NCBI GenBank assembly: GCA_043808325.1
Contig: JAZDEY010000068.1
Location: 1-64,000, forward strand
Direction of reading: 5' to 3'
Origin: JAZDEY01 sp043808325 [NCBI: Candidatus Eiseniibacteriota bacterium]
GTDB taxonomy: Bacteria; Arandabacterota; Arandabacteria; Arandabacterales
DNA length: 64,000 nucleotides
Shown: positions 1-64,000 of the stretch, piece after piece
How the letters are laid out: every line of letters begins with the position of its first letter
Position numbering within the stretch: position 1 is the first letter of the stretch
The notes under the pieces: model-generated
The model's input: the letters and a program-made list of their open reading frames with translations, nothing else
What the model was told of the DNA's origin: nothing
Database searches by the model: none
Program-made: the position numbers and the translations under genes

Positions 1-174
1 GAACACCACCGCCGCACCTTCCACCAACTGCCGCTTCCAATGTGCTATCACCGTCGGGTGAACGCCGTGCACCGAACTCAACTCGCTCAGCGTCTTCACC
101 CCCTTTACCGCCTCCAGCGACACCCGCGCCTTGAACTCATCCGAATGCTTCTTCCTTCTCTGACCCACGGCCAT
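1..174 (-). CDS. IS3-family transposase OrfA, partial
   Basis: Fifty-eight codons read from an ATG at 174 to the window edge. The peptide begins MAVGQRRKKHSDEFK and continues with a helix-turn-helix in which VHPTVIAHWKRQL is the recognition part. This is the DNA-binding N-terminal module of the IS3-family OrfA (InsE-like, HTH_8) proteins, which bind the terminal repeats and are joined to the DDE integrase OrfB by frameshifting. A G-rich ribosome site sits directly before the ATG. The rest of orfA and orfB lie outside, so activity cannot be judged. Family assignment is strong; the subgroup is not determined. Confidence 0.85.
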   Translation of the reverse strand, partial: MAVGQRRKKHSDEFKARVSLEAVKGVKTLSELSSVHGVHPTVIAHWKRQLVEGAAVVF

Positions 175-236
175 ACCCCCGTCTTTCTGACCCCTCACTC
201 TACCAAAATCTTGGCTTAACTACCTGTCCAGAAAAC
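1..236 (-). mobile_element. IS3-family insertion sequence, one end only
   Basis: The window opens inside an insertion sequence. Its orfA N-terminus runs off the left edge. The 60 bases upstream of orfA look like the non-coding terminal segment of an IS3-type element (a TGACCCC-like stretch at about 188-194 and a TGGACAGG-like stretch at about 222-229 on the minus strand). The exact outer boundary is an estimate: no target duplication can be checked because the other end is outside the window. Confidence 0.55.
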
Positions 237-670
237 GGGGGGAACTTCACCACCGCCTCTGGTCCCGGAACGGATGCGGTGTAACAGCCCTGGGTTTGCC
301 AAAGCCACGCGTTCATGCCGCCGAGCATGTCAAAGACAGCCGTGAAACCGACACCGTCCAAGAAGTTGGCCGCGGCGTTGCTTCTTCCTCCACTTCGGCA
401 GACCACAATTGTGGTTAGGTTCGGGTCAAGCTCGCCGTGATAAGCCTGAAGGTATCCCGAATTCCAGGGCATGTTGACCGCACCGATGATGTGGCCGGGA
501 GGGTGGTACGTTGAATCACAGAATTCGGACGCCTCCCGCATATCCACGACAAGGATATCTCCACCTGCATCCAGCATGGCCCTGATCTCGGCCGCAGTCT
601 TATCCGTATGAGCACTTGCCGCGGATGACACTAGTGCTATAACAAGCAATGCCGCTCCTGCCATTCTCAT
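200..670 (-). CDS. Exported rhodanese-domain protein
   Basis: A single rhodanese (sulfurtransferase) domain of about 110 residues follows a hydrophobic N-terminal segment (residues 3-19) that reads as a signal peptide or anchor. The active-site loop CRSGGRS (residues 91-97 with this start) has the nucleophilic Cys, and VVDMREASEF forms the preceding strand and turn. I chose ATG 670 because a GGGGGAG ribosome site precedes it; an in-frame ATG at 739 would put 23 polar residues in front of the signal peptide. Such proteins move sulfane sulfur or act in cyanide or thiosulfate detoxification; the substrate here is unknown. The last 10 or so codons run into the IS end and look foreign, so the native C-terminus was probably replaced. 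Confidence 0.8.
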   Translation of the reverse strand: MRMAGAALLVIALVSSAASAHTDKTAAEIRAMLDAGGDILVVDMREASEFCDSTYHPPGHIIGAVNMPWNSGYLQAYHGELDPNLTTIVVCRSGGRSNAAANFLDGVGFTAVFDMLGGMNAWLWQTQGCYTASVPGPEAVVKFPPFSGQVVKPRFW

Positions 671-793
671 TTCTGACTCCCCCGATCCTCGAGTAACCAT
701 GATCCGAATCGTGCCGCCCTCTTTGAGATGCGAGATCATAGGTGAAGGTTCAAGGGGACTAAACGGCGAGATTACGCGCCCGCGTAGATAACG

Positions 794-1870
794 TTACCTA
801 CTGAGAACAGAGCTGTGAGCGAAAAACTCGCAGAGAACCTCAGCCGTGAGCTGGTGGCCTCTTACGGTCCAATGATGGTCCATGGGATAGTAGTAAGGGT
901 ATTGGTAGCTAGCCTGCGCGTTGAACGTCTCGCCCAAGCGGGGGAAGAGATTGACGTAATATAATCCCTGCAGTCTCATGAATTCAACCAGATCGGCGAG
1001 CATCTCTCGCCTGGTCCCCAGCAGGGGTTGGGGCACAACCGTCACCACCAGAGTCGCGTTCCTGCTCGCGCAAGACTCGCGCAAGGCCAGGAGGAGCTGC
1101 TCAGTCAGTTCGCTTGCTGCTCTGTTGCTAGCTGCGGTCGGATCCTGGCGCACGCTTCGATTTTGGCTGTAACGGGTGGCAAGCCCCAGAATTCTCAGCT
1201 TGAGAAACGTCATGAGGTGGGAACGGCGGCTGAAGAAGCCATAGCCCGGCAATCGCCTTGCGACGTAACGGATCCTATCCTCTCCGGAAAAGCGGGCATC
1301 ATGTTTCACCAATCTTCCGTTTTCGCAAGAGTAGAGCCCGCATGAAATGTTATCGCTGAAGTCATTGCCACCGCATATGCAAAGAAGGACAAAATCAGGT
1401 TCGTATCTGTAGCCCTCGACGTTGAAGAAGGCGAGATGATTGGCTGTCCCGGTGTGGACCACACCGGCGTTGATCACCTCCCAGTGATCCGATTCTCCAT
1501 CTTCTGCGTTGAGTAGTCTCTCCAGTACCTTGGCAAAGGTTTCGTCCGCCTCGACCCCGAAACCAAACGTATAAGAGTCCCCGAGACACAGTATCCTCCG
1601 AGTCCCAGGTGGTTTGGCATACGGATATTCCATGTCACGAAGACCCTTGGAATTGATAGCTACCTCCGTCTTGAACTCAGGACCCAGGATGACACCCTTG
1701 GCCAAAGGGACATGCTTGGCGCCCAATTCCCTGTCCCCAGTGCGGACTAGGACGTTGAAATGGTGCTGAGGGACGACAACGCGCACTGCGAACTCAAGAA
1801 ACAACAGCGTAAGACAGATGGAAATGACGGCGGTCAGAGCATTGATCGCGACTGCAGGCAAGCGTGCCAT
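794..1870 (-). CDS. SGNH/GDSL-like hydrolase with N-terminal membrane anchor
   Basis: 358 residues. Residues 8-30 are a hydrophobic helix, so the enzyme is probably membrane-anchored or exported. SGNH blocks are visible: GDSYTFG with nucleophile Ser99, GGND at 167-170, and DHHW at 331-334, where Asp331 and His333 fit the catalytic Asp/His. These are the blocks of acyl or acetyl esterases and of the AlgJ/AlgX-type polysaccharide O-acetylation proteins; the DHHW form resembles the latter. The substrate is unknown. An AGAGGTGA ribosome site precedes the ATG. A consensus promoter lies about 210 bases upstream and a basic leader reading frame ends 3 bases before this ATG. The rhodanese follows about 120 bases downstream. 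Confidence 0.75.
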   Translation of the reverse strand: MARLPAVAINALTAVISICLTLLFLEFAVRVVVPQHHFNVLVRTGDRELGAKHVPLAKGVILGPEFKTEVAINSKGLRDMEYPYAKPPGTRRILCLGDSYTFGFGVEADETFAKVLERLLNAEDGESDHWEVINAGVVHTGTANHLAFFNVEGYRYEPDFVLLCICGGNDFSDNISCGLYSCENGRLVKHDARFSGEDRIRYVARRLPGYGFFSRRSHLMTFLKLRILGLATRYSQNRSVRQDPTAASNRAASELTEQLLLALRESCASRNATLVVTVVPQPLLGTRREMLADLVEFMRLQGLYYVNLFPRLGETFNAQASYQYPYYYPMDHHWTVRGHQLTAEVLCEFFAHSSVLSR

Positions 1871-1873
1871 TGC

Positions 1874-2068
1874 CTAGTCACCTCTGAGCAGAAGACACCA
1901 AGCCAGGACACTCGATATGCAAGACATCCGATGAGAGTGCGTCGGCCCCGGCGTCTGGACCCGTGCGCGGCGATCGCCTCCATAATACTTCCAACGGCGA
2001 CCGTAGGGATGCCGCGGCCACTTTGTCTCAAAGGGCTTCAGGCTGAATCCGTGTTTCCGCTTTCTCAC
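1874..2068 (-). CDS. Possible 64-residue basic leader protein
   Basis: A frame from GTG 2068 to TAG 1874 sits between a strong promoter and the SGNH hydrolase. Its start is only about 6 bases past the predicted transcription start and its stop is 3 bases before the next ATG, which would couple translation. The N-terminal half is rich in Lys, Arg and aromatic residues (for example GRRWKYYGGDRR); the C-terminal part is hydrophobic with two Cys. No family is recognised. It could equally be untranslated leader; there is no clear ribosome site. Confidence 0.25.
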   Translation of the reverse strand: MRKRKHGFSLKPFETKWPRHPYGRRWKYYGGDRRARVQTPGPTHSHRMSCISSVLAWCLLLRGD

Positions 2069-2080
2069 GAGCTCGCGGAG

Positions 2081-2109
2081 AGATTACCATAGATGAATGC
2101 GCCTGTCAA
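2081..2109 (-). promoter_or_regulatory. Sigma70-type promoter upstream of the SGNH hydrolase
   Basis: On the minus strand TTGACA (2109-2104), a 17-base spacer and TAATCT (2086-2081). The -35 is a perfect match and the -10 matches 5 of 6. Expected transcription start is near 2074, giving a leader of about 200 bases before the hydrolase ATG. The remaining sequence from 2110 to 2227 shows no gene and no convincing terminator for the DUF362 gene that ends at 2228. Confidence 0.7.
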
Positions 2110-2227
2110 TGATCGCAGCGACTCAAGAACCCTCGCGAATAGCCAATTATGCAGCCTCTCTAGGCATAGCCATTTCATGAAGCCACCCCATCACCTGGTT
2201 CCAATTCGAAGTTAGGTGGTGTGCCCA

Positions 2228-3328
2228 TCAGACCTTCACAAGGGTGTACTTGCTGCTGCCGAGACCGAGCGCCTCGGCGTACTTGATCTGAATGGTCCAA
2301 TCGAGATTGGGATAGATATCCCTAAACTTGTCGGTCCCGGGTTTGGTGTCCTTGAGCAAGGTGCCGGGCACACCCGGCGTCTGGTTTATCAAGTCCGCGG
2401 AGGCCTGGTCGATCGCCACGGGGTCCAGCGATGCAAGAATCCCGATATTGGGCACTATGCTGGCATCCGAGAAGGGATAGCAGTCGCACTGGGGTGCGAG
2501 GTCCATGAGTAAGCTGACGTAACCCATCTTGCCGCCTTTGGTCTGTGCCACGCCCAAGGCGTACTCCACGATCTTCTCCTGCACTGCCCTATAGGACTCA
2601 TCCCACTGGAACTTTATGGCACGCTCCGGGCAGACGAACATGCACTCGCCGCAACCGATGCAGATCGAGCTATCGATCTTGGCCCGCTTAGCCTCGACCT
2701 TGATCGCTGAGGTAGGGCACCAGCCGATACACTTGGCACAGCCGATGCACTTATCGCCGACATAGGGCCGTACGTCGGAGTGCATCGCAAGCTTCCCGGC
2801 ACGGCTGCCGCAGCCCATGCCCACGTTCTTGAGGGCGCCGCCGATACCCGTGAGTTCGTGACCCTTGACGTGGGTGAGCACCAGCAGGGCGTCAGCTCGC
2901 ACGATGTCGGACGCGATCTTCACGGCCCGGAAGTGCTTGCCTTTGATCTTGACGGTATCGTAGTTGTTGCCCTTGAGTCCATCGGCAATCACAACCGGCA
3001 CTCCCATCGAGCCATAGGAGAAACCGTGCTCAAAGGCGGTCTTCAGGTGGCGCACGCTGTCGGAGCGCGAGCCGCCATAGAGGGTATTGGAGTCCGTCAG
3101 AAATATCGAGCACTTGGTCTTCGCCATGGTCTCAATGACGGTCCTAACATAGATCGGTTTAAGATAGGCCGTACAGCCCCTTTCCCCAAAGTGCATCTTG
3201 ATCCCGACGAGATCCTTCTCGCCGGCGATCTTGACTACACCGGCCTGCTCCATACACGCTGCAAACCTGTCTATCAGGCTTGACTCGGAGGTGGACCGCA
3301 TATCAATGAAGTAGACTTCAGATGTCAT
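2228..3328 (-). CDS. DUF362 protein with 2x[4Fe-4S] ferredoxin domain
   Basis: 366 residues from ATG 3328, preceded by GGGAGAG. A longer frame reaching back to 3553 only overlaps recN and is rejected. The N-terminal two thirds is the DUF362 domain (GIGGALKNVGMGCGSR is characteristic). Then come two ferredoxin motifs, CIGCAKCIGWCP and CIGCGECMFVCP, that would hold two [4Fe-4S] clusters. The domain resumes after the ferredoxin insert. DUF362 ferredoxins are widespread in anaerobes and presumed to carry electrons, but no biochemical role is established. The start lies 12 bases before the recN stop, so it is the last gene of the recN transcript. A second DUF362 protein without clusters lies at 50007-51083. 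Confidence 0.85.
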   Translation of the reverse strand: MTSEVYFIDMRSTSESSLIDRFAACMEQAGVVKIAGEKDLVGIKMHFGERGCTAYLKPIYVRTVIETMAKTKCSIFLTDSNTLYGGSRSDSVRHLKTAFEHGFSYGSMGVPVVIADGLKGNNYDTVKIKGKHFRAVKIASDIVRADALLVLTHVKGHELTGIGGALKNVGMGCGSRAGKLAMHSDVRPYVGDKCIGCAKCIGWCPTSAIKVEAKRAKIDSSICIGCGECMFVCPERAIKFQWDESYRAVQEKIVEYALGVAQTKGGKMGYVSLLMDLAPQCDCYPFSDASIVPNIGILASLDPVAIDQASADLINQTPGVPGTLLKDTKPGTDKFRDIYPNLDWTIQIKYAEALGLGSSKYTLVKV

Positions 3329-3339
3329 GGCTCTCCCTT

Positions 3340-5049
3340 TCATCTTGGACGCGACCTCTTGAGCATCTCCTCGGCATGGACCACGGCGGTCCTGGGAGGC
3401 TTGGTGCCGGCGAGCATCCGGGCAAGCTCCCTCACCCGGTCTTTTCCCTCGACCCCAATCACCTGGGTTACGGTTCTGCCGCCGATCGAGGCCTTGCCCA
3501 CCGCCAGGTGAAGCTCGGCCGCCGCCGCAATCTGGGGCAGATGGGTGATGCATATCACCTGCTTCGATTTGGCGACCTCATGAAGTTTGTCGGCCACCAC
3601 GTCGGCGATACCCCCACCGATGCCGGCATCTATCTCATCAAAGACCAGCGTCCCGACCTTGTCGGCTTCCGCAAGAATCCGCTTGAGCGCCAGCATCACG
3701 CGCGATATCTCACCCCCCGAGGCGATTCTTCTCAAGGGCAGCAGGTCCTCTCCCTTGTTGGTGCGGATGAAGAACTCCACGTTGTCGGCGCCCCTCTCGC
3801 CCAGGATTGCGGTCCTCCCATTCTTAGTTTCGACCCGATCCCCGCTCTCAAGGTCCTCGAAGACCACCCTGAAGCCGCCTCCCTCCATCCCCAACGACTT
3901 GAGCTCGGTCTCCACCAGTTTCTCAAATCGCGTCGCCACCGCCTTGCGCTGCTTGGACAGATCCTCCGCCAGCGTCACCAGCTCCGATGCCGCGAGAGAC
4001 CTCTCAGCTGCAAGACGGCCTGCCTCTGCCACAAGGTCCTCCCGGTTCTCAAGGCTGGCCTTGAGCTCCTTGAGGTGAGCGAGCACCTCTCCCACGCCCT
4101 TTCCAAACTTGCGCTTGATCCGATCGACCGCCATCGATCGCTCCCTCAGGTACTCAAGCCGGGAAGCATCAAGATCGATCCGCCCCAGGGAGTCTCTGAG
4201 TGCCCGGGCAACTTCCTTGACGACGAGGTCGGCCTGGTCGAGATTCTCGCCGAGCGACCCCAGGCTCCGCGAATATGGCCTAATCTTCTCAAGCAGGGCC
4301 CTAGCCCTGGAGATCAGCTTTATGGCCGCATCGTCGCCGTCATAGAGGATCTCAGCGGCCTCGCTGCCCGCCTGGATGATCTTCTCGGCGTTCTCAAGGA
4401 TCGCTATCTCTTCTTCGATCTCGGTGTCTTCGTTCTCTTTGAGCCCAAGGCTCTCGATGTCCCTAATTTCGTGTTTGATGAAATCCTGCTTTGAGGTCAC
4501 ATCTTCGATTCGCCGAGCGAGCGTCGCTATCTTCTTGTCGGTCTCAATCAGAACCTTGCGCTTGCCGGCGACCTCCGCCCTCAACGGGCCGAGCTTCCCA
4601 AAGTCGTCGAGGAAATCGATGTGACTCGCGACATTGAGGATCAGCTGGTGCTCGTGCTGGCCGTGAAAATCCACGAGGAGGTTGCCGAGGTCACGCAGCG
4701 ACGCGAGCGAGAGCGCTTTGCCGTTCAAAGCGCACTTGGACTTGCCGTCCCGGGCGATCTCCCGCGACAGGACAAGTTCGGTAGTGCCGGGGGCAACCAG
4801 CGGCGACCTGAGATCGCCGGAGCGCGACCTCGCCCGGACCAGATCGAAGGAGGCCTCCACCCTGCAGACCGGTCTTCCCTTCCGCACGATCTCCTCCGAC
4901 ACTCTCTCGCCCAGCGTGAAACTGAGCGCCCCCACGATGATCGATTTTCCGGCGCCCGTCTCCCCGGTGAGGATATTGAGGCCCGGCGCGAATTGCACCG
5001 ACAGTTGGTCGATGATGGCGTAGTCGGTAACTCTAAGCTCACGCAGCAT
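3340..5049 (-). CDS. recN: DNA repair ATPase RecN
   Basis: 569 residues, full length for the family. RecN is an SMC-like ATPase that acts early in double-strand break repair. Walker A GETGAGKS is at 29-36. A central coiled coil occupies about 155-370, followed by the ABC signature in SGGEISRVMLALK and Walker B VFDEIDAGIGG. The C-terminus has the usual helical end. It follows nadK after 31 bases and leads into the DUF362 gene. Actinobacterial and firmicute genomes often have tlyA and argR between dxs and recN; both are absent here. Confidence 0.97.
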   Translation of the reverse strand: MLRELRVTDYAIIDQLSVQFAPGLNILTGETGAGKSIIVGALSFTLGERVSEEIVRKGRPVCRVEASFDLVRARSRSGDLRSPLVAPGTTELVLSREIARDGKSKCALNGKALSLASLRDLGNLLVDFHGQHEHQLILNVASHIDFLDDFGKLGPLRAEVAGKRKVLIETDKKIATLARRIEDVTSKQDFIKHEIRDIESLGLKENEDTEIEEEIAILENAEKIIQAGSEAAEILYDGDDAAIKLISRARALLEKIRPYSRSLGSLGENLDQADLVVKEVARALRDSLGRIDLDASRLEYLRERSMAVDRIKRKFGKGVGEVLAHLKELKASLENREDLVAEAGRLAAERSLAASELVTLAEDLSKQRKAVATRFEKLVETELKSLGMEGGGFRVVFEDLESGDRVETKNGRTAILGERGADNVEFFIRTNKGEDLLPLRRIASGGEISRVMLALKRILAEADKVGTLVFDEIDAGIGGGIADVVADKLHEVAKSKQVICITHLPQIAAAAELHLAVGKASIGGRTVTQVIGVEGKDRVRELARMLAGTKPPRTAVVHAEEMLKRSRPR

Positions 5050-5080
5050 GGTTCGTCATTTCGCCAGGGGGGTTATGGGT

Positions 5081-5965
5081 TCAGGATTTCCTTCGGGTGT
5101 CGCCCCACTTGAGTTTCTCCCTTAAGATCTCGTAATAGGATCGACGACCTGAAAGAATGAGCCTTGTCCGCTGCTTAGACTTTCGGAAGATCATCCGGTC
5201 CCCCGAAAGCAGGTCAAAGCCCACCTGCCCATCAATCGTAAGCTTGACCTCGGCCTCACCGTAGACCCCGTGACCGGCCCAGAGCTTCACACCGAATTCC
5301 TGTTCGGGTGAGAGAATCATCGGTCTTACCGCGAGCGTGTGAGGGCAGATCGGGGTAGTGATGATCGCGTCCATTACAGGGTTCACTATCGGCCCTCCGG
5401 CCGAAAGCGAGTATGCGGTAGAGCCGGTCGGCGTCGAGACTATGAGGCCGTCCGCCGTGTAGACCGCGACATATTGGCCGTCGACCGTAGTCTCGATCTC
5501 AATCACGCGAGCCAGCGCGCCCTTATTAATCACGGCGTCGTTAACGGCCGTGAAGGCGGCGATCTCCTTTCCTTCCCTCGAGACGACCACATCCAGGTTC
5601 ATGCGGTCTTCGTACTTGTGCCGACCTTCCAGAATGTCACCTAGAGCCTCGTTCATCTCTCCGACCGTGACCTCGGTAAGAAATCCCAGGCTTCCCACGT
5701 TGACTCCTATCACGGGAGTCATGCGGCTGCCCACGGCTCGTGCCGCCCTGAGCAGGGTACCGTCTCCACCCAGGGCCACAACGATGTCACTCCTTGCCCC
5801 CACATCTTCAAGAGGCCTCAGGGTTGCCTCGGGAACCAGACCCTCAAGGTCGTCCCAGACAAGGACCTCCACGTTCTTCGAGCCGAGCCAGGATATGAGG
5901 TTCATCAAAATCGTATCAATACCGGACTTCCTTCGGTTCGCGACCACGCCGACCGTCTTAACCAT
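5081..5965 (-). CDS. nadK: NAD kinase
   Basis: Phosphorylates NAD to NADP in the cytosol. 294 residues from ATG 5965, which has an AGGTGACG ribosome site; a longer start at 5986 would overlap dxs. GGDGT (66-70) is the ATP-binding and catalytic motif. NVGSLGFLT, ADGLIVSTPTGSTAY and the SAGGPIV segment are the second set of family motifs. It starts 5 bases after the dxs stop, in the order dxs-nadK-recN seen in many bacteria. Nothing unusual. Confidence 0.96.
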   Translation of the reverse strand: MVKTVGVVANRRKSGIDTILMNLISWLGSKNVEVLVWDDLEGLVPEATLRPLEDVGARSDIVVALGGDGTLLRAARAVGSRMTPVIGVNVGSLGFLTEVTVGEMNEALGDILEGRHKYEDRMNLDVVVSREGKEIAAFTAVNDAVINKGALARVIEIETTVDGQYVAVYTADGLIVSTPTGSTAYSLSAGGPIVNPVMDAIITTPICPHTLAVRPMILSPEQEFGVKLWAGHGVYGEAEVKLTIDGQVGFDLLSGDRMIFRKSKQRTRLILSGRRSYYEILREKLKWGDTRRKS

Positions 5966-5969
5966 CTCG

Positions 5970-7865
5970 TCACCTACATTTCGCAAGCCGCTTTCGCACG
6001 GCTTGGGCTATACCCTCAGGCGAAAGCCCCAGGTCATCCAGCAATTCACTCCTACGGCCGTGGCTCACAAACTCGTCCGGCAGTCCCAGCATGACCAGAG
6101 GAGTGGTAATGCCCCGGCCAGCCAGGATCTCGCCCACCCCGCTGCCGAACCCGCCCGCAACCACGTTCTCCTCCACAGTAGCGACCAGCGCCGACGACGC
6201 GGCGACATCGCATATGAGCGCCGCATCGATGGGCTTGGCAAATCTCGCGTTCACGACCCAGGCCTTGATGCCCTCCGAGGCCAGTATCTCCCCCGCCTTG
6301 AGGCAGGCCATCACCATTGACCCCAACCCTACGAGCAAGACCTCATTTCCCCGCACCAGGACTTCGGCTCTCCCGATCTCAAGCGCCCTAAGGGGCTCGT
6401 CAAGCGGTACGCCATAGCCGTAGTCACGAGGGTACCGCATGGCGATCGGACCTCGGTCATATTCCACCATGGTCGCGACCATATACCTCAACTCATTCTC
6501 ATCCCGGGGGGCCATCACGACCATATTGGGTATCTGCCGCAGATAGCTCACGTCGAGCGCGCCGTGGTGGGTCGGCCCATCCTCACCGACCAGCCCTCCC
6601 CGATCAACCGCGAATGCCACGTTGAGCTTCTGAAGGGCCACGTCGTGAACGAGCTGATCGTAGGCTCGCTGAAGAAAAGTGGAGTAAACCGCCACGACGG
6701 GCTTGAGTCCCGCCCTCGCCAGGGCGGCCGCAAAGGTGGTGGCGTGCTGTTCGGCTATGCCGACATCGAAGAAGCGCTCCGGGTACCTGTCGCGGAAAAG
6801 CGTAAGTCCCGTGCCCTCAGGCATGGCGGCAGTCACCGCAACCACGTCTTTTCTCTCGCCGGCAATCTCCACGATCGCCTTGCCGAAGACCTCGGTGTAC
6901 GAGGGATAACTGGAGTGCCTTTCAAGCACGCCGCTTTGCTTGTCAAAAGAGCCTATACCGTGGAATTTCGACGAATCGTTCTCGGCGTGGCGGTAACCCT
7001 TGCCCTTCGTAGTGAGGACATGGACAAGCTGCGGACCGCTGAATTGCTTTATGTGATTTAGGACGCCGACCATCTGTTCGATGTTGTGCCCGTCGACGGG
7101 GCCGTAATATCGAAAACCCAGTTCTTCAAACAGGATTCCGGGCACCATGAGATTCTTCAAGCTCTCCTTGATCCTGCGGGCAATCCCGCGCGCCCTGAAG
7201 CCGACCGAAGGAAACTTCCCCAAGAGCTCCCAAACGTCGGATTCAAATCGCCGATAGACCGGCGCAGATATCAGCCTCGTGAGGTACTGCGCCATGGCGC
7301 CGACGTTCTTGGAAATCGACATCTTGTTGTCGTTAAGGATCACTATCAGATCTCGCTTGAGATGGCCTGCCTGGTTGAGGCCCTCGTAGGCCATCCCGCC
7401 GGTCAGGGCGCCGTCTCCTATCACCGCAATCACGCGGTGCCTCTCACCCCTGAGGTCCCTGCCGCAGGCAAGTCCCAGGGCCGCCGAGATCGACGTGCTG
7501 GCATGGCCGGTGCCAAAGGCGTCATGCTCGCTCTCATCTATCTTGGGGAAGCCGCTGACGCCGCCCTTCATTCTGAGATTCTCAAAGCCCTGCCCCCTGC
7601 CGGTGATGATCTTATGGGCGTATGCCTGGTGGCCGACATCCCAGATTATCTTGTCCGCCGGAGAATCGAAGCAGTAGTGAAGGGCGACCGTGAGGTCCAC
7701 CACTCCTAGGCTCGGCGCCAGGTGCCCCCCGGTCCTGGATACGACCGAGATTATTCTCTCCCGTATCTCGTCGGCCAAAGTCACCAACTGGGCCGGCGTG
7801 AGTCGCTTGAGATCCTCCGGGCGCCCGATGCCGTCAAGTAGTGCCGTTTTCGAAGACCTCCTCAA
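5970..7865 (-). CDS. dxs: 1-deoxy-D-xylulose-5-phosphate synthase
   Basis: 631 residues. Thiamine-diphosphate enzyme that condenses pyruvate and glyceraldehyde 3-phosphate in the first step of the MEP isoprenoid pathway. The ThDP/Mg motif is GDGA (150-153) through NDN (178-180). HQAYAHKIITGR and the DGPTHHG segment are DXS-specific, and the transketolase C-terminal domain is complete. It overlaps the end of ispA by 4 bases, so isoprenoid precursor and prenyl chain synthesis are cotranscribed; ispH of the same pathway is at 22780. Confidence 0.97.
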   Translation of the reverse strand: MRRSSKTALLDGIGRPEDLKRLTPAQLVTLADEIRERIISVVSRTGGHLAPSLGVVDLTVALHYCFDSPADKIIWDVGHQAYAHKIITGRGQGFENLRMKGGVSGFPKIDESEHDAFGTGHASTSISAALGLACGRDLRGERHRVIAVIGDGALTGGMAYEGLNQAGHLKRDLIVILNDNKMSISKNVGAMAQYLTRLISAPVYRRFESDVWELLGKFPSVGFRARGIARRIKESLKNLMVPGILFEELGFRYYGPVDGHNIEQMVGVLNHIKQFSGPQLVHVLTTKGKGYRHAENDSSKFHGIGSFDKQSGVLERHSSYPSYTEVFGKAIVEIAGERKDVVAVTAAMPEGTGLTLFRDRYPERFFDVGIAEQHATTFAAALARAGLKPVVAVYSTFLQRAYDQLVHDVALQKLNVAFAVDRGGLVGEDGPTHHGALDVSYLRQIPNMVVMAPRDENELRYMVATMVEYDRGPIAMRYPRDYGYGVPLDEPLRALEIGRAEVLVRGNEVLLVGLGSMVMACLKAGEILASEGIKAWVVNARFAKPIDAALICDVAASSALVATVEENVVAGGFGSGVGEILAGRGITTPLVMLGLPDEFVSHGRRSELLDDLGLSPEGIAQAVRKRLAKCR

Positions 7866-8758
7866 AACGAACGATTCACGACCAGGTCGGCCAGCAGCCG
7901 CAACGGCACCGCCGTCTCGCCGAGATCCGTAAGAGCTTCCTTGGCCTCACGCGCGAGCCTGGCCGCGACGGCCTTGGCCTCATCGAGACCAAACGCGGCC
8001 GGATACGTGGCTTTCTTCTTCTTTTGGTCGAGCCGCGAGTCGGATTTCAGCTTGCCGAAGCTTCCTTCCACATCCAGTATGTCGTCCACGATCTGAAACG
8101 CAAGCCCGACCTTGGTTCCGTATGTCGAAAGACGATCGACCACCGAGTCAATTGCGCCTGCGGCCATGGCGCCGCACCTGGCCGAGCTTGCGACCAGGGC
8201 GCCGGTCTTGTGGGTATGGATGTACTTCACGGTTTCCGGCTCGGCCTCTTTTCCCTCGCTCTCTATATCGACCACTTGCCCTGCGACCATACCCGCCGGG
8301 CCTGCGGCTCTCACGAGATCCGTAAGGATGCGCACCGCAAGGCCCATGCCGAGCGACTTGCCGCCCTCAGCGAGCACAAGTTCGACCGCGAAACTCAGTA
8401 GCGCATCACCCGCAAGCACCGCAACAGCTTCTCCGAAGACCTTGTGGCTTGTGGGCTTGCCCCGCCTCAGGTCGTCGTCGTCCATGCAAGGAAGGTCGTC
8501 GTGGATAAGCGAGTAAGTATGTATCATCTCTATCGCGCAGGCGACCGGCAGCACCGCTTCACCCGCGCCGCCGCAGCACTCGAAACCGGCAACGCAGAGG
8601 ATCGGTCTCAGTCTCTTGCCGCCGCTAAAGGCGCTGTAGCGCATGGCCTTGCTGAGACTGACGGGATACGTGTCCTCGCGGGGCAAGTACCTGTCCAGGG
8701 CGGCGTCGATCCGGGCTTGCCTGGTCTCAAGATAGGATTTGAAATCGATGTCCGTCAT
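7862..8758 (-). CDS. ispA: Farnesyl/geranylgeranyl diphosphate synthase
   Basis: 298 residues from ATG 8758 with a TTGAGGTC ribosome site. A start at 8824 lies inside xseB and is rejected. Short-chain trans-polyprenyl synthase: first Asp-rich motif HDDLPCMDDDD at about 86-96, second FQIVDDILD near 220. The GGKRLRP box binds isopentenyl diphosphate. The residues before the first Asp-rich motif (SLIHDD) fit the FPP or GGPP synthase range; product length cannot be fixed from sequence alone. It sits between xseB and dxs. Confidence 0.93.
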   Translation of the reverse strand: MTDIDFKSYLETRQARIDAALDRYLPREDTYPVSLSKAMRYSAFSGGKRLRPILCVAGFECCGGAGEAVLPVACAIEMIHTYSLIHDDLPCMDDDDLRRGKPTSHKVFGEAVAVLAGDALLSFAVELVLAEGGKSLGMGLAVRILTDLVRAAGPAGMVAGQVVDIESEGKEAEPETVKYIHTHKTGALVASSARCGAMAAGAIDSVVDRLSTYGTKVGLAFQIVDDILDVEGSFGKLKSDSRLDQKKKKATYPAAFGLDEAKAVAARLAREAKEALTDLGETAVPLRLLADLVVNRSF

Positions 8759-8762
8759 GACC

Positions 8763-8996
8763 TCAATCTTCGCCTGATTGGTCGAAAGGTTCAAGTGCAA
8801 AACCGCCCTCGTCGGTACCGACAAGTTTGGTGATCTTCTTCTGGGCCTCGTCCAACTTATGATGACAGATCCTTGCGAGTTTCACGGCTTCCTCGAAACG
8901 GGCCAGGGACTCCTCGAGCGGAATGTCGCTCTTTTCAAGATCAGCGACGATCTGCTCGATCCTCTTCATGGCTTCTTCGAAGCTTGGTTCAGCCAT
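8763..8996 (-). CDS. xseB: Exodeoxyribonuclease VII small subunit
   Basis: 77 residues, the usual size. The sequence FEEAMKRIEQIVADLEKSDIPLEESL is the family signature, given here in part: IEQIVADLE then PLEESLARFEEAVKLA. It forms a coiled-coil partner that several copies of which bind XseA. Its ATG follows the xseA stop directly (TAA then ATG), so translation is coupled. Confidence 0.95.
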   Translation of the reverse strand: MAEPSFEEAMKRIEQIVADLEKSDIPLEESLARFEEAVKLARICHHKLDEAQKKITKLVGTDEGGFALEPFDQSGED

Positions 8997-10226
8997 TTAT
9001 CCTATCTCCTTGTCTGCCTTTTCCACCTTACAGATCGCTCCGCCTTCCGCGAAGAGAATGCGGAGGCGGTCACCGGGACCGACCTGTCGGTAGCCGGTGA
9101 CTCTCTCGCCGGTGTCCTGCCTATAACAGACCGAGTAGCCTCGCCGCAGGGTCGAGAGCGGGTTCAAGGACTCGATCTTGCCGACCAGATTGGCGAGCCT
9201 CAGATTCTGGTTATCGACCCGGGTCTTGGTCAATCGCTCGGCAAGCATTATGGTCTCATCCAGATTGCGGGCCGACGTGAGAACCTTGTCGCTGACCCTT
9301 CGCAGGCCATATCGAGTAGCCAGGCCCGAAAGGAAGCTCCGGTGCTTCTCCAGTCGTACCTCGACAGCCAGCGTGGCATGTCGCACCAGGGCAGCAAGCC
9401 GTGTGCGCACGTCCACATAGTCCGAAAGCACGATCGGGGCCGCTGCAGAAGGCGTGGCAGCTCTCACATCGGAGGCAAGATCGGAAATTGTGAAGTCTAT
9501 CTCGTGGCCCACGGCGGAGACCACGGGAATCACCGATGCCCGGATTGCCCTGGCAACGATTTCCTCATTGAAGGCCCACAGGTCCTCAATCGAGCCTCCC
9601 CCTCTGGCGAGGATGATAACGTCTATCCCGCCGAGCGAGTTGAGATCGCGTATTGCCCCGACCACCTCTTCGGCTGCCCCTTCACCCTGGACCCTGACCG
9701 GAGCGACCACGATTTCAATGCCGGCATATATCTTTCGAGCTATTCTTATGAAGTCTCTCACCGCGGCGCCGGTCGGCGAGGTGACGATGCCTAGGCGCGA
9801 GGGGAAATGGGGAAGCGGTCGCTTGCATGATGGATCGAAAAGCCCTTCCTTCTCAAGTGTCGCCTTGAGCCGGTTGAAGGCAAGGTAGAGATCGCCTTGG
9901 CCTGCCGGCAACATTATGTTGACGACGAGCTGGTACTGGCCGCGCCTCTCGTAGACACCAAGCCTACCCTGGGCGAAGACCTTAAGTCCGTCTTCCGGAA
10001 GCACGGAGGCCGGTCTGGAAGACCTGAAAAGAGCGCAACCGAGCTGGGCAAGATCGTCCTTAAGCGTGAAATAGGCGTGCCCCGAGGAATGCAGCGTGCA
10101 ATTGGAAATCTCCCCGACAATCCACACATGAGGAAAACGACTCTCGACCAGGTCTTTGACTGCCGCCGTTATCTCGGAAACGGTGTAGATCTTCTCGCCG
10201 TCCCGGGGACCTTCTAAGGTCTGCAT
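8997..10226 (-). CDS. xseA: Exodeoxyribonuclease VII large subunit
   Basis: 409 residues from ATG 10226. An N-terminal OB-fold (YTVSEITAAVKDLVE, VWIVGEISN) binds single-stranded DNA. The catalytic core has ARGGGSIEDLWAFNEE and SAVGHEIDFTISD, both family signatures. A coiled coil and a C-terminal tail that contacts XseB follow. The enzyme degrades single-stranded DNA to oligonucleotides in the cytosol. The start overlaps the folD stop by 13 bases; an upstream start at 10421 would overlap folD by 200 bases and adds unrelated residues. Confidence 0.96.
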   Translation of the reverse strand: MQTLEGPRDGEKIYTVSEITAAVKDLVESRFPHVWIVGEISNCTLHSSGHAYFTLKDDLAQLGCALFRSSRPASVLPEDGLKVFAQGRLGVYERRGQYQLVVNIMLPAGQGDLYLAFNRLKATLEKEGLFDPSCKRPLPHFPSRLGIVTSPTGAAVRDFIRIARKIYAGIEIVVAPVRVQGEGAAEEVVGAIRDLNSLGGIDVIILARGGGSIEDLWAFNEEIVARAIRASVIPVVSAVGHEIDFTISDLASDVRAATPSAAAPIVLSDYVDVRTRLAALVRHATLAVEVRLEKHRSFLSGLATRYGLRRVSDKVLTSARNLDETIMLAERLTKTRVDNQNLRLANLVGKIESLNPLSTLRRGYSVCYRQDTGERVTGYRQVGPGDRLRILFAEGGAICKVEKADKEIG

Positions 10227-11101
10227 GCGAGATACCTTGCGACCTTGACCGTGTTCATCAAGAGCATGGCAACCGTCAGGGGCCCGACACCGCCCGGCAC
10301 GGGTGTGATCCAGGATGCTTTCTCCGCGAGCGGGCCGAAGTCGGCGTCGCCCACAAGCACGTAGCCCTTCTCGGAAGAAGGATCGCTCACTCGAGTGATC
10401 CCCACATCGACCACGATGCACCCCGGGCGGACCATATCGGCCGTGAGGAAGCGGGGGCTTCCCATCGCAGTCACGACGACGTCGGCAAGTCGGGTCAGTT
10501 CGGCCACATCACGGGTCTTCGAATGGCAGATCGTGACCGTGCAATTCCGACCCTTGCTCTTCTGCATAAGGAGTGCAGCAAGAGGCTTGCCTACAATATT
10601 GCTTCTCCCCACGATCACCACATGCTTGCCTTCGATCGAGATTCCCGAAGCATCCAAGAGTTCGATTATGCCGGCGGGAGTGCAGGGAACCGTGTAGGGA
10701 AAGCCCAGAAGCAGCTTGCCCATGTTCTCAGGCGTCACGCCGTCGACGTCCTTTGAGGGGCTTATGCCGCAAAGGACGGCTTCTGCCCGGATGGCAGGCG
10801 GCAGGGGCAGCTGCACCAAAATGCCGTGGATAGTGGGATCACGATTGAGATCGTCAAGAATGCAGCTCAGCTCGCTCTCGGGAGTCGAGCCGGGAAGCGT
10901 CACCGTCTTGGATGTCACCCCTACCCGCTGACAGGCCTTCTCCTTACTCCGGACATATGTCGCGGAAGCCGGGTCCGCGCCTACCAGCACCACGCACAGG
11001 CAGGGCGTCACTCCCGCCTCTATGAGCAGTCTCACCTCATCGGCTACCCTGGCCTCGATCCGTTTGGCCAGCGGCTTGCCTTCCAGCAGCGCTGCCCTCA
11101 T
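10214..11101 (-). CDS. folD: Methylenetetrahydrofolate dehydrogenase/cyclohydrolase
   Basis: 295 residues. Bifunctional enzyme interconverting 5,10-methylene-THF and 10-formyl-THF with NADP. The conserved YVRSKEKAC (catalytic Lys), QLPLPP, DVDGVTPENMG, PCTPAGI and the nucleotide-binding GRSNIVGKP are all present. It overlaps the preceding metallophosphoesterase gene by 4 bases. One-carbon flow through FolD fits both biosynthesis and an acetyl-CoA-type anaerobic metabolism, but nothing in the window shows the latter. Confidence 0.97.
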   Translation of the reverse strand: MRAALLEGKPLAKRIEARVADEVRLLIEAGVTPCLCVVLVGADPASATYVRSKEKACQRVGVTSKTVTLPGSTPESELSCILDDLNRDPTIHGILVQLPLPPAIRAEAVLCGISPSKDVDGVTPENMGKLLLGFPYTVPCTPAGIIELLDASGISIEGKHVVIVGRSNIVGKPLAALLMQKSKGRNCTVTICHSKTRDVAELTRLADVVVTAMGSPRFLTADMVRPGCIVVDVGITRVSDPSSEKGYVLVGDADFGPLAEKASWITPVPGGVGPLTVAMLLMNTVKVARYLACRP

Positions 11102-11907
11102 CCGCTATCTCCCGGCTCCAGCTGCCAGTTGATTCTCTCGATCGACACCGCCTTGCGCGATTGGGTGTCGACGGAGACCACAACCGCTGAGAGTCGAACA
11201 TCACCGCACGCCGAATCGAAGCGTGACGGGATGCCGGTCAAGAAGCGATCGATTATAGCGCACTTGTCGACGCCGATCACCGAATCAAACGGCCCGGTCA
11301 TTCCCGCGTCAGTGATATAAGCGGTACCCCGCGGCAAGACCCGTTCGTCCGCGGTCTGGACATGGGTATGCGTTCCGATCACCGCGCTCACCCGCCCGTC
11401 AAGGTACCACCCCATCGCCACTTTTTCGCTGGTCGCCTCGGCGTGCATGTCGACGAAAGTCACCATGCCGGGAACCTGGGCCAGCACCGCGTCGGCCGCT
11501 CTAAACGGGCAATCTATAGGCCGCATGAAGACCCTTCCCATCAGATTGATCACACAGACCTTGACTCCACCTGCGGCCTCATAGGTCGCCCAGCCCCTGC
11601 CGGGAACACCCTTGGGATAATTGAGCGGCCTTAAGACATTGGTGAGGGAATCGAGATCAGGAACCACTTCCTTGCGGTCCCAGATGTGATTGCCCGAGGT
11701 CATCACATCTACGCCAAGGCCGGCGAGCTCCTCTACCAGTCTCTTGGTGAGGCCGAAACCGCCGGCAGCGTTCTCACAATTGGCTATGGTGAGCCCGATG
11801 CCGAAATCGCCTTTGAGCTTCGGAAGCAGCCTGTCAACGGCGTCCCGTCCCGCACGGCCGATAAGGTCGCCGATGAAAAGGATTCTCAACTCCCCGCTAC
11901 TTGGCAT
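11098..11907 (-). CDS. ymdB: YmdB-type metallophosphoesterase (TIGR00282)
   Basis: 269 residues. Two-metal phosphoesterase of the YmdB family, which hydrolyses 2',3'-cyclic nucleotides in Bacillus. Metal ligands are in [24 protein letters not shown] and [10 protein letters not shown]. The gene follows rny with an 11-base overlap, the pairing found in many bacteria and consistent with a shared role in RNA turnover. Start ATG 11907. Confidence 0.92.
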
Positions 11908-13465
11908 ATTCGATGGCTCTGGTTTCGCGGATCACCACAACCTTGACCTGCCCGGGGTACTCCAGCTCCTTCTCGACCTTTCGGGCAATCTCGCCGGCAA
12001 GCTCCGCAGCCTTGGTGTCGTCGATCTCTTTGCTCTCGACCATGATTCTAATCTCGCGGCCTGCCTGAATTGCAAACGCCTTGGCAACGCCCTTGAAGGA
12101 GTCCGCAACCTTTTCCAGCTTCTCCAGGCGCTTCACGTAGCCCTCCAGAGTCTCCCTGCGGGCGCCGGGGCGAGCGCTTGAGACCGCGTCCGCAGCCTGA
12201 ACCAGGACGGAGATCGCCGAGTCCGTCACAGAATCGCTGTGGTGCGAGGATACCGCATGGACAACCCCCGGATTCTCGCCATACTTCTCCGCGAGCTCAC
12301 CGCCTATCTGGGTATGCGTGCCTTCGGACTCATGGTCGACCGCCTTGCCGATGTCATGAAGAAGTCCTGCCCGCTTGGCAAGTGACACATCGAACTTGAG
12401 CTCAGCGGCCATCATGCCGGCCAGATAGGCCACTTCCTTGCTGTGCTGTAGCACGTTCTGACCGTAGCTGGTCCTGTACTGGAGCCTGCCCAGGAGCTTT
12501 ATCAGCTCCGGGTGGAGGCCGTGAACGCCAATATCAAGCGAGACCTGTTCGCCGACCTCTCTTATCTTCTCGGCCATCTCGGCCTGCACCTTTGCGACGA
12601 TCTCCTCGATCCTTGCCGGGTGGATCCGTCCGTCGGCGACTAGCCTCTCCAGGGCAACTTTGGCCACCTCACGCCTCACCGGATCGAAACCCGAAAGAAT
12701 CACCGCCTCAGGCGTATCATCTATGATCACGTCTATCCCGGTGGAGAGCTCAAAGGACCTTATGTTTCTGCCCTCACGCCCGATTATCCGGCCTTTCATT
12801 TCCTCGCTGGGAAGGGATACCACGGAGACCGTGGATTCCACCACGTGGTCGGCAGCGCATCTCTGAATCGCCAGGGTCAGGATCTCTTTCGCCTCCCGGT
12901 CCCCCTTGCGTTCCGCCTCGTCCCTGATCTGCCTCACAATCTGAGCCGCCTGCTGGCGGGCTTCATTCTCAAGGTTGGTGATCAGCAGCTGCTTGGCCTC
13001 CTCGCTGGTCATCCCGGCGATCTTCTCCAGGCGCGCCAGCTCTTCCCTCACCAGTCTCGCCAGCTCCTGCTCCTTGTCCGAGAGGCTCTTCTCGCGGCCC
13101 CCCACGTCCCTCTCACGTTTCCTTACTTCGGCTTCCTTCTTGTCCAGAATGTCGACCTTGCGATTGAGATTCTGCTCCCGCTCCTGATAGCGCTTCTCGA
13201 GCCGGCTGAGCTCGGCCTTCCGTGCCTGAGTTTCTCTTTCGAAGCCTTCCTTGGCCTTGTACCATTCATCCTTGGCCTCGAGAATCGCTCCGCGCTTCTG
13301 GTTTTCCGCTTCCCTCTTGGCCTCGGATATGATCTTCTCCGCGAGCTTCTCAGTGCTCATCAACTTGGTCTCGCTTGCACGTTTGCGCGCAAACCAGCCG
13401 AGCACGAAGAGCACCATCGCCAACACGACGCTCACCACTACGAACAGTATCATGCTAGAATTCAT
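11897..13465 (-). CDS. rny: Ribonuclease Y
   Basis: 522 residues from ATG 13465, preceded by GGGGAGG at good distance; the upstream start at 13537 is not needed. A single N-terminal membrane helix (5-23) is followed by a long charged coiled coil (about 30-190), a KH domain ([13 protein letters not shown]) and an HD domain with [20 protein letters not shown] and SSHHSD. RNase Y is the membrane-bound endonuclease that starts mRNA decay in many bacteria. A 130-base gap separates it from zapA. Confidence 0.96.
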
Positions 13466-13596
13466 GGGCTGTGCCTCCCCAGCAACTGACGATCGTGACC
13501 ATACAATTGTCTCAGGGAGCGGGACTGCGTACAACAAGGTCGGAAAAACAATCCGGGGTTATGGCGAGGAGATAGCGTGACAAGGTCCCCGTAGGA

Positions 13597-13917
13597 TCAA
13601 GGCACTATCTCCTCCAGCTTTCGCCGCATTCTACGTGTAGAAGTCTCAACATCTTGCACTAACCGTTGCTTCTCAGATCTTTCCCTGAAAAGCTCTTCTG
13701 CAATATTCAAAGCGGCAAGTATAGCTATCTTCGTGAGTGAACCTACAGGTGCCCCGTGTGCAACATCCCTCATCTTTCCGTCCACGTACTGGGCAAACTC
13801 CAGAATATGGTCGGCGTCGGCGTCACCCTTTATCCTGTATTCCTGACCGAAAATCTCAACGCTGACGCCGCTCTTCTCATCCGGCACCTTGATTCCTCCC
13901 GAATCGAACTTAACCAT
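13597..13917 (-). CDS. zapA: Cell division protein ZapA
   Basis: 106 residues. Small FtsZ-ring stabiliser: VEIFGQEYRIKGDADADHI is the typical N-terminal beta region and LTKIAILAALNIAEELF the core helix, followed by a coiled coil. The position between pheT and rny is the same as in many bacteria. In Proteobacteria 6S RNA lies just downstream; I see no 6S-like fold in the 130 bases that follow here. Confidence 0.9.
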   Translation of the reverse strand: MVKFDSGGIKVPDEKSGVSVEIFGQEYRIKGDADADHILEFAQYVDGKMRDVAHGAPVGSLTKIAILAALNIAEELFRERSEKQRLVQDVETSTRRMRRKLEEIVP

Positions 13918-13962
13918 ATTTCCCGAACTGCTTCACCGCCACACCCACTCCCCCAAGTATTC

Positions 13963-14238
13963 TTACTGCAAAGCTTCTACTTTTGCAAGCATTGAAACAA
14001 CTTTGGATTTCAGCAAAGCTTGTTTCTTCTTATATGCCTTATTCTGGGCTACAAGCTCCTCTGACTGGTCTCCCTCCTTTTGACTCTGGCGTAGCTGCTT
14101 GTCAAGATGAGCCAGATTCTCCTCAAGTCTTCTCTTTTCCGCGACTAGATTGTGACCTTCCGTCCTGGCCCGTTTGAGATCTTCCACCAGATTCTCGACT
14201 TTCTCGGCCAAGCGTTCAAGTTCACCGGTAGGCATCAC
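13963..14238 (-). CDS. Small coiled-coil protein, ZapB-like
   Basis: 91 residues that are almost entirely heptad coiled coil (LERLAEKVENLVEDLKRA, then charged repeats to the end). Size, position directly upstream of zapA and downstream of pheT, and coiled-coil nature suggest a division-ring partner like ZapB. Coiled coils look alike, so this is inference from context. Two Met codons are adjacent at the start (14238 and 14235). Confidence 0.6.
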   Translation of the reverse strand: MMPTGELERLAEKVENLVEDLKRARTEGHNLVAEKRRLEENLAHLDKQLRQSQKEGDQSEELVAQNKAYKKKQALLKSKVVSMLAKVEALQ

Positions 14239-14265
14239 TCACCCCGCTCTCCTTACACAAAACGG

Positions 14266-16662
14266 CTATTTCATCCTTATTTTCGCACCAAACTCGCTTC
14301 CAAGCCTCTGCTCTATATTCTTGCAGACCAAGTCGACCTCCTCTTCTTTGAGGGTTCTGGACTCGCTCCGGAAAATTATGCCATAAGCAAGGCTCTTTGT
14401 GCCATCGGGGATTTGTTCACCCCTATAGAGGTCGAAGACCTCGACTGATTCCACCAGGGGACCGCCCTGGGCAAGAATCACCGATCTCACGTCCGATTCC
14501 CTTGTGGCCTCGGGCACCACCACTGCAATATCACGCTTGACCCCAGGGTACTTAGGAATCTCCGCGTACCGGGCGGGCCGGGATGCACGTTCGAGAAGCA
14601 ACCCGAAGTCCAGATCGGCAACATAGAGCCTCCTCCTCGAGTCCACCGCTTCGCAAATGGAAGGCAGGACCTCTCCCAAATGGCCGAGTTCACGCTCGGG
14701 ATCGCTCTTGGTGAGAGTCAGCTTGATCCTCCTGCCGGGATGGAGAATACCGAGGGTGCCTTGCCGGCAACTGACTGCGACTCCCAGGAGATTGCCAAGG
14801 CTCTCGACAATCCCTTTGAGATCGTAAAGATCAAAGTCGGCTGCCCTGGCATACCAGGCCCGCGACTGTCTTACGCCCGAGAGCCCGATCGCGAGTCTAT
14901 AGGGTTCACTGGGCGCTCCCTTGTCCCTGAGATAGACCTTGCCGAGTTCGAACGCGGCTATCGCATCCTGGCCCCTATGTTCATTGCCGACCAGGGCCTT
15001 GACGATTCCCGGGACCAGGCTCGGCCTCAGGAAGGATGTCTGGACTCCGATCGGATTCAAGATCCCCATGCAGTCAGAAGCGGAGAACCCAAAGACCTCA
15101 AGATCCTTGGGCCCGATCATAGCCTCACTGACAACTTCATGAAGCCCCATGCCTTTCAGCGTGTGCTTGATTTCACGGGTCCTGCGCACGTCCTGCGGCA
15201 GCCGGGCGTAGGTCTGACAACTCAGCGTCGTTCTCTCTCCGATGCGGTCATAACCGTAAAGCCGGGCCACGTCCTCAGCCACATCGGCATCACACTCGAC
15301 ATCATCTCTTCTGGTCGGCACTGCCACCTCAAGGTCTTTGCCCGGCGAGACCAGAAAGCCGAGCTTCTCCAGGTAATCGCATATTTCTTGTTCGGGGATC
15401 GATGTCCCCAGAAGCCTGTTTATCCGCTTGGGACTGACGAAGAACCTTTTCGGCCTGACGGGATGCGGGTACACGTCTATCATCCCCTGCGCGACCCGGC
15501 ATTTGGTGTCCTGCTGAATCAGGGAACCGGTCCGCGCAAGCACGTAAAGCACCGCGCCGATATCAACTCCGCGTTCGAAGCGATAGGATGCTTCCGTCGA
15601 TAAGGCAAGCCGCTTCGAAGTCTTCCAGATTCCACAGTGATCGAAATACGCGCCCTCTATCAGAACCCTTCGTGTGGACGGCCCCACCTCCGAGTCCTTA
15701 CCACCGATCAAGCCGGCGATCGCCACCGGCTTCAGGGTGTCGGCAATCACCAGATCGTTGTCGCTCAAGGTATATTCGTTGTCGTCGATCGCCGTCATTT
15801 TCTCACCGTCACGAGCGCGCCTGACGATGATCTTGCTGCCGCTTATCCGGTCAAGGTCGAACGTGTGCAGCGGATGCCCGGTCTCATAGAGCACGAGACT
15901 CGCAGCGTCGACCACATTGTTTATCGGCCGCATTCCTGCAAGCCGTAGCCGCGCTCGGGTCTTTGCAGGCGAACCCCTGACCACAATGTCCTCACACACC
16001 AGAGCACCGTATCTAGGGCATGCTCCGGGGTCCGAGACCTCTACCGATACCAGATCTTCTATCGGAGGGCCGTCCTCGTTGAGCCCGGGCTCGGGAATCA
16101 GCAGCTCCTTACCGAAGACCGCGGCCAGTTCCCTGGCGATCCCGATCAACCCCAGACAGTCGGCTCGGTTCGGGGTGACCTCCATCTCAATCACCGAATC
16201 CTGAAGTCCGAGAGCATCGATAAGGTTGGTCCCGGGAGCAACATCGTCATCGATCCCCAGGAGCTCATCCTTGGAATCATCGAGCCAGGCTTCCTTACCC
16301 GAGCAGAGGACGCACTGGGAGAGGACACCTGCGACTTCCGCGGTGTCGACTGTGCGACCACTTCCCAGCTTCGCCCCCGGAAGTGCAACCACAAAGAGTC
16401 TGCCGGCAGTCACATTCGGAGCGCCGCAGACCGAGACCAGGTCGGCGTACCCGACATTGACCTCTACAATCTTAAGGTGTGGATCGCTGGGATGAGGGGT
16501 GATCTTATTGGCACGGCCGACAACGAAACTGTCCAGCATGCCCCATTCATTGGAAATCACCTTGGCATCGCCGAACCCGAGCATTATGAGGTTGTCGCAG
16601 AGCTCCTCGGGTGCGACGTCTATCTTAACGAATTCCCTGATCCAACCTAATGGAACTCTCAT
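14266..16662 (-). CDS. pheT: Phenylalanyl-tRNA synthetase beta subunit
   Basis: 798 residues, full length. The EMAP-like tRNA-binding domain (about 40-150), B3/4 editing domain, B5 domain and C-terminal FDX-ACB domain (about 705-798, starting YAEIPKYPGVKRDIAVVV) are in the usual order. With PheS it forms the alpha2beta2 enzyme charging tRNA-Phe. It starts 11 bases after the pheS stop. Nothing unusual. Confidence 0.97.
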   Translation of the reverse strand: MRVPLGWIREFVKIDVAPEELCDNLIMLGFGDAKVISNEWGMLDSFVVGRANKITPHPSDPHLKIVEVNVGYADLVSVCGAPNVTAGRLFVVALPGAKLGSGRTVDTAEVAGVLSQCVLCSGKEAWLDDSKDELLGIDDDVAPGTNLIDALGLQDSVIEMEVTPNRADCLGLIGIARELAAVFGKELLIPEPGLNEDGPPIEDLVSVEVSDPGACPRYGALVCEDIVVRGSPAKTRARLRLAGMRPINNVVDAASLVLYETGHPLHTFDLDRISGSKIIVRRARDGEKMTAIDDNEYTLSDNDLVIADTLKPVAIAGLIGGKDSEVGPSTRRVLIEGAYFDHCGIWKTSKRLALSTEASYRFERGVDIGAVLYVLARTGSLIQQDTKCRVAQGMIDVYPHPVRPKRFFVSPKRINRLLGTSIPEQEICDYLEKLGFLVSPGKDLEVAVPTRRDDVECDADVAEDVARLYGYDRIGERTTLSCQTYARLPQDVRRTREIKHTLKGMGLHEVVSEAMIGPKDLEVFGFSASDCMGILNPIGVQTSFLRPSLVPGIVKALVGNEHRGQDAIAAFELGKVYLRDKGAPSEPYRLAIGLSGVRQSRAWYARAADFDLYDLKGIVESLGNLLGVAVSCRQGTLGILHPGRRIKLTLTKSDPERELGHLGEVLPSICEAVDSRRRLYVADLDFGLLLERASRPARYAEIPKYPGVKRDIAVVVPEATRESDVRSVILAQGGPLVESVEVFDLYRGEQIPDGTKSLAYGIIFRSESRTLKEEEVDLVCKNIEQRLGSEFGAKIRMK

Positions 16663-16673
16663 ACCCGGCCCCG

Positions 16674-17699
16674 CTAGAACTGGTTCAAGAACCTGATGTC
16701 ATTCTCGTACAGCAGCCGCATATCGTCTATGCCATACCGGAGCATCGCCATCCGCTCCACACCAAGGCCGAATGCGAACCCCGTAACACTCTGCCGATCG
16801 TAGCCCACGTGATCGAAGACGTTGGGATGGACCATCCCGCACCCGAGGACCTCAAGCCAGCCCGAGTTCTTGCACAGCCTGCAGCCCTTGCCGCCGCAAA
16901 CAAGGCAGGATATATCGAGCTCGGCACTGGGCTCAGTGAACGGAAAGAAATGAGGCCTGAATCGCAGCCTGGTCTCCGGCCCGAAGAATTCTCGTGCGAA
17001 CGCAGCCAGCGTTCCCTTTAGATCGGCCATGCTCACCTCGTAGTCCACATAAAGACCTTCTATTTGATGGAAGCTTACGACGTGTGAGGCATCCGGAGTG
17101 TCTCTGCGGTGGCATCTGCCGGGAACAACCACCCTGACCGGAGGAGGCTGCGATTTCATCACGCGGATCTGCGCCGGCGAGGTGTGGGTCCTCAGGACAT
17201 AGCCCTCACCAACGTAGAACGAGTCGTGCTCGTCTCGTGAAGGATGCCAAGGAGGGAAATTCAAGGCATCAAAGTTGTTGTACTCGCTTTCAACCTCCGG
17301 CCCCTCCACGGGAGTGAAACCCATCCCCACAAAGATATCGACCAGATGGTCCATCACTGCAAGCGTGGGGTGCAAACGACCTATTCGGGCCTTTCTGCCG
17401 GGAAGAGTTATATCGAGGGCCTCTCTGGCAAGCCCCTCGGAATAAGCGGCCTGCTTGAGCTCGCCAAGCCGAGCCTCGAGGACCGAGGTAATCTCGTTCT
17501 TTACTTGATTGAGAAGCCCGCCAAGTTCTTTTCTATCCTCGGGTCCAACCGCTCCCAGCTTCCTCAAGAGGAGTGTAAGAATCCCTTTCCTCCCGAGAAA
17601 TCTGACCCTTATGGCTTCGATCTCATCAAGCGTCCTAGAGGATCTTATTTCCTGGTGAGCGGCTTCGCCTGCTTCCCTCGCCTCATAACGCAGGTCCAT
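16674..17699 (-). CDS. pheS: Phenylalanyl-tRNA synthetase alpha subunit
   Basis: 341 residues from ATG 17699, which has a GGAGAGGG ribosome site and overlaps the rplT end by 17 bases; the longer start at 17759 is deep inside rplT. Coiled-coil N-terminus, then class II catalytic motifs: HPTLAVMDHLVDIFVGMGF, RTHTSPAQIRVM, SFHQIEGLYVD and GFAFGLGVERMAM. Insertion CLVCGGKGCRLCKNSGW carries four Cys, as in many PheS. Confidence 0.96.
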   Translation of the reverse strand: MDLRYEAREAGEAAHQEIRSSRTLDEIEAIRVRFLGRKGILTLLLRKLGAVGPEDRKELGGLLNQVKNEITSVLEARLGELKQAAYSEGLAREALDITLPGRKARIGRLHPTLAVMDHLVDIFVGMGFTPVEGPEVESEYNNFDALNFPPWHPSRDEHDSFYVGEGYVLRTHTSPAQIRVMKSQPPPVRVVVPGRCHRRDTPDASHVVSFHQIEGLYVDYEVSMADLKGTLAAFAREFFGPETRLRFRPHFFPFTEPSAELDISCLVCGGKGCRLCKNSGWLEVLGCGMVHPNVFDHVGYDRQSVTGFAFGLGVERMAMLRYGIDDMRLLYENDIRFLNQF

Positions 17700-18060
17700 A
17701 AGCCCTCTCCAAGGCCTGCTTAGCTCGAGTGACAAATTCCTTGAAAGCAGCCTCGTCATTGAGGGCTAGGTCAGCGAGGATTTTTCTGTCCACAGCGACT
17801 CCATCTTTCTGGAGACCGTCCATCAGCCGTCCGTATCCGATGCCGTTGGTCCTGGCCGCCGCATTGATTCTCGCAATCCACAGGGACCTCATATCACGCT
17901 TGCGCGTCCGACGATCGCGATAAGCATAGACAAGAGCTCTCCTAACCGTCTCGAGAGCCGTACGATAGAGTCTGTGTTTTGATCCTACGTAGCCCTTGGC
18001 CGCCTTCAGTACCTTCCGGCGCCTTCTCCGGGACTGAACTGCCCGTTTAACTCGTGACAT
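17683..18060 (-). CDS. rplT: Ribosomal protein bL20
   Basis: 125 residues, the expected length. Basic N-terminal arm (RVKRAVQSRRRRRKVLK) and the conserved LWIARINAAARTNG segment. A GAGGAGGGAG ribosome site lies inside the end of infC, whose stop overlaps this gene by 14 bases. rpmI (bL35), which almost always separates infC from rplT, is missing from the gap. Confidence 0.97.
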   Translation of the reverse strand: MSRVKRAVQSRRRRRKVLKAAKGYVGSKHRLYRTALETVRRALVYAYRDRRTRKRDMRSLWIARINAAARTNGIGYGRLMDGLQKDGVAVDRKILADLALNDEAAFKEFVTRAKQALERAYGPAL

Positions 18061-18628
18061 CTCCCTCCTCCATCACTTCCTCAGTAGGTTCCGATGCTTT
18101 CTTCGCGATGCCTGGCTTCGGACACACCACCATCATCACGGTCATACCTTCTCTTCTGGGCCCCGACTCGATCGTTGCGATGTCCGCCAGATCGTGCGAC
18201 ACCCTTCTGAGAATACCCATACCTATATCGAGATGAGTAACTTCTCGACCTCGGAAAATCAAGGAAAACTTGACCTTATTATAGCTCTCCAGGAACCTGC
18301 GCGCATTGTTCATCTTAAAGCCGTAGTCATGCGCTTCGATCCCGGGCCTCATCTTTATCTCCTTAAGCTGCACCACGTGTTGCTTACGCTTAGCTTTCTT
18401 CGCTTTCTTGCTGAGCTCGTACTTGTACTTGCCGTAGTCCATTATCCTACAGACCGGTGGAACCGCGCCCGGCGACACCTCAACCAGGTCGCAACCTTTC
18501 TCGCGGGCCTTCTCAATAGCTTCACGGGTGCTTATCACACCTACCATTTGCCCATTCTCGTCCACTACTCGGACCTGGGACACCCTTATTCTCTCATTGA
18601 TCCGAACGTCCTTCGAACCCTTAGTGAT
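18047..18628 (-). CDS. infC: Translation initiation factor IF-3, probable AUC start
   Basis: About 193 residues. N-domain KDVRINERIRVSQVR, linker with two Lys-rich runs, and C-domain with KMNNARRFLE and VKFSLIFRGRE. IF-3 binds the 30S subunit and proofreads initiator tRNA and start codons. No ATG occurs before residue 31. A perfect AGGAGG at 18642-18637 is followed 8 bases later by ATC (18628), in frame and just before KDVRINERIR. The alternative GTG at 18637 overlaps that ribosome site and is too close. Non-AUG starts (AUU, AUC) are a known autoregulatory feature of infC. The C-terminus ends in an acidic tail overlapping rplT. Confidence 0.93.
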   Translation of the reverse strand: MTKGSKDVRINERIRVSQVRVVDENGQMVGVISTREAIEKAREKGCDLVEVSPGAVPPVCRIMDYGKYKYELSKKAKKAKRKQHVVQLKEIKMRPGIEAHDYGFKMNNARRFLESYNKVKFSLIFRGREVTHLDIGMGILRRVSHDLADIATIESGPRREGMTVMMVVCPKPGIAKKASEPTEEVMEEGDVTS

Positions 18629-18636
18629 TTTACCCA

Positions 18637-18642
18637 CCTCCT
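18637..18642 (-). promoter_or_regulatory. Ribosome binding site deciding the infC start
   Basis: AGGAGG on the minus strand, immediately after the thrS stop codon (TAG 18643-18641, which it overlaps). Its spacing is ideal (8 bases) to ATC 18628 and unsuitable for GTG 18637. Confidence 0.7.
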
Positions 18643-20575
18643 AGCTCTCAGCCACTCTGGAGTCGATCTCGTTCCTGACAGACTCGACGAACTCTTCAAC
18701 GGGTACGACGCCCGTGTCCCCGACCTTACGCTTTCTCACAGCAACGCACCCTGCTTCCACCTCTTTGTCGCCCACGACAACAAGGTAGGGCACTTTCTCA
18801 AGCGTTTTCTCCCTTATACGGTACCCCAACTTCTGCTGAGAACCCGAGATCTCGGCTCGCACGCCGCGCTCGAGTAGCATCGACATCACCTTCCGGGCGT
18901 AGTCCTCATTCTTCTCAAGCACTGGAAGCACCGAGACCTGAACCGGCGCCAACCAAACAGGCATAGCCCCCGCGTAGTGCTCGACCAGGGTTGCCATGAA
19001 GCGCTCCATTGCTCCCAGCACGGTCCGATGGATCATAACCACATTATGGGAGTGACCGTCCCTGCCTACATACTCCACACCCAACCGCCCGGGTAGATTG
19101 AAATCGAACTGGATCGTAGGACCCTGCCATCCGCGTCCCAGGGCGTCAAGCAGCTTGATGTCGATCTTCGGACCATAGAAGACCGCCTCGCCTTCTTTTC
19201 TTATGTAGGAAAGGCTCTTGCGTGACAGCGCCTCCAGGAGTCCCTGCTCCGCCAAGTCCCACTGGTCATCTAATCCTGCGTAGTCCTGCGGTCGCCGCGG
19301 GTCACGCACACTCAGATTTATCTCGTAGTTCTCGAAGCCGAAGATCGAGAGCATGAACTGGGCGAGATCGATCACTCCGACCAACTCATCAACGATCTGC
19401 TCTCGTGTACAGAAGATGTGAGCGTCGTCCTGAGTGAAACCCCTTACTCTCATCATGCCGTGGAGGGTGCCCGAGCGCTCCCGCCGGTAGACTGTTCCCA
19501 GCTCGGCAAATCTGATGGGCAGGTCCCGGTAGCTCCTCTTTCTCGATTTATAGATCAGGATGTGCCCGACACAATTCATCGGTTTCAAGACGTATTCTTC
19601 GTTCTCGACATTGAGCAGATACATGTTCTCGCGATAGTAGTCGAGGTGGCCCGAGGCCTTCCACAGCGCCGCCCTGGCAATATGAGGAGTGTAGACCAGG
19701 CTATAGCCCCGCTTGAGATGCTCCGAGCGCCAGAAATCCTCGATCAGGTGGCGCACCATGGCGCCTTTGGGATGCCAATAGCCCAGTCCCGGACCGGCTT
19801 CATCGTGAATCGAGAAGAGGTCGAGGTCTATCCCAAGCCGGCGATGATCTCGCCGCTTGGCCTCTTCCAGCCGCTCGAGGTGCGTTGTCAGATCTCCCAC
19901 ACATTCGAAGGCTATACCGTATATGCGCTGCAGCATCGGCCTGGTTTCATCGCCGTGCCAGTAAGCCCCGGCCAGCGAAGTCACTTTGAAAGCGCACAGA
20001 AGCCCGGTCGAGGCAAGGTGAGGGCCCCTGCAGAGGTCCACAAAGTCGCCCTGTCTGTAAATTGTGACCTTGGCATCTTCCATGCCCTCCAGAAGCTCCA
20101 CCTTGTAGGGCTCGCCCCGCTTGGCAAATAGGTCGATCGCTTCCTGTCTTGTGACCTCGGCCCGTTCCAGCGGGACATTCTCCTCCACCAGATTGGCCAT
20201 CGCTGCTTCAATCTTGGCGAGATCTTCCTCCGAGAGCTTGCCGCCGACATCAAAGTCATAGTAGAAGCCGTCTTCAATCGCCGGCCCGATGCCCAGCTTG
20301 GCCTCGGGATAAAGCCGTTTCACAGCCTGGGCCATCACATGTGACGCAGTGTGTCGGTATACCTCGCGGGCCTCCGGGCAATCGAAAGTCAGAAACTCCA
20401 CCCTGGCGTCTCCCTCGAGAACAGCCGAAAGCCCGGTGAGGGCGTCCCCGACCCGGGCGGCTATAATCGGCCTCCCAGTCTGCTTACCCACAGCTATGGC
20501 CCTCTCGGCGAGACATGTTCCCGCCTTGAGGTTTATGACCAGGGATGGATGGCTGGCACCTCGGTTCTCAGGCAT
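18641..20575 (-). CDS. thrS: Threonyl-tRNA synthetase
   Basis: 644 residues, full length. N-terminal TGS domain (about 10-66), second additional domain with HTASHVMAQAV (editing of mischarged Ser), class II core with MNCVGHILIYKS (Zn ligand Cys), TVYRRERSGTLHGMMRVRGF and GRDGHSHNVVMIHRTVLGAMER, then the anticodon-binding domain. No T-box element is visible in the 60 bases before it. It is directly followed by infC, as in many bacteria; tRNA-Val precedes it on the same strand. Confidence 0.97.
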   Translation of the reverse strand: MPENRGASHPSLVINLKAGTCLAERAIAVGKQTGRPIIAARVGDALTGLSAVLEGDARVEFLTFDCPEAREVYRHTASHVMAQAVKRLYPEAKLGIGPAIEDGFYYDFDVGGKLSEEDLAKIEAAMANLVEENVPLERAEVTRQEAIDLFAKRGEPYKVELLEGMEDAKVTIYRQGDFVDLCRGPHLASTGLLCAFKVTSLAGAYWHGDETRPMLQRIYGIAFECVGDLTTHLERLEEAKRRDHRRLGIDLDLFSIHDEAGPGLGYWHPKGAMVRHLIEDFWRSEHLKRGYSLVYTPHIARAALWKASGHLDYYRENMYLLNVENEEYVLKPMNCVGHILIYKSRKRSYRDLPIRFAELGTVYRRERSGTLHGMMRVRGFTQDDAHIFCTREQIVDELVGVIDLAQFMLSIFGFENYEINLSVRDPRRPQDYAGLDDQWDLAEQGLLEALSRKSLSYIRKEGEAVFYGPKIDIKLLDALGRGWQGPTIQFDFNLPGRLGVEYVGRDGHSHNVVMIHRTVLGAMERFMATLVEHYAGAMPVWLAPVQVSVLPVLEKNEDYARKVMSMLLERGVRAEISGSQQKLGYRIREKTLEKVPYLVVVGDKEVEAGCVAVRKRKVGDTGVVPVEEFVESVRNEIDSRVAES

Positions 20576-20637
20576 TTTCAGGTCTTGAAATTACTCCTTC
20601 CCCATGGTTAATCGCACCAATCGCAATCCTCGAATCG

Positions 20638-20714
20638 TGGTGGGCGATAGTGGACTTGAACCACTGACCTCCTGCTTGTCGAGCAGGCACTCTAACCAGC
20701 TGAGCTAATCGCCC
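20638..20714 (-). tRNA. tRNA-Val (GAC)
   Basis: 77 bases including an encoded CCA. Seven-pair acceptor stem (GGGCGAT with ATCGCCC), D arm, anticodon stem CCTGC/GCAGG, T arm with TTCAAGT. The seven-base anticodon loop reads TCGACAA, giving anticodon GAC at positions 34-36 (plus-strand 20678-20680). Position 33 is C instead of the near-universal U. Confidence 0.9.
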
Positions 20715-20763
20715 ATTCACCTAACGCAAGTCTCCTCAACGCATTAAACCATACTCTTCAATT

Positions 20764-20791
20764 GGTACACTAGGACGCGCCCCGCTGTCAA
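20764..20791 (-). promoter_or_regulatory. Probable promoter for tRNA-Val
   Basis: TTGACA (20791-20786) with a 16-base spacer and a weak -10, TGTACC (20769-20764). It overlaps the last codons of the S1 gene. The -35 is perfect; the -10 is poor, so the exact -10 is uncertain. Confidence 0.4.
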
Positions 20792-22722
20792 GTCAAATCT
20801 CCCCCCACAGGCGGCTCCTCAGCACGTGGCCCGTCGGGTCCCGCTTCAGCAGCGCCCTCAGCCCATTCCTCTGCCGTTCCATCCTCCGACGGCTCGGCCT
20901 CAGCCCCCTCGACCCCACCTCCACCCTCTCCGGCCGTGGGCTCGCCCGTAGCAGAGACCACATCCGCAACCGTGATCCTATGAGGCCCGTACTTACGCAT
21001 GTACTCGTCGACTTCCTCTCTATCCTGGTCGGCAAGGTATTCCTTGACGCTTAAGAGAATCTTGCGCGCATCGGGGTCGATTCTTATCACTTTGAGCGGG
21101 AGTTCGTCGCCGGGCTTGAAGATGTCCGATGGCTTTCTGATGTTGTCCTTGCCCAGTTGGGAAATCGGGACAAACCCCTCGACATCCTCTTCGAGCTCAA
21201 CCACTACGCCACGCTCCTGAACCTTGCTGATCGTACCTTTGACCGCGGAGCCGATGGTGTACTTCTCCACCAACTTCTCCCACGGGTTTTCCTGAATCTG
21301 CTTAAGCCCCAGAGATATCTTGCGGTTCTCCTTATCGATACTGAGAACCACAACGTCGACCTTGTCACCCTTTCTCAGGATCTCGCTGGGGTGGCGTATC
21401 CTCTTGGTCCAAGACATGTCGGATATATGGACAAGGCCCTCGATGCCCTCCTCGATCTCGACAAACGCACCGAAATTGGTGAGGTTCCTGACCTTGCCCG
21501 TGACCTTGGTGCCTTTGGGATATCTCTCTTCCAGGGTCTCCCAGGGGTCAGGCTCCACCTGTTTGAGGCCCAGCGATATCTTCTCGTTTTCCTTGTCGAT
21601 CTTCAGGACCAGGGCCTCGATGGTGTCGCCTATGGCCACAACCTTGGAGGGATGTTTCACGTGCTTGGTCCACGACATCTCCGACTTGTGCACCAGCCCC
21701 TCCACGCCTTTCTCCAGCTCGACGAAAGCTCCGTAATCGGTGATGCTCACGACCTTGCCCCTGACCTTGGTACCGACGGGGTACTTCTTGTCGATGTCCT
21801 CCCAAGGATATGGCGTCAGCTGTTTTGTGCCCAGGGAGATTCGTTCCCGCTCCTTGTCGAAGTCAAGCACCTTAACCTTGACCATATCCCCGATCGCCAG
21901 CAGCTCCGAAGGATGACTGACCCGTCCCCAGGCCATGTCCGTAATATGAAGCAGGCCATCGATCCCGCCGAGGTCGATGAAAGCTCCGAAATCGGTTATG
22001 TTCTTCACAAGGCCTTCGCGCAATTCCCCCTTCTCAATATGCTCCAGAAGGATATTCTTCTGTTTCTCCCGCTCTTCTTCGAGCACCATCCGCCGTGAAA
22101 CAACCACGTTGCGGCGCCGCTTATTCAGCTTTATCACCTTGACCCGAATCGTCTGCCCGATCAGATCGTTGAGATCCTGAATGTGCCGGATGCCGACCTG
22201 CGAACCCGGCAGGAACGCCTCGACTCCGAACAGATCGACCACCGCTCCACCCTGAATCCGCCGCGCCAGCTTACCCTCAACCACCTTCTGCTGGTCGTAG
22301 GCGTCCTTTATCGTTCCCCATACCCGCAAGAAGTCAGCGCGCTGCTTGGAGAGCACCACCAGTCCATCCTGGTTCTCCATCTTCTCGAGGAAAACGTCGA
22401 TCTCATCCCCGACCCTGACCGTTGGATTCTCTCCAAACTCGCTCATCGGCACCACGCCTTCAGATTTAAAGCCGACGTCGATCAGTATGTCGGTCTCGGT
22501 GACCCTGACCACCCGGCCGGTCACAATCTCGCCCTCCTCGATCTCCTTGAAAGACTGCTCGTACATGTCGAGGATGTCTTTCGACATCTCGCCGGCTTCC
22601 TCATCATCCTGAAAGACCAGCTTCAGAGGGCCCGGTTTAGGCTTGAATCTCCTCCTGTCGTCATAGGAATGGCTACTGTCATGGTACCTTGAATCTTCTC
22701 CGTAATCGTCACGGCCTCTCAT
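20788..22722 (-). CDS. rpsA: 30S ribosomal protein S1 homologue, six S1 domains
   Basis: 644 residues. Six consecutive S1 RNA-binding repeats (about 60-125, 145-210, 232-300, 317-387, 404-474, 491-560); repeats 3-5 share the GAFVELE-GVEGLVH type core. The first 45 residues form an unusual polar extension rich in Asp, Arg, Tyr and His, and the last 80 residues are an acidic, Gly/Ala/Glu-rich disordered tail. An AAGGAGAAAGG site precedes ATG 22722; an internal ATG at codon 46 would give the more common N-terminus. The protein tethers mRNA to the 30S subunit. It ends the M50-trpS-scp-cmk-ispH transcript. Confidence 0.93.
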   Translation of the reverse strand: MRGRDDYGEDSRYHDSSHSYDDRRRFKPKPGPLKLVFQDDEEAGEMSKDILDMYEQSFKEIEEGEIVTGRVVRVTETDILIDVGFKSEGVVPMSEFGENPTVRVGDEIDVFLEKMENQDGLVVLSKQRADFLRVWGTIKDAYDQQKVVEGKLARRIQGGAVVDLFGVEAFLPGSQVGIRHIQDLNDLIGQTIRVKVIKLNKRRRNVVVSRRMVLEEEREKQKNILLEHIEKGELREGLVKNITDFGAFIDLGGIDGLLHITDMAWGRVSHPSELLAIGDMVKVKVLDFDKERERISLGTKQLTPYPWEDIDKKYPVGTKVRGKVVSITDYGAFVELEKGVEGLVHKSEMSWTKHVKHPSKVVAIGDTIEALVLKIDKENEKISLGLKQVEPDPWETLEERYPKGTKVTGKVRNLTNFGAFVEIEEGIEGLVHISDMSWTKRIRHPSEILRKGDKVDVVVLSIDKENRKISLGLKQIQENPWEKLVEKYTIGSAVKGTISKVQERGVVVELEEDVEGFVPISQLGKDNIRKPSDIFKPGDELPLKVIRIDPDARKILLSVKEYLADQDREEVDEYMRKYGPHRITVADVVSATGEPTAGEGGGGVEGAEAEPSEDGTAEEWAEGAAEAGPDGPRAEEPPVGGDLT

Positions 22723-22753
22723 CCTAACCTTTCTCCTTCCTCTTCTATAGATT

Positions 22754-22768
22754 TAGCCCTTAGGGCTA
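22754..22768. repeat. Short perfect palindrome between ispH and rpsA
   Basis: Seven-base arms TAGCCCT and AGGGCTA around a single T, in the 57-base gap between the ispH stop and the S1 start. It would form a small hairpin just upstream of the S1 ribosome site, so it could affect S1 translation or be chance. Confidence 0.4.
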
Positions 22769-22779
22769 GAGAATCCAAA

Positions 22780-23661
22780 CTAAAGCTTCCTGAGCTTCGC
22801 CACAACACTGCGAACCAACCATTTCGGAGTAGATGTCCCCGTCACAATGCCGACGGTCGAACCCGGCTTGAACCACCTGGTGTCGACTTCATCGGCGGTC
22901 TCAAGATGGTGCGTATGGGGGCAGATCGATCTGCACAACCTCTCCAATCGAGATGTATTTGCGCTATTCCTTCCCCCAACGACCAATAGAACATCGACCT
23001 CGCCGGCAAGCGTCCTGGCCCGCTCCTGGCGCCTGGACGTCTCGCTGCAGATCGTATTAAACACTAAGATCTCCCTTGTATCTCTCGCCACTTGGCTTAC
23101 GACACTTGCGAAGGTATCCACAGGGATAGTCGTTTGAGCTATGATACCCACTCTTCGCCCAAACTTCAACCCTTTTGCTTGGGTTGCGTTCTCGACAACC
23201 CGCGACCTACCCGGTACACAACCCCGGATGCCCTTGACCTCGGGATGGCGCTTCTCACCCACGATCACGACCTCGTAGCCCATTTTGTAAAGTCGTCTCG
23301 CGTTCTCCTGAGCCTTCCGGACAAATGGACAAGTTGCATCGATGATTTCGTAGCCGCACCGCTTCGCCTCTCTGACCGTGGCGGGGCTCACGCCGTGAGA
23401 TCGAATCACCAGGAGTCCATCGGTTCCGGTCAGCCTTGCCAGCGGTCTCACTCCGACTTCCTTAAGCTTCTCCACAACCTGCGGATTGTGAATCAGGGGC
23501 CCGAGGCTGTATATGCCGCGGTCCGAATGGGTCGCCGCCGCCAGTGCAATCTTGATTGCGCCCTTCACTCCCGAACAAAAACCTGCCCCCTTGCTCACGA
23601 TGATCCTGAGCTTCCTCCGCCCGGTCCTACGGCTGCTGCGCCTTTTCTCGAAGTCCCGCAA
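22780..23661 (-). CDS. ispH: 4-hydroxy-3-methylbut-2-enyl diphosphate reductase
   Basis: About 293 residues. Last step of the MEP pathway, making IPP and DMAPP with a [4Fe-4S] cluster. The three cluster Cys are in GFCSGV, DATCPFV and NTICSET; the active-site Glu/His segments SHGVSP and HPEVKGI are present. The signature GAST is GTST here. The start is uncertain: TTG 23661 overlaps plsC by 35 bases, while homologues usually begin near IIVSKGAGFC, where a GTG follows a GGAGGAAG site. The 18 or so basic residues before that point may therefore not be translated. Confidence 0.92.
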   Translation of the reverse strand: MRDFEKRRSSRRTGRRKLRIIVSKGAGFCSGVKGAIKIALAAATHSDRGIYSLGPLIHNPQVVEKLKEVGVRPLARLTGTDGLLVIRSHGVSPATVREAKRCGYEIIDATCPFVRKAQENARRLYKMGYEVVIVGEKRHPEVKGIRGCVPGRSRVVENATQAKGLKFGRRVGIIAQTTIPVDTFASVVSQVARDTREILVFNTICSETSRRQERARTLAGEVDVLLVVGGRNSANTSRLERLCRSICPHTHHLETADEVDTRWFKPGSTVGIVTGTSTPKWLVRSVVAKLRKL

Positions 23662-24262
23662 TTCCTTTCATCACCTCTTCGGTCAGCCTCTGGTATCTTT
23701 CGTGGTCGCTCGAGCACTGTCCGCGCAGGTTATCCGCCGAAACAGGTTCGCCGAAGCTGACGGCAAGTCTCGCCCTTCGTAAGAGGACCCGGCCGAGCCG
23801 GTTTGTACCCCTCACGTAAGCCGGGACAATCGGAGCGCCCGCCAGGCAGGCAATCAGTCCGACGCCGGGCTTGGGCTTGAGCAACTTCCCGCTGAGACTG
23901 CGGGTACCTTCCGGAAACATCAGAACCACCCTGCCCTCGCCAAGGAGCTCAACCGCTTTCCTTACCGCCCCCACGTCTCCGACCGCCCTCCTCAAGGGGA
24001 TCGCATTGTACTGCCGGATCAGCCAACCGAACGCGCGATTCTTAAAGAGCTCTTCCTTCGCCATGAAGTGAACCTCGCGCGGCACGGCGCTGCCGACGAC
24101 CGGAGGATCGCAGTAGGAGATATGGTTGGACGCAATTATCACCGGCCCCGATCTGGGAATCCGGTCGCGGCCGGTAACTCGAAACCCGAATAAGGCCTTC
24201 TCTATGAAATTGAGAAAGAGCCACGAGATCCTGTAGTGGAATCTAAACGCCGCCTTCTCCAA
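23627..24262 (-). CDS. plsC: 1-acylglycerol-3-phosphate acyltransferase
   Basis: 211 residues. Membrane-associated acyltransferase that makes phosphatidic acid. The catalytic NHisyCD (NHx4D) box is near residue 46 and FPEGTRS near 118, with an N-terminal hydrophobic helix. The TTG start at 24262 overlaps the end of cmk by 20 bases. The cmk-plsC-ispH-rpsA order recalls the cmk-rpsA and ispH-rpsA pairs of other bacteria. Confidence 0.9.
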   Translation of the reverse strand: MEKAAFRFHYRISWLFLNFIEKALFGFRVTGRDRIPRSGPVIIASNHISYCDPPVVGSAVPREVHFMAKEELFKNRAFGWLIRQYNAIPLRRAVGDVGAVRKAVELLGEGRVVLMFPEGTRSLSGKLLKPKPGVGLIACLAGAPIVPAYVRGTNRLGRVLLRRARLAVSFGEPVSADNLRGQCSSDHERYQRLTEEVMKGIAGLREKAQQP

Positions 24263-24926
24263 GCTTCTTCGCTACCTCTTCGATTACCCGGTCGACCTGC
24301 TCTTCTATGGTAAGATCGGTGTTATCTATGATCACCGCCCCTTCGGGCACCACCAGCGGACTGTGTTCCCGGGTCGAGTCGTATCGGTCCCGAGCGCTGA
24401 TCTCCTGCTCCACTTTACTTGGGTCAGCCGACAAACCGACCTGAGCCAGGTCCCTTTGTCTCCTGGCAGCGCGACAATTAAGATCGGCCTCAAGGTAGAT
24501 CTTGACCTCTGCCTGAGGAAAGACCACCGAGCCTATGTCTCTGCCTTCCGCCACTATCCCGCCGTCCAGCCCTATCTTCCGCTGGAGCTCCACCATCCGC
24601 TCCCTGACACCCCTGGCTGCCGAGACCGCCGACGCATTGCGCGTGACCCGAGGCTCCCGCAGAAGATCGGTAACGTCGCGCCCATCGACAATGATGCGTG
24701 TTCCCTCAGGATCGGTCTCGACACGGACTTCGGTTCTGCGCGCCATCTCCGCAAGCGCCTCCGGCCTGGAAATGTCTATGCCTTGCTCCAGCGCCTTCAC
24801 CGTCATCCCACGGTACATGGCACCGGTATCGAGATAGGCATAGCCGAGCCTCTGGGCCACCAGCCTGGCAGTAGTGCTCTTGCCCGAGCCGGCGGGTCCG
24901 TCTATGGTTATAACGAGCCGCTTCAT
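24243..24926 (-). CDS. cmk: Cytidylate kinase
   Basis: 227 residues. Phosphorylates CMP and dCMP. P-loop GPAGSGKST at about 10-18, YLDTGAMYRG for CMP binding, and the LID region RRQRDL; GRDIGSVVFP is also conserved. ATG 24926 is 10 bases after the rluB stop. Standard length, nothing unusual. Confidence 0.96.
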   Translation of the reverse strand: MKRLVITIDGPAGSGKSTTARLVAQRLGYAYLDTGAMYRGMTVKALEQGIDISRPEALAEMARRTEVRVETDPEGTRIIVDGRDVTDLLREPRVTRNASAVSAARGVRERMVELQRKIGLDGGIVAEGRDIGSVVFPQAEVKIYLEADLNCRAARRQRDLAQVGLSADPSKVEQEISARDRYDSTREHSPLVVPEGAVIIDNTDLTIEEQVDRVIEEVAKKLGEGGV

Positions 24927-24936
24927 CGGAACTCCC

Positions 24937-25719
24937 CTATTGGTGAACCTCGGGCGCGCTCCTCCGCGGCCGGTGGGCTTGTTTCAGGCCGGCCACATAG
25001 GAATCCTGCACCAGTCTCCTCAGGCCGCGAACCTCGTCGCGCGTGAGGTGCCTCCATCTGCCAACTCCCAGCGCTCCCAGGGTAACTCCCGCGAATCTCA
25101 CTCGCTTGAGCCGCACCACATCATAACCGCACGCTGCGATCATCCGTCTTATCTCGCGCTTCTTTCCCTCGGTCAGGGTGAGCCTGAGCATAAAGGATTG
25201 CCCGGTCTCCCTGAGGACTCTAACCGCCTTCGGGCGGGCCGTCCCATCCTCCAGGACCACGCCCTGCCTGAGAGCATCCGCCAGATCGGCACTGGCTCCA
25301 CCCTTGACTCTCACTTCGTAAATTCGTTCAATCGCATACTTGGGATGCGCAAGCCTGAAACTGAGCGCACCGTCATTGGTCAAGAGGATCAGGCCTTCGC
25401 TTTCCATATCGAGTCGGCCCACCGCGAATGCTCCGGTCGGAAGTCCCGGCACTTGGTCATATAGCGTCCTCCTCTTTCGAGGGTCACTCGCGGTCACTAT
25501 CGCACCGCGAGGCTTGTAGGCCGCGATGTAGATCTGCTCCTCGTGCGGTCGTACCGTCTTGCCGTCAACCTCAACCCGGCTTGCGACCGGATCGACCATG
25601 GTACTCAGGTCTGTCACCGGGCTCCCATCGATCGTCACGAGTCCGCCGACTACCAATTTCTCGCACTTCCGCCTGGAACCCAGCTGGCAGTCACGCAGGA
25701 ACTTATTGAGTCTCACCAT
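24937..25719 (-). CDS. rluB: rRNA pseudouridine synthase, RluB/RsuA family
   Basis: About 260 residues from ATG 25719 (an ATG three codons upstream is also possible; the start at 25806 is deep in scpB). N-terminal S4 RNA-binding domain (MVRLNKFLRDCQLGSRRKCE), then the catalytic GRLDMESEGLILLTNDG with the nucleophilic Asp, and KREIRRM. The usual target is the 23S rRNA helix near position 2605. The scpA-scpB-rluB order is conserved in many bacteria. Confidence 0.93.
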   Translation of the reverse strand: MVRLNKFLRDCQLGSRRKCEKLVVGGLVTIDGSPVTDLSTMVDPVASRVEVDGKTVRPHEEQIYIAAYKPRGAIVTASDPRKRRTLYDQVPGLPTGAFAVGRLDMESEGLILLTNDGALSFRLAHPKYAIERIYEVRVKGGASADLADALRQGVVLEDGTARPKAVRVLRETGQSFMLRLTLTEGKKREIRRMIAACGYDVVRLKRVRFAGVTLGALGVGRWRHLTRDEVRGLRRLVQDSYVAGLKQAHRPRRSAPEVHQ

Positions 25720-26302
25720 GGCCGGCATACTCTTGCGAAGGCGGCTCGGGCGGCTGAACCAGCGGGACACCCGGTTTCTCGCCCAAGAGCTCATCGATTT
25801 CCTCAACCTTGGGCAGATCGCTCAGCCGGTTGATGCCGAATTGCATCAAGAAGTCCTTGGTTGTTCCAAAGAGCAGGGGACGGCCCGGCCCCTCACCTCT
25901 ACCCACGATCCTCACCAGGTTACGCTCCATAAGGGTTCTCAGAACCCCATCGACATTAACACCGCGGACGGCCTCGATCGCCGAACGCAGTACCGGCTGC
26001 TTGTAAGCAACTACGGCCAGGGTCTCAAGCGCGGCCCTGGACAACCTCGCCTTGCTTGCAGTTTCAAGAAGCTTATCCACCCAGACCGAATAATCCGGCT
26101 TGGTAGTGAGCTGATAGCCCCCTCCCACCTCGACCAACTGGAAGGACCGATTCTCCTGCGCGTAGTCGTCGCGCAGCGCCGCCGTAGCTGCTATCACCTG
26201 ATCCCACTCCACACCGGGGACAATCGCTACTATTCTCTCCACGCTAAGCGGATCGGGGCACGCAAAGAGCAGCGCCTCCACTATCCTCTTAACCTCTTCC
26301 AT
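25703..26302 (-). CDS. scpB: Segregation and condensation protein B
   Basis: 199 residues. Two winged-helix domains; LSRAALETLAVVAYKQPV and RGVNVDGVLRTL are the family core. ScpB dimers bind ScpA to form the non-SMC part of the bacterial condensin. The ATG overlaps the scpA stop by one base. The C-terminal tail is Pro/Glu-rich. The SMC gene is not in the window. Confidence 0.96.
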   Translation of the reverse strand: MEEVKRIVEALLFACPDPLSVERIVAIVPGVEWDQVIAATAALRDDYAQENRSFQLVEVGGGYQLTTKPDYSVWVDKLLETASKARLSRAALETLAVVAYKQPVLRSAIEAVRGVNVDGVLRTLMERNLVRIVGRGEGPGRPLLFGTTKDFLMQFGINRLSDLPKVEEIDELLGEKPGVPLVQPPEPPSQEYAGHGETQ

Positions 26303-27045
26303 CAGTTCTCTCCATCTCTCTCACCGGGTCCGACGTCGCCCTGCTCCGCAGTCCGGCGGTGAATCCAAATTTCACCGAAGGACCTGGTCTGCCTGACGAC
26401 CGCAAATCCCAGCCTCAGAATCTCCAGGAGGGCCAGAAAAGTGACAATAAGATCAATCCTGGTCGCGCCCGGCTCGAAGAGATCTTCGAACGAGAGCACC
26501 GCGGCCGAATCGATCCTGGTCTTGAGCATCTCTATCTTCTCCTCAAGCGAGATCTCCTCGGGGCGAATCTCAAGGTATCTCACCTGGACTTTCTCGAGCA
26601 CCTTCTTGAAGGCCGCGATCAGCTCGAACAGATTATAGGCGTACTCCACCTCGATCACACTCTCGCCGTCCTGGGTGTCAGGCCTTACAAAAAGCAGCCG
26701 CCGCTGGTACTCCATGGTTTCCAGTCTCCCGGCGGCCTCCTTGAACTTCTGATACTCCAGCAGCTGCTGGATCAATTCGCGTCGCGGATCATCTTCTTCT
26801 TCGATCTCATCGCCCTGAGATGGAAGCAACATCCGGGCCTTTATCCTCATCAGGGTTGAGGCCATGACCAGGAATTCCCCCGCCAGCTCGAGATTGAGGA
26901 GCTCAAGCACCCGTATGTAGTCGAGATACTGTTGAGTGATCTTGGCTATGGGAATATCATAGATGTTTATCTCATCTTTCTTTATAAGGTAGAGGAGCAG
27001 GTCAAGCGGACCCTCGAACTGCTCAATCTTGACCTTGTAATCCAT
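26302..27045 (-). CDS. scpA: Segregation and condensation protein A
   Basis: 247 residues. Kleisin subunit: N-terminal FEGPLDLLLYLIKKDEINIYDIPI is diagnostic, a variable linker carries acidic residues (EIEEEDDPR), and the C-terminal winged helix binds the SMC head. It is directly followed by scpB and preceded by trpS after 5 bases. Confidence 0.96.
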   Translation of the reverse strand: MDYKVKIEQFEGPLDLLLYLIKKDEINIYDIPIAKITQQYLDYIRVLELLNLELAGEFLVMASTLMRIKARMLLPSQGDEIEEEDDPRRELIQQLLEYQKFKEAAGRLETMEYQRRLLFVRPDTQDGESVIEVEYAYNLFELIAAFKKVLEKVQVRYLEIRPEEISLEEKIEMLKTRIDSAAVLSFEDLFEPGATRIDLIVTFLALLEILRLGFAVVRQTRSFGEIWIHRRTAEQGDVGPGERDGEN

Positions 27046-27050
27046 CGGGC

Positions 27051-28037
27051 CTACCTCACGAACCCCATTGCCTGTCTCACGTCAACCATGGTGCTCCGGG
27101 CCACTTCGCGTGCCCGCTCTGCACCGCTCTCTACTATCTTCATGACTGCGGCTCGGTCGTTTTCATACAGAATTCGGCGTTCTCGTATCGGAGCGAGGAA
27201 GTCCGCAATCACTCGAGCCGCATCTTTCTTACACTTGACGCAGCCCAGGGTCCCTTCGACGCAGGAGGCCTTGATCCCGGTCACCGCCTCCGCATTGAAC
27301 CGTCGATGATATGCGAAGATCGTACAGATGTCGGGATGCCCCGGGTTACCCATATAGATCTTCTCGGGATCGGTAATTGCGGTGGACACCTTCTTGGCTA
27401 TCACGTCGGGGGGATCCGAGATCAGGATCGCGTTGCCCAAAGACTTGCTCATCCGTTTGCCGTCAAGCCCGGGAAGCCTTGGGAACTCAGTGAGCAGCGG
27501 CTCCGGCACCGGAAACACCTCACGATACAGCGTGTTGAAACGGCGGGCGATCTCGCGCGTGATCTCAAGATGGGGCAGCTGATCCTCACCCACGGGAACC
27601 GCACTCGCCTTGTAAATCAGGATATCGGCAGCCTGGAGCACCGGATAGCCAAGGTGCCCATAGGTGACGTTCTCACCCAACTCGAGGTCCCTGACCTGTT
27701 CCTTGAGAGTGGGATTTCTTTCGAGTCTTGCCACCGTGATAAGCATGGAGCAGAGCAGGTGCAGTTCCGCATGCTCCTTGACGTCGGATTGCACGAAGAC
27801 CACGCTCTTGGCGGGATCGATCCCCGAGGAAAGCCAGTCGATCACCACATCCATACTGTCCTGGGCGATGTGCTCGGTATGTTCGTACCCGGTGGTGATT
27901 GCATGCCAATCAGCCACCTCGAAGAAGCAGCGGTACTCGTCCTGGAGCCTCACCCAATTGGCAAGCACCCCCACATAGTTGCCGAGGTGGAGTTTCCCCG
28001 TCGGCCTCATGCCACTCAATATGATCTTGCACGCCAT
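27051..28037 (-). CDS. trpS: Tryptophanyl-tRNA synthetase
   Basis: 328 residues, full length. Class I synthetase: HIGH-type motif as HLGN (residues 17-20) and KMSKS as KRMSKS near 201. GEDQLPHLE is the conserved tRNA/ATP-binding segment. A small Cys pair (VKCKKD and GTLGCVK region) resembles other bacterial TrpRS. Ribosome site TGAGGGAC precedes ATG 28037. Confidence 0.97.
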   Translation of the reverse strand: MACKIILSGMRPTGKLHLGNYVGVLANWVRLQDEYRCFFEVADWHAITTGYEHTEHIAQDSMDVVIDWLSSGIDPAKSVVFVQSDVKEHAELHLLCSMLITVARLERNPTLKEQVRDLELGENVTYGHLGYPVLQAADILIYKASAVPVGEDQLPHLEITREIARRFNTLYREVFPVPEPLLTEFPRLPGLDGKRMSKSLGNAILISDPPDVIAKKVSTAITDPEKIYMGNPGHPDICTIFAYHRRFNAEAVTGIKASCVEGTLGCVKCKKDAARVIADFLAPIRERRILYENDRAAVMKIVESGAERAREVARSTMVDVRQAMGFVR

Positions 28038-28051
28038 GTTGTCCCTCAGAA

Positions 28052-28717
28052 TTATAAGCCCGTGAATAGCCTGAAAAGCACAGATGTCGGCGGCCCGATC
28101 ACCAGGCCGATTACGTTCACCCCGCTGAAGCTGCCGGCCACGATAAGCCCTAGAATCAAAAGAGTGCCGAAGCGGCTGAACCTCTCATACTTCTGCGCGT
28201 ACTCGAGGGGCAAGATCGACGACACCACCCCGGCGCCGTCGAGCGGCGGGATTGGAATAAGGTTGAAGAAAGCTAGAAAGAGGTTTATCAGGACGATCGA
28301 GACGAGAATAACGACCAGCGGGCTCCCCTGTCCCGTCTGAGGCACCGGTCCTGCCGCCAACCTCAGCAGCATGCCGGCAACAAATGCCAGCGCGACATTG
28401 GACGCCGGTCCCGCCAGGGACACCAGCAGCAAACCCTTTCGCGGATGCCTGAAGGCCAAGGGATTGACCGGGACCGGTTTGGCCCAACCAAAACCCATTC
28501 TGCCGCCGGAGCTTGCCAGAAGCACTACGGGAACCAGAATCGTACCGATTATGTCTATGTGGGCTAGAGGATTGAGGGTAACCCGCCCCAGTTGCTCGGC
28601 GGTATGATCGCCTTGGAGTTTGGCAACCCTCGCATGAGCATATTCATGGATGCTCAGTCCCAGAAGTATTGCAAAGACACCCGCTACTGCGCCTTGTATT
28701 GAACCTTGCCCCCTCGC
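28052..28717 (-). CDS. M50 site-2 protease family protein, start unclear
   Basis: The open frame encodes a small membrane metalloprotease. Near the N-terminus HEYAH supplies the zinc-binding HExxH within a hydrophobic helix, then TLNPLAHID, and near the middle NLIPIPPLDG supplies the third zinc ligand; about four membrane helices follow. This is the minimal YwhC-type rhomboid-independent S2P architecture. The frame is open back to a TGA at 28720-28718 but contains no ATG, GTG or TTG before HEYAH. An ATG at 28734 is in a different frame and would join if the run of five G at 28713-28709 had six. So either the start is non-standard or there is a one-base indel. The first usable start (GTG 28525) would lose the active site. 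Confidence 0.75.
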   Translation of the reverse strand, partial: ARGQGSIQGAVAGVFAILLGLSIHEYAHARVAKLQGDHTAEQLGRVTLNPLAHIDIIGTILVPVVLLASSGGRMGFGWAKPVPVNPLAFRHPRKGLLLVSLAGPASNVALAFVAGMLLRLAAGPVPQTGQGSPLVVILVSIVLINLFLAFFNLIPIPPLDGAGVVSSILPLEYAQKYERFSRFGTLLILGLIVAGSFSGVNVIGLVIGPPTSVLFRLFTGL

Positions 28718-28746
28718 TCACTCGCGCGAGCCATGGATTTTGAGGG

Positions 28747-28776
28747 AATATAGCACCCGCTCGGTCGAGGTGTCAA
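28747..28776 (-). promoter_or_regulatory. Promoter of the M50-trpS-scp-cmk-rpsA operon
   Basis: TTGACA (28776-28771), an 18-base spacer, and TATATT (28752-28747). Both hexamers are near consensus. The predicted transcript start is about 5 bases before ATG 28734, so that ATG would be almost leaderless. Confidence 0.75.
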
Positions 28777-28794
28777 CACCAATTTCCGGGCCGT

Positions 28795-30129
28795 CTACGC
28801 TTTCGCGCGCTGTCGGATTCGCTCTCGGACATAGGCCAGTTCGTCATTTCTGGTGCTGAGCCTGCCTGCAAGTCTCAGCCTGAGAATGTCAGAGAGGATC
28901 TTGCCGACCAGGGGGCCCTCTCCGATCCCCATCGAGGCTATCTCGCCACCCGTTATCGATGGAACCACATGGCGCCACGTCTTGAGATAAAGGGATATCA
29001 GGTCTCGCACGGGGGCCGGCGAGATCGCATAGAGATAGACCAGCCCCTCCGGCGGGACGGGCTTGAGGATCGCGGTGACCCGATAGGGGTGCTGTCGCCC
29101 CAGTGATGTGAGGCGCGCCGCCACACGCCGTGAATCCCGTGAGACCCAAAGGCAGACCTCTCTCACATCTCGGGGCAGGTTCAAATGGCTCGCCAGCATT
29201 TCGGCCCGGCTACTGCTTACACCGGCACAGAGTGGGGCAAACCAGCACAACCATCGGGCTGCGAAGTCCGAGCCTGCCAAGTGCTCGATGGCTTCGATCG
29301 CGCGGGGAAGCTTGCGCCAGACCACTGCCCGCCTGCTCGAGTTCTGCGCGGGGCCCAGCGTGGATCTCAAGATTCCGTGTGTCTCAAGCATCCTGAGGCC
29401 GCGTAACGCACTGGCTTCGGCGCATATCAGTCGGAGCTCTCTATAGGCCCGCTTGCCCGAGATCGACTCCATGGCGCCGGCGTCGAGGCAATCCCTGAGG
29501 AGCCGTGCGGTACGCCGCTCGAACCTGAAGCCATACCTTGCGGCGAACCTAACGCCCCGGAGGATCCGGGTGGGATCGTCGGTGAAACTGCGCTTGTGCA
29601 TCACCCGCAGCCTTCCCTTTACCAGATCGGGAAGCCCCCCGCAGGGGTCGAGCAGCCGCCCGTAGGCATCCGGATTGAGGCAAATCGCCATAGCATTGAT
29701 GGTGAAGTCCCTGCGAACCAGATCTTCGGTGATCCCCGATTGCTCGACCTGGGGCAGGGCTCCAGGGTGACTGTAGGTCTCCCTCCGGGCAGTAGCGAAA
29801 TCAATCAAGCCAAAGGTCTCGCTTTCGACTTTGCAGGTTCCGAATTCGGTCGGCTTCTTGAAGGATGCACCGATGCTGGCTGCCAGGCGGCGGGCAACCC
29901 GGTCGGCGTCTCCTTCCACCACAATATCGAGATCGGTATCGGGATAGCCCAGGGCAATATCTCTTACAATGCCGCCCACTAAGTAGGTCCTGTATCCCAT
30001 CCGGTGTGACAACTCCCCGACCAGAACCAGGAGCCTGCGGGTAGCGGCTGGAAGAGACCGCTTGAACTTCTGACTCAATCCTTTGCCGCTGGCTACGGTC
30101 GTCCGATACCTTGCCTTCGTTCGCTTCAT
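28795..30129 (-). CDS. CCA-adding enzyme / poly(A) polymerase family protein
   Basis: About 444 residues from ATG 30129 (TTG 30180 is an alternative with a weaker context). Class II nucleotidyltransferase: GGIVRD (52-57) and DTDLD (64-68) carry the metal-binding Asp pair, RRDFTINAMA is the ribose/nucleotide segment, and DDPTRILRGVRFA the neck region. The C-terminal half is diverged. This family includes CCA-adding, A-adding and C-adding enzymes that cannot be told apart safely here. All three tRNA genes in the window encode CCA, so the role may be repair. It follows xerD after 66 bases. Confidence 0.88.
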   Translation of the reverse strand: MKRTKARYRTTVASGKGLSQKFKRSLPAATRRLLVLVGELSHRMGYRTYLVGGIVRDIALGYPDTDLDIVVEGDADRVARRLAASIGASFKKPTEFGTCKVESETFGLIDFATARRETYSHPGALPQVEQSGITEDLVRRDFTINAMAICLNPDAYGRLLDPCGGLPDLVKGRLRVMHKRSFTDDPTRILRGVRFAARYGFRFERRTARLLRDCLDAGAMESISGKRAYRELRLICAEASALRGLRMLETHGILRSTLGPAQNSSRRAVVWRKLPRAIEAIEHLAGSDFAARWLCWFAPLCAGVSSSRAEMLASHLNLPRDVREVCLWVSRDSRRVAARLTSLGRQHPYRVTAILKPVPPEGLVYLYAISPAPVRDLISLYLKTWRHVVPSITGGEIASMGIGEGPLVGKILSDILRLRLAGRLSTRNDELAYVRERIRQRAKA

Positions 30130-30195
30130 CCGCTCGGTTCTCTTCCTTCCGCTTTTCCTCGCGGGCCTCGGAGCCCCCAAGCCTTGAGCCGGACC

Positions 30196-31083
30196 CTATC
30201 CTCTCGGATGGAACTTGCGGTGGACCTCCCGCAGGTATTCCATATCGACCTTAGTATATATCTGGGTCGTCGATATGTCCTTATGCCCCAGCATCTGCTG
30301 CACGTCCCGGAGGCCCGCACCCCCTTCCAGCAAGTGGGTGGCAAAGGAATGCCTCAGCACGTGCGGCGAGACCTTCGCCCTGACGCCTGCCAGGCGCGCA
30401 TACTGAGCCAGGATTTTCCAGAACCCCATTCGCGTCAGCTTGTTCCCTCGCCAGTTCAGGAATAGACTCTCATGTTCGCGGCCCTTGAGAAGCACCGACC
30501 TCACCTCACGCAGATAGGCACGAACCCACCTGAGGGCCACCGACCCCACCGGAATCATGCGCTCACGGGAACCTTTGCCGAAGCACCGCGCAGTTCCCAT
30601 ATTGAGATTGAGATCTCTCGTCCGGAAGTCGACCACCTCCGACACCCTCATCCCCGTTGCGTAAGTGAACTCAAGCATTGCCTTGTCCCTGAGACCGAGA
30701 GGCTTGGTGACGTCCGGCTGGCCCAGCAGAGCCTCAATCTGTGGCAGAGACAGTGCCTTCGGCACTCGCCGCCACATTCTGGGCGGGATGACGTCGGTGG
30801 TCGGATCGGTGACACTTCGACCCTCAGCAATCAAGAACCGATGCAAGGCTTTGATCGACGAGATCTCTCGGCGGACGCTCGAAGGCGCCATGCCGCATTC
30901 GCTTAGGAATGAGAGATAAGCGTAAACATCCTCGCTCTCAGCACCGGCCGCATCGCTCTTGCCGGCAGAATTCAGGAACTCCACGTACTTCCGCAAATCG
31001 CTCACGTACGAAGCACTGGTATTGAACGAGACCCCCCGCTCGGTGATAAGCCAGTCCGAAAACTCTGTGAGCAAGTCTACCAT
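30196..31083 (-). CDS. xerD: Tyrosine recombinase XerD-type
   Basis: 295 residues, the standard Xer length. N-terminal SAM-like core-binding domain, then the catalytic set Arg146 (TGMRVSE), Lys170, His241/Arg244 (SPHVLRHSF), His267 (LGHKDI) and Tyr276 (TQIYTKV). Xer recombinases resolve chromosome dimers at dif; XerC or XerD identity is not separable by eye. It sits in a repair operon, not next to an integrated element, which argues for the housekeeping role. It overlaps the preceding hydrolase gene by 7 bases. Confidence 0.92.
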   Translation of the reverse strand: MVDLLTEFSDWLITERGVSFNTSASYVSDLRKYVEFLNSAGKSDAAGAESEDVYAYLSFLSECGMAPSSVRREISSIKALHRFLIAEGRSVTDPTTDVIPPRMWRRVPKALSLPQIEALLGQPDVTKPLGLRDKAMLEFTYATGMRVSEVVDFRTRDLNLNMGTARCFGKGSRERMIPVGSVALRWVRAYLREVRSVLLKGREHESLFLNWRGNKLTRMGFWKILAQYARLAGVRAKVSPHVLRHSFATHLLEGGAGLRDVQQMLGHKDISTTQIYTKVDMEYLREVHRKFHPRG

Positions 31084-31715
31084 GCTGTCATGAGAAATGG
31101 ATTGAGCCTCTTCTCCTCACCGATTGTTGTCGACGGACCGTGGCCCGGCCAGACACACGCCTTTTCATCCAGGGTCGCGATCCGGTTGGCGAGAGTCGCC
31201 TTCATCTCACGTTCCGACCCGCCCGGAAGATCGGTCCGCCCGATCGACCCCTGGAAAAGCGTATCCCCGGTGAAGATCTGGTCGCCCATGATATAACAGA
31301 CGCTGCCCCGCGTGTGACCGGGGGTATGAAGGACCCTGATCTGGCACCCTCCCACCTTGAGCACCTGGCCGTCCTCGACCTCCCGGTCCACCGAACATGG
31401 CTCGCGCTCAAAACCCCAGAGAGCCTTTCCTTCCTCGCCCCGGACCATGGAAGCGTCAAGATGGTGACAAACCACCGCAGATCCAAAGCGATTCTTCAAG
31501 GCAGCCGCGGCATTGGTGTGGTCGATATGACCGTGGGTAAGGAGAATCATCTGGGGCTTAAGACCGAACGCCTTTGCCTCATCCGAGATCCTCTCCGCTT
31601 GGTCGCCGGGATCTATTATGATGCCGTGACCTGCACTGTCACACTTGATGATATAGCAGTTGCCCTCCAGCACTCCTACCACCAGGGATTTTATCTCAAG
31701 ATCACTCGAATCCAT
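31077..31715 (-). CDS. MBL-fold metallohydrolase, glyoxalase II-like
   Basis: 212 residues from ATG 31715 with a GAGGAGAGGTG site; the frame open to 32003 only reads across ogt. Metal-binding THGHIDH (His61, His63, Asp65, His66), then the later His in HTPGHTRG, the bridging Asp in FTGDTLF and the last His in WPGHGP. This is the YcbL/glyoxalase II-like subgroup of hydroxyacyl-thioester or related hydrolases. The substrate is not known. Confidence 0.88.
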   Translation of the reverse strand: MDSSDLEIKSLVVGVLEGNCYIIKCDSAGHGIIIDPGDQAERISDEAKAFGLKPQMILLTHGHIDHTNAAAALKNRFGSAVVCHHLDASMVRGEEGKALWGFEREPCSVDREVEDGQVLKVGGCQIRVLHTPGHTRGSVCYIMGDQIFTGDTLFQGSIGRTDLPGGSEREMKATLANRIATLDEKACVWPGHGPSTTIGEEKRLNPFLMTAW

Positions 31716-31756
31716 GTCACCTCTCCTCACAACTCCAGCATCTCTCCTCACAATTC

Positions 31757-32275
31757 TCATAGAGGCAGGGTTTGACTCCCGGCTTCGAAATCCAGCAGCC
31801 ACCGCTTGACCCCGACGCCTCCGGTGAACCCACCCAATGAACCATGCGCCCCGACAACCCGGTGGCAAGGGACCACGATCGGGATGGGATTTGCACCCAG
31901 CGCACCGCCGACCGCTCTTGCGAAGTTGGGTCCTCCGACTCTGTCCGCTACCCAGGCATAGGTTCTGACCTGGCCGTACGGTATCCGCGTGGTTACCCGC
32001 CACACTCGGCGTGCAAACGGCGACCAGCCTGAAAGATCGAGCGGCACCGAGAATCTCTTCTGTTTGCGGTCAAGATACTGCGCCAACTCACGCCCCGCCC
32101 GCTCCACCAGGTCGCCCCCCTGGCGAAAGGCCACCTGCCTCCCACCCGCAAAGAAACCCTGGAGCCCTTCGGCGTCAACCGCTCCTATGTTGAGGCAGAA
32201 GAGCCCCTTCGAGGTGCTCCCCAGCCAGATGTTTCCCAGCCTTGTGGAGACCTCGCCGTAGCTTATTACAAGCAT
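31757..32275 (-). CDS. ogt: Methylated-DNA--protein-cysteine methyltransferase
   Basis: 172 residues from ATG 32275 with CGAGGTG before it. Suicidal repair of O6-alkylguanine. Active-site PCHRVVG with Cys137, the helix-turn-helix segment IPYGQVRTYAWVA, and the Asn hinge (GANPIPIVVPCH). N-terminal domain is present and poorly conserved, as usual. It lies 15 bases after uvrC, so two DNA-repair genes are cotranscribed. Confidence 0.94.
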   Translation of the reverse strand: MLVISYGEVSTRLGNIWLGSTSKGLFCLNIGAVDAEGLQGFFAGGRQVAFRQGGDLVERAGRELAQYLDRKQKRFSVPLDLSGWSPFARRVWRVTTRIPYGQVRTYAWVADRVGGPNFARAVGGALGANPIPIVVPCHRVVGAHGSLGGFTGGVGVKRWLLDFEAGSQTLPL

Positions 32276-32292
32276 CACCTCGACCTCACTGC

Positions 32293-34161
32293 CTAGTTGG
32301 TCCCAACACCCCGCCTGATTCTCGTTCTGTCCTCGGCCTCAACCCGTCTCAATTCCTCCACCAGCGCTTCGGCTTTCTTTGAACTCATGCCCCTTACCTT
32401 CACTATATCACCGACCACCACACCTTTCATCCCCTCAAGTGAACCGAAGGTCTCAAGCAAGCGGCGCGTAAGCACCGGCCCTATGCCCGGTACCGTGCCA
32501 AGCACCGATTGCGTGCCGTGTCGATCTCTGACCTTGCGATGGTAGGTGATCGCAAACCGGTGGGCCTCGTCTCTTATCCTCTGGACGAGCCGCAGCGCCG
32601 ACGACGCATGCGGTATCTGCACAGGCTCCGGCCGATCAGGAAAGTACAATTCGTCGAGACGCTTGGCGATACCGACCACCGGCGGCATCTGGCTCCGCTC
32701 GGCCCCGGCGTCAAGCATACCCTGCACCGCGCTCGAGACCTGGCCTCTTCCGCCATCGATCAGCACCAAGTCGGGACTCTCCTCTTCCCCCGCCATAACG
32801 TGAGACCAGCTGCGCTCCAGGACCTCGTGCATCATCGCGAAATCGTCCTGGCCCTGAACGGTCTTGACGGCATAGTGGCGGTAGAGACTCTTGACCGGAC
32901 GGGCATTCTTGAAGAAGACCCTGGAACCAACCGGCTGTGTTCCCTGAGTAGTCGAGATGTCAAAAGCCTCAATTGTCTCCGGCAGAGCTGCAAGATTCAG
33001 CCACTTGGCCAATTCCTTTACTGAGTTCGCTATCCGCGGCCCCGGCTTTTCCACCTGGGCCTGCGTGAGCCGCAACTGGGCATTATTGCCGGCCATTGTG
33101 ACAAGCTCCCTGCCCTTGCCGCTCTTCGGGCTGGTCACGCGAATGCGCTCGGCGGTCTTCTCCTCGAGCCACCGCTCAATCAGAGGAATCTCACGAGGCA
33201 GCTTCTCCAGCAGTATCTCGCCGGGCACGTCGGTGGCAAGACTCAGGTACTGCTCGAGAAAGGAGGTCAGGATCTCATCTCTGGCCGGCTCGCCCTCAAA
33301 ACCCAGCCGGTAGACCTCCTTGCCGACAAGTCTGCCTTCCCTGACTTTGAGCACGACGCCCACAGCTTCCTCTCTCCCGGTCCGAACCGCGATCACATCC
33401 CTGTCCTTCCAATCGGTCGAGACCACGATCTGTTTCTGGGCGATCCGTTCGAGGGCAGTCAGACGGTCGCGCAGGCGCGCCGCTTCCTCGAACCGCAGAT
33501 TAGCGGCCTCGCTCTCCATCTTGGCCTTGAGCTGGCGCGCCAGCTCTGACATTTTGCCCGAGAGATATTGGCACACCTGCTGGCTCACCCTCTTATAGGC
33601 TTCACTGCTCAACTCTCCGCGGCACGGCCCAAGGCACCTCCCGATATGATAGTTGAGGCACCCGCGGTCCGGGTGCTTCAAGGGGAGACCGCGCTTGCAG
33701 GTCCGTATCGGGAAGACCTCGGTCAACACCTTGAGGCTTCGCCGCATTGCCCGCGCATCGGTGTAGGGACCGAAGTATCTTGCGTTATGGTCGGCGAGGT
33801 TTCTCGTTGCCGAGATCGAAGGGAAAGCCTCCCGGGTTGTCACCTTTATGTAAGGGAATTTCTTGTCATCCTTCAGGCTCACGTTGTAGCGCGGTCTATA
33901 GTGCTTGATCAGATTGCACTCGAGCACAAGTGCATCGACCTCGGAGGCCGTGACGATGAAATCCAGCCCGCGGATCCTCTTGACAAGGGCAGCGGTCCTC
34001 GGGGCGAGCGACTGATCATCGCGAAAATAGGACCGAACCCTGGCTCTCAGTGACTTGGCCTTGCCCACATAGATGATCTTGCCGCGGGCATCCTTGAAGG
34101 TGTAGACCCCGGAGCAGTCCGGCAGGCTATTTATCTTGGCTTCCAGGTTTCGTTCTGGCAT
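32293..34161 (-). CDS. uvrC: Excinuclease ABC subunit C
   Basis: About 622 residues. N-terminal GIY-YIG nuclease (GVYTFKDARGKIIYVGKAKSLRARV) makes the 3' incision. UvrB-binding UVR motif near 205-240, C-terminal RNase H-like nuclease (LVLIDGGRGQ) for the 5' incision, and a helix-hairpin-helix tail (VPGIGPVLTRRLLETFG). ATG 34161 is chosen; GTG 34167 is alternative. The start overlaps the murJ end by 35 bases. Confidence 0.96.
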   Translation of the reverse strand: MPERNLEAKINSLPDCSGVYTFKDARGKIIYVGKAKSLRARVRSYFRDDQSLAPRTAALVKRIRGLDFIVTASEVDALVLECNLIKHYRPRYNVSLKDDKKFPYIKVTTREAFPSISATRNLADHNARYFGPYTDARAMRRSLKVLTEVFPIRTCKRGLPLKHPDRGCLNYHIGRCLGPCRGELSSEAYKRVSQQVCQYLSGKMSELARQLKAKMESEAANLRFEEAARLRDRLTALERIAQKQIVVSTDWKDRDVIAVRTGREEAVGVVLKVREGRLVGKEVYRLGFEGEPARDEILTSFLEQYLSLATDVPGEILLEKLPREIPLIERWLEEKTAERIRVTSPKSGKGRELVTMAGNNAQLRLTQAQVEKPGPRIANSVKELAKWLNLAALPETIEAFDISTTQGTQPVGSRVFFKNARPVKSLYRHYAVKTVQGQDDFAMMHEVLERSWSHVMAGEEESPDLVLIDGGRGQVSSAVQGMLDAGAERSQMPPVVGIAKRLDELYFPDRPEPVQIPHASSALRLVQRIRDEAHRFAITYHRKVRDRHGTQSVLGTVPGIGPVLTRRLLETFGSLEGMKGVVVGDIVKVRGMSSKKAEALVEELRRVEAEDRTRIRRGVGTN

Positions 34162-35743
34162 TGCCACCCAGCCTCTTTGCGACCAGCCCTAAGAGAAACA
34201 TAACCTCTCCAGCTCGTAGAGAAAAGGCAACAAGCAGGAAAGCGCCGAAGCCGGCGGCCGATGCAACACCGACTTGAACGATCTCTCCAAACAGGTTCGT
34301 GGCCCGGGGTTCCAACTGACGGGCAAGCAGGTACATCACCACACCCATTGCCGCCGACGCCGCCAGTATCTTGAAGGTGGCCACCCAGATCTCACCTCCC
34401 CGGATGTCTCCCATCTTACGTTTGAGGATTGTCGTGAGGAGCACGAAGGAGACGATCGACGAGATTGAGGTCGAAACCGCTAGTCCCCTCAGGCCGAAGG
34501 GGCGCATCAGGATCACATTCAGGACCACATTGAGAATCACGGTCGCTATCGAGATCTTCATCGGGGTCACGGTGTCTTTCATCGAATAGAAGGCCTGCAC
34601 CACGGCCTTGACTCCGCCGTAGGCAAAGAGCCCGATCGCGTAATAGACCATCGCGTCGACGGTCATCGGCGTCGACCTTGCTGCCGTGAACTCGCCGCGC
34701 TCGAAGAGTACGCGGACGATCGGTTTTGCCAGCACGATCATGCCGACGGTTGAGGGTATCAGGAACGCCAGAATCAGCTTCACCGAGAAGGCGAAGTCAT
34801 CAACAAGCCTGGTACGGTCATCCTTGGCCGCATGTTCCGAAAGCATCGGCAGGGTCGCGGTGGTGATCGCGATGGCGAAGACGCCAAGCGGCTGAATCGC
34901 TATCCTGTTGCCCAGCCGCAGGGCGGTGACGCTCCCGACCGGCAGAAATGTCGCCAGGAAACTGTCAACCAGAGTGTTGACCTGGGTAAAAGCGAATACA
35001 AACAGACTCGGCCCCATCAGCTTGCCGATCCAGCGCACACCGGCGTCTTTGAAATCCGGAACGAATCTCAGCCGGTGGCCGGTTCTCTTCAGCTGCGGCA
35101 ACTGCACAAACAGCTGCAGCGCCCCTCCCACGATCGCCCCCAAAGAGAAAACGGTTATCATCGACTCCTGTGAGCCCGTTACCAGGCGCATAAAGGTGAA
35201 GGAGGTTGCAATGAAGGCTATGTTAAGGAGCGCCGGCGAGAACGCGGGGATTGCGAAGTAGCCCAGGCTGTTTAGGGTCCCCGCTGCCAGGGATGCCAGA
35301 CCCACAAAGAACACGTACGGAAACATCACCCTGGTCAGCTTTATGGTAAGCGCGAAACTCTCAGGGGAGTTCCGCCAACCATAGGCGTAGGCTCTGACGA
35401 TCGGCCCCGAGAAGGCGATGCCAAGAACAGTGACTGCGAGAAGCAGCACGATCATCACGGAGAAGGTCTTTGCTGCAAGATCGACCGCGGCCGGCTTGCC
35501 TTCCTTGTGCAGATAATGAGTGTAGACCGGCACGTAGGACGCATTGAGCATGCCCTCACCGAATATGCGCCGCAGAAAATTGGGAATCAGAAAAGCGATG
35601 TTGAAGGCATCCGCCAGATAGGTCGTGCCGAAATAGGCAGCGAAAATGCTGTCCCGCGCGATCCCCAGTAGGCGGCTCACGAGCGTCATGCCGCCTATGC
35701 GGCCCGCCGACTTTGCGATTCTTTCCTTGGTAGTGCTCGACAT
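34127..35743 (-). CDS. murJ: Lipid II flippase MurJ
   Basis: 538 residues with about 14 hydrophobic helices. N-terminal TLVSRLLGIARDSIFAAYFG and FLIPNFLRRIFGEGMLNASYVPVY are the MurJ signature. The protein flips lipid II across the cytoplasmic membrane for peptidoglycan synthesis. It is the first gene of a minus-strand run (uvrC, ogt, hydrolase, xerD, cca) and has its own promoter, divergent from the glycosyltransferase. Confidence 0.96.
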   Translation of the reverse strand: MSSTTKERIAKSAGRIGGMTLVSRLLGIARDSIFAAYFGTTYLADAFNIAFLIPNFLRRIFGEGMLNASYVPVYTHYLHKEGKPAAVDLAAKTFSVMIVLLLAVTVLGIAFSGPIVRAYAYGWRNSPESFALTIKLTRVMFPYVFFVGLASLAAGTLNSLGYFAIPAFSPALLNIAFIATSFTFMRLVTGSQESMITVFSLGAIVGGALQLFVQLPQLKRTGHRLRFVPDFKDAGVRWIGKLMGPSLFVFAFTQVNTLVDSFLATFLPVGSVTALRLGNRIAIQPLGVFAIAITTATLPMLSEHAAKDDRTRLVDDFAFSVKLILAFLIPSTVGMIVLAKPIVRVLFERGEFTAARSTPMTVDAMVYYAIGLFAYGGVKAVVQAFYSMKDTVTPMKISIATVILNVVLNVILMRPFGLRGLAVSTSISSIVSFVLLTTILKRKMGDIRGGEIWVATFKILAASAAMGVVMYLLARQLEPRATNLFGEIVQVGVASAAGFGAFLLVAFSLRAGEVMFLLGLVAKRLGGNARTKPGSQDK

Positions 35744-35762
35744 TCTCTAACCTCGGCAAAGC

Positions 35763-35791
35763 AGTGTAGCAAAAGGCGCCGCACTCATCAA
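35763..35791 (-). promoter_or_regulatory. Promoter of the murJ-uvrC-ogt-xerD run
   Basis: TTGATG (35791-35786), 17-base spacer, TACACT (35768-35763); each hexamer matches 4 of 6. The ATG is about 20 bases downstream of the -10. Confidence 0.55.
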
Positions 35792-35816
35792 AGGAAAAGG
35801 CATCGCTTCTCGCTCG

Positions 35817-35845
35817 TTGACAGGCCCCACCGCCCCTGATATATT
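35817..35845 (+). promoter_or_regulatory. Promoter of the glycosyltransferase gene
   Basis: TTGACA (35817-35822), 17-base spacer, TATATT (35840-35845). Near-perfect. It is divergent from the murJ promoter 25 bases away. Confidence 0.75.
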
Positions 35846-35875
35846 GGCGCGTGGGGGAGGTTGGTTCTGACTTCA

Positions 35876-36856
35876 ATGACAGCCAATGCAGCCAGCATAG
35901 TGATTCCGACGCACCGACGGCCCGATCTCCTGCGCAATCTCCTCGAATCTTTGTCGCACCAGAAGACCGCACGCGCTTTCGAAGTGATCGTCGTGAACGA
36001 CGGCTCCGCAGGTGACTTGAGCATGCTGGAGGTCGAATTCAGCGATATTTCAGTCAAGGTGATCGATCTTCCTCAGAGCCGGGGGCGGGCCTTCGCGAGA
36101 AACGAGGGCGTCCGTAACTCCAAGGGAGATGTCCTCATATTCGTGGATGACGACATGACCGTTGTCGAGGACTTCCTGGAGCGGCACATGGCCGCCCACG
36201 GGGACGTTATGACCGTTGTGATCGGCAACGTCCTCAGCGCACCGGAGTATAGCAACGATCCGCTTGCACGCTACGTGGAGCGGCAGGGCGTACACAAGCT
36301 CAAGTCAAGGGCAAGGATCCATCCCAAGTGCGTGCGAACCGGCAATGTCTCGGTCTCAAGAGAGCTCTTCACCAGGATAGGCATGTTCGATGAATCGATC
36401 TCCAAGTATGGCGAGGACCAAGATCTCGGGATGAAGTTCGGCGAGGCCGGGGCCGATCTGGTATTCGCGGAGGGCGCCATATCCTACCACCATCATCCCC
36501 CTGATATCGACGACATGATCGGCAAGATGCAAGAGTACGGTAGATACAGCGTCCCGCTGCTGGTGGCCGCCCATCCACAGATCAGGCAAGTGATCAGGCT
36601 TGACCTGGCCGAGCCGGTGAGAATCGGCAGAGAGTGCCCGCTCGTCAGTGTACGGAAGATGATACTCAGGATCGCACTTACGCCACCATTCTACCGCGTC
36701 GCCCGCTCCGTTTACGGATTCAAGTGGCTGGGCAGTCTCCTCTACCCGGTTATTGACTATATTCGAGCCTACAACTACATCCGCGCTTACCGGGAGAGCC
36801 AGAAGGAATCTGCGCCCAAGGCTCGGCCCGGGCCGATCGATCCCCGGCGGAACTAG
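35876..36856 (+). CDS. Family 2 glycosyltransferase
   Basis: 326 residues from ATG 35876; TTG 35861 directly after GGGGGAGG is an alternative. GT-A fold: SIVIPTHRRPDLL opens the domain, VNDGS and FVDDDM (Asp91-93) bind the nucleotide sugar and metal, and YGEDQDLGMKF has the acidic catalytic pair. The C-terminal 90 residues hold hydrophobic stretches that may associate with the membrane. Donor and acceptor are unknown; no polysaccharide cluster surrounds it. Confidence 0.85.
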   Translation: MTANAASIVIPTHRRPDLLRNLLESLSHQKTARAFEVIVVNDGSAGDLSMLEVEFSDISVKVIDLPQSRGRAFARNEGVRNSKGDVLIFVDDDMTVVEDFLERHMAAHGDVMTVVIGNVLSAPEYSNDPLARYVERQGVHKLKSRARIHPKCVRTGNVSVSRELFTRIGMFDESISKYGEDQDLGMKFGEAGADLVFAEGAISYHHHPPDIDDMIGKMQEYGRYSVPLLVAAHPQIRQVIRLDLAEPVRIGRECPLVSVRKMILRIALTPPFYRVARSVYGFKWLGSLLYPVIDYIRAYNYIRAYRESQKESAPKARPGPIDPRRN

Positions 36857-36885
36857 TTGACAGGCCAATCGGCCGATGTTATATT
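36857..36885 (+). promoter_or_regulatory. Promoter of rpsT
   Basis: TTGACA (36857-36862), 17-base spacer, TATATT (36880-36885), immediately after the glycosyltransferase stop codon. The first bases after the -35 (GGC) are the same as at 35823 and 2103. Leader of about 65 bases follows. Confidence 0.75.
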
Positions 36886-36956
36886 GACCGAGTCGCAACG
36901 ACCTGGAGATCTGGAGATTCCGAGGTTAACCCGAAGGTCCCAAGGAGGTTCGGAAG

Positions 36957-37214
36957 TTGTCACATCACAAATCGGCAATCAAGCGCATCAGGCAGGACAA
37001 GAAGAAGAAACTCCGCAACAAGGCCGACAAGTCCGCCGTGAAGACCGCAGCTAAGAGGGTCAGGCAGACCTCGAACCCGGAGGATGCTGCAAAACTCATG
37101 CCCGCGACTTCATCGATCATCGACCGTGCGGCCAAGAAGCGTGTGATTCACTGGCGCACTGCGGCGCGGCTCAAGTCAAGGCTTGCCAAACGTGCAAAGG
37201 CTCGTCCCAGCTAG
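36957..37214 (+). CDS. rpsT: Ribosomal protein bS20
   Basis: 85 residues, basic throughout. HKSAIKRIRQDKKKKLRNKADKS matches the S20 N-terminus in part and SIIDRAAKKRVIHWRTAARLKSRL the C-terminal helix. Start is TTG 36957, supported by AAGGAGG 8 bases upstream; no ATG is available. Convergent with proS, 12 bases away, with no visible terminator between them. Confidence 0.95.
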   Translation: MSHHKSAIKRIRQDKKKKLRNKADKSAVKTAAKRVRQTSNPEDAAKLMPATSSIIDRAAKKRVIHWRTAARLKSRLAKRAKARPS

Positions 37215-37226
37215 AAATCAAGGCCT

Positions 37227-38948
37227 CTAAAGGGCGAGCTTGCGCTTCTCCTCTTCGACGATCTTAAGGGTCGCCTCGACCGCAGTGTCGCGGGCGACCT
37301 TCACCGTTTCGCCGGTCTTCCTGGTCCGGATCTCGACCTTGCCCTCCTTGCCCGCCTTCTCCCCCACGGTCACCCGGAAGGGAATTCCGACAAGATCGGC
37401 GTCCTTGAACTTGGTGCCGGGTCTCTCATCACGATCATCGATCAGCGCCTCAGCCCTGCGTTCCATAAGGCCTGCGTAGATAGCTTCGGCCGTATCCCTG
37501 AGGTCGCTGTCGGAAACGTTGGTCGGCAGCACATGGACTTCGAAGGGCGCGATGCTCACGGGCCAGGCGATGCCGTCCTTGTCATTGTGCTGTTCGACTG
37601 CCGCGGCAACCGTCCGGGTTATGCCTATGCCGTAGCATCCCATCACAAAGGGCTTCTCGTTGCCATGTTCATCCCGGTAGTAAGCCTTCATCTTGTCGGA
37701 GTACTTGGTTCCCAGCTTGAAGATCTGGCCCACCTCGATTCCACGCCACGTAGAAAGCGGCTGCCCGCAGCGCTTGCAGATGTCTCCCTCGACGACAAGC
37801 AGGAGGTCGTGCACTTCGCCGACCGAGAAATCACGCCCCAGGTTCACATTGACCAGGTGAGCGTCACGTTGGTTGGCGCCCACGACCATGTTGAACATTG
37901 CCGGGACGGTGCTGTCCGCCACGATCCGTACATCCTTTAGTCCGACCGGCCCCGAGAACCCCAGGGGGCCGCCGGTAAGGCTTTCGATCTCCTCGGGGGT
38001 AGCCATCGCAAGACCGGCGCCGCCGAGCACCTTCGCAAGCTTGGTCTCGTTTATTTCCCGGTCGCCTCGTATCAAGACTGCGACGTACTTGCCATCGGCG
38101 TTATAGATTATGGTCTTCACCAATTCCCAGGGCTGTCTGCCCAGGAAAGCCGTAACCTCCTCAATCGTTTTCATGTTGGGCGTACTGACCTTCTCCATCG
38201 GTCGGGCGGCATTCTCGCCCTGGTAGGTGCGAGGCTCACCCTCGGCCCGGTCGCTGGTAGCGGCGTAACCGCAGTCACAGGCAAACACCTGAGACTCGCC
38301 GGTCTCAGCGAAGACCATGAATTCGTGGGTCACGTCGCCGCCTATTGCCCCTGAGTCGGCCTCCACCGATCCGAACCGCAGGCCGCAACGCTTGAAGATT
38401 CTGGTATAGGCCTCATGCATCCGGTCGTAGGTTTTCTGAAGACAGGCTTCGTCACGATGGAAGCTATAGGCGTCCTTCATGATGAATTCCCTGGCCCTCA
38501 CTACCCCGAAGCGCGGTCTTACCTCATCCCGAAACTTGGTTTGAATCTGGTAGAGCATAAGCGGCAGCTGCCGATAGGACCTGACGTCCCTTCTCACGAT
38601 GTCGGTCACGACCTCTTCATGAGTCGGGCCCAGCGCAAAGAAGCGATCATGCCGGTCCTTCAGCCTCATCAGTTCCTTGCCGTAGACATCCCACCTGCCG
38701 CTCTCGATCCACAGCTCGGCGGGGCTCAAGACGGGCATCAGAATCTCCAGGCCCCCGACGCGATTGATCTCCTCGCGCACTATGTTCTCGACCTTCTTGG
38801 ACACCCTGAGTCCGAGCGGCAGAAGGTTGTACACGCCTGCAGAAAGCTTCCTTATCAGTCCGGCCCTGAGCATCAGCTTGTGGCTTATGATCTCGGCTTC
38901 GGACGGCGTCTCCTTGACCGTCGGTAGAAAAAACTCACTCCATCGCAT
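37227..38948 (-). CDS. proS: Prolyl-tRNA synthetase, bacterial type
   Basis: 573 residues, full length for the bacterial form with the INS editing domain inserted between class II motifs 2 and 3 (about 220-400). Motif 2 FRDEVRPRFGVVRAREFIMKDAYSF and motif 3 CYGIGITRTVAAAVEQ are seen in part. INS removes Ala from mischarged tRNA-Pro. It lies 53 bases after the BMC aldolase on the same strand and may be read through from it; no independent promoter was recognised. Confidence 0.97.
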   Translation of the reverse strand: MRWSEFFLPTVKETPSEAEIISHKLMLRAGLIRKLSAGVYNLLPLGLRVSKKVENIVREEINRVGGLEILMPVLSPAELWIESGRWDVYGKELMRLKDRHDRFFALGPTHEEVVTDIVRRDVRSYRQLPLMLYQIQTKFRDEVRPRFGVVRAREFIMKDAYSFHRDEACLQKTYDRMHEAYTRIFKRCGLRFGSVEADSGAIGGDVTHEFMVFAETGESQVFACDCGYAATSDRAEGEPRTYQGENAARPMEKVSTPNMKTIEEVTAFLGRQPWELVKTIIYNADGKYVAVLIRGDREINETKLAKVLGGAGLAMATPEEIESLTGGPLGFSGPVGLKDVRIVADSTVPAMFNMVVGANQRDAHLVNVNLGRDFSVGEVHDLLLVVEGDICKRCGQPLSTWRGIEVGQIFKLGTKYSDKMKAYYRDEHGNEKPFVMGCYGIGITRTVAAAVEQHNDKDGIAWPVSIAPFEVHVLPTNVSDSDLRDTAEAIYAGLMERRAEALIDDRDERPGTKFKDADLVGIPFRVTVGEKAGKEGKVEIRTRKTGETVKVARDTAVEATLKIVEEEKRKLAL

Positions 38949-39001
38949 TTTGGCCTTCCCCTGATTTCGGTTATTTCGCTATCACTTGCTCCCTGTATGT
39001 C

Positions 39002-39778
39002 TTACTTCGGCCTGCCTTCCCTGAGTGCGTTCACCACTTCTTCAACTATGGCTTTCACCAAGCCCGCCTGATCCATCTCCCCGCGAGGCAGGCAAGCGCC
39101 ACACTCCCGGCAACCGGGGTAGGCACCCTTGATCCCCAACTTGTCCCGGACCGCAAGCAACTTCATCACGTCTTCGTGCGCCAACGGGCTCACACCGCCC
39201 AGATGGCGCGCTATGAAGGCAATCTCGGCGAAATGCTCGACCGTCTCAAGCTTATGATAAGCATTCAAGAGGTCCGGTCCAACCGTCATCACACCGTGGT
39301 TCTTAAGGAGAAAGGCATCACACCTGGTCACCACCTGGGCAACGGACTCTGCGACCTCCTCGGTCGAGGGTGTCGCGTATTCGGCAAGCGGCACCGAACC
39401 GATCGTAACCACTACCTCGGGCAGCACACATTGGGCCAACGGGATTCCCGCAACCGCGAAGGCCGTGGCATAAGGCGGGTGGGCGTGGACAACCGCGCGT
39501 ATGTCATCCCTGAGGTGGTAGGCCTTGAGGTGCATCTTGATCTCGGAGGTGGCTTCACGCTTGCCGCTGACCTTATCCCCCTTCATATCGACCACGACAA
39601 GGTCGCTCTTGGCCATGAAGCCTTTGCTTATGCCCGTTGGGGTAGTCAGCAGCCGGTCGGCTGAGATTCGGACGCTTACGTTACCGTCGTTTGAGGCAAC
39701 ATAGCCGCGCTCGTACATGCGGCGGCCGACGTGAAGAATGCTCTCTGCAGCCTCATCGGGCGGAATCAGCCGTCTCAT
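39002..39778 (-). CDS. Class II aldolase, BMC-associated, with encapsulation-peptide-like tail
   Basis: 258 residues. Zinc-dependent class II aldolase/epimerase fold (FucA, RhaD, AraD family): Glu79 in ATSEIKMH, His98 and His100 in VHAHPP, and His161 in KNHGVM. Such enzymes split fuculose-, rhamnulose- or ribulose-type 1-phosphates into dihydroxyacetone phosphate and an aldehyde. After the domain come three Cys (CRECGAC, 223-229) and an amphipathic helix at 236-254 (DQAGLVKAIVEEVVNALRE) of the kind that targets enzymes into microcompartments. It is the last gene of the BMC operon and overlaps the EutN gene by 4 bases. Sugar specificity cannot be read from sequence. Confidence 0.87.
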   Translation of the reverse strand: MRRLIPPDEAAESILHVGRRMYERGYVASNDGNVSVRISADRLLTTPTGISKGFMAKSDLVVVDMKGDKVSGKREATSEIKMHLKAYHLRDDIRAVVHAHPPYATAFAVAGIPLAQCVLPEVVVTIGSVPLAEYATPSTEEVAESVAQVVTRCDAFLLKNHGVMTVGPDLLNAYHKLETVEHFAEIAFIARHLGGVSPLAHEDVMKLLAVRDKLGIKGAYPGCRECGACLPRGEMDQAGLVKAIVEEVVNALREGRPK

Positions 39779-40059
39779 CCGCCCTCGCCCTGACCGAGAT
39801 CGATCCGGTCGACCACGCCAAGAATCAGAGTCCTTATGGTGGGATATTCCATGGCGAGCACCGTCCGCGCAGCGGTGCCCTGGTCGACAATCAGAACGGT
39901 GTCGCCGGTACCGGAGTCCACCATGTCGATCGCAAGTATCGGTTCACCCTGAGGCTTACCGTCGGGCTCGAGCGGCTGGACGATCAGAATCTTGTGACAC
40001 CTGAGGGAATCGTGTTTGACCGATGAGACTACATCGCCGATCACTTTTCCGATATACAT
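39775..40059 (-). CDS. BMC pentameric vertex protein, EutN/CcmL type (copy 1)
   Basis: 94 residues. Single EutN/CcmL/PduN domain: MYIGKVIGDVVSSVKHD at the start, ILIVQPL, the GDTVLIVDQGTAAR stretch and the closing LGVVDRIDL. Five copies form the pentamer capping icosahedral vertices of the shell. It is one of three non-identical copies in the operon. Acidic Gly-rich C-terminal tail overlaps the aldolase start. Confidence 0.92.
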   Translation of the reverse strand: MYIGKVIGDVVSSVKHDSLRCHKILIVQPLEPDGKPQGEPILAIDMVDSGTGDTVLIVDQGTAARTVLAMEYPTIRTLILGVVDRIDLGQGEGG

Positions 40060-40076
40060 GGCTCACAAACCGTTCT

Positions 40077-40340
40077 CTACAGATCGACGCGATCCACAAT
40101 GCCCATGATCGCAGCGTCCGCCGGATTGAATTTCTCGTCGATCGCATTGGCCGCCTCGCGGCCCCGCACGAAGTACACAAGGTCGCCCGGACCTGCCCTC
40201 ACGATGTCGATCGCAACGATCGGCCTCCCGGATTCTTTCCCTTCGGGACTGAGGGGCTGGATCACCAGCAGCTTCTGTCCGGTCAGGGACTCCACCTTGC
40301 GCGTAGCGACCAGCGTGCCTATCACCTTTGCTATGTGCAC
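40077..40340 (-). CDS. BMC pentameric vertex protein, EutN/CcmL type (copy 2)
   Basis: 87 residues from GTG 40340. Same fold as its neighbour: HIAKVIGTLVATRKVESL, LLVIQPL, GDLVYFVRGREAAN and MGIVDRVDL. It starts 3 bases after the PduT-like gene stop. The canonical length without extra tails makes it a good candidate for the basic vertex pentamer. Confidence 0.92.
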   Translation of the reverse strand: MHIAKVIGTLVATRKVESLTGQKLLVIQPLSPEGKESGRPIVAIDIVRAGPGDLVYFVRGREAANAIDEKFNPADAAIMGIVDRVDL

Positions 40341-40343
40341 GAT

Positions 40344-40901
40344 CTAACCCATCTTCTGTTTAAGATCGTTGTGCGGCCGAGGGATCACCACGTCCTTCAC
40401 CAGCGTGCCGCGGTCTCTTATCAGCTCTACACCGGCGCGTACCCCCGCGGCGACGTCGCTCACGTCGCCGGTCAAAGTGACGAATGACTTCCCTGCCAAT
40501 CCCTGCGCAAGCCTGAGCTCGATCAGTTCGATCTTCGCGGCCTTCGCCGCACCGTCACCCGCAATTATCGCCGAGGCGACCGAGAAAGTCTCGATCACGC
40601 CCAGGGATCGTATGTCCTTCGGCACGCCGGTCCCCATTATCGCAGGAAAAACCTGTTCATGAATATTAGGAATGAAGAGGCTATCGACCACAAATTCGGC
40701 GCCCACCTCGACGCCGCGAGCCACCGACGAACTCACCGATGAGACATCTCCCCCGACAAGCGTTATGTACTTGCCCGGACAAATGGTCATGGCAAGCATC
40801 AAGGTGACCGGCGCAACCTTGACCATCTCGTCACAGGTTGCGATCCCCTGGGCGATGCTATTGAGTTCGACCAAGCCTATCGCTTCTATCTTACCGTTCA
40901 T
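40344..40901 (-). CDS. Tandem-BMC-domain shell protein, PduT-like with pore Cys
   Basis: 185 residues with two BMC domains (about 4-85 and 98-180), so it forms a pseudohexameric trimer. The first domain has TICPGKY with Cys41, the position at which Salmonella PduT holds a [4Fe-4S] cluster in the trimer pore; the surrounding order (VDSLFIPNIHEQVFPAI, SLGVIETFSVASAI, VIPRPH) follows PduT closely. It probably passes electrons across the shell. The PduS-like gene lies 12 bases upstream, the same functional pairing as in pdu operons. Confidence 0.92.
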   Translation of the reverse strand: MNGKIEAIGLVELNSIAQGIATCDEMVKVAPVTLMLAMTICPGKYITLVGGDVSSVSSSVARGVEVGAEFVVDSLFIPNIHEQVFPAIMGTGVPKDIRSLGVIETFSVASAIIAGDGAAKAAKIELIELRLAQGLAGKSFVTLTGDVSDVAAGVRAGVELIRDRGTLVKDVVIPRPHNDLKQKMG

Positions 40902-40913
40902 CTGGCTTCCGAT

Positions 40914-42254
40914 CTACTTCTTCTCGATAGTGATGTTATGATTGATGCCCGTCACCACCCCGTCTATGCTTGCGTGAACATTGGCCCCGATCTCACTCTG
41001 GGTGACGTCCGCTATAAGACGGCCCTTCCTCACGCCATCGCCAAGCTTGACCCTGGGTCTTGCCGCGACACCCGTATGCTGCAGGAGCGGAATCCTGACC
41101 GACTCGGGCTCGACCGTCCCGACGAATTCGATGTCCCGCTCATAGGGTGCCAGCCCGGTCCTCTCCACGATCCTCCTGTGAGGCACCAGCCTGTGCGGCC
41201 GCACTCTTTCCACTCCACGCACCGTATCCTGCGCAACTTTGATTCCGCGTTTCGCCATCTCGGCCCGGACTCTGAAGCTTATCCGGTCCGGCGAAAGCAG
41301 CATCGGACACACGTAGACCCCGCACAGCCCGCAACCCGAACAGAAGACCGCTCCGGCGATGTCGGGGGTAAATACCCGCGTCCACCCCACCGAGCGCATG
41401 ATCTTGTGCGGCGTTATGGCGTGGCCCATCAAGTGCCGCGGACAGAGCTCGGTACAGAAGGTACACTGGCAGCATACCGAGGCAGCACGTCTTACAATCG
41501 TCTCAACCGGGAGCGATTTTCTCACGATCACCTCGTTCGATCGAGGCAGCAAAATGACGGCTCCCACACGCTTGTCCACGGGCCTCGACAAGTCTTCACA
41601 CAACTCACCCATCATCACGCCTGAGAGCAGAATCCCCTTGGCATCAAGGCCCGCGGCGTTCCCCGTGAGCGTGAGCACATCCCCGACCGAAGTCCCCAAA
41701 GGCACCTCGAAAATCCCGGGCCGAGCGAGATCCCCGCACACCGACAAGACGCGCGTGGTAACCGGCGTGCCGCCCAGGGCGCGTTTGACATTGGCCAGAG
41801 TGTTGACATTGGACACGACCACCCCGACATCAGGCGGGATTCCACCCTGCGGTATCACCCGGCCGGTGAGCTCGTAGACAAGCAGATGCTCGTCGCCCGC
41901 GGGGTAGTTGTCCGGAACTGCGACCACCTCGATCCCCGAGGCGCCCTTCGCGGCCCTGGTCAGAGATTCGAATATGTCGCCATAGGATTCCCGGACTGCA
42001 ATGTAGCCGCGCGACGCACCGGTCGCGAGCATCATTATCGCGACCCCTTCCAGCACCTCCTCCGGCGCACCGGCAAGCACGTGCTTGTCCGACTGGACCA
42101 AGGGCTCGCATTCGCAACCGTTGGCAATCACGATGTCGGCCTTGGCCCGGGCCTTGACGTGGGTGGGAAACCCCGCACCCCCCGCGCCCACAACTCCGGC
42201 TTCGAAAATCTTGGTCACGATCTCATGCTTGGAGAACGGGAAATCCTTAGCCAA
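40914..42254 (-). CDS. PduS/RnfC-like flavo-iron-sulfur protein
   Basis: 446 residues. Gly-rich nucleotide/FMN region GVVGAGGAGFPTHVK (21-34), NGCECEPL, a SLBB-like segment, then two ferredoxin motifs CCQCTFCTELCP (near 262) and CSGCGLCGVYVCP (near 305), and a C-terminal barrel-sandwich-like domain. This is the architecture of PduS, described as a cobalamin reductase that binds PduT, and is related to RnfC. Here there is no B12-dependent dehydratase, so a general NADH-oxidising, electron-exporting role inside the compartment is more likely; that is inference. Confidence 0.9.
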   Translation of the reverse strand: MAKDFPFSKHEIVTKIFEAGVVGAGGAGFPTHVKARAKADIVIANGCECEPLVQSDKHVLAGAPEEVLEGVAIMMLATGASRGYIAVRESYGDIFESLTRAAKGASGIEVVAVPDNYPAGDEHLLVYELTGRVIPQGGIPPDVGVVVSNVNTLANVKRALGGTPVTTRVLSVCGDLARPGIFEVPLGTSVGDVLTLTGNAAGLDAKGILLSGVMMGELCEDLSRPVDKRVGAVILLPRSNEVIVRKSLPVETIVRRAASVCCQCTFCTELCPRHLMGHAITPHKIMRSVGWTRVFTPDIAGAVFCSGCGLCGVYVCPMLLSPDRISFRVRAEMAKRGIKVAQDTVRGVERVRPHRLVPHRRIVERTGLAPYERDIEFVGTVEPESVRIPLLQHTGVAARPRVKLGDGVRKGRLIADVTQSEIGANVHASIDGVVTGINHNITIEKK

Positions 42255-42265
42255 TCGAAGCGACC

Positions 42266-43705
42266 TCAGACAATCCTGAAATAGTCAACCAGCACGCATT
42301 TCCTCATCCGGGTGAACGTGCGCGCAGAGGTAAGCCCCTCACCTGTGGGACTCGCAATCGTAAAGCTGGTGTAACCTTCGCCACCGAAACCGAGCCCGGC
42401 ATAGCAGGGCCCATTTTTCACGAATATCGTGGTCTCGATCGACCGGGCCATCTGCGAAAGTTTGGTTATGTTGGTCGAATGCATCATCGCCGAATGGCCG
42501 AAACCCTGCTCCACTTCCTTGGCCGCCCTGATGCCCTGGTCGACGTCGCCGACCCTCACAACCGGAAGCACGGGCATTAAAAGCTCGGTCCACACGAAAG
42601 CGTGCGAAAGCGGCGTCTCGCAGATTATCAGTCTGGCTTGCGTCTCACTCTTGACGCCAATCGCCCGCAAGAAGTGCGACGCATCCTTGCCGACGAATTT
42701 GCGATTGGTCACGGCATGCCTGCTGGGGCCCCGGTCTTCCTTTATGATAAGCGCGCGCAGTCTGTCGATGTCCCCACCCTTGATCTCAATCGCTCCACTG
42801 TCGGCCATCTTGCGCTTAAGTTGGTCGGTTATGGTCCCGACCGCCAGCACTTCCTTCTCGCAGATGCAGACTATGTTGTTGTCCAGCGAGGCGCCATCGA
42901 CGATGTGCCGCCCGGCGCTGTCAAGATCGGCGGTCTCGTCTACCACGACCGGAGGGTTTCCGGGCCCGGCCGCGATCACTTTCTTGCCGGACTTCATCGC
43001 CTCTCTCACAACCGCTCCTCCCCCGGTCACCACAAGCAGCCTCACCTTGGGATGCTTCATCAGAGCCTGTGCGGATTCAATGCTCGGCTCTTCAATTGAT
43101 GCAAGAACATTCGGCGGGCCGCCTTCGGACTGGATCGCCGAATTCAAGAGTTCGATCGTCCGTAACGTGGTCAGCCTGGCGCTCGGATGCGGATTGAAGA
43201 CGACCGAGTTACCGCCCGCGACCATGCCGATCGCGTTATTGATGACGGTCTCCGAAGGATTGGTTGAGGGAGTGATGGAGCCTATCAGGCCGTAAGGCGC
43301 CCTCTCAAGTATCGTAAGGCCATGATCGCCTGAGACCGCATCCGGTTTCAGGTCTTCCACGCCGGGGGTTCTGGTGGCGGCAAGCAGGTTCTTCTTTACC
43401 TTGTCTTCAAGCCTGCCGAGGCCGGTCTCCTCAAGCGCCATCCGCGAGAGTTCCTCGGCGTGCTCACATGCCGCCCGGCGCATCGCCTCAATCATTCTTC
43501 CGCGCGCCTCGAGCGGCAGATCTACAAGTCCCCGCTGAGCTTTCTCGGCCTCGTCAATTGCCGTCTCAATCGAGCCGAATGCGCCGCGCTTTCCGGACAG
43601 TGAGGACGAGGGTGAGGAAGGGACTCCCAAACCTTGGGTTCTTAGTTTCTTGAGGACCTCCTCGACAATCGAGCCTATGGTTCGCTCATCAAGCATACTT
43701 CTCAT
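42266..43705 (-). CDS. CoA-acylating aldehyde dehydrogenase, PduP/EutE-like
   Basis: 479 residues. Converts an aldehyde, CoA and NAD to acyl-CoA and NADH. Nucleotide-binding SITPSTNPSETVINN and catalytic Cys280 in NNIVCICEKEV are typical of PduP/EutE. Residues 4-22 (MLDERTIGSIVEEVLKKLR) form an amphipathic helix followed by a Ser/Pro/Gly linker, the layout of an N-terminal encapsulation peptide. The ATG overlaps the upstream EutN gene by 17 bases; a second ATG at 43696 is possible. It links the aldolase product to PduL in the pathway. Confidence 0.93.
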   Translation of the reverse strand: MRSMLDERTIGSIVEEVLKKLRTQGLGVPSSPSSSLSGKRGAFGSIETAIDEAEKAQRGLVDLPLEARGRMIEAMRRAACEHAEELSRMALEETGLGRLEDKVKKNLLAATRTPGVEDLKPDAVSGDHGLTILERAPYGLIGSITPSTNPSETVINNAIGMVAGGNSVVFNPHPSARLTTLRTIELLNSAIQSEGGPPNVLASIEEPSIESAQALMKHPKVRLLVVTGGGAVVREAMKSGKKVIAAGPGNPPVVVDETADLDSAGRHIVDGASLDNNIVCICEKEVLAVGTITDQLKRKMADSGAIEIKGGDIDRLRALIIKEDRGPSRHAVTNRKFVGKDASHFLRAIGVKSETQARLIICETPLSHAFVWTELLMPVLPVVRVGDVDQGIRAAKEVEQGFGHSAMMHSTNITKLSQMARSIETTIFVKNGPCYAGLGFGGEGYTSFTIASPTGEGLTSARTFTRMRKCVLVDYFRIV

Positions 43706-43982
43706 AGACCACTTTGCCCATCAGTTCGATCGTATCGACCACTCCGCAGATCACCGCGTCAACAGGAGTCTCCTTGGTCTTGTCGGTCAATCGAGCCGAA
43801 CTCCCCTGGGCACACAGCACGATCTCGCCGTAGCCTGCGCCGACCGCGTCAGCACAGACCATGGACTGGCCGGTGGGTTTGAGGTCCATATTGACGATCT
43901 TAACTATAAGAAGTTTGAGGCCTCTCAGTCGCTCTTCTTTCCTCGTGGCGACAAGGGTACCGACAACTTCACCGACTAGCAA
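43689..43982 (-). CDS. BMC pentameric vertex protein, EutN/CcmL type (copy 3)
   Basis: 97 residues from TTG 43982, after GGAGGAAG. EutN fold: LVGEVVGTLVATRKEERL, LLIVKIV, GEIVLCAQGSSAR and ICGVVDTIEL. It carries two Cys and a C-terminal VVYEKYA extension absent from the other two copies, and sits between the hexamer genes and the aldehyde dehydrogenase. Confidence 0.92.
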   Translation of the reverse strand: MLVGEVVGTLVATRKEERLRGLKLLIVKIVNMDLKPTGQSMVCADAVGAGYGEIVLCAQGSSARLTDKTKETPVDAVICGVVDTIELMGKVVYEKYA

Positions 43983-44027
43983 TGCTTCCTCCGCTTCAGG
44001 CTTCTCCGTCCGCCGCGTTGCCTACGG

Positions 44028-44342
44028 TTACTTCCCCTTCTGCATCTTGCCTATTGGAAGCACGTCTTCAAGATTGGTATGTGGCCTCGGGATCACGTGC
44101 ACCGACACCAGCTCACCCACCTTGCTTGCAGCCGCCCCGCCCGCATCGGTAGCGGCCTTGACCGCCGCCACGTCACCACGGACGATCGCAGTGACGTAAC
44201 CGCCGCCGATTTTCTCGTAGTGAACCAGCGTAACCTTGGCTGCCTTGACCATCGCGTCGGAGGCCTCGACCATTGCCACAAAACCCCTGGTTTCGATCAG
44301 CCCCAAAGCTTCTCGGTATATGCCGTCTCCTGTTTCAGCCAA
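44028..44342 (-). CDS. BMC hexameric shell protein (copy 2)
   Basis: 104 residues from TTG 44342, with AAGGGGG 9 bases upstream. One BMC domain of the PduA/EutM kind: [20 protein letters not shown] in part, pore segment KIGGGYVT, and [16 protein letters not shown]. Relative to copy 1 it has about 10 extra residues at the N-terminus and a Lys-rich C-terminal tail (PIGKMQKGK). Hexamers tile the shell facets and their central pore passes small metabolites; the triple Gly pore loop is shared with copy 1. Confidence 0.94.
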
Positions 44343-44418
44343 TTTGCTTAACCCCCTTCTTTGAACAGTCGTCAGCGATCATCTGATGGATCCGGGTGCC
44401 CGAATCCGGCTCCTCCGG

Positions 44419-44694
44419 TCAGTCCTGGGTGAGCATCGTATCTTCAAGAGCTTCGTCGGGTCTCGGGATAACGTGAGCACTCACAAGTTCGCCGACCTTC
44501 TGGGCCGCTCTGGCACCCGCCTCAACAGCTGCCATGACCGCTCCGACATCTCCACGCACCAGAACCGTAACGTAGCCGCCCCCGATCTTCTCATACTTCG
44601 TCAGCTGGACCTGCGCCGTCTTGACCATCGCATCCGCAGCTTCCACGGCAGCCACAAAACCCTTGGTTTCTATCTTGCCAAGAGCCTCCGGCAA
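44419..44694 (-). CDS. BMC hexameric shell protein (copy 1)
   Basis: 91 residues from TTG 44694 after GGAGG. Canonical BMC domain: [20 protein letters not shown] in part, pore KIGGGYVT (36-43), [17 protein letters not shown] and HVIPRP. It is about 65-70% alike to copy 2 by eye, so the pair arose by duplication. Being shortest and first of the shell genes it is the likely main facet protein. Confidence 0.94.
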
Positions 44695-44725
44695 GGCAAA
44701 CCACCTCCTCAGCTTACACCATGTG

Positions 44726-45382
44726 CTACACTATGATCTCAGCAAAACAGCCTGTATCTACCCCGGAAGCGTTAGCATCGTCAGTATCTACGTGAAAGTC
44801 AAGCACAAATCCATCGCCTGCTCTGATGATAACGTTCTCGAAGGTCACTGCCCTCACTCCTGCCACTCGAGCTCTCATCACCTGACCGTCTCGGAGTCCG
44901 AATCTGGCAGCATCGTCGCTGCTCATGTGTACATGACGGGTGGTGCGGATCGCTCCCTCTCTGAGAACCACGGTACCGGCTGGACCGACAACTGTGACCC
45001 CCGGGGTACCCTCGAGATCCCCGGTTCTTCTCACCGGCAGATCAATCCCAAGCCTCAGGCCGTCACTGCGCGCAAGCTCGACCTGGGTGAATCGCCGCAA
45101 GGGCCCTAGAAGGCGCACCCTCTCTATGGCTCGGCCGTTTGGTCCTACCAGGGTCACGGTCTCACGGGCAGCAAACTCGCCCACCTGGGTCAAGGGGCGG
45201 TCAACCCCGAGTTCGAAGCCCTTGCCGAAGAGGCCTTCGAGCACCTCCCGCGTGAGGTGCAAGTGACGGCCGGACACTCCGAGGGGGACAATAATCTTGC
45301 CTTCAAGGTCATGTTGGCCAATCCTTGCCTTGACGCGCCGGGCGATCTCATCGGTCAGTCTTCCTATGTCAAGGTCTTCCAT
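44726..45382 (-). CDS. pduL: Phosphate acyltransferase PduL
   Basis: 218 residues from ATG 45382. Converts acyl-CoA and phosphate to acyl phosphate and free CoA, recycling CoA inside the compartment. Two zinc-binding segments VSGRHLHLT (His40, His42) and TRHVHMS (His150, His152) define the family. The first 22 residues ([20 protein letters not shown]) are an amphipathic helix like the PduL encapsulation peptide, so the lumenal form is expected. It is the first gene behind the operon promoter. The acyl-phosphate would yield ATP by a kinase not found in the window. Confidence 0.93.
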
Positions 45383-45450
45383 CGGCTCGGAACCTCGGTG
45401 GCCGGGGGTAACCGCAGGAGCGGCCCGCGGTCTTGCTGCACAATGCGAAG

Positions 45451-45480
45451 AAGGTAACAGATTGATTCGGAGGGTGTCAA
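45451..45480 (-). promoter_or_regulatory. Promoter of the BMC operon
   Basis: TTGACA (45480-45475), 18-base spacer, TACCTT (45456-45451; matches T1, A2, T6). The predicted start is about 60 bases before pduL. No operator or dedicated regulator gene is seen. Between 45481 and 45832 I find no supported gene. Confidence 0.6.
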
Positions 45481-45832
45481 TCGGAATGATCTGGCTGGCA
45501 AGCACAAGTGGAGTTCCCCACTGCAATGCCGTGCGCGAGGCAATCGTGAAACTCGTCGCTCATTTTCTTAGGAGATCAGCCCACGACCTGGCAGATCACG
45601 AGCATAGCAGGGAACTCCATTTGCGCTGTCTATTCAGTTGTCGCTCAAGTCAATGTGCAATCGCTATGCCATCATTTCCGAGAAGTTCCCCGGGTTCACG
45701 GCTGAGGCCCCGATCCACGCAATCGGCAGACTAATGAGTTGACAACTACGGAGTTGCGGATCGCGCGCCGCGGGCTATCGCTTGGGACGGATCGGGAATG
45801 CCGGCGTCGTGGGCGAGCGCGCTGCCCGCAAT

Positions 45833-45931
45833 TTGGGGCAAACCCCCCAATCAGGTGGGATTAATTCCTCAGTCTAAAGATTCCATTGGCCTCTGCGGGG
45901 CAGCTCCCGAGGCAAGCCCTTCCCAATGGAA
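45833..45931. repeat. Inverted repeats downstream of the corrinoid-activator gene
   Basis: Two hairpins in the gene-free stretch. TTGGGG (45833-45838) pairs with CCCCAA (45845-45850). TTCCATTGG (45881-45889) pairs perfectly with CCAATGGAA (45923-45931), enclosing an inner CCTC/GAGG pair. The larger one begins 12 bases after the stop of the upstream minus-strand gene, so it may end or protect that mRNA, but no T-run follows. Confidence 0.45.
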
Positions 45932-45942
45932 GAGGGCCGGGA

Positions 45943-47784
45943 TCAGCGCCGCAGATGGGGAAACCCCATGGAGCCGTAGAATTCGTCTTTGAATTCGGGG
46001 CGTGAGAAAAGCTCGACATGCTCCGCACTTGCGGCGATCTCCTTTGCGTCACGGCGAGCCCGGTCTGAGACCAACAAGATCTTGGCCCCTTCAATCGCTG
46101 AGTTGCCTATCACTCTGATCCTTGCCTTGACGTCCGGAGGAACCAGTCCGATCGCCCGGATGCTTGCGGGCTTGAGGGCCGAACCGAAACTCCCGGCGAT
46201 CAGAACCTCACTGATCTCATTCATCCTGACCCCAACGGCGTTCGTGAGCACCCTGATGCCCGCGCTCAGGGCTGCCTTGCCAAGCTGAACCTCCCGCACG
46301 TCACCTTGCCTCAAGGTAATCAGCGGCTTGCGGCACAGCGTGAATTCACGCCCGCGCTCGCTCTCGAGAATCCTCTCGGCAAGGGCCGGGTTCCTGACTT
46401 CCTCCCTTGTTCTCATCCTGCCTGTGGGCTCGATCACGCCGACGCGCACCATCTCGGCGACCGCCGCCAGCAGCCCCGAGCCGCACAATCCCACCGGACT
46501 CCCGCCGCCGATGCACTTGAGCACCACACCACCCCGGCTTATCTTCACATCCTCAATTGCACCGGCTATGGCCCGTACCCCGGCGCTTATGCGCTCACCC
46601 TCGAAGGCCGGGCCGGCGGCAGTCGAGCACGCGGCAATCCTGCCACACCACGCAAGCACGATCTCGCCGTTGGTCCCAAGGTCCACGGCCACAACCGGCC
46701 GCTTACGCTTATGAAGAGACTGCGAAACGATCAGGGCCACCAAGTCTCCCCCCACGAAGCCGCCTATCACGGGAGGCATCACCAGCCGGCAGTGGGGATG
46801 GGCCTTGATACCTATTCGTGACGCAAGCGTCTCCGTTGAAGAGACGATCCGCGCCCTATACGGAGCGACCCCGAGATCAGCAGGAGACAAGCCCACCAGG
46901 ATGTGTTGCATCGCCGTGTTACCGACGGCACTGCAAATATAGATCATCCCTCGATCGACTCTGAGCTTGCGAACGAGCTCATCGATGAGGCCATTGACCA
47001 GGTTTACGATCTCCAGGTGCAGCATCTCGAGCCCGCCCGGCCTCTTCGAGAATCTGATGCGCGAGATAACATCGTCCCCGTGCGCAACCTGGGGATTGAT
47101 TGTTGATGCCACCCCAAGCTCCCTGCCGGTCGCGAGGTCGACAAGGGAGCACACCACCGTATTGGTTCCCACATCGACCGCGATACCGTAGCACTGCCGA
47201 GACGTGTCCCCCGCCTCAAAACCGACAATTTCGTCCTTGATCGCAACCACCGTCGCATTGGAGTGAAGGCCAAGTCTCCACTGGTGGTCCGTGCGAAGAG
47301 CCGCATCCATCAGGCCGGGATCGGTCATGCTGAGGGCTATATCTTCGACGCTGATCCCATAGTCATCTTCCAGAACACGCATCGAGTCTCGTCTTCGCTT
47401 GCCCAAGAAGACCTTGATGATGCTGGGGCGGAATCGATAGGAACCTGAGGTCACACCCCGCGCCGCGATTCTTTGGATGGAGATCCGCGATGAGGGTGGG
47501 ATCGTGACCACCACATCGCCTTCAATCCTCGCGAAGCAGGCGAGCCGCCCTCCTCTAGGGCACGACGGAAGCTTGCGTTTTTCTTCCTCGGCAGGCTTTG
47601 CGACCTTGCCCTTGACGTAGACGAGGCACCGGCCGCATCTGCCGTGACCGCCGCAGGGCATCGAGATCGGGATTGAGGCCGCAAACAGCGCATCCTTGAC
47701 CGTGGATCCCGAGACCACCCAGGCCTCTTTGGAGTCGGGCTTAAAGGCCACTCTAACCGACTGCTTGTCCAACTGGTCCTTCAA
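45943..47784 (-). CDS. [2Fe-2S]-ASKHA protein, corrinoid reductive activator (RACE/DUF4445) family
   Basis: 613 residues from TTG 47784. N-terminal plant-type [2Fe-2S] domain with Cys44, Cys50, Cys53 and Cys83 (PCGGHGRCGRC), a linker, then a two-lobed ASKHA ATPase: YGIAVDVGTNT near 198 and VVAVDLGTNGEIVL near 366, with GGFVGGDL and IAGSFGSAL. Family members use ATP to drive one-electron reduction of inactive Co(II) corrinoid proteins. No corrinoid protein or methyltransferase is in the window; the nearest metabolic neighbours are the BMC genes. It might instead serve an enzyme encoded elsewhere. Confidence 0.88.
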   Translation of the reverse strand: MKDQLDKQSVRVAFKPDSKEAWVVSGSTVKDALFAASIPISMPCGGHGRCGRCLVYVKGKVAKPAEEEKRKLPSCPRGGRLACFARIEGDVVVTIPPSSRISIQRIAARGVTSGSYRFRPSIIKVFLGKRRRDSMRVLEDDYGISVEDIALSMTDPGLMDAALRTDHQWRLGLHSNATVVAIKDEIVGFEAGDTSRQCYGIAVDVGTNTVVCSLVDLATGRELGVASTINPQVAHGDDVISRIRFSKRPGGLEMLHLEIVNLVNGLIDELVRKLRVDRGMIYICSAVGNTAMQHILVGLSPADLGVAPYRARIVSSTETLASRIGIKAHPHCRLVMPPVIGGFVGGDLVALIVSQSLHKRKRPVVAVDLGTNGEIVLAWCGRIAACSTAAGPAFEGERISAGVRAIAGAIEDVKISRGGVVLKCIGGGSPVGLCGSGLLAAVAEMVRVGVIEPTGRMRTREEVRNPALAERILESERGREFTLCRKPLITLRQGDVREVQLGKAALSAGIRVLTNAVGVRMNEISEVLIAGSFGSALKPASIRAIGLVPPDVKARIRVIGNSAIEGAKILLVSDRARRDAKEIAASAEHVELFSRPEFKDEFYGSMGFPHLRR

Positions 47785-47859
47785 CCTGCCGGTCCCTCCA
47801 TCTCACGTCTCCGTGCCCGCTCCGCGAAATCAGTTCTCCTCGAATACCATAACACCATA

Positions 47860-49626
47860 CTACGGTCTCGGTACCTCCAGGGGCTGAGCTCGATGCAGGA
47901 GCAGCCAGTCGGCGTTTTCCGCCAGGGCTTCCTTTCCCAGCTCCAGGAGAATCGCCTGAGCCCGCGCGAGATCGCCTCTCGCCAGCAGGTCAACCAGCCG
48001 TGTGTGCGCGTACCTGAACACCGGGGCCATCCGCCCGTATTGTCTGGCCTGTTCCGACAGCACGGTCTTCTCGGCGTATCCGTACAAGGCCGCAGCCGCA
48101 GCCAGCAGCATCCCGATTGCGACCACCGTGATACGGTAGATGCTCCCGATGGGATAACTCGCAGGTCCGGCGAAAAATGACCAGGACCGCCACAGTCCGA
48201 ACGGGAGCAAGGCGAGCACCCCACTCGCAAGAAACAGCCAATTGCTCAGAGACTTGAGTCTCCCGAATCCCAGCGCATTGGCGGGAGTCTTCCTCTCGAA
48301 GAAATCTCTCTGCCCGGCCACCCAGCAGTCCGCAACAATCCTCAGACGATCGGCCGCAGGGCTGACGCGGGGCCAGCATGGCAGGGTCCAGCCCCTTACC
48401 GCGAAACGAATCCATTGGAGCTCTCCCCTGTGTTTCAGGAGATAATGATCCGACACATTCTGGTCGATTGCCGCAAGCCCCCAGAAGAGCTGAACCCGCA
48501 TCGCTTCGGCCAGGGCTCTATAATCCTCGTGTTTGGTCTCATAGCCGGCGCCTCTCGCGGCCGAATACCAGACCCAACCCAGGGCCAGGATCAACGGATA
48601 AAGAAGGAGAAGACCGGGGGAACGGTATGTTTCAGCATTGAGCTGCAGGATGACAAAAGCCGCCAAGACTATCAAGAACAGGGCTCTTATCGTCCGTACT
48701 CTCCGAGTCCTGTACCTCGAAGCCAGAGTATCGGCAACAGCATAGCAACTCAGAAGCCCGGCGCAAGGTTCCCCCAGGAGGTCCGCATGTTGCGGCGGCA
48801 CCGCCCGGCGCTTGTTGCCATCAATCTCGCCCCTCAGCTTGGGGTGAAGACCCCTGACGTCTCTGTTATAGATGCTGGTCTCCCTGGCGATCCCCCGATA
48901 GAGCTCCGCGGCGTGCGCTTCGCTTCCCCAGTCCTCCGGATATAGTATCGTGACCGAGTACAGATCACGCGCCGGTTCAGGGTTGCTGAGTCTCGGTACC
49001 ATGAGGTGATACGTCAGCCCGCCCTCAGGTTGGTGAAGCGAATTCGGCCGCTCGGCAAATGCGTCTGGAAGGCCGAAGCGCCTGAGTCTTATGACGTGCC
49101 CTGTCCCGCCGCTCTTTCCCAGGTCGACGCCGTCCCACAAGGCAATCAAGATCTGGGAGTGGCGCGCAATGTAGTCACCCAGGCGGCCGTACTGCATATC
49201 GCGGGGCATTCCGGGCGCGGCGATATCGGCCGGCGTATTGCCTTCGACCAACGGTAGCTCGAAGCTATGCGCCGCACTACCGAGCAAGTCGTCGAATTCG
49301 GTTTGAGACTCAGGGGTTCCGAAATCGTGCCGGTATTGCGCGATCGGCATTGGAAACGTAACCACCAGCTTGGCATCGAATTCCAGGGCTATCCTGGCCA
49401 CGACCCTGTCTGCTCCCTCTGCCAGGGCCGAGAGCACAATCATGGGCGAACCGTCGTGCATCCGCCGAAGATCCTCAAATACCTTGCGCAGTGCCGCCTC
49501 AATCGCCGGTATGGTTTCCGGCACGAGATCCCTATGGCCTGCGACTCCGACCACAAGGGGAATCAACACGCTGTCAATCTCAGGCGGGTGCATTGCCCTG
49601 CGGCAATCATTATGGTTTACGGTCAT
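47860..49626 (-). CDS. SLOG-like domain protein with four C-terminal membrane helices
   Basis: About 588 residues from ATG 49626 (ATG 49593 is also possible; the frame open to 49800 runs across tRNA-Ala and is rejected). Residues 12-170 look like a SLOG-type Rossmann nucleotide-sensing domain: PLVVGVAGHRDL, IVLSALAEGADRVV, LVVTFPMPIAQYRHDF and ILIALWDG. The middle is polar. Two hydrophobic hairpins follow (about 305-345 and 485-550), flanked by charged helices, like SLATT-type membrane effectors. SLOG plus SLATT proteins were proposed as nucleotide-activated conflict effectors that permeabilise membranes. No cyclase or nuclease partner is adjacent. Assignment is by pattern, not by search. Confidence 0.6.
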   Translation of the reverse strand: MTVNHNDCRRAMHPPEIDSVLIPLVVGVAGHRDLVPETIPAIEAALRKVFEDLRRMHDGSPMIVLSALAEGADRVVARIALEFDAKLVVTFPMPIAQYRHDFGTPESQTEFDDLLGSAAHSFELPLVEGNTPADIAAPGMPRDMQYGRLGDYIARHSQILIALWDGVDLGKSGGTGHVIRLRRFGLPDAFAERPNSLHQPEGGLTYHLMVPRLSNPEPARDLYSVTILYPEDWGSEAHAAELYRGIARETSIYNRDVRGLHPKLRGEIDGNKRRAVPPQHADLLGEPCAGLLSCYAVADTLASRYRTRRVRTIRALFLIVLAAFVILQLNAETYRSPGLLLLYPLILALGWVWYSAARGAGYETKHEDYRALAEAMRVQLFWGLAAIDQNVSDHYLLKHRGELQWIRFAVRGWTLPCWPRVSPAADRLRIVADCWVAGQRDFFERKTPANALGFGRLKSLSNWLFLASGVLALLPFGLWRSWSFFAGPASYPIGSIYRITVVAIGMLLAAAAALYGYAEKTVLSEQARQYGRMAPVFRYAHTRLVDLLARGDLARAQAILLELGKEALAENADWLLLHRAQPLEVPRP

Positions 49627-49663
49627 ACCGGTATCATCGCCGGGCAAACATAAGGAAAATAAC

Positions 49664-49739
49664 TGGTGGAGCTGACGGGAGTCGAACCCGTGACCCTTTG
49701 TCTGCCAGACAAATGCTCTCCCAACTGAGCTACAGCCCC
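49664..49739 (-). tRNA. tRNA-Ala (GGC)
   Basis: 76 bases with encoded CCA. Acceptor GGGGCTG/CAGCTCC contains the G3:U70 pair that identifies alanine tRNAs. Anticodon stem TTTGT/ACAAA, loop CTGGCAG with anticodon GGC. T arm has GGTTCGACTCC. It lies 38 bases upstream of the SLOG-like gene. Confidence 0.96.
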
Positions 49740-49766
49740 ACCCAAACCACGATCGTCTTTGCAAGC

Positions 49767-49794
49767 AATATAGCAGAGATCGGTCTAGAGTCAA
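49767..49794 (-). promoter_or_regulatory. Promoter of tRNA-Ala
   Basis: TTGACT (49794-49789), 16-base spacer, TATATT (49772-49767). About 27 bases before the tRNA 5' end. Confidence 0.65.
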
Positions 49795-49829
49795 TAACAA
49801 ACCAGGGTCTGCCGCGGACTGCAGCCCCC

Positions 49830-49858
49830 TTGACAGCCGGGAAGCCCGGCAATACTAT
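49830..49858 (+). promoter_or_regulatory. Promoter of tRNA-Leu, spacer with inverted repeat
   Basis: TTGACA (49830-49835), 17-base spacer, TACTAT (49853-49858). The spacer is almost wholly GCCGGG-AAG-CCCGGC, a perfect six-base inverted repeat that could be a regulator site or chance in GC-rich DNA. The tRNA starts 9 bases after the -10. Confidence 0.7.
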
Positions 49859-49867
49859 TGGTTGGGT

Positions 49868-49956
49868 GCCGGAGTGGTGAAACTGGCAGACACAGTGGAC
49901 TCAAAATCCACCGGGCCTTACAGCTCATGTCGGTTCAAATCCGACCTCCGGCACCA
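49868..49956 (+). tRNA. tRNA-Leu (CAA)
   Basis: 89 bases with encoded CCA, class II with a long variable arm. Acceptor GCCGGAG/CTCCGGC is fully paired. Anticodon stem GTGGA/TCCAC, loop CTCAAAA with anticodon CAA (UUG codons). T arm GTCGGTTCAAATCCGAC. Confidence 0.96.
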
Positions 49957-50006
49957 TTTGCTCGACCGGTCCGTTGCTCAGCGTGCGTCAGACTGGGGGA
50001 AGCCAG

Positions 50007-51083
50007 ATGCCAAAGGTCGCCGTGCTCAAGACCAAGCCCGAAAGCGTTCTCGAGGATTTCTCGCGTCTCATGCGGATGGCCGATTACGCCGAGGCTCTGC
50101 CACGGGATAGCGAGGTGGCGCTCAAGATAAACATCTCCTGGCATCACTGGTATCCCGCGACATCGACCACTCCCTGGCAGCTGGAGGGCGTCATCAAGAC
50201 CCTGCTGGCAGACGGTTACCCTAAGGAGAAGATCTACGGAGCCCACAACCGCACCGTGGTCGTCAGCGCCAGGAAGGGCGAGATCGCGAACAAGCACAAA
50301 CAGGTGCTCGACAAGTACGGGATCAGAAACGTCCACCTTTACGAGGGCGAGCAATGGGTCCGGTATGAACCCAAGCACAAGATGCTGGTGCTCGACTCGA
50401 TCTACCCGGAAGGCATCCATATACCCAAGCGCTTGATCGGCTCGGGCATCATTCATCTTCCGACGATGAAGACACACGTCTTCACCACCATGACCGGAGC
50501 TATGAAAAACGCTTTCGGTGGGCTGCTTCATGAGAAGCGGCACTGGACCCATTCGGTGATCCACGAGACCCTGGTCGATCTGCTTGCTATTCAGCAGGAG
50601 ATTCACCCGGGCATTTTCGCGGTGATGGACGGCACGTTCGCCGGCGACGGCCCCGGCCCCAGATGCATGCGGCCTTATGAAAAAGATCTGATTCTGGCTT
50701 CGAGCGATCAGGTCGCGATAGATGCAATCGCGGCCAAGATAATGGGTTTCGACCCGCTCAAGCTCAAGTTCATCAGACTCGCTCACGAGCAGGGCCTCGG
50801 GTGTGGAGACCCCAGAGAGATCGAGGTAGTCGGGGAGGACATCTCAGGCTTGAACTTCGGCTTCAAGTGCTCCACCAGTACCTTCGCCAGCAGAGGTCAG
50901 CGGGCGATCTACTGGGGACCGCTTAAGCCGCTTGAGAAGCTGCTGCTCCGCACCGCAATAACCCCGTGGTCCTATGCGGCTTCAATCATCTATCATGACA
51001 TCTACTGGTACAACTGCATCGGCAGGAGCAGGGTCAAGCAGGCGCTCAATACCAAGTGGGGGAAACTCTTCCTCAGCTATTAG
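50007..51083 (+). CDS. DUF362 domain protein without ferredoxin domain
   Basis: 358 residues from ATG 50007, with GGGGGAAG before it. DUF362 core: ALKINISWHHWYP, TMKTHVFTTMTGAMKNAFGG in part, and VAIDAIAAKIMGFDPL. Unlike the protein at 2228-3328 it lacks any ferredoxin Cys cluster. The C-terminal 90 residues, with several aromatic residues, are not part of the usual domain. The function is unknown. It may be cotranscribed with tRNA-Leu, 50 bases upstream, and its stop overlaps the convergent CpXC gene by 11 bases. Confidence 0.8.
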   Translation: MPKVAVLKTKPESVLEDFSRLMRMADYAEALPRDSEVALKINISWHHWYPATSTTPWQLEGVIKTLLADGYPKEKIYGAHNRTVVVSARKGEIANKHKQVLDKYGIRNVHLYEGEQWVRYEPKHKMLVLDSIYPEGIHIPKRLIGSGIIHLPTMKTHVFTTMTGAMKNAFGGLLHEKRHWTHSVIHETLVDLLAIQQEIHPGIFAVMDGTFAGDGPGPRCMRPYEKDLILASSDQVAIDAIAAKIMGFDPLKLKFIRLAHEQGLGCGDPREIEVVGEDISGLNFGFKCSTSTFASRGQRAIYWGPLKPLEKLLLRTAITPWSYAASIIYHDIYWYNCIGRSRVKQALNTKWGKLFLSY

Positions 51084-51513
51084 CCTTCTCAATCCTATTG
51101 CGACCGGTTGTGCCTTGGGCCTGCTTTGACTTGAGATAGCCAACCAAGGCATCCATTCCAAAGAGTATCATCGTCTTGTAGCTGCCCGTGATCGCGTTTC
51201 TGACCTTGGCCGGCATCGTGGCACTGATCCTCTCCCACATCGCCATGACCTCAGATTCTATATGGGCCGTATCCTCTGCGCTGTGTGCCGGGTATACCCA
51301 TATCCATTCACCCTGTTCCATATCGTGATAGAGAAACGGCACCTCGACGTGAAACCGCGCGCCGCAGGCAGGGCACCGCACCAGGTTCATGGTGCCGTCG
51401 AGAACCGACTTGCGGAGGTCGGGACTTGCGGTAATGTTGGCGCTTTGCCACACCCAGGCCTTGAAGCTGTGCCCGCAGGCACAGGTTATGTCCATATCGC
51501 TTCCTGCCGACAT
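51073..51513 (-). CDS. CpXC-domain protein
   Basis: 146 residues. CACGHSF (Cys11, Cys13) and CPACGARFHVEVPF (Cys47, Cys50) make a zinc-ribbon-like CpXC fold, followed by FLYHDMEQ and a helical C-terminus. The domain is common in uncharacterised bacterial proteins; no role is known. A GAGGAGGACAG site precedes ATG 51513. Confidence 0.75.
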   Translation of the reverse strand: MSAGSDMDITCACGHSFKAWVWQSANITASPDLRKSVLDGTMNLVRCPACGARFHVEVPFLYHDMEQGEWIWVYPAHSAEDTAHIESEVMAMWERISATMPAKVRNAITGSYKTMILFGMDALVGYLKSKQAQGTTGRNRIEKANS

Positions 51514-51559
51514 GCGCTGTCCTCCTCAACCCCTCCTCAACCTGCTGCATCCACACCTA

Positions 51560-51588
51560 AGCATAACTGCGGGTCGATCCATTTTCAA
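51560..51588 (-). promoter_or_regulatory. Promoter of the CpXC gene
   Basis: TTGAAA (51588-51583), 17-base spacer, TATGCT (51565-51560). About 45 bases before the ATG. Confidence 0.6.
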
Positions 51589-51703
51589 GACCCATCAGGC
51601 TGGATCAACATAGCGCCGGGGCTGACACCCGGCAATTGCGGGGGCGCACCCGCATCGCCTTCACGCCCTCGCCGGACGCCGCATTCTATTACCCTCAAAC
51701 AAC

Positions 51704-51732
51704 TTGACATTCGGCGCTCAATCTACGAGAAT
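51704..51732 (+). promoter_or_regulatory. Promoter of the cyclophilin (and possibly hydrogenase) genes
   Basis: TTGACA (51704-51709), 17-base spacer, GAGAAT (51727-51732; 4 of 6). The cyclophilin ATG follows 30 bases later behind AAGGAGGGGAG. The spacing of only 32 bases between cyclophilin and hydrogenase genes suggests a shared transcript. Confidence 0.55.
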
Positions 51733-51761
51733 TCTTTGGTTTACTTCGCAAGGAGGGGAGA

Positions 51762-52577
51762 ATGAAATTGAACGCGCTTCTCTTGATTGCCCTGGCACTT
51801 TCGTTTGTCATGGCAGGTTTCGCTACAGCCCAGACGGGTGACGATCAGACCACCAAGACACCCCCGGCAGAAACCAAGAGCGCCCCGGAGACCAAGGCCC
51901 CGGCAGACGCCAAAGGCACGGTCGAGGCCAAGATCAGCCCCAAGGCCGGCGCCAATCCGGTGGTGGTCCTCGAGACCGGCTACGGCAACATAAGGATCGA
52001 GCTTTTCAAGGACAAGGCTCCGATCTCAACGGACAACTTCCTTTCATACGTTAAGGAAGGTTATTTCGACAGCACCACCTTCCACCGGGTAGTGAAGAAT
52101 TTCGTGCTCCAGGCCGGCGGCATCAACGAGGCTATGTCGCAGAAGCCCGCGAAGCCCGGCATCAAGAACGAAGCCCTGAACGGCCTCAGTAACCTGCGCG
52201 GCACGCTTTCAATGGCGAGAACCAACGACATAGGGAGCGGCAGCTCCCATTTCTTCATCAACCTGGTCGATAACAAACGCCTCGACCATACCGGAGAGAC
52301 TCCCGACAAGTACGGCTACGCGGTCTTTGGGAAGGTGATCGAGGGCATGGACGTAGTGGACAAGATCGCTCAGGTTGAGGTCACCACGAAGGGCGGATAC
52401 CGGGACGTTCCCGTCAAGCCCGTAATCATAACCAAGGCACGGCTCGCCACGGCCGGCCCGGCAAAGGACGTCGAGAAGAAGGCCGAAGAGAAGCAGATCG
52501 AGGAAAAACAAACCGAAGAGAAGAAAATTCAAGAGAAGCAGATGGGCGAACCGGAGACCGGCAAACAGACTAAGTAG
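51762..52577 (+). CDS. Exported cyclophilin-type peptidyl-prolyl isomerase
   Basis: 271 residues. Signal peptide at 1-23, a Lys/Thr/Pro/Ala-rich linker to about 63, then a cyclophilin domain: IELFKDKAPISTDNFLSYV, FHRVVKNFVLQAGG (catalytic Arg and the FxxxQxGG box), GTLSMAR, SGSSHFFINL and YGYAVFGKVIEGMDVV. The last 40 residues are a highly charged Glu/Lys/Gln repeat likely to be helical. It would assist protein folding outside the cytoplasmic membrane. Confidence 0.92.
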   Translation: MKLNALLLIALALSFVMAGFATAQTGDDQTTKTPPAETKSAPETKAPADAKGTVEAKISPKAGANPVVVLETGYGNIRIELFKDKAPISTDNFLSYVKEGYFDSTTFHRVVKNFVLQAGGINEAMSQKPAKPGIKNEALNGLSNLRGTLSMARTNDIGSGSSHFFINLVDNKRLDHTGETPDKYGYAVFGKVIEGMDVVDKIAQVEVTTKGGYRDVPVKPVIITKARLATAGPAKDVEKKAEEKQIEEKQTEEKKIQEKQMGEPETGKQTK

Positions 52578-52609
52578 GAACAAACCATCTTATCCCGCGG
52601 AGGATAGGC

Positions 52610-53569
52610 GTGGCCAAGCTTAAGGTCGCACTTTACTGGGCTGCCAGCTGCGGCGGTTGCGAGATTGCCGTACTCGACATCGGGGATAAGATCCTCCAGT
52701 TGGTCTCGAACGCCGAGATCGTTTTCTGGCCGGTGGCCCTGGATTTCAAGTACAAAGACGTGGAGCGGATGCCCGACCGCTCGATCGATCTCTGCCTCTT
52801 CAACGGTGCGATCCGGACCTCGGAGAACGAGCATCTGGCCAGACTCCTCAGGCGGAAATCCAAGATCCTGGTGGCCTACGGATCTTGCGCCAACGAGGGC
52901 TGTATACCGGGCCTTGCCAACCAGTTCAACCGTGACGAGATATTCAATTACGTTTACGCCGCCACTCCGTCGACCGATAACCCCGAGGGCGTGAGACCCC
53001 AAACGTCTTTCCAGGTGAAGGAAGGGGAACTCACACTTCCGGCTTTCTACAACACCGTGAAAACCCTTGAGCAGGTGGTCAAGGTCGACTATTTTGTGCC
53101 GGGTTGTCCGCCGATTGACGAACAGACCTGGGCGGTGCTGGAGGCGGTGCTAAACGATCAGCTACCTCCCGCCGGTGCAGTTGTGGGAGCCGGAAAGACA
53201 GCGCTGTGCGAGGATTGCCCGAGGCCGCGCAAGGAGAAGAAAGTAAAACGCTTCTACCGGCCGCACGAAGTGATCCCCGAGCCCGACCTGTGCCTCTTGG
53301 ACCAGGGTGTCATATGCTGCGGTATCGTCACCAGAACGGGATGCGGGGCCCAGTGCCTGAGCGTCAACATGCCCTGCAGGGGATGCTATGGTCCTCCGGA
53401 AGGCGTGGTCGACCAGGGCGCGAAGCTGATTTCGGTGCTGGGCTCGATCATCGATTCGACTGATTCCGACGAGATTGAGAAGGTCTGTGCGACCGTCCTG
53501 GACCCTCTCGGAACCGCCTACAGATATGGACTGGCAAATTCCATCCTGAGAAGGAGCAGGTTGCGATGA
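52610..53569 (+). CDS. [NiFe] hydrogenase small subunit, group 3 (MvhG-like)
   Basis: 319 residues from GTG 52610, after GGAGG. Electron-transfer subunit without a Tat signal, so cytoplasmic. Proximal cluster Cys in SCGGCE (Cys14, Cys17), GSCANEGC and VPGCPP; a C-terminal Cys-rich part (CEDCPR, ICCGIV, GCGAQC, PCRGCYGP) would hold two more clusters. This layout matches the MvhG/F420-non-reducing hydrogenase small subunits. The large subunit gene overlaps by 4 bases. Its likely partner MvhD-like protein is at 61369. Confidence 0.9.
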   Translation: MAKLKVALYWAASCGGCEIAVLDIGDKILQLVSNAEIVFWPVALDFKYKDVERMPDRSIDLCLFNGAIRTSENEHLARLLRRKSKILVAYGSCANEGCIPGLANQFNRDEIFNYVYAATPSTDNPEGVRPQTSFQVKEGELTLPAFYNTVKTLEQVVKVDYFVPGCPPIDEQTWAVLEAVLNDQLPPAGAVVGAGKTALCEDCPRPRKEKKVKRFYRPHEVIPEPDLCLLDQGVICCGIVTRTGCGAQCLSVNMPCRGCYGPPEGVVDQGAKLISVLGSIIDSTDSDEIEKVCATVLDPLGTAYRYGLANSILRRSRLR

Positions 53570-55074
53570 AGCGAATCACCATAGATCCCGTGACCAGGCT
53601 GGAAGGGCACGGCAAGATCGAGGTATTCCTCGACGACGGCGGCGAAGTGGAGAATGTCTACCTCCAGATCCCCGAGCTCAGGGGCTTTGAGAAGTTCTGT
53701 GTAGGTCGCCCCGTGGAGGAGCTGCCGCGCATAATGACCCAGATCTGCGGCGTGTGTCCCGAAGCCCATCACATCGCAAGCTCCAAGGCGGCGGATGCGG
53801 TCTACCATGTTGATCCCCCGCTTGTCGGCAAGAAGACCCGCGAGCTCTTCTACAGCACCTTTTTTGTTACGGACCATGCCACGCATTTCTATATTCTTGG
53901 CGGCCCCGATTTCATCGTCGGTCCCGACGCGAGCCCCGCCGAACGCAACATAATCGGAGTGATCGGCAAGGTCGGAGCCGAAGTGGGCCTGAGGGTGATA
54001 AACCTGAGAAAGCGTTGCCACAACATCATCAAGTTAATGGGTGGCCGGAGCATCCACCCGGTGTTCTCTATCCCCGGCGGCGTCAGCAAGCCGGTCGCCG
54101 AGGACGAGCGGCGGCAGATCGAAGAAGCGGCGAAGGAGGCAGTTGAATTCGGCAAGTTTACGCTTCAGGTTTTCGAGGATGTTGTGCTCAAGAACTCCGA
54201 CTATGTGAAGCTTATAACCAGCGATGCCTACGCTCACAGGACCTACTACATGGGCCTTGTGGACAAGAACAACCTGATCAATTTCTATGACGGCATGGTC
54301 CGGGTGGTCGACCCCGAAGGCAAAGAATTCGCTAAGTTCGAAGGGAAGGACTATCGGGACCACATTGCGGAGCACGTCGAACCCTGGACTTATCTCAAGT
54401 TCCCTTACCTTAAGAAGGTCGGCTGGAAGGGTCTGGTCGACGGCAAGAACTCCGGCGTATATCGGGCTACTCCGCTGTCAAGATGCAACGCTGCAGACGG
54501 AATCGCCACTCCGCTTGCCCAGAAGGAATACGAGAAGATGTACGACACCCTGGGCGGCAAGCCCGTCCATGCGACGCTGGCGACCCACTGGGCGCGGGTG
54601 ATTGAGCTCCTGTACGCGGCGGAAAGGATGTACGAGCTTGCGACCGACTCCGACATAGCCCGCTTGAGCCGCGAGTTGAGCGCCAAGGGATTCGACAGGG
54701 CGCTCCACAGTCAGGTCCGGACGGCCCCCAAAGACATTCCTACCGAGGGTGTCGGAGTCGTGGAGGCGCCTCGAGGCACACTCTTCCACCACTATGTCAC
54801 TGATGAAAAGGGCATCGTCACGGATGTCAATCTGATCGTGGGAACCACCAACAACAATGCGGCCATCTCGATGTCCCTCAAGAAAGCTGCGAAGTCGGTA
54901 ATAAAGAAGAACGGCGAGATAACCGAAGGGGCTTTGAACCTGGTGGAGATGGCCTTCCGCGCCTACGATCCGTGCTTCGGTTGCGCCACCCACTCGCTTC
55001 CCGGCAGGATGCCGTTGGAGATCGTCGTTTACGATAGCCGGGGCAGGAAGGTTTCCGAGAAGAGCAGGTACTGA
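53566..55074 (+). CDS. [NiFe] hydrogenase large subunit, group 3 (MvhA-like)
   Basis: 502 residues. Ni ligands are supplied by the L1 motif QICGVCPEAH (near 62-71) and L2 motif DPCFGCATH (near 472-480), four Cys, no selenocysteine. ITIDPVTRLEGHGKIEV is the usual N-terminus. After L2 comes a tail of about 22 residues, expected to be removed after His by a maturation endopeptidase, for which a gene lies at 60841. MvhA-like group 3c assignment is from overall pattern and the MvhD-like gene nearby; group 3 bidirectional alternatives are not excluded. Confidence 0.92.
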   Translation: MKRITIDPVTRLEGHGKIEVFLDDGGEVENVYLQIPELRGFEKFCVGRPVEELPRIMTQICGVCPEAHHIASSKAADAVYHVDPPLVGKKTRELFYSTFFVTDHATHFYILGGPDFIVGPDASPAERNIIGVIGKVGAEVGLRVINLRKRCHNIIKLMGGRSIHPVFSIPGGVSKPVAEDERRQIEEAAKEAVEFGKFTLQVFEDVVLKNSDYVKLITSDAYAHRTYYMGLVDKNNLINFYDGMVRVVDPEGKEFAKFEGKDYRDHIAEHVEPWTYLKFPYLKKVGWKGLVDGKNSGVYRATPLSRCNAADGIATPLAQKEYEKMYDTLGGKPVHATLATHWARVIELLYAAERMYELATDSDIARLSRELSAKGFDRALHSQVRTAPKDIPTEGVGVVEAPRGTLFHHYVTDEKGIVTDVNLIVGTTNNNAAISMSLKKAAKSVIKKNGEITEGALNLVEMAFRAYDPCFGCATHSLPGRMPLEIVVYDSRGRKVSEKSRY

Positions 55075-55115
55075 CCGCTTGGCGCTTTAGCTCGGGCGGG
55101 AATCCAACGGCAGTC

Positions 55116-56123
55116 TCAGCAAATCCTGGGAAGCAGTTCCCCAGACAGCGGACTCAGGATTCTCCGGCCTCCTACACCCGTATTCAAGACCACCATCCCC
55201 GGATGATCCCCAACCACCCGGCCTATCGCGGCCGAGCCCTCACCGTATCTGGTGCCGCGCATGACGCCAAGGACGGCGTTCGCTTCTTCCGCGGGTACGA
55301 AGGCCACCAGCTTACCTTCATTGGCAACATAGAAGACGTCGAGCCCGAGCAACTCACAGGCTTCGGCCACCGCAGGCCTGACCGGCACCGCGCTTTCCTC
55401 GACCACGATACCGACGCCTGATCTCTCGGCGATCTCATTGAGGGTGGATGCCAGCCCACCACGGGTGGGATCGCGCATCGCATGTATCGAATTGGTCACA
55501 CCAAGCATCGCCGCGACCAGGCCGTTAAGAGGCGCGGTATCGCTCACGAGGTCAGTCTCGAAATCGATCCCTTGCCGTTTGGAAAGCACGGCGATCCCAT
55601 GGTCGCCGATCGATCCACTGAGGATGACCACATCTCCAGGCGAGGCATTTGACGAAGAGATGTCGACGCCGGCAGGCACCACGCCGATGCCGGACGTATT
55701 GACGAAAACCAGGTCGGCCGAACCCTTGCCAACCACCTTGGTGTCTCCACCGACCACCGGTACCCCGGCTTCCGCCGAGGCGGCTCTGACCGACTCGAGA
55801 ATCCGGCGCAGACTGGCAAGCGGCAACCCCTCCTCCAGTATCAAGCTCAGGGTGATCGCGACCGGTGAAGCCCCGACCATAGACAGATCATTGACCGTAC
55901 CGTTGACCGCCAGGCCGCCGATGTCGCCGCCCGGGAAGAATATGGGATCGACGACGTAGGAATCCGTAGTGAAGGCTATCCTGCCGGGTTCCAGCACGAG
56001 GACCGCCGAATCATCCAGGCGTCGAATCACATCGTTGTCGAGATACGTGTGCACGATCTCCTCCACGAGCCGCCTCGAGGCCTCTCCCCCACTGCCGTGT
56101 GAAAGCCTGATCACCTGGTCCAT
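55116..56123 (-). CDS. hypE: Hydrogenase maturation protein HypE
   Basis: 335 residues from ATG 56123. ATP-dependent dehydratase that turns a carbamoylated Cys into thiocyanate, the CN ligand source. Starts MDQVIRLSHGSGG; ATP-binding VVGGDTKVV and RDPTRGGLAS. The C-terminal PRIC carries the modified Cys, which separates it from SelD and PurM relatives. It is convergent with the hydrogenase genes and last in the hyp run. Confidence 0.96.
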   Translation of the reverse strand: MDQVIRLSHGSGGEASRRLVEEIVHTYLDNDVIRRLDDSAVLVLEPGRIAFTTDSYVVDPIFFPGGDIGGLAVNGTVNDLSMVGASPVAITLSLILEEGLPLASLRRILESVRAASAEAGVPVVGGDTKVVGKGSADLVFVNTSGIGVVPAGVDISSSNASPGDVVILSGSIGDHGIAVLSKRQGIDFETDLVSDTAPLNGLVAAMLGVTNSIHAMRDPTRGGLASTLNEIAERSGVGIVVEESAVPVRPAVAEACELLGLDVFYVANEGKLVAFVPAEEANAVLGVMRGTRYGEGSAAIGRVVGDHPGMVVLNTGVGGRRILSPLSGELLPRIC

Positions 56124-56165
56124 GCGGCCCACCCGCCAACCGTAGAGCCCGCGACTTCGGCCATG

Positions 56166-57248
56166 CTATCGATCTCCATAAAGGTAATGGGTAGCACAGG
56201 ATCCTTCGCTTGAGACCATACAAGGCCCAACTGGATTCTCCGGCGTACAGTTCTTGCGGAACAGCGCGCACTCGGAAGGCGAGATATCTCCTCGGAGAAC
56301 GTCGCCACACCTGCACCCAGGCGGGTCCGGTAGGCTCACGATGTCCCGATCGATAAACGCCGACGCATCAAAGGGTGAGAAGGCCTCGCGGAGTCTCAGG
56401 CCGCTCGCTTCAACCTCGCCGAGCCCACGCCACTCGCTGGCTGTGACTGTGAACACCTGGTCCATCAACTTCAGAGCATTGCGGTTCCCATGATAGGGCA
56501 CACCGCGGGCATATTCGACCTCGACCTGGCTCCGGCCGTCCTCGAGTTGACGCACCAACATCAGCAACGCCTGAAGAACGTCGCTTGGCTCGAAACCTGA
56601 AACCACGCAGGGCCGCCTCCAGTGAGAGGCCACGGGCTCAAAGGGCGCCGCGCCGATTATGGCCGAGACGTGTCCCGGACACACGAAGCCCTCAACACTG
56701 GTGCCCCGCTTGAGCAGAGCCTCGAGCACCGGAGGGGTGCGTTTGTGAAGGCTCAAGACAAAGAAGTTCCTGAGGCCCAGGGCCTCGGCCCTGATCACCG
56801 CGGCGGCGGTCGAGGGAGCCGTAGTCTCAAATCCTATCGCCACGAAGAAGACCCGCTTGTCGGGCAGCCTCTCGGCGAGCGCGACGGCGTCGTAGCTCGA
56901 GTAGACAACACGGACGTCGGCGCCCCTTGCCCGCTTTTCCGCCAGACTCATCTCTGAGCCGGGGACCTTGACCAAGTCCCCGTAGGTCGCTATCACGCTC
57001 GAATCAAGACCACTCAGATAGATTGCCCGGTCGAGCTCGGCCTTGGGCGTGACGCACACCGGGCAGCCGGGTCCCGAGACCAGGATAAGATTCTCGGGTA
57101 GGAGGCTCCGCAGACCATATCTGAATATGGCGACCGTATGGGTTCCGCAGAACTCCATCAGCTTCCACCTGCCGCGACAGGCTTTCCTGAGGTTGAGCGT
57201 GATGGTCCGGACCAGGGCGGGATCCCGGAACTCGGACGCAAACTTCAT
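56166..57248 (-). CDS. hypD: Hydrogenase maturation protein HypD
   Basis: 360 residues. Iron-sulfur scaffold on which Fe(CN)2CO is assembled with HypC. CGTHTVAIFRYG, GPGCPVCVTP, GFETTAPSTA and PGHVSAIIG are the Cys-containing and conserved motifs. The C-terminal CRCGDVLRG and four-Cys cluster site follow. Overlaps hypC by 4 bases. Confidence 0.96.
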   Translation of the reverse strand: MKFASEFRDPALVRTITLNLRKACRGRWKLMEFCGTHTVAIFRYGLRSLLPENLILVSGPGCPVCVTPKAELDRAIYLSGLDSSVIATYGDLVKVPGSEMSLAEKRARGADVRVVYSSYDAVALAERLPDKRVFFVAIGFETTAPSTAAAVIRAEALGLRNFFVLSLHKRTPPVLEALLKRGTSVEGFVCPGHVSAIIGAAPFEPVASHWRRPCVVSGFEPSDVLQALLMLVRQLEDGRSQVEVEYARGVPYHGNRNALKLMDQVFTVTASEWRGLGEVEASGLRLREAFSPFDASAFIDRDIVSLPDPPGCRCGDVLRGDISPSECALFRKNCTPENPVGPCMVSSEGSCATHYLYGDR

Positions 57249-57460
57249 TCAAGAACCTCACGCATGATCCGAAGGGTCTCCTCAGCTTCCTCCTTCTCAA
57301 TCTTATGGATGGCGAAGCCGGCATGCAGCAAGACATAGTCGCCCACGTCCGCAGGGCGATCGATCAGCTCCAGGCTGATCTCCCTCAGGACTGCTCCAAT
57401 ACTTGCTTTGGCAAGATTCCCATGTTTCTCAACGATCAACGCCGGAATTGCAAGACACAT
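57245..57460 (-). CDS. hypC: Hydrogenase maturation chaperone HypC
   Basis: 71 residues. MCLAIPA with essential Cys2, then the OB-fold including VGDYVLLHAGFAI. It binds HypD and the large-subunit precursor to deliver the Fe centre. Confidence 0.96.
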   Translation of the reverse strand: MCLAIPALIVEKHGNLAKASIGAVLREISLELIDRPADVGDYVLLHAGFAIHKIEKEEAEETLRIMREVLE

Positions 57461-57494
57461 ACGCCAGCCTCCACCGGGTCGTCACGACAGGACG

Positions 57495-59876
57495 TCACGA
57501 GCTCACTTCGGACTCGACCCGAGCTGCAGCTACGACCGCTTGGCCGAAGCTTATACCACCATCGTTAGCTGGGACAAGATGATTTGTGATCACCCTGAAA
57601 CCGCCGCCCTCAAGGAGACCCTTGAGCTGCGCCAAGAGCCTAACATTCTGAAAGCAGCCGCCGCTCAAGGCCGCCACCTCGAGACCTTGGCGCGTCCTCA
57701 GCAGGCACGCCGTCTCGTACAGGCTCCTCGCCAGCCAGTTATGAAACTTCGCGCCGACCGTACCTGCCGTGCTTCCTGCGCCTGCAACTGCCCCCGCTCC
57801 AATCCCCGGACTCCCGGGTCCTCCGAGGACATCTCTCACGATTTCCCTGACCAGCCCCCTTACACCAATCACCACTTTCTCTCCCTCGGTGTCAAGCACA
57901 ACAGGATAGGCTTGCCCAAGATCGTCGCCCGCAGCCATCTCCAACTCCAGCGCCGCCTGCCCTTCATACTTTACCTCATGCCTCAGGCCGCATAGGCATG
58001 ATACTGCATCAAATAGGCGACCACAGCTTGAAGTCATGGGGCTGTTGAACCCGCTCTTGAGAATCGCGAGCACGACCTCGATCTGCCTGCGGTCAATACC
58101 CAACAAAGCCTCCAGGGGCAGGCTCCGGACATCCTCCCTGTAGGCGCTATAGAGGTGCGAGAGCGCCATCCTCCAGACCTGTCTGATGGCTGCCTCGCCA
58201 CCGGGAATGGCGACCTGCTCCAGATGACCGGCCCTGGTAAAGGACTTCCGCGTGGCGACCAGGATCTCACCGCCCCATACCGTGGCGTCGGGACCGTAGC
58301 CGGTACCGTCGAGCGCAAAACCGATCACCGGGCCATCGGTGCCCGCCTCCCCGAGACAGCTCGCAATATGGGCATGATGGTGCTGCACCGCGACCTTCTT
58401 TGGAATGCGGGACCCTACCGCAAATCGAGTACTCAGATAGTCCGGATGCAGATCGTAAGCAACGATTTCGGGCTCCACCTCAACGGTCTTCTTCATATGA
58501 TCGATCGTGGATGTAAAGAACTCATAGGCCGGCATATTCTCCAGGTCACCGATGTGCTGACTCAAGAAGACCTGATTCCGACGAGTGACGGCAATCGTGT
58601 TCTTCAAGTGAGCGCCGCAGGCCAGGATGCTCCCAGGCGTAGTATCAAGATCTATGGGCAAGGGCACCCATCCCCGGGAGCGCCTGAGAATCACCGTTTC
58701 GCCGCCCACCACCCTGGCCACGGAGTCATCACATCTGGAGACGATCTGGCGATTGTGATCGACGTAGAGATCAACTATTCCAGCCAGCCGGCTCAAGGCA
58801 TCCTCTCCGTCGATCGCGATCGGCTCCTCAGTGAGATTGCCGCTAGTCATGACCAGGGCCAGGAAGTCCCCCTCGAGCAGTAGATGGTGGATCGGCGTGT
58901 AAGGAAGCATTACCCCAAGATACTTATTACCGGGTGCGACCGACTCGGCTATCCGGGAATCCGGTCTCTTGGGGAGAAGCACGATCGGTCTCACAGGACT
59001 CGCCAGAAGCCTTTCCTCCTCCGGGCCGACCTCAGCGAAAAGCGCGATGGTGAAGATGTCTCTTGCCATGACTGCAAGTGGCTTCTCCTCCCTCCGCTTC
59101 CGCTGCCTCAGGAGCCTGACCGCCGCATCGTTGGCGGCATCAACCGCGAGGTGAAATCCACCGAGGCCCTTTACCCCGATCACCTTCCCCTCGCTCAAGC
59201 CCTTGCGGGCGGCCTCCAGGGGATCGCGGCAATCGATCGGCTCTCCGGATGATTCCCGCAGCGTGATCTGCGGCCCGCACACCCAGCAGGCATCGGGTTC
59301 GGCATGGAATCTTCGGTCAAGCGGATCGCGATACTCCTTGCTGCACTCAGGACACATCGCAAAAGACCGCATACTGGTATTCTGCCTATCGTAAGGAATG
59401 TCCTCGATGATTGTATGGCGCGGCCCACAGTTGGTGCAGTTTATGAAAGGATAGCGGTGCCGCCGGTCCGAAGGGTCCCCGAGCTCCCGAAGGCAATCGG
59501 GGCAGGTAGCGATATCCGGCGAGACCAGGGTTGTCCGTTCGGATGCTGCCTCGCTCGCCCTTATGACAAACGAATCCTCACCGCAAAGATCCGTGAAGCG
59601 GACCACGACACTATCGATCCGGGCCTGCGAAGGCCGTTCCCGCACGAGGGACGAGAGGAAGCGTTCCACCGAGGCCAGACCACCTTCGACCTCTATGTCC
59701 ACACCCTGAGGATTGTTGAGGATATATCCGGCAAGCCCTTCCCGGCACGCAAGTCTATAGACGAACGGCCGGAAACCTACGCCCTGCACGATCCCGGCGA
59801 CCGAGACCTTAAGCCTCAGCCTCTCGCCAGGGCCCGCCGCTTCGCTGCCAATCCAGCCTTCAGCCATCCGATCCAT
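57495..59876 (-). CDS. hypF: Carbamoyltransferase HypF
   Basis: 793 residues. Domain order: acylphosphatase (GIVQGVGFRPFVYR, about 25-110), zinc-finger region with CPDC, CTNC, CPEC and CWVC pairs, YrdC-like domain (about 200-385) and Kae1-like domain with VQHHHAHIASC. Uses carbamoyl phosphate and ATP to carbamoylate HypE. A Gly/Ala-rich stretch (GGPGSPGIGAGAVAGAG, near 696-712) in the C-terminal domain looks like an insert. The start overlaps hypB by 61 bases; the first 17 residues are not conserved. Confidence 0.96.
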   Translation of the reverse strand: MDRMAEGWIGSEAAGPGERLRLKVSVAGIVQGVGFRPFVYRLACREGLAGYILNNPQGVDIEVEGGLASVERFLSSLVRERPSQARIDSVVVRFTDLCGEDSFVIRASEAASERTTLVSPDIATCPDCLRELGDPSDRRHRYPFINCTNCGPRHTIIEDIPYDRQNTSMRSFAMCPECSKEYRDPLDRRFHAEPDACWVCGPQITLRESSGEPIDCRDPLEAARKGLSEGKVIGVKGLGGFHLAVDAANDAAVRLLRQRKRREEKPLAVMARDIFTIALFAEVGPEEERLLASPVRPIVLLPKRPDSRIAESVAPGNKYLGVMLPYTPIHHLLLEGDFLALVMTSGNLTEEPIAIDGEDALSRLAGIVDLYVDHNRQIVSRCDDSVARVVGGETVILRRSRGWVPLPIDLDTTPGSILACGAHLKNTIAVTRRNQVFLSQHIGDLENMPAYEFFTSTIDHMKKTVEVEPEIVAYDLHPDYLSTRFAVGSRIPKKVAVQHHHAHIASCLGEAGTDGPVIGFALDGTGYGPDATVWGGEILVATRKSFTRAGHLEQVAIPGGEAAIRQVWRMALSHLYSAYREDVRSLPLEALLGIDRRQIEVVLAILKSGFNSPMTSSCGRLFDAVSCLCGLRHEVKYEGQAALELEMAAGDDLGQAYPVVLDTEGEKVVIGVRGLVREIVRDVLGGPGSPGIGAGAVAGAGSTAGTVGAKFHNWLARSLYETACLLRTRQGLEVAALSGGCFQNVRLLAQLKGLLEGGGFRVITNHLVPANDGGISFGQAVVAAARVESEVSS

Positions 59877-60490
59877 TGCTCCAAGCCTTCCTTAGTCTTG
59901 CATGAGAGTCTGAACACCGTAAGATCCGGATTGATTCTCAACGCGTTCTCCTCAAGCTGGTTGGGGTCCGAGTCGGTATATGGGACCAGATCGATCTTGG
60001 TGATAGCAAGAACCCCGGAGGCTCTTACCATCGGCGGATACTTCAAGGGTTTATCGTCGCCCTCGGCGACCGAAATCAAGAGCACCTTGAGATCTTCGCC
60101 GAGATCGAATGATGACGGGCAGACCAGGTTGCCGACATTCTCGATGATCACCAGATCGTAGCGGGGAGCCCTGGCGGCCGCAAGTTTCTCGCTGATCATC
60201 CCGGCATCAAGATGACAGGCTTCCCCGGTACTTATCTGTACCGCCTCCACCCCGTGCCTACGAACCCGCAGGGCATCGTTCTCCGTCATCAGGTCACCCG
60301 TCAGAACAAAGATGCTCCAGTCCCCCTTAAGCCGCTTCACGGTCTCTTCCACAAGACTGGTCTTGCCCGAACCCGGCGAGCTCACGAGATTGAGAACCAG
60401 GCTTCCCGATTGGGCAAAGCGTCTGCGATTCTCGACGGCCAACCGCTCGTTCTCGGAGATCACCTTCTGTCTTAGATCCACTTTTCTCAA
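59816..60490 (-). CDS. hypB: Hydrogenase nickel-insertion GTPase HypB
   Basis: 224 residues. P-loop SSPGSGKTS (37-45), GTPase switch and NVGNLVCP with the dimer-interface metal Cys, and TKIDLVPY for guanine. It lacks the His-rich N-terminal nickel store and CxxGCxC motif of some HypB proteins, so nickel would be handed over with HypA. Starts 2 bases after the hypA stop. Confidence 0.95.
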   Translation of the reverse strand: MRKVDLRQKVISENERLAVENRRRFAQSGSLVLNLVSSPGSGKTSLVEETVKRLKGDWSIFVLTGDLMTENDALRVRRHGVEAVQISTGEACHLDAGMISEKLAAARAPRYDLVIIENVGNLVCPSSFDLGEDLKVLLISVAEGDDKPLKYPPMVRASGVLAITKIDLVPYTDSDPNQLEENALRINPDLTVFRLSCKTKEGLEQWIGWLKAGLAAKRRALARG

Positions 60491-60491
60491 A

Positions 60492-60833
60492 TCACTCGAC
60501 CTCCACCTCTCTTACCGTAATGTCGGTACCGCTGAGGACCTCAAAATTCGACGAACCACATGCCTTGCACCTGAAGTCATCCAGGCTTACCTCGTACTCG
60601 CTGGCGCACTTTCGGCACTTTGCGCGAGGACTGATCTCCTCTATTTTGAGATGCGCCTTCTCAAGCTTAGTTCCCTTGGCTAACGCGGTAAAGCAGAACT
60701 CCAGCGACGACCGGTCAACTCCGGATAACGGCCCAATCTCAACTGTTACGGCGCCGACCTCGCGTGCGGAGTTCTCCTCCATGACCCGGGTTACTATATC
60801 CACGATGCGGGTAGCGATACTGAGCTCGTGCAC
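60492..60833 (-). CDS. hypA: Hydrogenase nickel chaperone HypA
   Basis: 113 residues. GTG 60833 is chosen because it places His at position 2 (start-His-Glu-Leu-Ser), the nickel ligand with the N-terminus in HypA; the frame open to 60905 would bury it. Zinc ribbon Cys73, Cys76, Cys89, Cys92. An AATGAGGTGACC site precedes. Lies 8 bases downstream of the protease gene. Confidence 0.95.
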   Translation of the reverse strand: MHELSIATRIVDIVTRVMEENSAREVGAVTVEIGPLSGVDRSSLEFCFTALAKGTKLEKAHLKIEEISPRAKCRKCASEYEVSLDDFRCKACGSSNFEVLSGTDITVREVEVE

Positions 60834-60840
60834 GGTCACC

Positions 60841-61326
60841 TCATTTTCCGTCCGGCCCTGCCGGCAGACCCTCAGCCCGAAGATCGCGGACGATGTCGTC
60901 GACAATGCTATCCAGCTTTCCCGCGAGCGTCTCCGAGACCCGGTCTCCCACGGAGAACGGGTCCTCGACCTCTATCCCATAAACCACGATCCGCGAAGGC
61001 AAAGCCGCCCCGCAGGCCCGGGCCAGCCGAATCGCCTCGGAAAATCCGACCGTGTGACTGTCCCGTGATCGGAGGGTGCCCCGGCAGGCTCCCACGTCCA
61101 ATCTCCGGACCTCGCCCGGCGGGCACTGGCCCGTCACCATCGAATCCACTATAACCGCCATCTCCCTGCCGAGAATCCGATCGATGATATCAAAGCCGCC
61201 TGCGCACGACAGATCTAGATCCAGGGACGGCAGGTGCTGGTGAACCCTTCGAGCAACCAGGAGGCCTATTCCATCATCGGACATTATGGGATTGCCAAGT
61301 CCGATCAGTATACCTTTGGCTGCCAT
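60841..61326 (-). CDS. Hydrogenase maturation endopeptidase
   Basis: 161 residues. HycI/HyaD/FrhD-type protease: LIGLGNPIMSDDGIGLLVA contains the metal-sensing Asp, then AVIVDSMVTG, and a His-containing RSRDSHTVGF segment. It trims the C-terminal tail of the large subunit after nickel insertion; the hydrogenase at 53566 is the obvious substrate. Confidence 0.93.
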   Translation of the reverse strand: MAAKGILIGLGNPIMSDDGIGLLVARRVHQHLPSLDLDLSCAGGFDIIDRILGREMAVIVDSMVTGQCPPGEVRRLDVGACRGTLRSRDSHTVGFSEAIRLARACGAALPSRIVVYGIEVEDPFSVGDRVSETLAGKLDSIVDDIVRDLRAEGLPAGPDGK

Positions 61327-61368
61327 AAAGACCGGGGACTCCAGAGACTGGTGCTTCTCGGCAGTGAG

Positions 61369-61860
61369 CTATCTCTTTGCCGCGAGCATTTCCTCAAGCT
61401 GTCGGAGCTCTTCAGATTCGCCTTCTACGGCCTTGAGCATTTCCGGCCACTTCAACGGGCCGAGTTTGCGGACGTCTTCAGTCACCTTGGTGATGACATC
61501 GACGAACCTTTTCGCCTCGGCAGCGGAGATCCAGGCCAACTGGAACCTCTCCTTCTCGATGCCGAACTGCTCAAGCATCCTTGAGAGAATCAGATAACGA
61601 CCCAGGGCCTTGTAGTTGCCTTCAAGGTAATGACAGTCACCAGGATGGCACCCGCCGATGAATACACCGTCGGCGCCCCGCGCGAAGGCCGTCAGAACAA
61701 ACGTAGGATCCACTCGCCCCGAGCACATCACCTTTATCGGGATAACGTTGGGCGGATACTTCATGCGGCTGGTTCCCGCGAGATCAGCGCCGCTGTATGT
61801 ACACCACTTGCAGAGAAAACCTACGATTCTCGGTTCGAAGCCCCGGGACTTCTCGTCCAT
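61369..61860 (-). CDS. MvhD-like hydrogenase iron-sulfur (delta) subunit
   Basis: 163 residues. FLCKWCTYSGADLAG (Cys17, Cys20), VMCSGRVDP (Cys46) and GGCHPGDCHY (Cys71, Cys76) are the cluster-binding pattern of MvhD, which links MvhAG to heterodisulfide reductase HdrABC. It is the first hydrogenase-related gene of the minus-strand run, 6.3 kb from the hydrogenase large subunit and on the other strand. No hdr genes are present, so its electron partner is unknown. Confidence 0.92.
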   Translation of the reverse strand: MDEKSRGFEPRIVGFLCKWCTYSGADLAGTSRMKYPPNVIPIKVMCSGRVDPTFVLTAFARGADGVFIGGCHPGDCHYLEGNYKALGRYLILSRMLEQFGIEKERFQLAWISAAEAKRFVDVITKVTEDVRKLGPLKWPEMLKAVEGESEELRQLEEMLAAKR

Positions 61861-61933
61861 TACCCTACCTCTCGCTCCATGCGATCGCCGATCCCCGTTA
61901 TTCTAAGTGCCGGCGGCCATGCGGTCAACAGGA

Positions 61934-62458
61934 TTATGGCTTTGCCGGCTGCTTACTCTTGGGTTTTGCCTCAAGCGCAATCAATTCCTCAATCTTCTTC
62001 CGCAGCATCACTTCGTCGCCCGGGCGATAACCCTTGGTCGAGTAGAATACTTCGCCGCTACGCGCCAGCACAAAAGTGGTCGGTATCGCCACGACGCCGA
62101 ATTTCTTGGCAAGGGCCGCATCATCATCACGATACACGGGCATCACTATCCCACGTCCTTTCAAGAACTGAACCAACGCGTCCTTGCTGAGCCCCCGGTC
62201 GAGCGAGATTGCCGCAAACCTGACTCCCTTCGGGTCCAGCTCCTGGTACACCTTCTGGAGCTGGGGCATCTCCGCCCGGCAAGGCCCACACCAGGTTGCC
62301 CAGAAGTTCAACACCACCGGCCCTTTGGCCAAGAGGCTGCTGAGGAGGGTCTTCTTGCCGTCAAGGTCGGTCAGCACCGGCCCCTGCGAAGTGCCCGCCG
62401 CCGCAAGGCCCGGAAGGATCAGGGTCGCTACCAACAAAAGTCCAATCAGCTTCATCAT
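61934..62458 (-). CDS. TlpA/ResA-type thioredoxin-fold protein
   Basis: 174 residues. Signal peptide or anchor at 2-21, then a thioredoxin fold with WCGPC (Cys57, Cys60) and cis-Pro in AIPTTFVL. Peroxiredoxin-like extracytoplasmic thiol reductants of this family reduce disulfides, for example in cytochrome c maturation or cell-surface proteins. It heads the run leading to MvhD and hyp genes, though a 73-base gap separates them. Confidence 0.9.
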   Translation of the reverse strand: MMKLIGLLLVATLILPGLAAAGTSQGPVLTDLDGKKTLLSSLLAKGPVVLNFWATWCGPCRAEMPQLQKVYQELDPKGVRFAAISLDRGLSKDALVQFLKGRGIVMPVYRDDDAALAKKFGVVAIPTTFVLARSGEVFYSTKGYRPGDEVMLRKKIEELIALEAKPKSKQPAKP

Positions 62459-62482
62459 AGAACCTCAGCCAACATACACTTG

Positions 62483-62511
62483 AGTTTAGCAGGTGGCCCC
62501 TCCCGAGTCAA
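62483..62511 (-). promoter_or_regulatory. Promoter of tlpA and probably the hyp run
   Basis: TTGACT (62511-62506), 17-base spacer, TAAACT (62488-62483). About 24 bases before the tlpA ATG. Confidence 0.65.
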
Positions 62512-62608
62512 GCGACGGGCGCGGCGGTGTGCTTGCCTCTTGCCAAAGGCGCCGCCTCCCGGTAGCTTCAGGGGCGGGCTGGTGGTTCGGCGGCGCTCCG
62601 GAGGGACT

Positions 62609-63505
62609 GTGGGCAAGGAGAGACTCGACTTTTTCAGATCGCATCTGGAGGCCTGCAGCCTCTGTCCTCGGGCGTGCGGGGTAAATCGCCTGGCCGGGGA
62701 GATCGGGGTCTGCAGGGCCGGCGCAAGACTTAAGGTTGCAAGTCACTGCGTCCACATAGGTGAGGAGCCTCCGATCTCCGGCAAGAGGGGCTCCGGAACC
62801 ATCTTCTTTTCACACTGCAGCATGGCCTGTGTTTACTGCCAGAATTACCCCATCAGCCAACTCGGCCATGGCAACTACGTTGAGATCGAAGACCTTGCGG
62901 GAATGATGCTCTCACTTGAGAGAAGGTGCGCTCACAACATCAATCTTGTGACCGCCACTCATTTCCTGCCGCAGATTGTGGCGGCGATCGACCTGGCGAG
63001 GCAAAGAGGGCTCCGCTTGCCGATCGTCTATAACGACAGCGGCTACGAAAGGCCGGAAATCATAGGGGCGCTCGAAGGTGTCGTCCAGGTCTATCTGGCC
63101 GACATGAGATACGCAACCGCCGAGGCCGCGGCCAAGTACTCCGGTGCTCCCGATTACCCCGCCTTCAACAGGCTCGCCATAAAGGAAATGCTCGCTCGAG
63201 TCGGGAATCTGCGATGCCGGGACGGTGCGGCCGAAGGCGGACTGATAATAAGGCATCTTATGCTCCCATCTCTGCTTGCCGAGACTGAGACAATCCTGGA
63301 ATTCATATCGAGCGAAGTCTCCCGGGATGCGACGGTCAGTCTGATGACGCAGTATTTCCCAGCGAACAAAGCCCACCTCTACCCGGAGCTTAACCGTAAG
63401 ATAACCAAGGAAGAATACGAGGCCGCCGTCGCGTTGCTCGACAGGTTCGGCCTCGACAACGGCTGGGTTCAGGATACCGAATCCTCAAGCCCTCCCGTGG
63501 CCTAA
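62609..63505 (+). CDS. PflX-type radical SAM protein (COG1313)
   Basis: 298 residues from GTG 62609, preceded by GGAGGGAC; the frame open to 61907 is antisense to tlpA. An N-terminal Cys set (Cys16, Cys19, Cys23, Cys35) resembles an auxiliary cluster or zinc site. The radical SAM motif CSMACVYC (Cys70, Cys74, Cys77) binds [4Fe-4S] and SAM. The family is annotated as pyruvate-formate-lyase-activating-enzyme-like PflX, but no substrate is established and no glycyl-radical enzyme is in the window. Confidence 0.9.
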   Translation: MGKERLDFFRSHLEACSLCPRACGVNRLAGEIGVCRAGARLKVASHCVHIGEEPPISGKRGSGTIFFSHCSMACVYCQNYPISQLGHGNYVEIEDLAGMMLSLERRCAHNINLVTATHFLPQIVAAIDLARQRGLRLPIVYNDSGYERPEIIGALEGVVQVYLADMRYATAEAAAKYSGAPDYPAFNRLAIKEMLARVGNLRCRDGAAEGGLIIRHLMLPSLLAETETILEFISSEVSRDATVSLMTQYFPANKAHLYPELNRKITKEEYEAAVALLDRFGLDNGWVQDTESSSPPVA

Positions 63506-63527
63506 AGAGCCACACCCGCCGGGCCGA

Positions 63528-63533
63528 TATAAT
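63528..63533 (+). promoter_or_regulatory. Consensus -10 element before the last gene
   Basis: TATAAT, perfect -10. No matching TTGACA at 16-18 bases upstream, so the promoter may be weak or activator-dependent. A small GTGGC/GCCAC hairpin around the radical SAM stop codon lies just upstream. Confidence 0.4.
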
Positions 63534-63582
63534 AGCAGACACCGATTCGACAAGAAACCAAGCAGTTGAAGGAGAGATTAGG

Positions 63583-64000
63583 TTGCGTGGGACCGTCGCA
63601 GGGAATTCCATATCCGGCTCGCCGAATGCGGGGACGGCAGCCCCGTTCCCACCGAGACAACTGGACCTACCGATCGACCAATATGCCCTGCTGGTGAGAA
63701 TGCACTCCTCGCCCTCGGCAATAGTGGTCGCCGACTCGGGCAACCTGCCCAGATCAGGCGAGCTGCCGTTTGAGATCTTCCCCATTGCAGATCTCACGTC
63801 AAGCGCGGAAACCACGATCGCGACCGCCGATGAGCTCAGCCGCACGAGGCTCGCGGAGATCTTCGCACCGGATCCCACCAAATCGGTGAAATCGATTCCG
63901 CTCACCCCCACGTCCGACATGACGGCAAGCCTCCTGGTCAAGACCTCACCGGCAAGCCTCACAGAGACCCTGAGAAGCATCCACGGAGGTCGTGCAGACG
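63583..64000 (+). CDS. Unidentified protein, truncated by the window edge
   Basis: 139 codons from TTG 63583 with an AAGGAG site 8 bases upstream, open to the end of the window. The first 25 residues are small and polar with Pro, then QLDLPIDQYALLVRM and SAIVVADSGN suggest a folded domain. Rich in Ser, Thr, Pro and Ala. No family recognised. The opposite strand also has an open frame here (63390-63980) that overlaps the radical SAM gene and looks like a shadow. Confidence 0.55.
   Translation, partial: MRGTVAGNSISGSPNAGTAAPFPPRQLDLPIDQYALLVRMHSSPSAIVVADSGNLPRSGELPFEIFPIADLTSSAETTIATADELSRTRLAEIFAPDPTKSVKSIPLTPTSDMTASLLVKTSPASLTETLRSIHGGRAD

What the first reader, a model, noticed from the sequence alone, without database searches (positions are those of the whole stretch)
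39002..45480. Compact aldolase-type microcompartment operon with no alcohol dehydrogenase or signature lyase
Seen: ten collinear genes encode PduL, two BMC hexamers, three EutN pentamers, a PduT-like trimer, PduS-like protein, PduP-like dehydrogenase and a class II aldolase behind one promoter. Known: aldolase-based compartments exist in Planctomycetes/Verrucomicrobia (fucose and rhamnose) and other sugar-phosphate types, but standard catabolic compartments recycle NAD with an alcohol or lactaldehyde dehydrogenase. Inference: here the aldolase makes an aldehyde inside the shell, PduP and PduL turn it into acyl phosphate, and NADH is reoxidised by PduS with electrons leaving through the Fe-S trimer. 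This would be a redox-exporting compartment type.
Basis: partly seen in the sequence, partly recalled or inferred. Interest (0 to 1): 0.85.

Follow-up and report, generated by a model that had tools for sequence, protein, structure and literature searches.

The report
Nucleoside-sugar microcompartment with split gene set

Summary
The ten genes are real and collinear. They belong to the SPU/HO family of metabolosomes, not to a new redox-exporting class. The "missing signature enzyme" exists: of 8 genomes held for the phylum of the closest relative, 5 carry a satellite Cdd-RpiB-DeoC-nucleoside phosphorylase operon, its DeoC bearing an encapsulation-type helix in 4 of 5; a sixth has DeoC inside its compartment locus. 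The class II aldolase ends in a helix matching the PduP encapsulation peptide. In Spirochaetota its homologues lie beside methylthioribose kinase and isomerase (MtnK, MtnA), twice in one cluster with shell genes. Best reading: two aldolases feed one shell, DeoC with 2-deoxyribose-5-phosphate and the class II enzyme probably with 5-deoxyribulose-1-phosphate (DHAP shunt). Fucose/rhamnose is unlikely: FGGY kinases in 0 of 8 genomes. The trimer's pore cysteine accompanies PduS (20 of 20 with, 0 of 64 without), fitting electron export. Aldolase specificity is unproven; a 51% identical homologue lies in a fucose operon. I found no paper proposing a DHAP-shunt compartment.

The parts
44726..45382 (-). 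PduL phosphotransacylase, with N-terminal amphipathic helix
   Evidence: PF06130 214 bits; NF011652 221 bits over cut-off 209; start ATG read
44419..44694 (-). BMC-H shell hexamer 1
   Evidence: PF00936
44028..44342 (-). BMC-H shell hexamer 2 (EutM-like, NF012018 143 bits over cut-off 133)
43689..43982 (-). BMC-P pentamer 1
   Evidence: PF03319
42266..43705 (-). PduP-type CoA-acylating aldehyde dehydrogenase
   Evidence: PF00171; NF011927 660 bits over cut-off 403
43646..43696 (-). N-terminal encapsulation-type helix of PduP (residues about 4-20)
40914..42254 (-). PduS/RnfC-like flavin Fe-S protein; two cysteine cluster motifs read by eye
   Evidence: PF01512, PF13375, PF13534; RnfC alignment
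40344..40901 (-). PduT-like BMC-T trimer
   Evidence: two BMC domains; nearest solved 3nwg, 3pac
40779..40781 (-). pore cysteine Cys41 of BMC-T, aligned with Cys in 3nwg and 3pac and with Ser in 3n79
40077..40340 (-). BMC-P pentamer 2
   Evidence: PF03319
39775..40059 (-). BMC-P pentamer 3
   Evidence: PF03319
39002..39778 (-). class II aldolase; E79, H98, H100 invariant and H161 nearly invariant among 14 homologues
   Evidence: PF00596 170 bits; alignment A1
39017..39079 (-). C-terminal encapsulation-type helix of the aldolase (residues about 234-254)
   Evidence: 13-residue ungapped match to the PduP N-terminus, 0 of 1000 shuffles as good; helix 238-253 in a low-confidence model
45943..47784 (-). 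RACo/ASKHA-type protein with 2Fe-2S domain, syntenic neighbour; membership in the compartment not shown
   Evidence: PF14574, PF17651, PF00111; synteny

Best explanation
The locus encodes the shell and core of an SPU/HO-family catabolic metabolosome for nucleoside-derived sugar phosphates. Acetaldehyde is made inside the shell by two encapsulation-tagged aldolases. One is DeoC, encoded in relatives in a satellite nucleoside operon (2-deoxyribose-5-phosphate to glyceraldehyde-3-phosphate + acetaldehyde). The other is the class II aldolase of this locus, most likely acting on 5-deoxyribulose-1-phosphate or 5-methylthioribulose-1-phosphate made by MtnA (to DHAP + acetaldehyde or methylthioacetaldehyde; the DHAP shunt). 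PduP turns the aldehyde into acyl-CoA with NAD, and PduL regenerates CoA and gives acyl phosphate. In place of a local alcohol dehydrogenase, PduS and an Fe-S-type trimer probably carry the electrons of NADH to the cytosol. Shown by computation: gene set, tails, satellite DeoC in relatives, MtnA in relatives, MtnK/MtnA linkage of homologous aldolases in Spirochaetota. Inferred: the reactions, encapsulation, the direction of electron flow, and that the window's own genome, which is not held, has the satellite genes.
For: The PduP tree (90 rows, FastTree) puts the window among SPU-type, HO-like and Eisenbacteria loci; the core order H-P-PduP-(PduS)-T-P-P is shared with DeoC+RpiB loci. Satellite Cdd-RpiB-DeoC-PynP in 5 of 8 phylum genomes; in L183 all four exceed NCBIfam cut-offs, the other four operons were read by similarity. 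DeoC with N-terminal encapsulation-type helix in 4 of 5. The same class II aldolase clade occurs with DeoC in compartment loci L011, L141, L143, L159, L170. MtnA family in 6 of 8 phylum genomes (2 of the 6 checked, both above TIGR00512). PF00596: one protein in each of 9 of 11 genomes, none in 2, so no second one that could be MtnB; in G001, G003, G004, G005, G011, G012 it is the compartment aldolase. FGGY kinases 0 of 8. In Spirochaetota L255 and L256 carry shell genes, aldolase, MtnK and MtnA in one cluster, L255 also PduP, with no DeoC or RpiB match in the stretches fetched (18.5 and 18.9 kb). L265 and L263 carry MtnK-MtnA-aldolase with tailed aldolases; the L265 tail matches the DeoC tail of the same genome's SPU locus, 0 of 1000 shuffles as good. 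E. coli ATCC 25922 mtnK-mtnA-ald2 is the known shunt. Pore Cys with PduS 20 of 20, without 0 of 64.
Against: No whole genome is held for the window. DeoC was not found in 2 of 8 phylum genomes (G001, G002), nor MtnA in 2 of 8 (G003, G006); these are draft bins of unstated completeness. MtnA is common in this company whatever the aldolase, 20 of 24 further genomes, and two genomes with the class II aldolase, G010 and G058, gave no MtnA, so MtnA presence does not discriminate. The step making 5-deoxyribose-1-phosphate is not identified: 4 of 22 PNP_UDP_1 hits were tested and none reached the MTA phosphorylase cut-off; MtnK was not searched in this phylum. Six of the 12 places fetched wide show no MtnA or MtnK, and one of them (L264, 51% identical aldolase) lies with alpha-fucosidase, fucose isomerase and an FGGY kinase, so the clade includes likely fuculose-phosphate aldolases; E. 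coli Ald2 groups with E. coli FucA, so specificity cannot be read from descent. On the PduP tree PduS and Cys change only 4 times each and the paired sign test is not significant; L011 has Cys with only a weak 58-bit PduS match. Three of the other tail comparisons were weaker or at chance level (15, 53 and 212 of 1000).
Confidence: 0.6

Rival explanations
1. The class II aldolase works on D-ribulose-1-phosphate from ribonucleosides (phosphorolysis, then isomerisation), giving DHAP + glycolaldehyde, so that the compartment burns both ribose and deoxyribose of nucleosides.
For: Purine nucleoside phosphorylases in the relatives, nucleoside context of the satellite operon, an aldolase homologue beside pyrimidine nucleoside phosphorylase in L260; the ribulose-1-phosphate aldolase model NF053831 is among the matches, 118 bits against cut-off 300.
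Against: MtnK next to homologous aldolases in clusters with shell genes points to 5-modified ribose; no isomerase for ribose-1-phosphate was identified.
Confidence: 0.2
2. Fucose/rhamnose compartment of the PVM or PVM-like kind: the aldolase makes lactaldehyde from L-fuculose- or L-rhamnulose-1-phosphate.
For: Class II aldolase with PduP, PduL and three BMC-P; a homologue in a fucose operon (L264).
Against: FGGY kinases 0 of 8 phylum genomes; no DeoR regulator, lactate/malate dehydrogenase or acetate kinase among the ten genes; PduP groups with SPU/HO-like loci (no PVM sequence was in that tree).
Confidence: 0.1
3. One reading: a self-contained, new redox-exporting compartment with the class II aldolase as sole aldehyde source.
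For: Locus content; PduS and trimer Cys; Fe-ADH not found in 6 of 8. G001, the closest relative, and G002 gave no DeoC.
Against: Satellite DeoC with RpiB in 5 of 8 and in-locus DeoC in one more, tails on 4 of the 5.
Confidence: 0.1

Closest known systems
SPU (sugar phosphate utilization) metabolosome (PMC8217296 section 8; PMC4207490 passages)
   Same: PduP clade, core gene order, BMC-P triplet, PduS in some members, DeoC + RpiB in the genomes of relatives, no alcohol dehydrogenase in the locus
   Different: DeoC and RpiB are in a separate nucleoside operon; a class II aldolase is in the main locus
SPU-like loci of Latescibacteria (PMC4207490, passages)
   Same: AldDH, PduL, PduS and a class II aldolase in one locus
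   Different: [quoted passage not shown] no sequence comparison was possible
HO metabolosome of Haliangium ochraceum (PMC8217296, sections 8 and 10)
   Same: BMC-P triplet; [quoted passage not shown] DeoC-type enzyme elsewhere in some genomes with an encapsulation-like extension; function called enigmatic
   Different: here PduL, PduS and the cysteine-bearing trimer are in the locus; the family of the HO satellite aldolase is not stated in what I read
ACI metabolosome of Acidobacteria (PMC8217296, section 8)
   Same: class II aldolase with C-terminal encapsulation peptide and BMC-P triplet
   Different: ACI keeps its AldDH on a satellite locus and has a hydroxyacid dehydrogenase
PVM / PVM-like / GRM5 fucose-rhamnose compartments (PMC4207490, passages)
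   Same: class II aldolase + PduP
   Different: no lactate dehydrogenase, DeoR or glycyl radical enzyme in the locus; no FGGY kinase in 8 relatives
DHAP shunt, mtnK-mtnA-ald2 of E. coli (PMC12632272, passages; gene region)
   Same: class II aldolase and MtnA; products DHAP + an aldehyde
   Different: no shell genes in the E. coli shunt region; E. coli Ald2 groups with FucA; MtnK not located in this phylum
Compartment genes of Candidatus Effluviviacota (PMC11323493, abstract and passages)
   Same: candidate phylum near Eisenbacteria with PduP-bearing BMC genes and no assigned substrate; possibly the same lineage, not tested
   Different: the main text has no hit for aldolase, PduL or deoxyribose
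Methylthioribose kinase beside a BMC cluster of Acetobacterium woodii (PMC7593272, one passage)
   Same: an MtnK gene next to compartment genes, already in print
   Different: there it follows a 1,2-propanediol cluster and the authors call it unrelated to BMC function; the text has no hit for aldolase

Membership tests
SPU metabolosome | DeoC (PF01791) and RpiB (PF02502) in the locus | tested here: not met
   neither in the window locus; present as satellite in 5 of 8 phylum genomes
SPU metabolosome | AldDH of the SPU clade | tested here: met
   PduP tree of 90 rows mixes window, SPU-type and HO-like rows; no PVM, EUT or PDU rows were in it
PVM / PVM-like | class II aldolase signature enzyme | tested here: met
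   PF00596
PVM / PVM-like | FGGY kinase for fuculose/rhamnulose in the genome | tested here: not met
   PF00370 in 0 of 8 genomes of the phylum; the window's own genome is not held, so tested in relatives only
PVM | lactate/malate dehydrogenase, acetate kinase and DeoR regulator in the locus | tested here: not met
   none among the genes between ASKHA and ProS
PDU / GRM / EUT | B12 or glycyl radical lyase, or ammonia lyase, in the locus | tested here: not met
Metabolosome core | AldDH + PTAC + AlcDH | tested here: not met
   AldDH and PTAC met; no AlcDH in the locus; Fe-ADH in 2 of 8 genomes
HO metabolosome | HO-type shell and aldolase by locus-type models | not testable with these tools
   catalogue models and supplements not available
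DHAP shunt | MtnK (or MtnP) + MtnA + class II aldolase | tested here: inconclusive
   MtnA 6 of 8 and aldolase met; MtnK not searched in this phylum; no MTA phosphorylase among 4 of 22 PNP hits tested
PduS/PduT redox pair | Fe-S cysteine at the trimer pore together with PduS | tested here: met
   Cys41; cluster binding itself not testable here

The most novel reading that the evidence does not exclude
A microcompartment that runs the DHAP shunt: it breaks down 5-deoxyribose and methylthioribose, the waste of radical SAM and polyamine chemistry, alongside DNA deoxyribose, makes the aldehydes of both inside one shell, and exports the electrons through PduS and an Fe-S pore. Spirochaetota loci L255 and L256, with shell genes, aldolase, MtnK, MtnA and sugar ABC transporter genes in one cluster, would be dedicated versions, and the same aldolase module may explain part of the enigmatic HO compartment.
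Probability: 0.45. Interest if true: 0.8.

Novelty: new variant of a known kind. Interest (0 to 1): 0.6.

Why it matters
Many catalogued compartments, among them HO (the structural model shell) and ACI, have an aldehyde dehydrogenase but no obvious enzyme that makes the aldehyde (PMC8217296, section 8). If the tailed class II aldolase is a DHAP-shunt aldolase, some of these become testable with one enzyme assay, and organelle-level salvage of 5-deoxyribose would be a new use for a compartment. For the window lineage it replaces 'unknown' by a nucleoside-scavenging role.

Tried and rejected
Fucose/rhamnose reading: put low after FGGY 0 of 8, though L264 shows a homologue in a fucose operon. MtnA as a discriminating marker: rejected, because 20 of 24 further genomes have it. 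MTA phosphorylase as entry enzyme: of 4 hits tested, three are purine nucleoside phosphorylases and the one between ASKHA and PduL in L003 reached no cut-off. Aldolase tree for specificity: uninformative, E. coli Ald2 sits with FucA. Cys motif in the aldolase tail: the CxxCxxC of the window copy is not kept in its close relatives, so dropped. AlphaFold model of the aldolase: mean pLDDT 52.8, used only for the C-terminal helix. Promoter scan: no site upstream of PduL. Paired sign test of PduS against Cys: too few independent changes. Weaker tail comparisons: PduP against PduL 15 of 1000, window PduP against L183 DeoC 53 of 1000, L183 DeoC against window aldolase 6 of 1000, G253 PduP against aldolase 212 of 1000. 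Rows behind the trimer count: 94 loci considered, 6 without a trimer match and 3 with short fragments left out, 85 aligned, 1 with a gap at the position; two genomes were reached twice (L006/L114 and L026/L136), so the 64 are 62 different genomes.
Full report
Observation. Each protein matches its Pfam family above the gathering score, 10 of 10. The genes are packed with gaps of -17 to +76 bases. The gene order, with an ASKHA/2Fe-2S protein upstream and ProS downstream, is kept in L030, L004 and L144. L001, L002, L003 and L005 lie on contigs that end inside the locus but keep the order where it can be seen.

Where it comes from. No genome is held for the window. The closest PduP proteins (six loci at 73-78% identity) are in MAGs labelled 'bacterium' or Ca. 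Eisenbacteria. The phylum of the closest one holds 8 genomes, and 8 of 8 carry a PduP homologue at E <= 1e-60. G007 and G008, also labelled Ca. Eisenbacteria, fall into another phylum set of 47 genomes, 31 of which have the protein at E <= 1e-80. The lineage could be Ca. Effluviviacota, whose paper reports PduP-bearing compartment genes without an assigned substrate (PMC11323493, abstract and passages); window G+C is 56-60% per 4 kb. I could not test the identity.

What family. A PduP tree of 90 rows (FastTree) places the window among Eisenbacteria loci, SPU-type loci of Spirochaetes, Atribacteria and Holophagaceae, and loci of the phylum of G010 (labelled Archangium), which I call HO-like from their gene order. 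No PVM, EUT or PDU sequence was available for the tree. The block H-P-PduP-(PduS)-T-P-P is common to the window and to DeoC+RpiB loci such as L025. G024, G025, G026 and G027 have PduL-H-H-P-PduP-PduS-T (a BMC-P following in G025 and G026) with no aldolase seen in the fetched stretch.

The missing signature enzyme. In G003, G004, G005, G006 and G011 a DeoC gene follows RpiB and cytidine deaminase and precedes pyrimidine nucleoside phosphorylase. In L183 all four exceed their NCBIfam cut-offs, DeoC by 286 bits against 117; a fragment upstream matches the Metalloenzyme family, to which phosphopentomutase belongs (recalled). The other four operons were read by similarity and by eye. DeoC has an N-terminal amphipathic helix before the barrel in 4 of the 5; in the fifth (L188) the open frame starts after that point. 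G012 keeps DeoC inside its compartment locus. G001 and G002 gave no DeoC.

The class II aldolase. The catalytic Glu and three zinc His of the family (recalled from E. coli FucA) are kept: E79, H98 and H100 are invariant and H161 nearly so in A1, 14 rows. A 13-residue stretch of its C-terminus matches the PduP N-terminal helix without gaps (score 33, 0 of 1000 shuffles as good), and a low-confidence model gives a separate C-terminal helix. In a survey of 392 genomes drawn from the phylum of G253 (L009, labelled Spirochaetales) 48 had a match to the aldolase profile at E <= 1e-45, 51 places in all. Of the 30 loci returned, 5 have MtnA or MtnK in the fetched stretch and 3 have shell genes. Twelve places were fetched wider. 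L255 carries BMC-H, BMC-P, PduP, BMC-T, two more BMC-P, the aldolase with a tail, MtnK, a DeoR-like regulator, a periplasmic binding protein, MtnA and an ABC ATPase, with no DeoC or RpiB match in 18.5 kb. L256 has ABC transporter genes, three BMC-P, the aldolase with a tail, MtnK, a DeoR-like regulator and MtnA. L265 and L263 have MtnK-MtnA-aldolase with transporter genes; L258 has aldolase, DeoR-like regulator and MtnA, and L257 the same with an MtnA fragment at the contig end. Six of the twelve (L259-L262, L264, L266) showed no MtnA or MtnK; of these L259 has a BMC-H gene, L264 has alpha-fucosidase, fucose isomerase and an FGGY kinase, and L260 has pyrimidine nucleoside phosphorylase next to the aldolase. 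MtnK and MtnA of L204 (the same place as L265), L255 and L256 exceed their equivalog cut-offs. L265 lies in G253, whose SPU-type locus is L009, and its aldolase tail matches the DeoC tail of that locus (score 36, 0 of 1000). In the aldolase tree the MtnA/MtnK-linked proteins fall in three places among the compartment aldolases. The known shunt mtnK-mtnA-ald2 was read in E. coli ATCC 25922 (PMC12632272, passages).

In the window's phylum itself an MtnA-family protein is present in 6 of 8 genomes, no second PF00596 protein that could be MtnB is seen, and FGGY kinases are found in 0 of 8. Against the reading: MtnA also occurs in 20 of 24 other genomes examined, and G010 and G058 have the aldolase without MtnA; the step that would make 5-deoxyribose-1-phosphate is not identified. 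The substrate of the window aldolase is therefore likely but unproven.

Electrons. Among 84 trimers with a residue at the pore position, 20 of 20 from loci with a PduS match have cysteine and 0 of 64 from loci without it do; one further row had a gap there. The 64 come from 62 different genomes, as two were reached twice. If the weak 58-bit PduS match of L011 is not counted, it is 19 of 19 and 1 of 65. The traits change only 4 times each on the PduP tree, so this is consistent rather than independent evidence. The cysteine aligns with that of 3nwg and 3pac and with a serine in 3n79; that 3n79 is a Cys-to-Ser form is recalled. Fe-ADH was found in 2 of 8 genomes. PduS/PduT electron transfer across shells and SPU loci with PduS but no alcohol dehydrogenase are already in print (PMC4207490, passages), so this half of the idea is not new.

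Novelty. In the held library I found no paper that proposes a DHAP-shunt or MtnA-linked microcompartment. One paper notes a methylthioribose kinase gene beside a propanediol compartment cluster of Acetobacterium woodii and calls it unrelated (PMC7593272, one passage); PMC12583861 mentions both words in separate contexts; PMC9397018, PMC11046441 and PMC8147161 were seen in listings only. The supplements of the BMC catalogue, which hold the locus diagrams, could not be read, so an unnamed catalogue type may already contain these loci. Hence 'new variant of a known kind'.

Noticed in passing
L183 about 1261-1500; also L159, L170, L178-L181, L184-L188: The linker between encapsulation helix and barrel of DeoC holds a CxxCxxC motif in 12 of 40 DeoC rows: the window's relatives, G024-G027 and two loci of the phylum of G010. 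A metal or Fe-S site on a cargo aldolase would be unexpected.
   Followed up: partly
window 52610-61860: [NiFe] hydrogenase large subunit, small-subunit-like protein, a methyl-viologen-reducing delta subunit and Hyp-like maturation genes, starting about 7 kb from the operon's 5' end; a possible electron sink (Hyp names read by eye).
   Followed up: partly
window 45943-47784; L030 2736-4706; L004 4029-6110: A RACo/ASKHA protein with 2Fe-2S domain is syntenic with PduL; in L030 (Pfam) and L004 (by eye) a molybdopterin oxidoreductase precedes it, which is not at that place in the window.
   Followed up: partly
L003 1560-2345: A nucleoside phosphorylase/nucleosidase-family gene lies between the ASKHA gene and PduL in one relative; below all NCBIfam cut-offs listed.
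   Followed up: partly
L006 8198-9415: A fructose-1,6-bisphosphatase-like gene follows the shell genes in an Eisenbacteria relative in which no class II aldolase was found; read by eye.
   Followed up: no
window 47860-49800: Long ORF with no Pfam match at 1e-5, overlapping a tRNA at 49667-49739 on the same strand, so its longest start is probably wrong.
   Followed up: no
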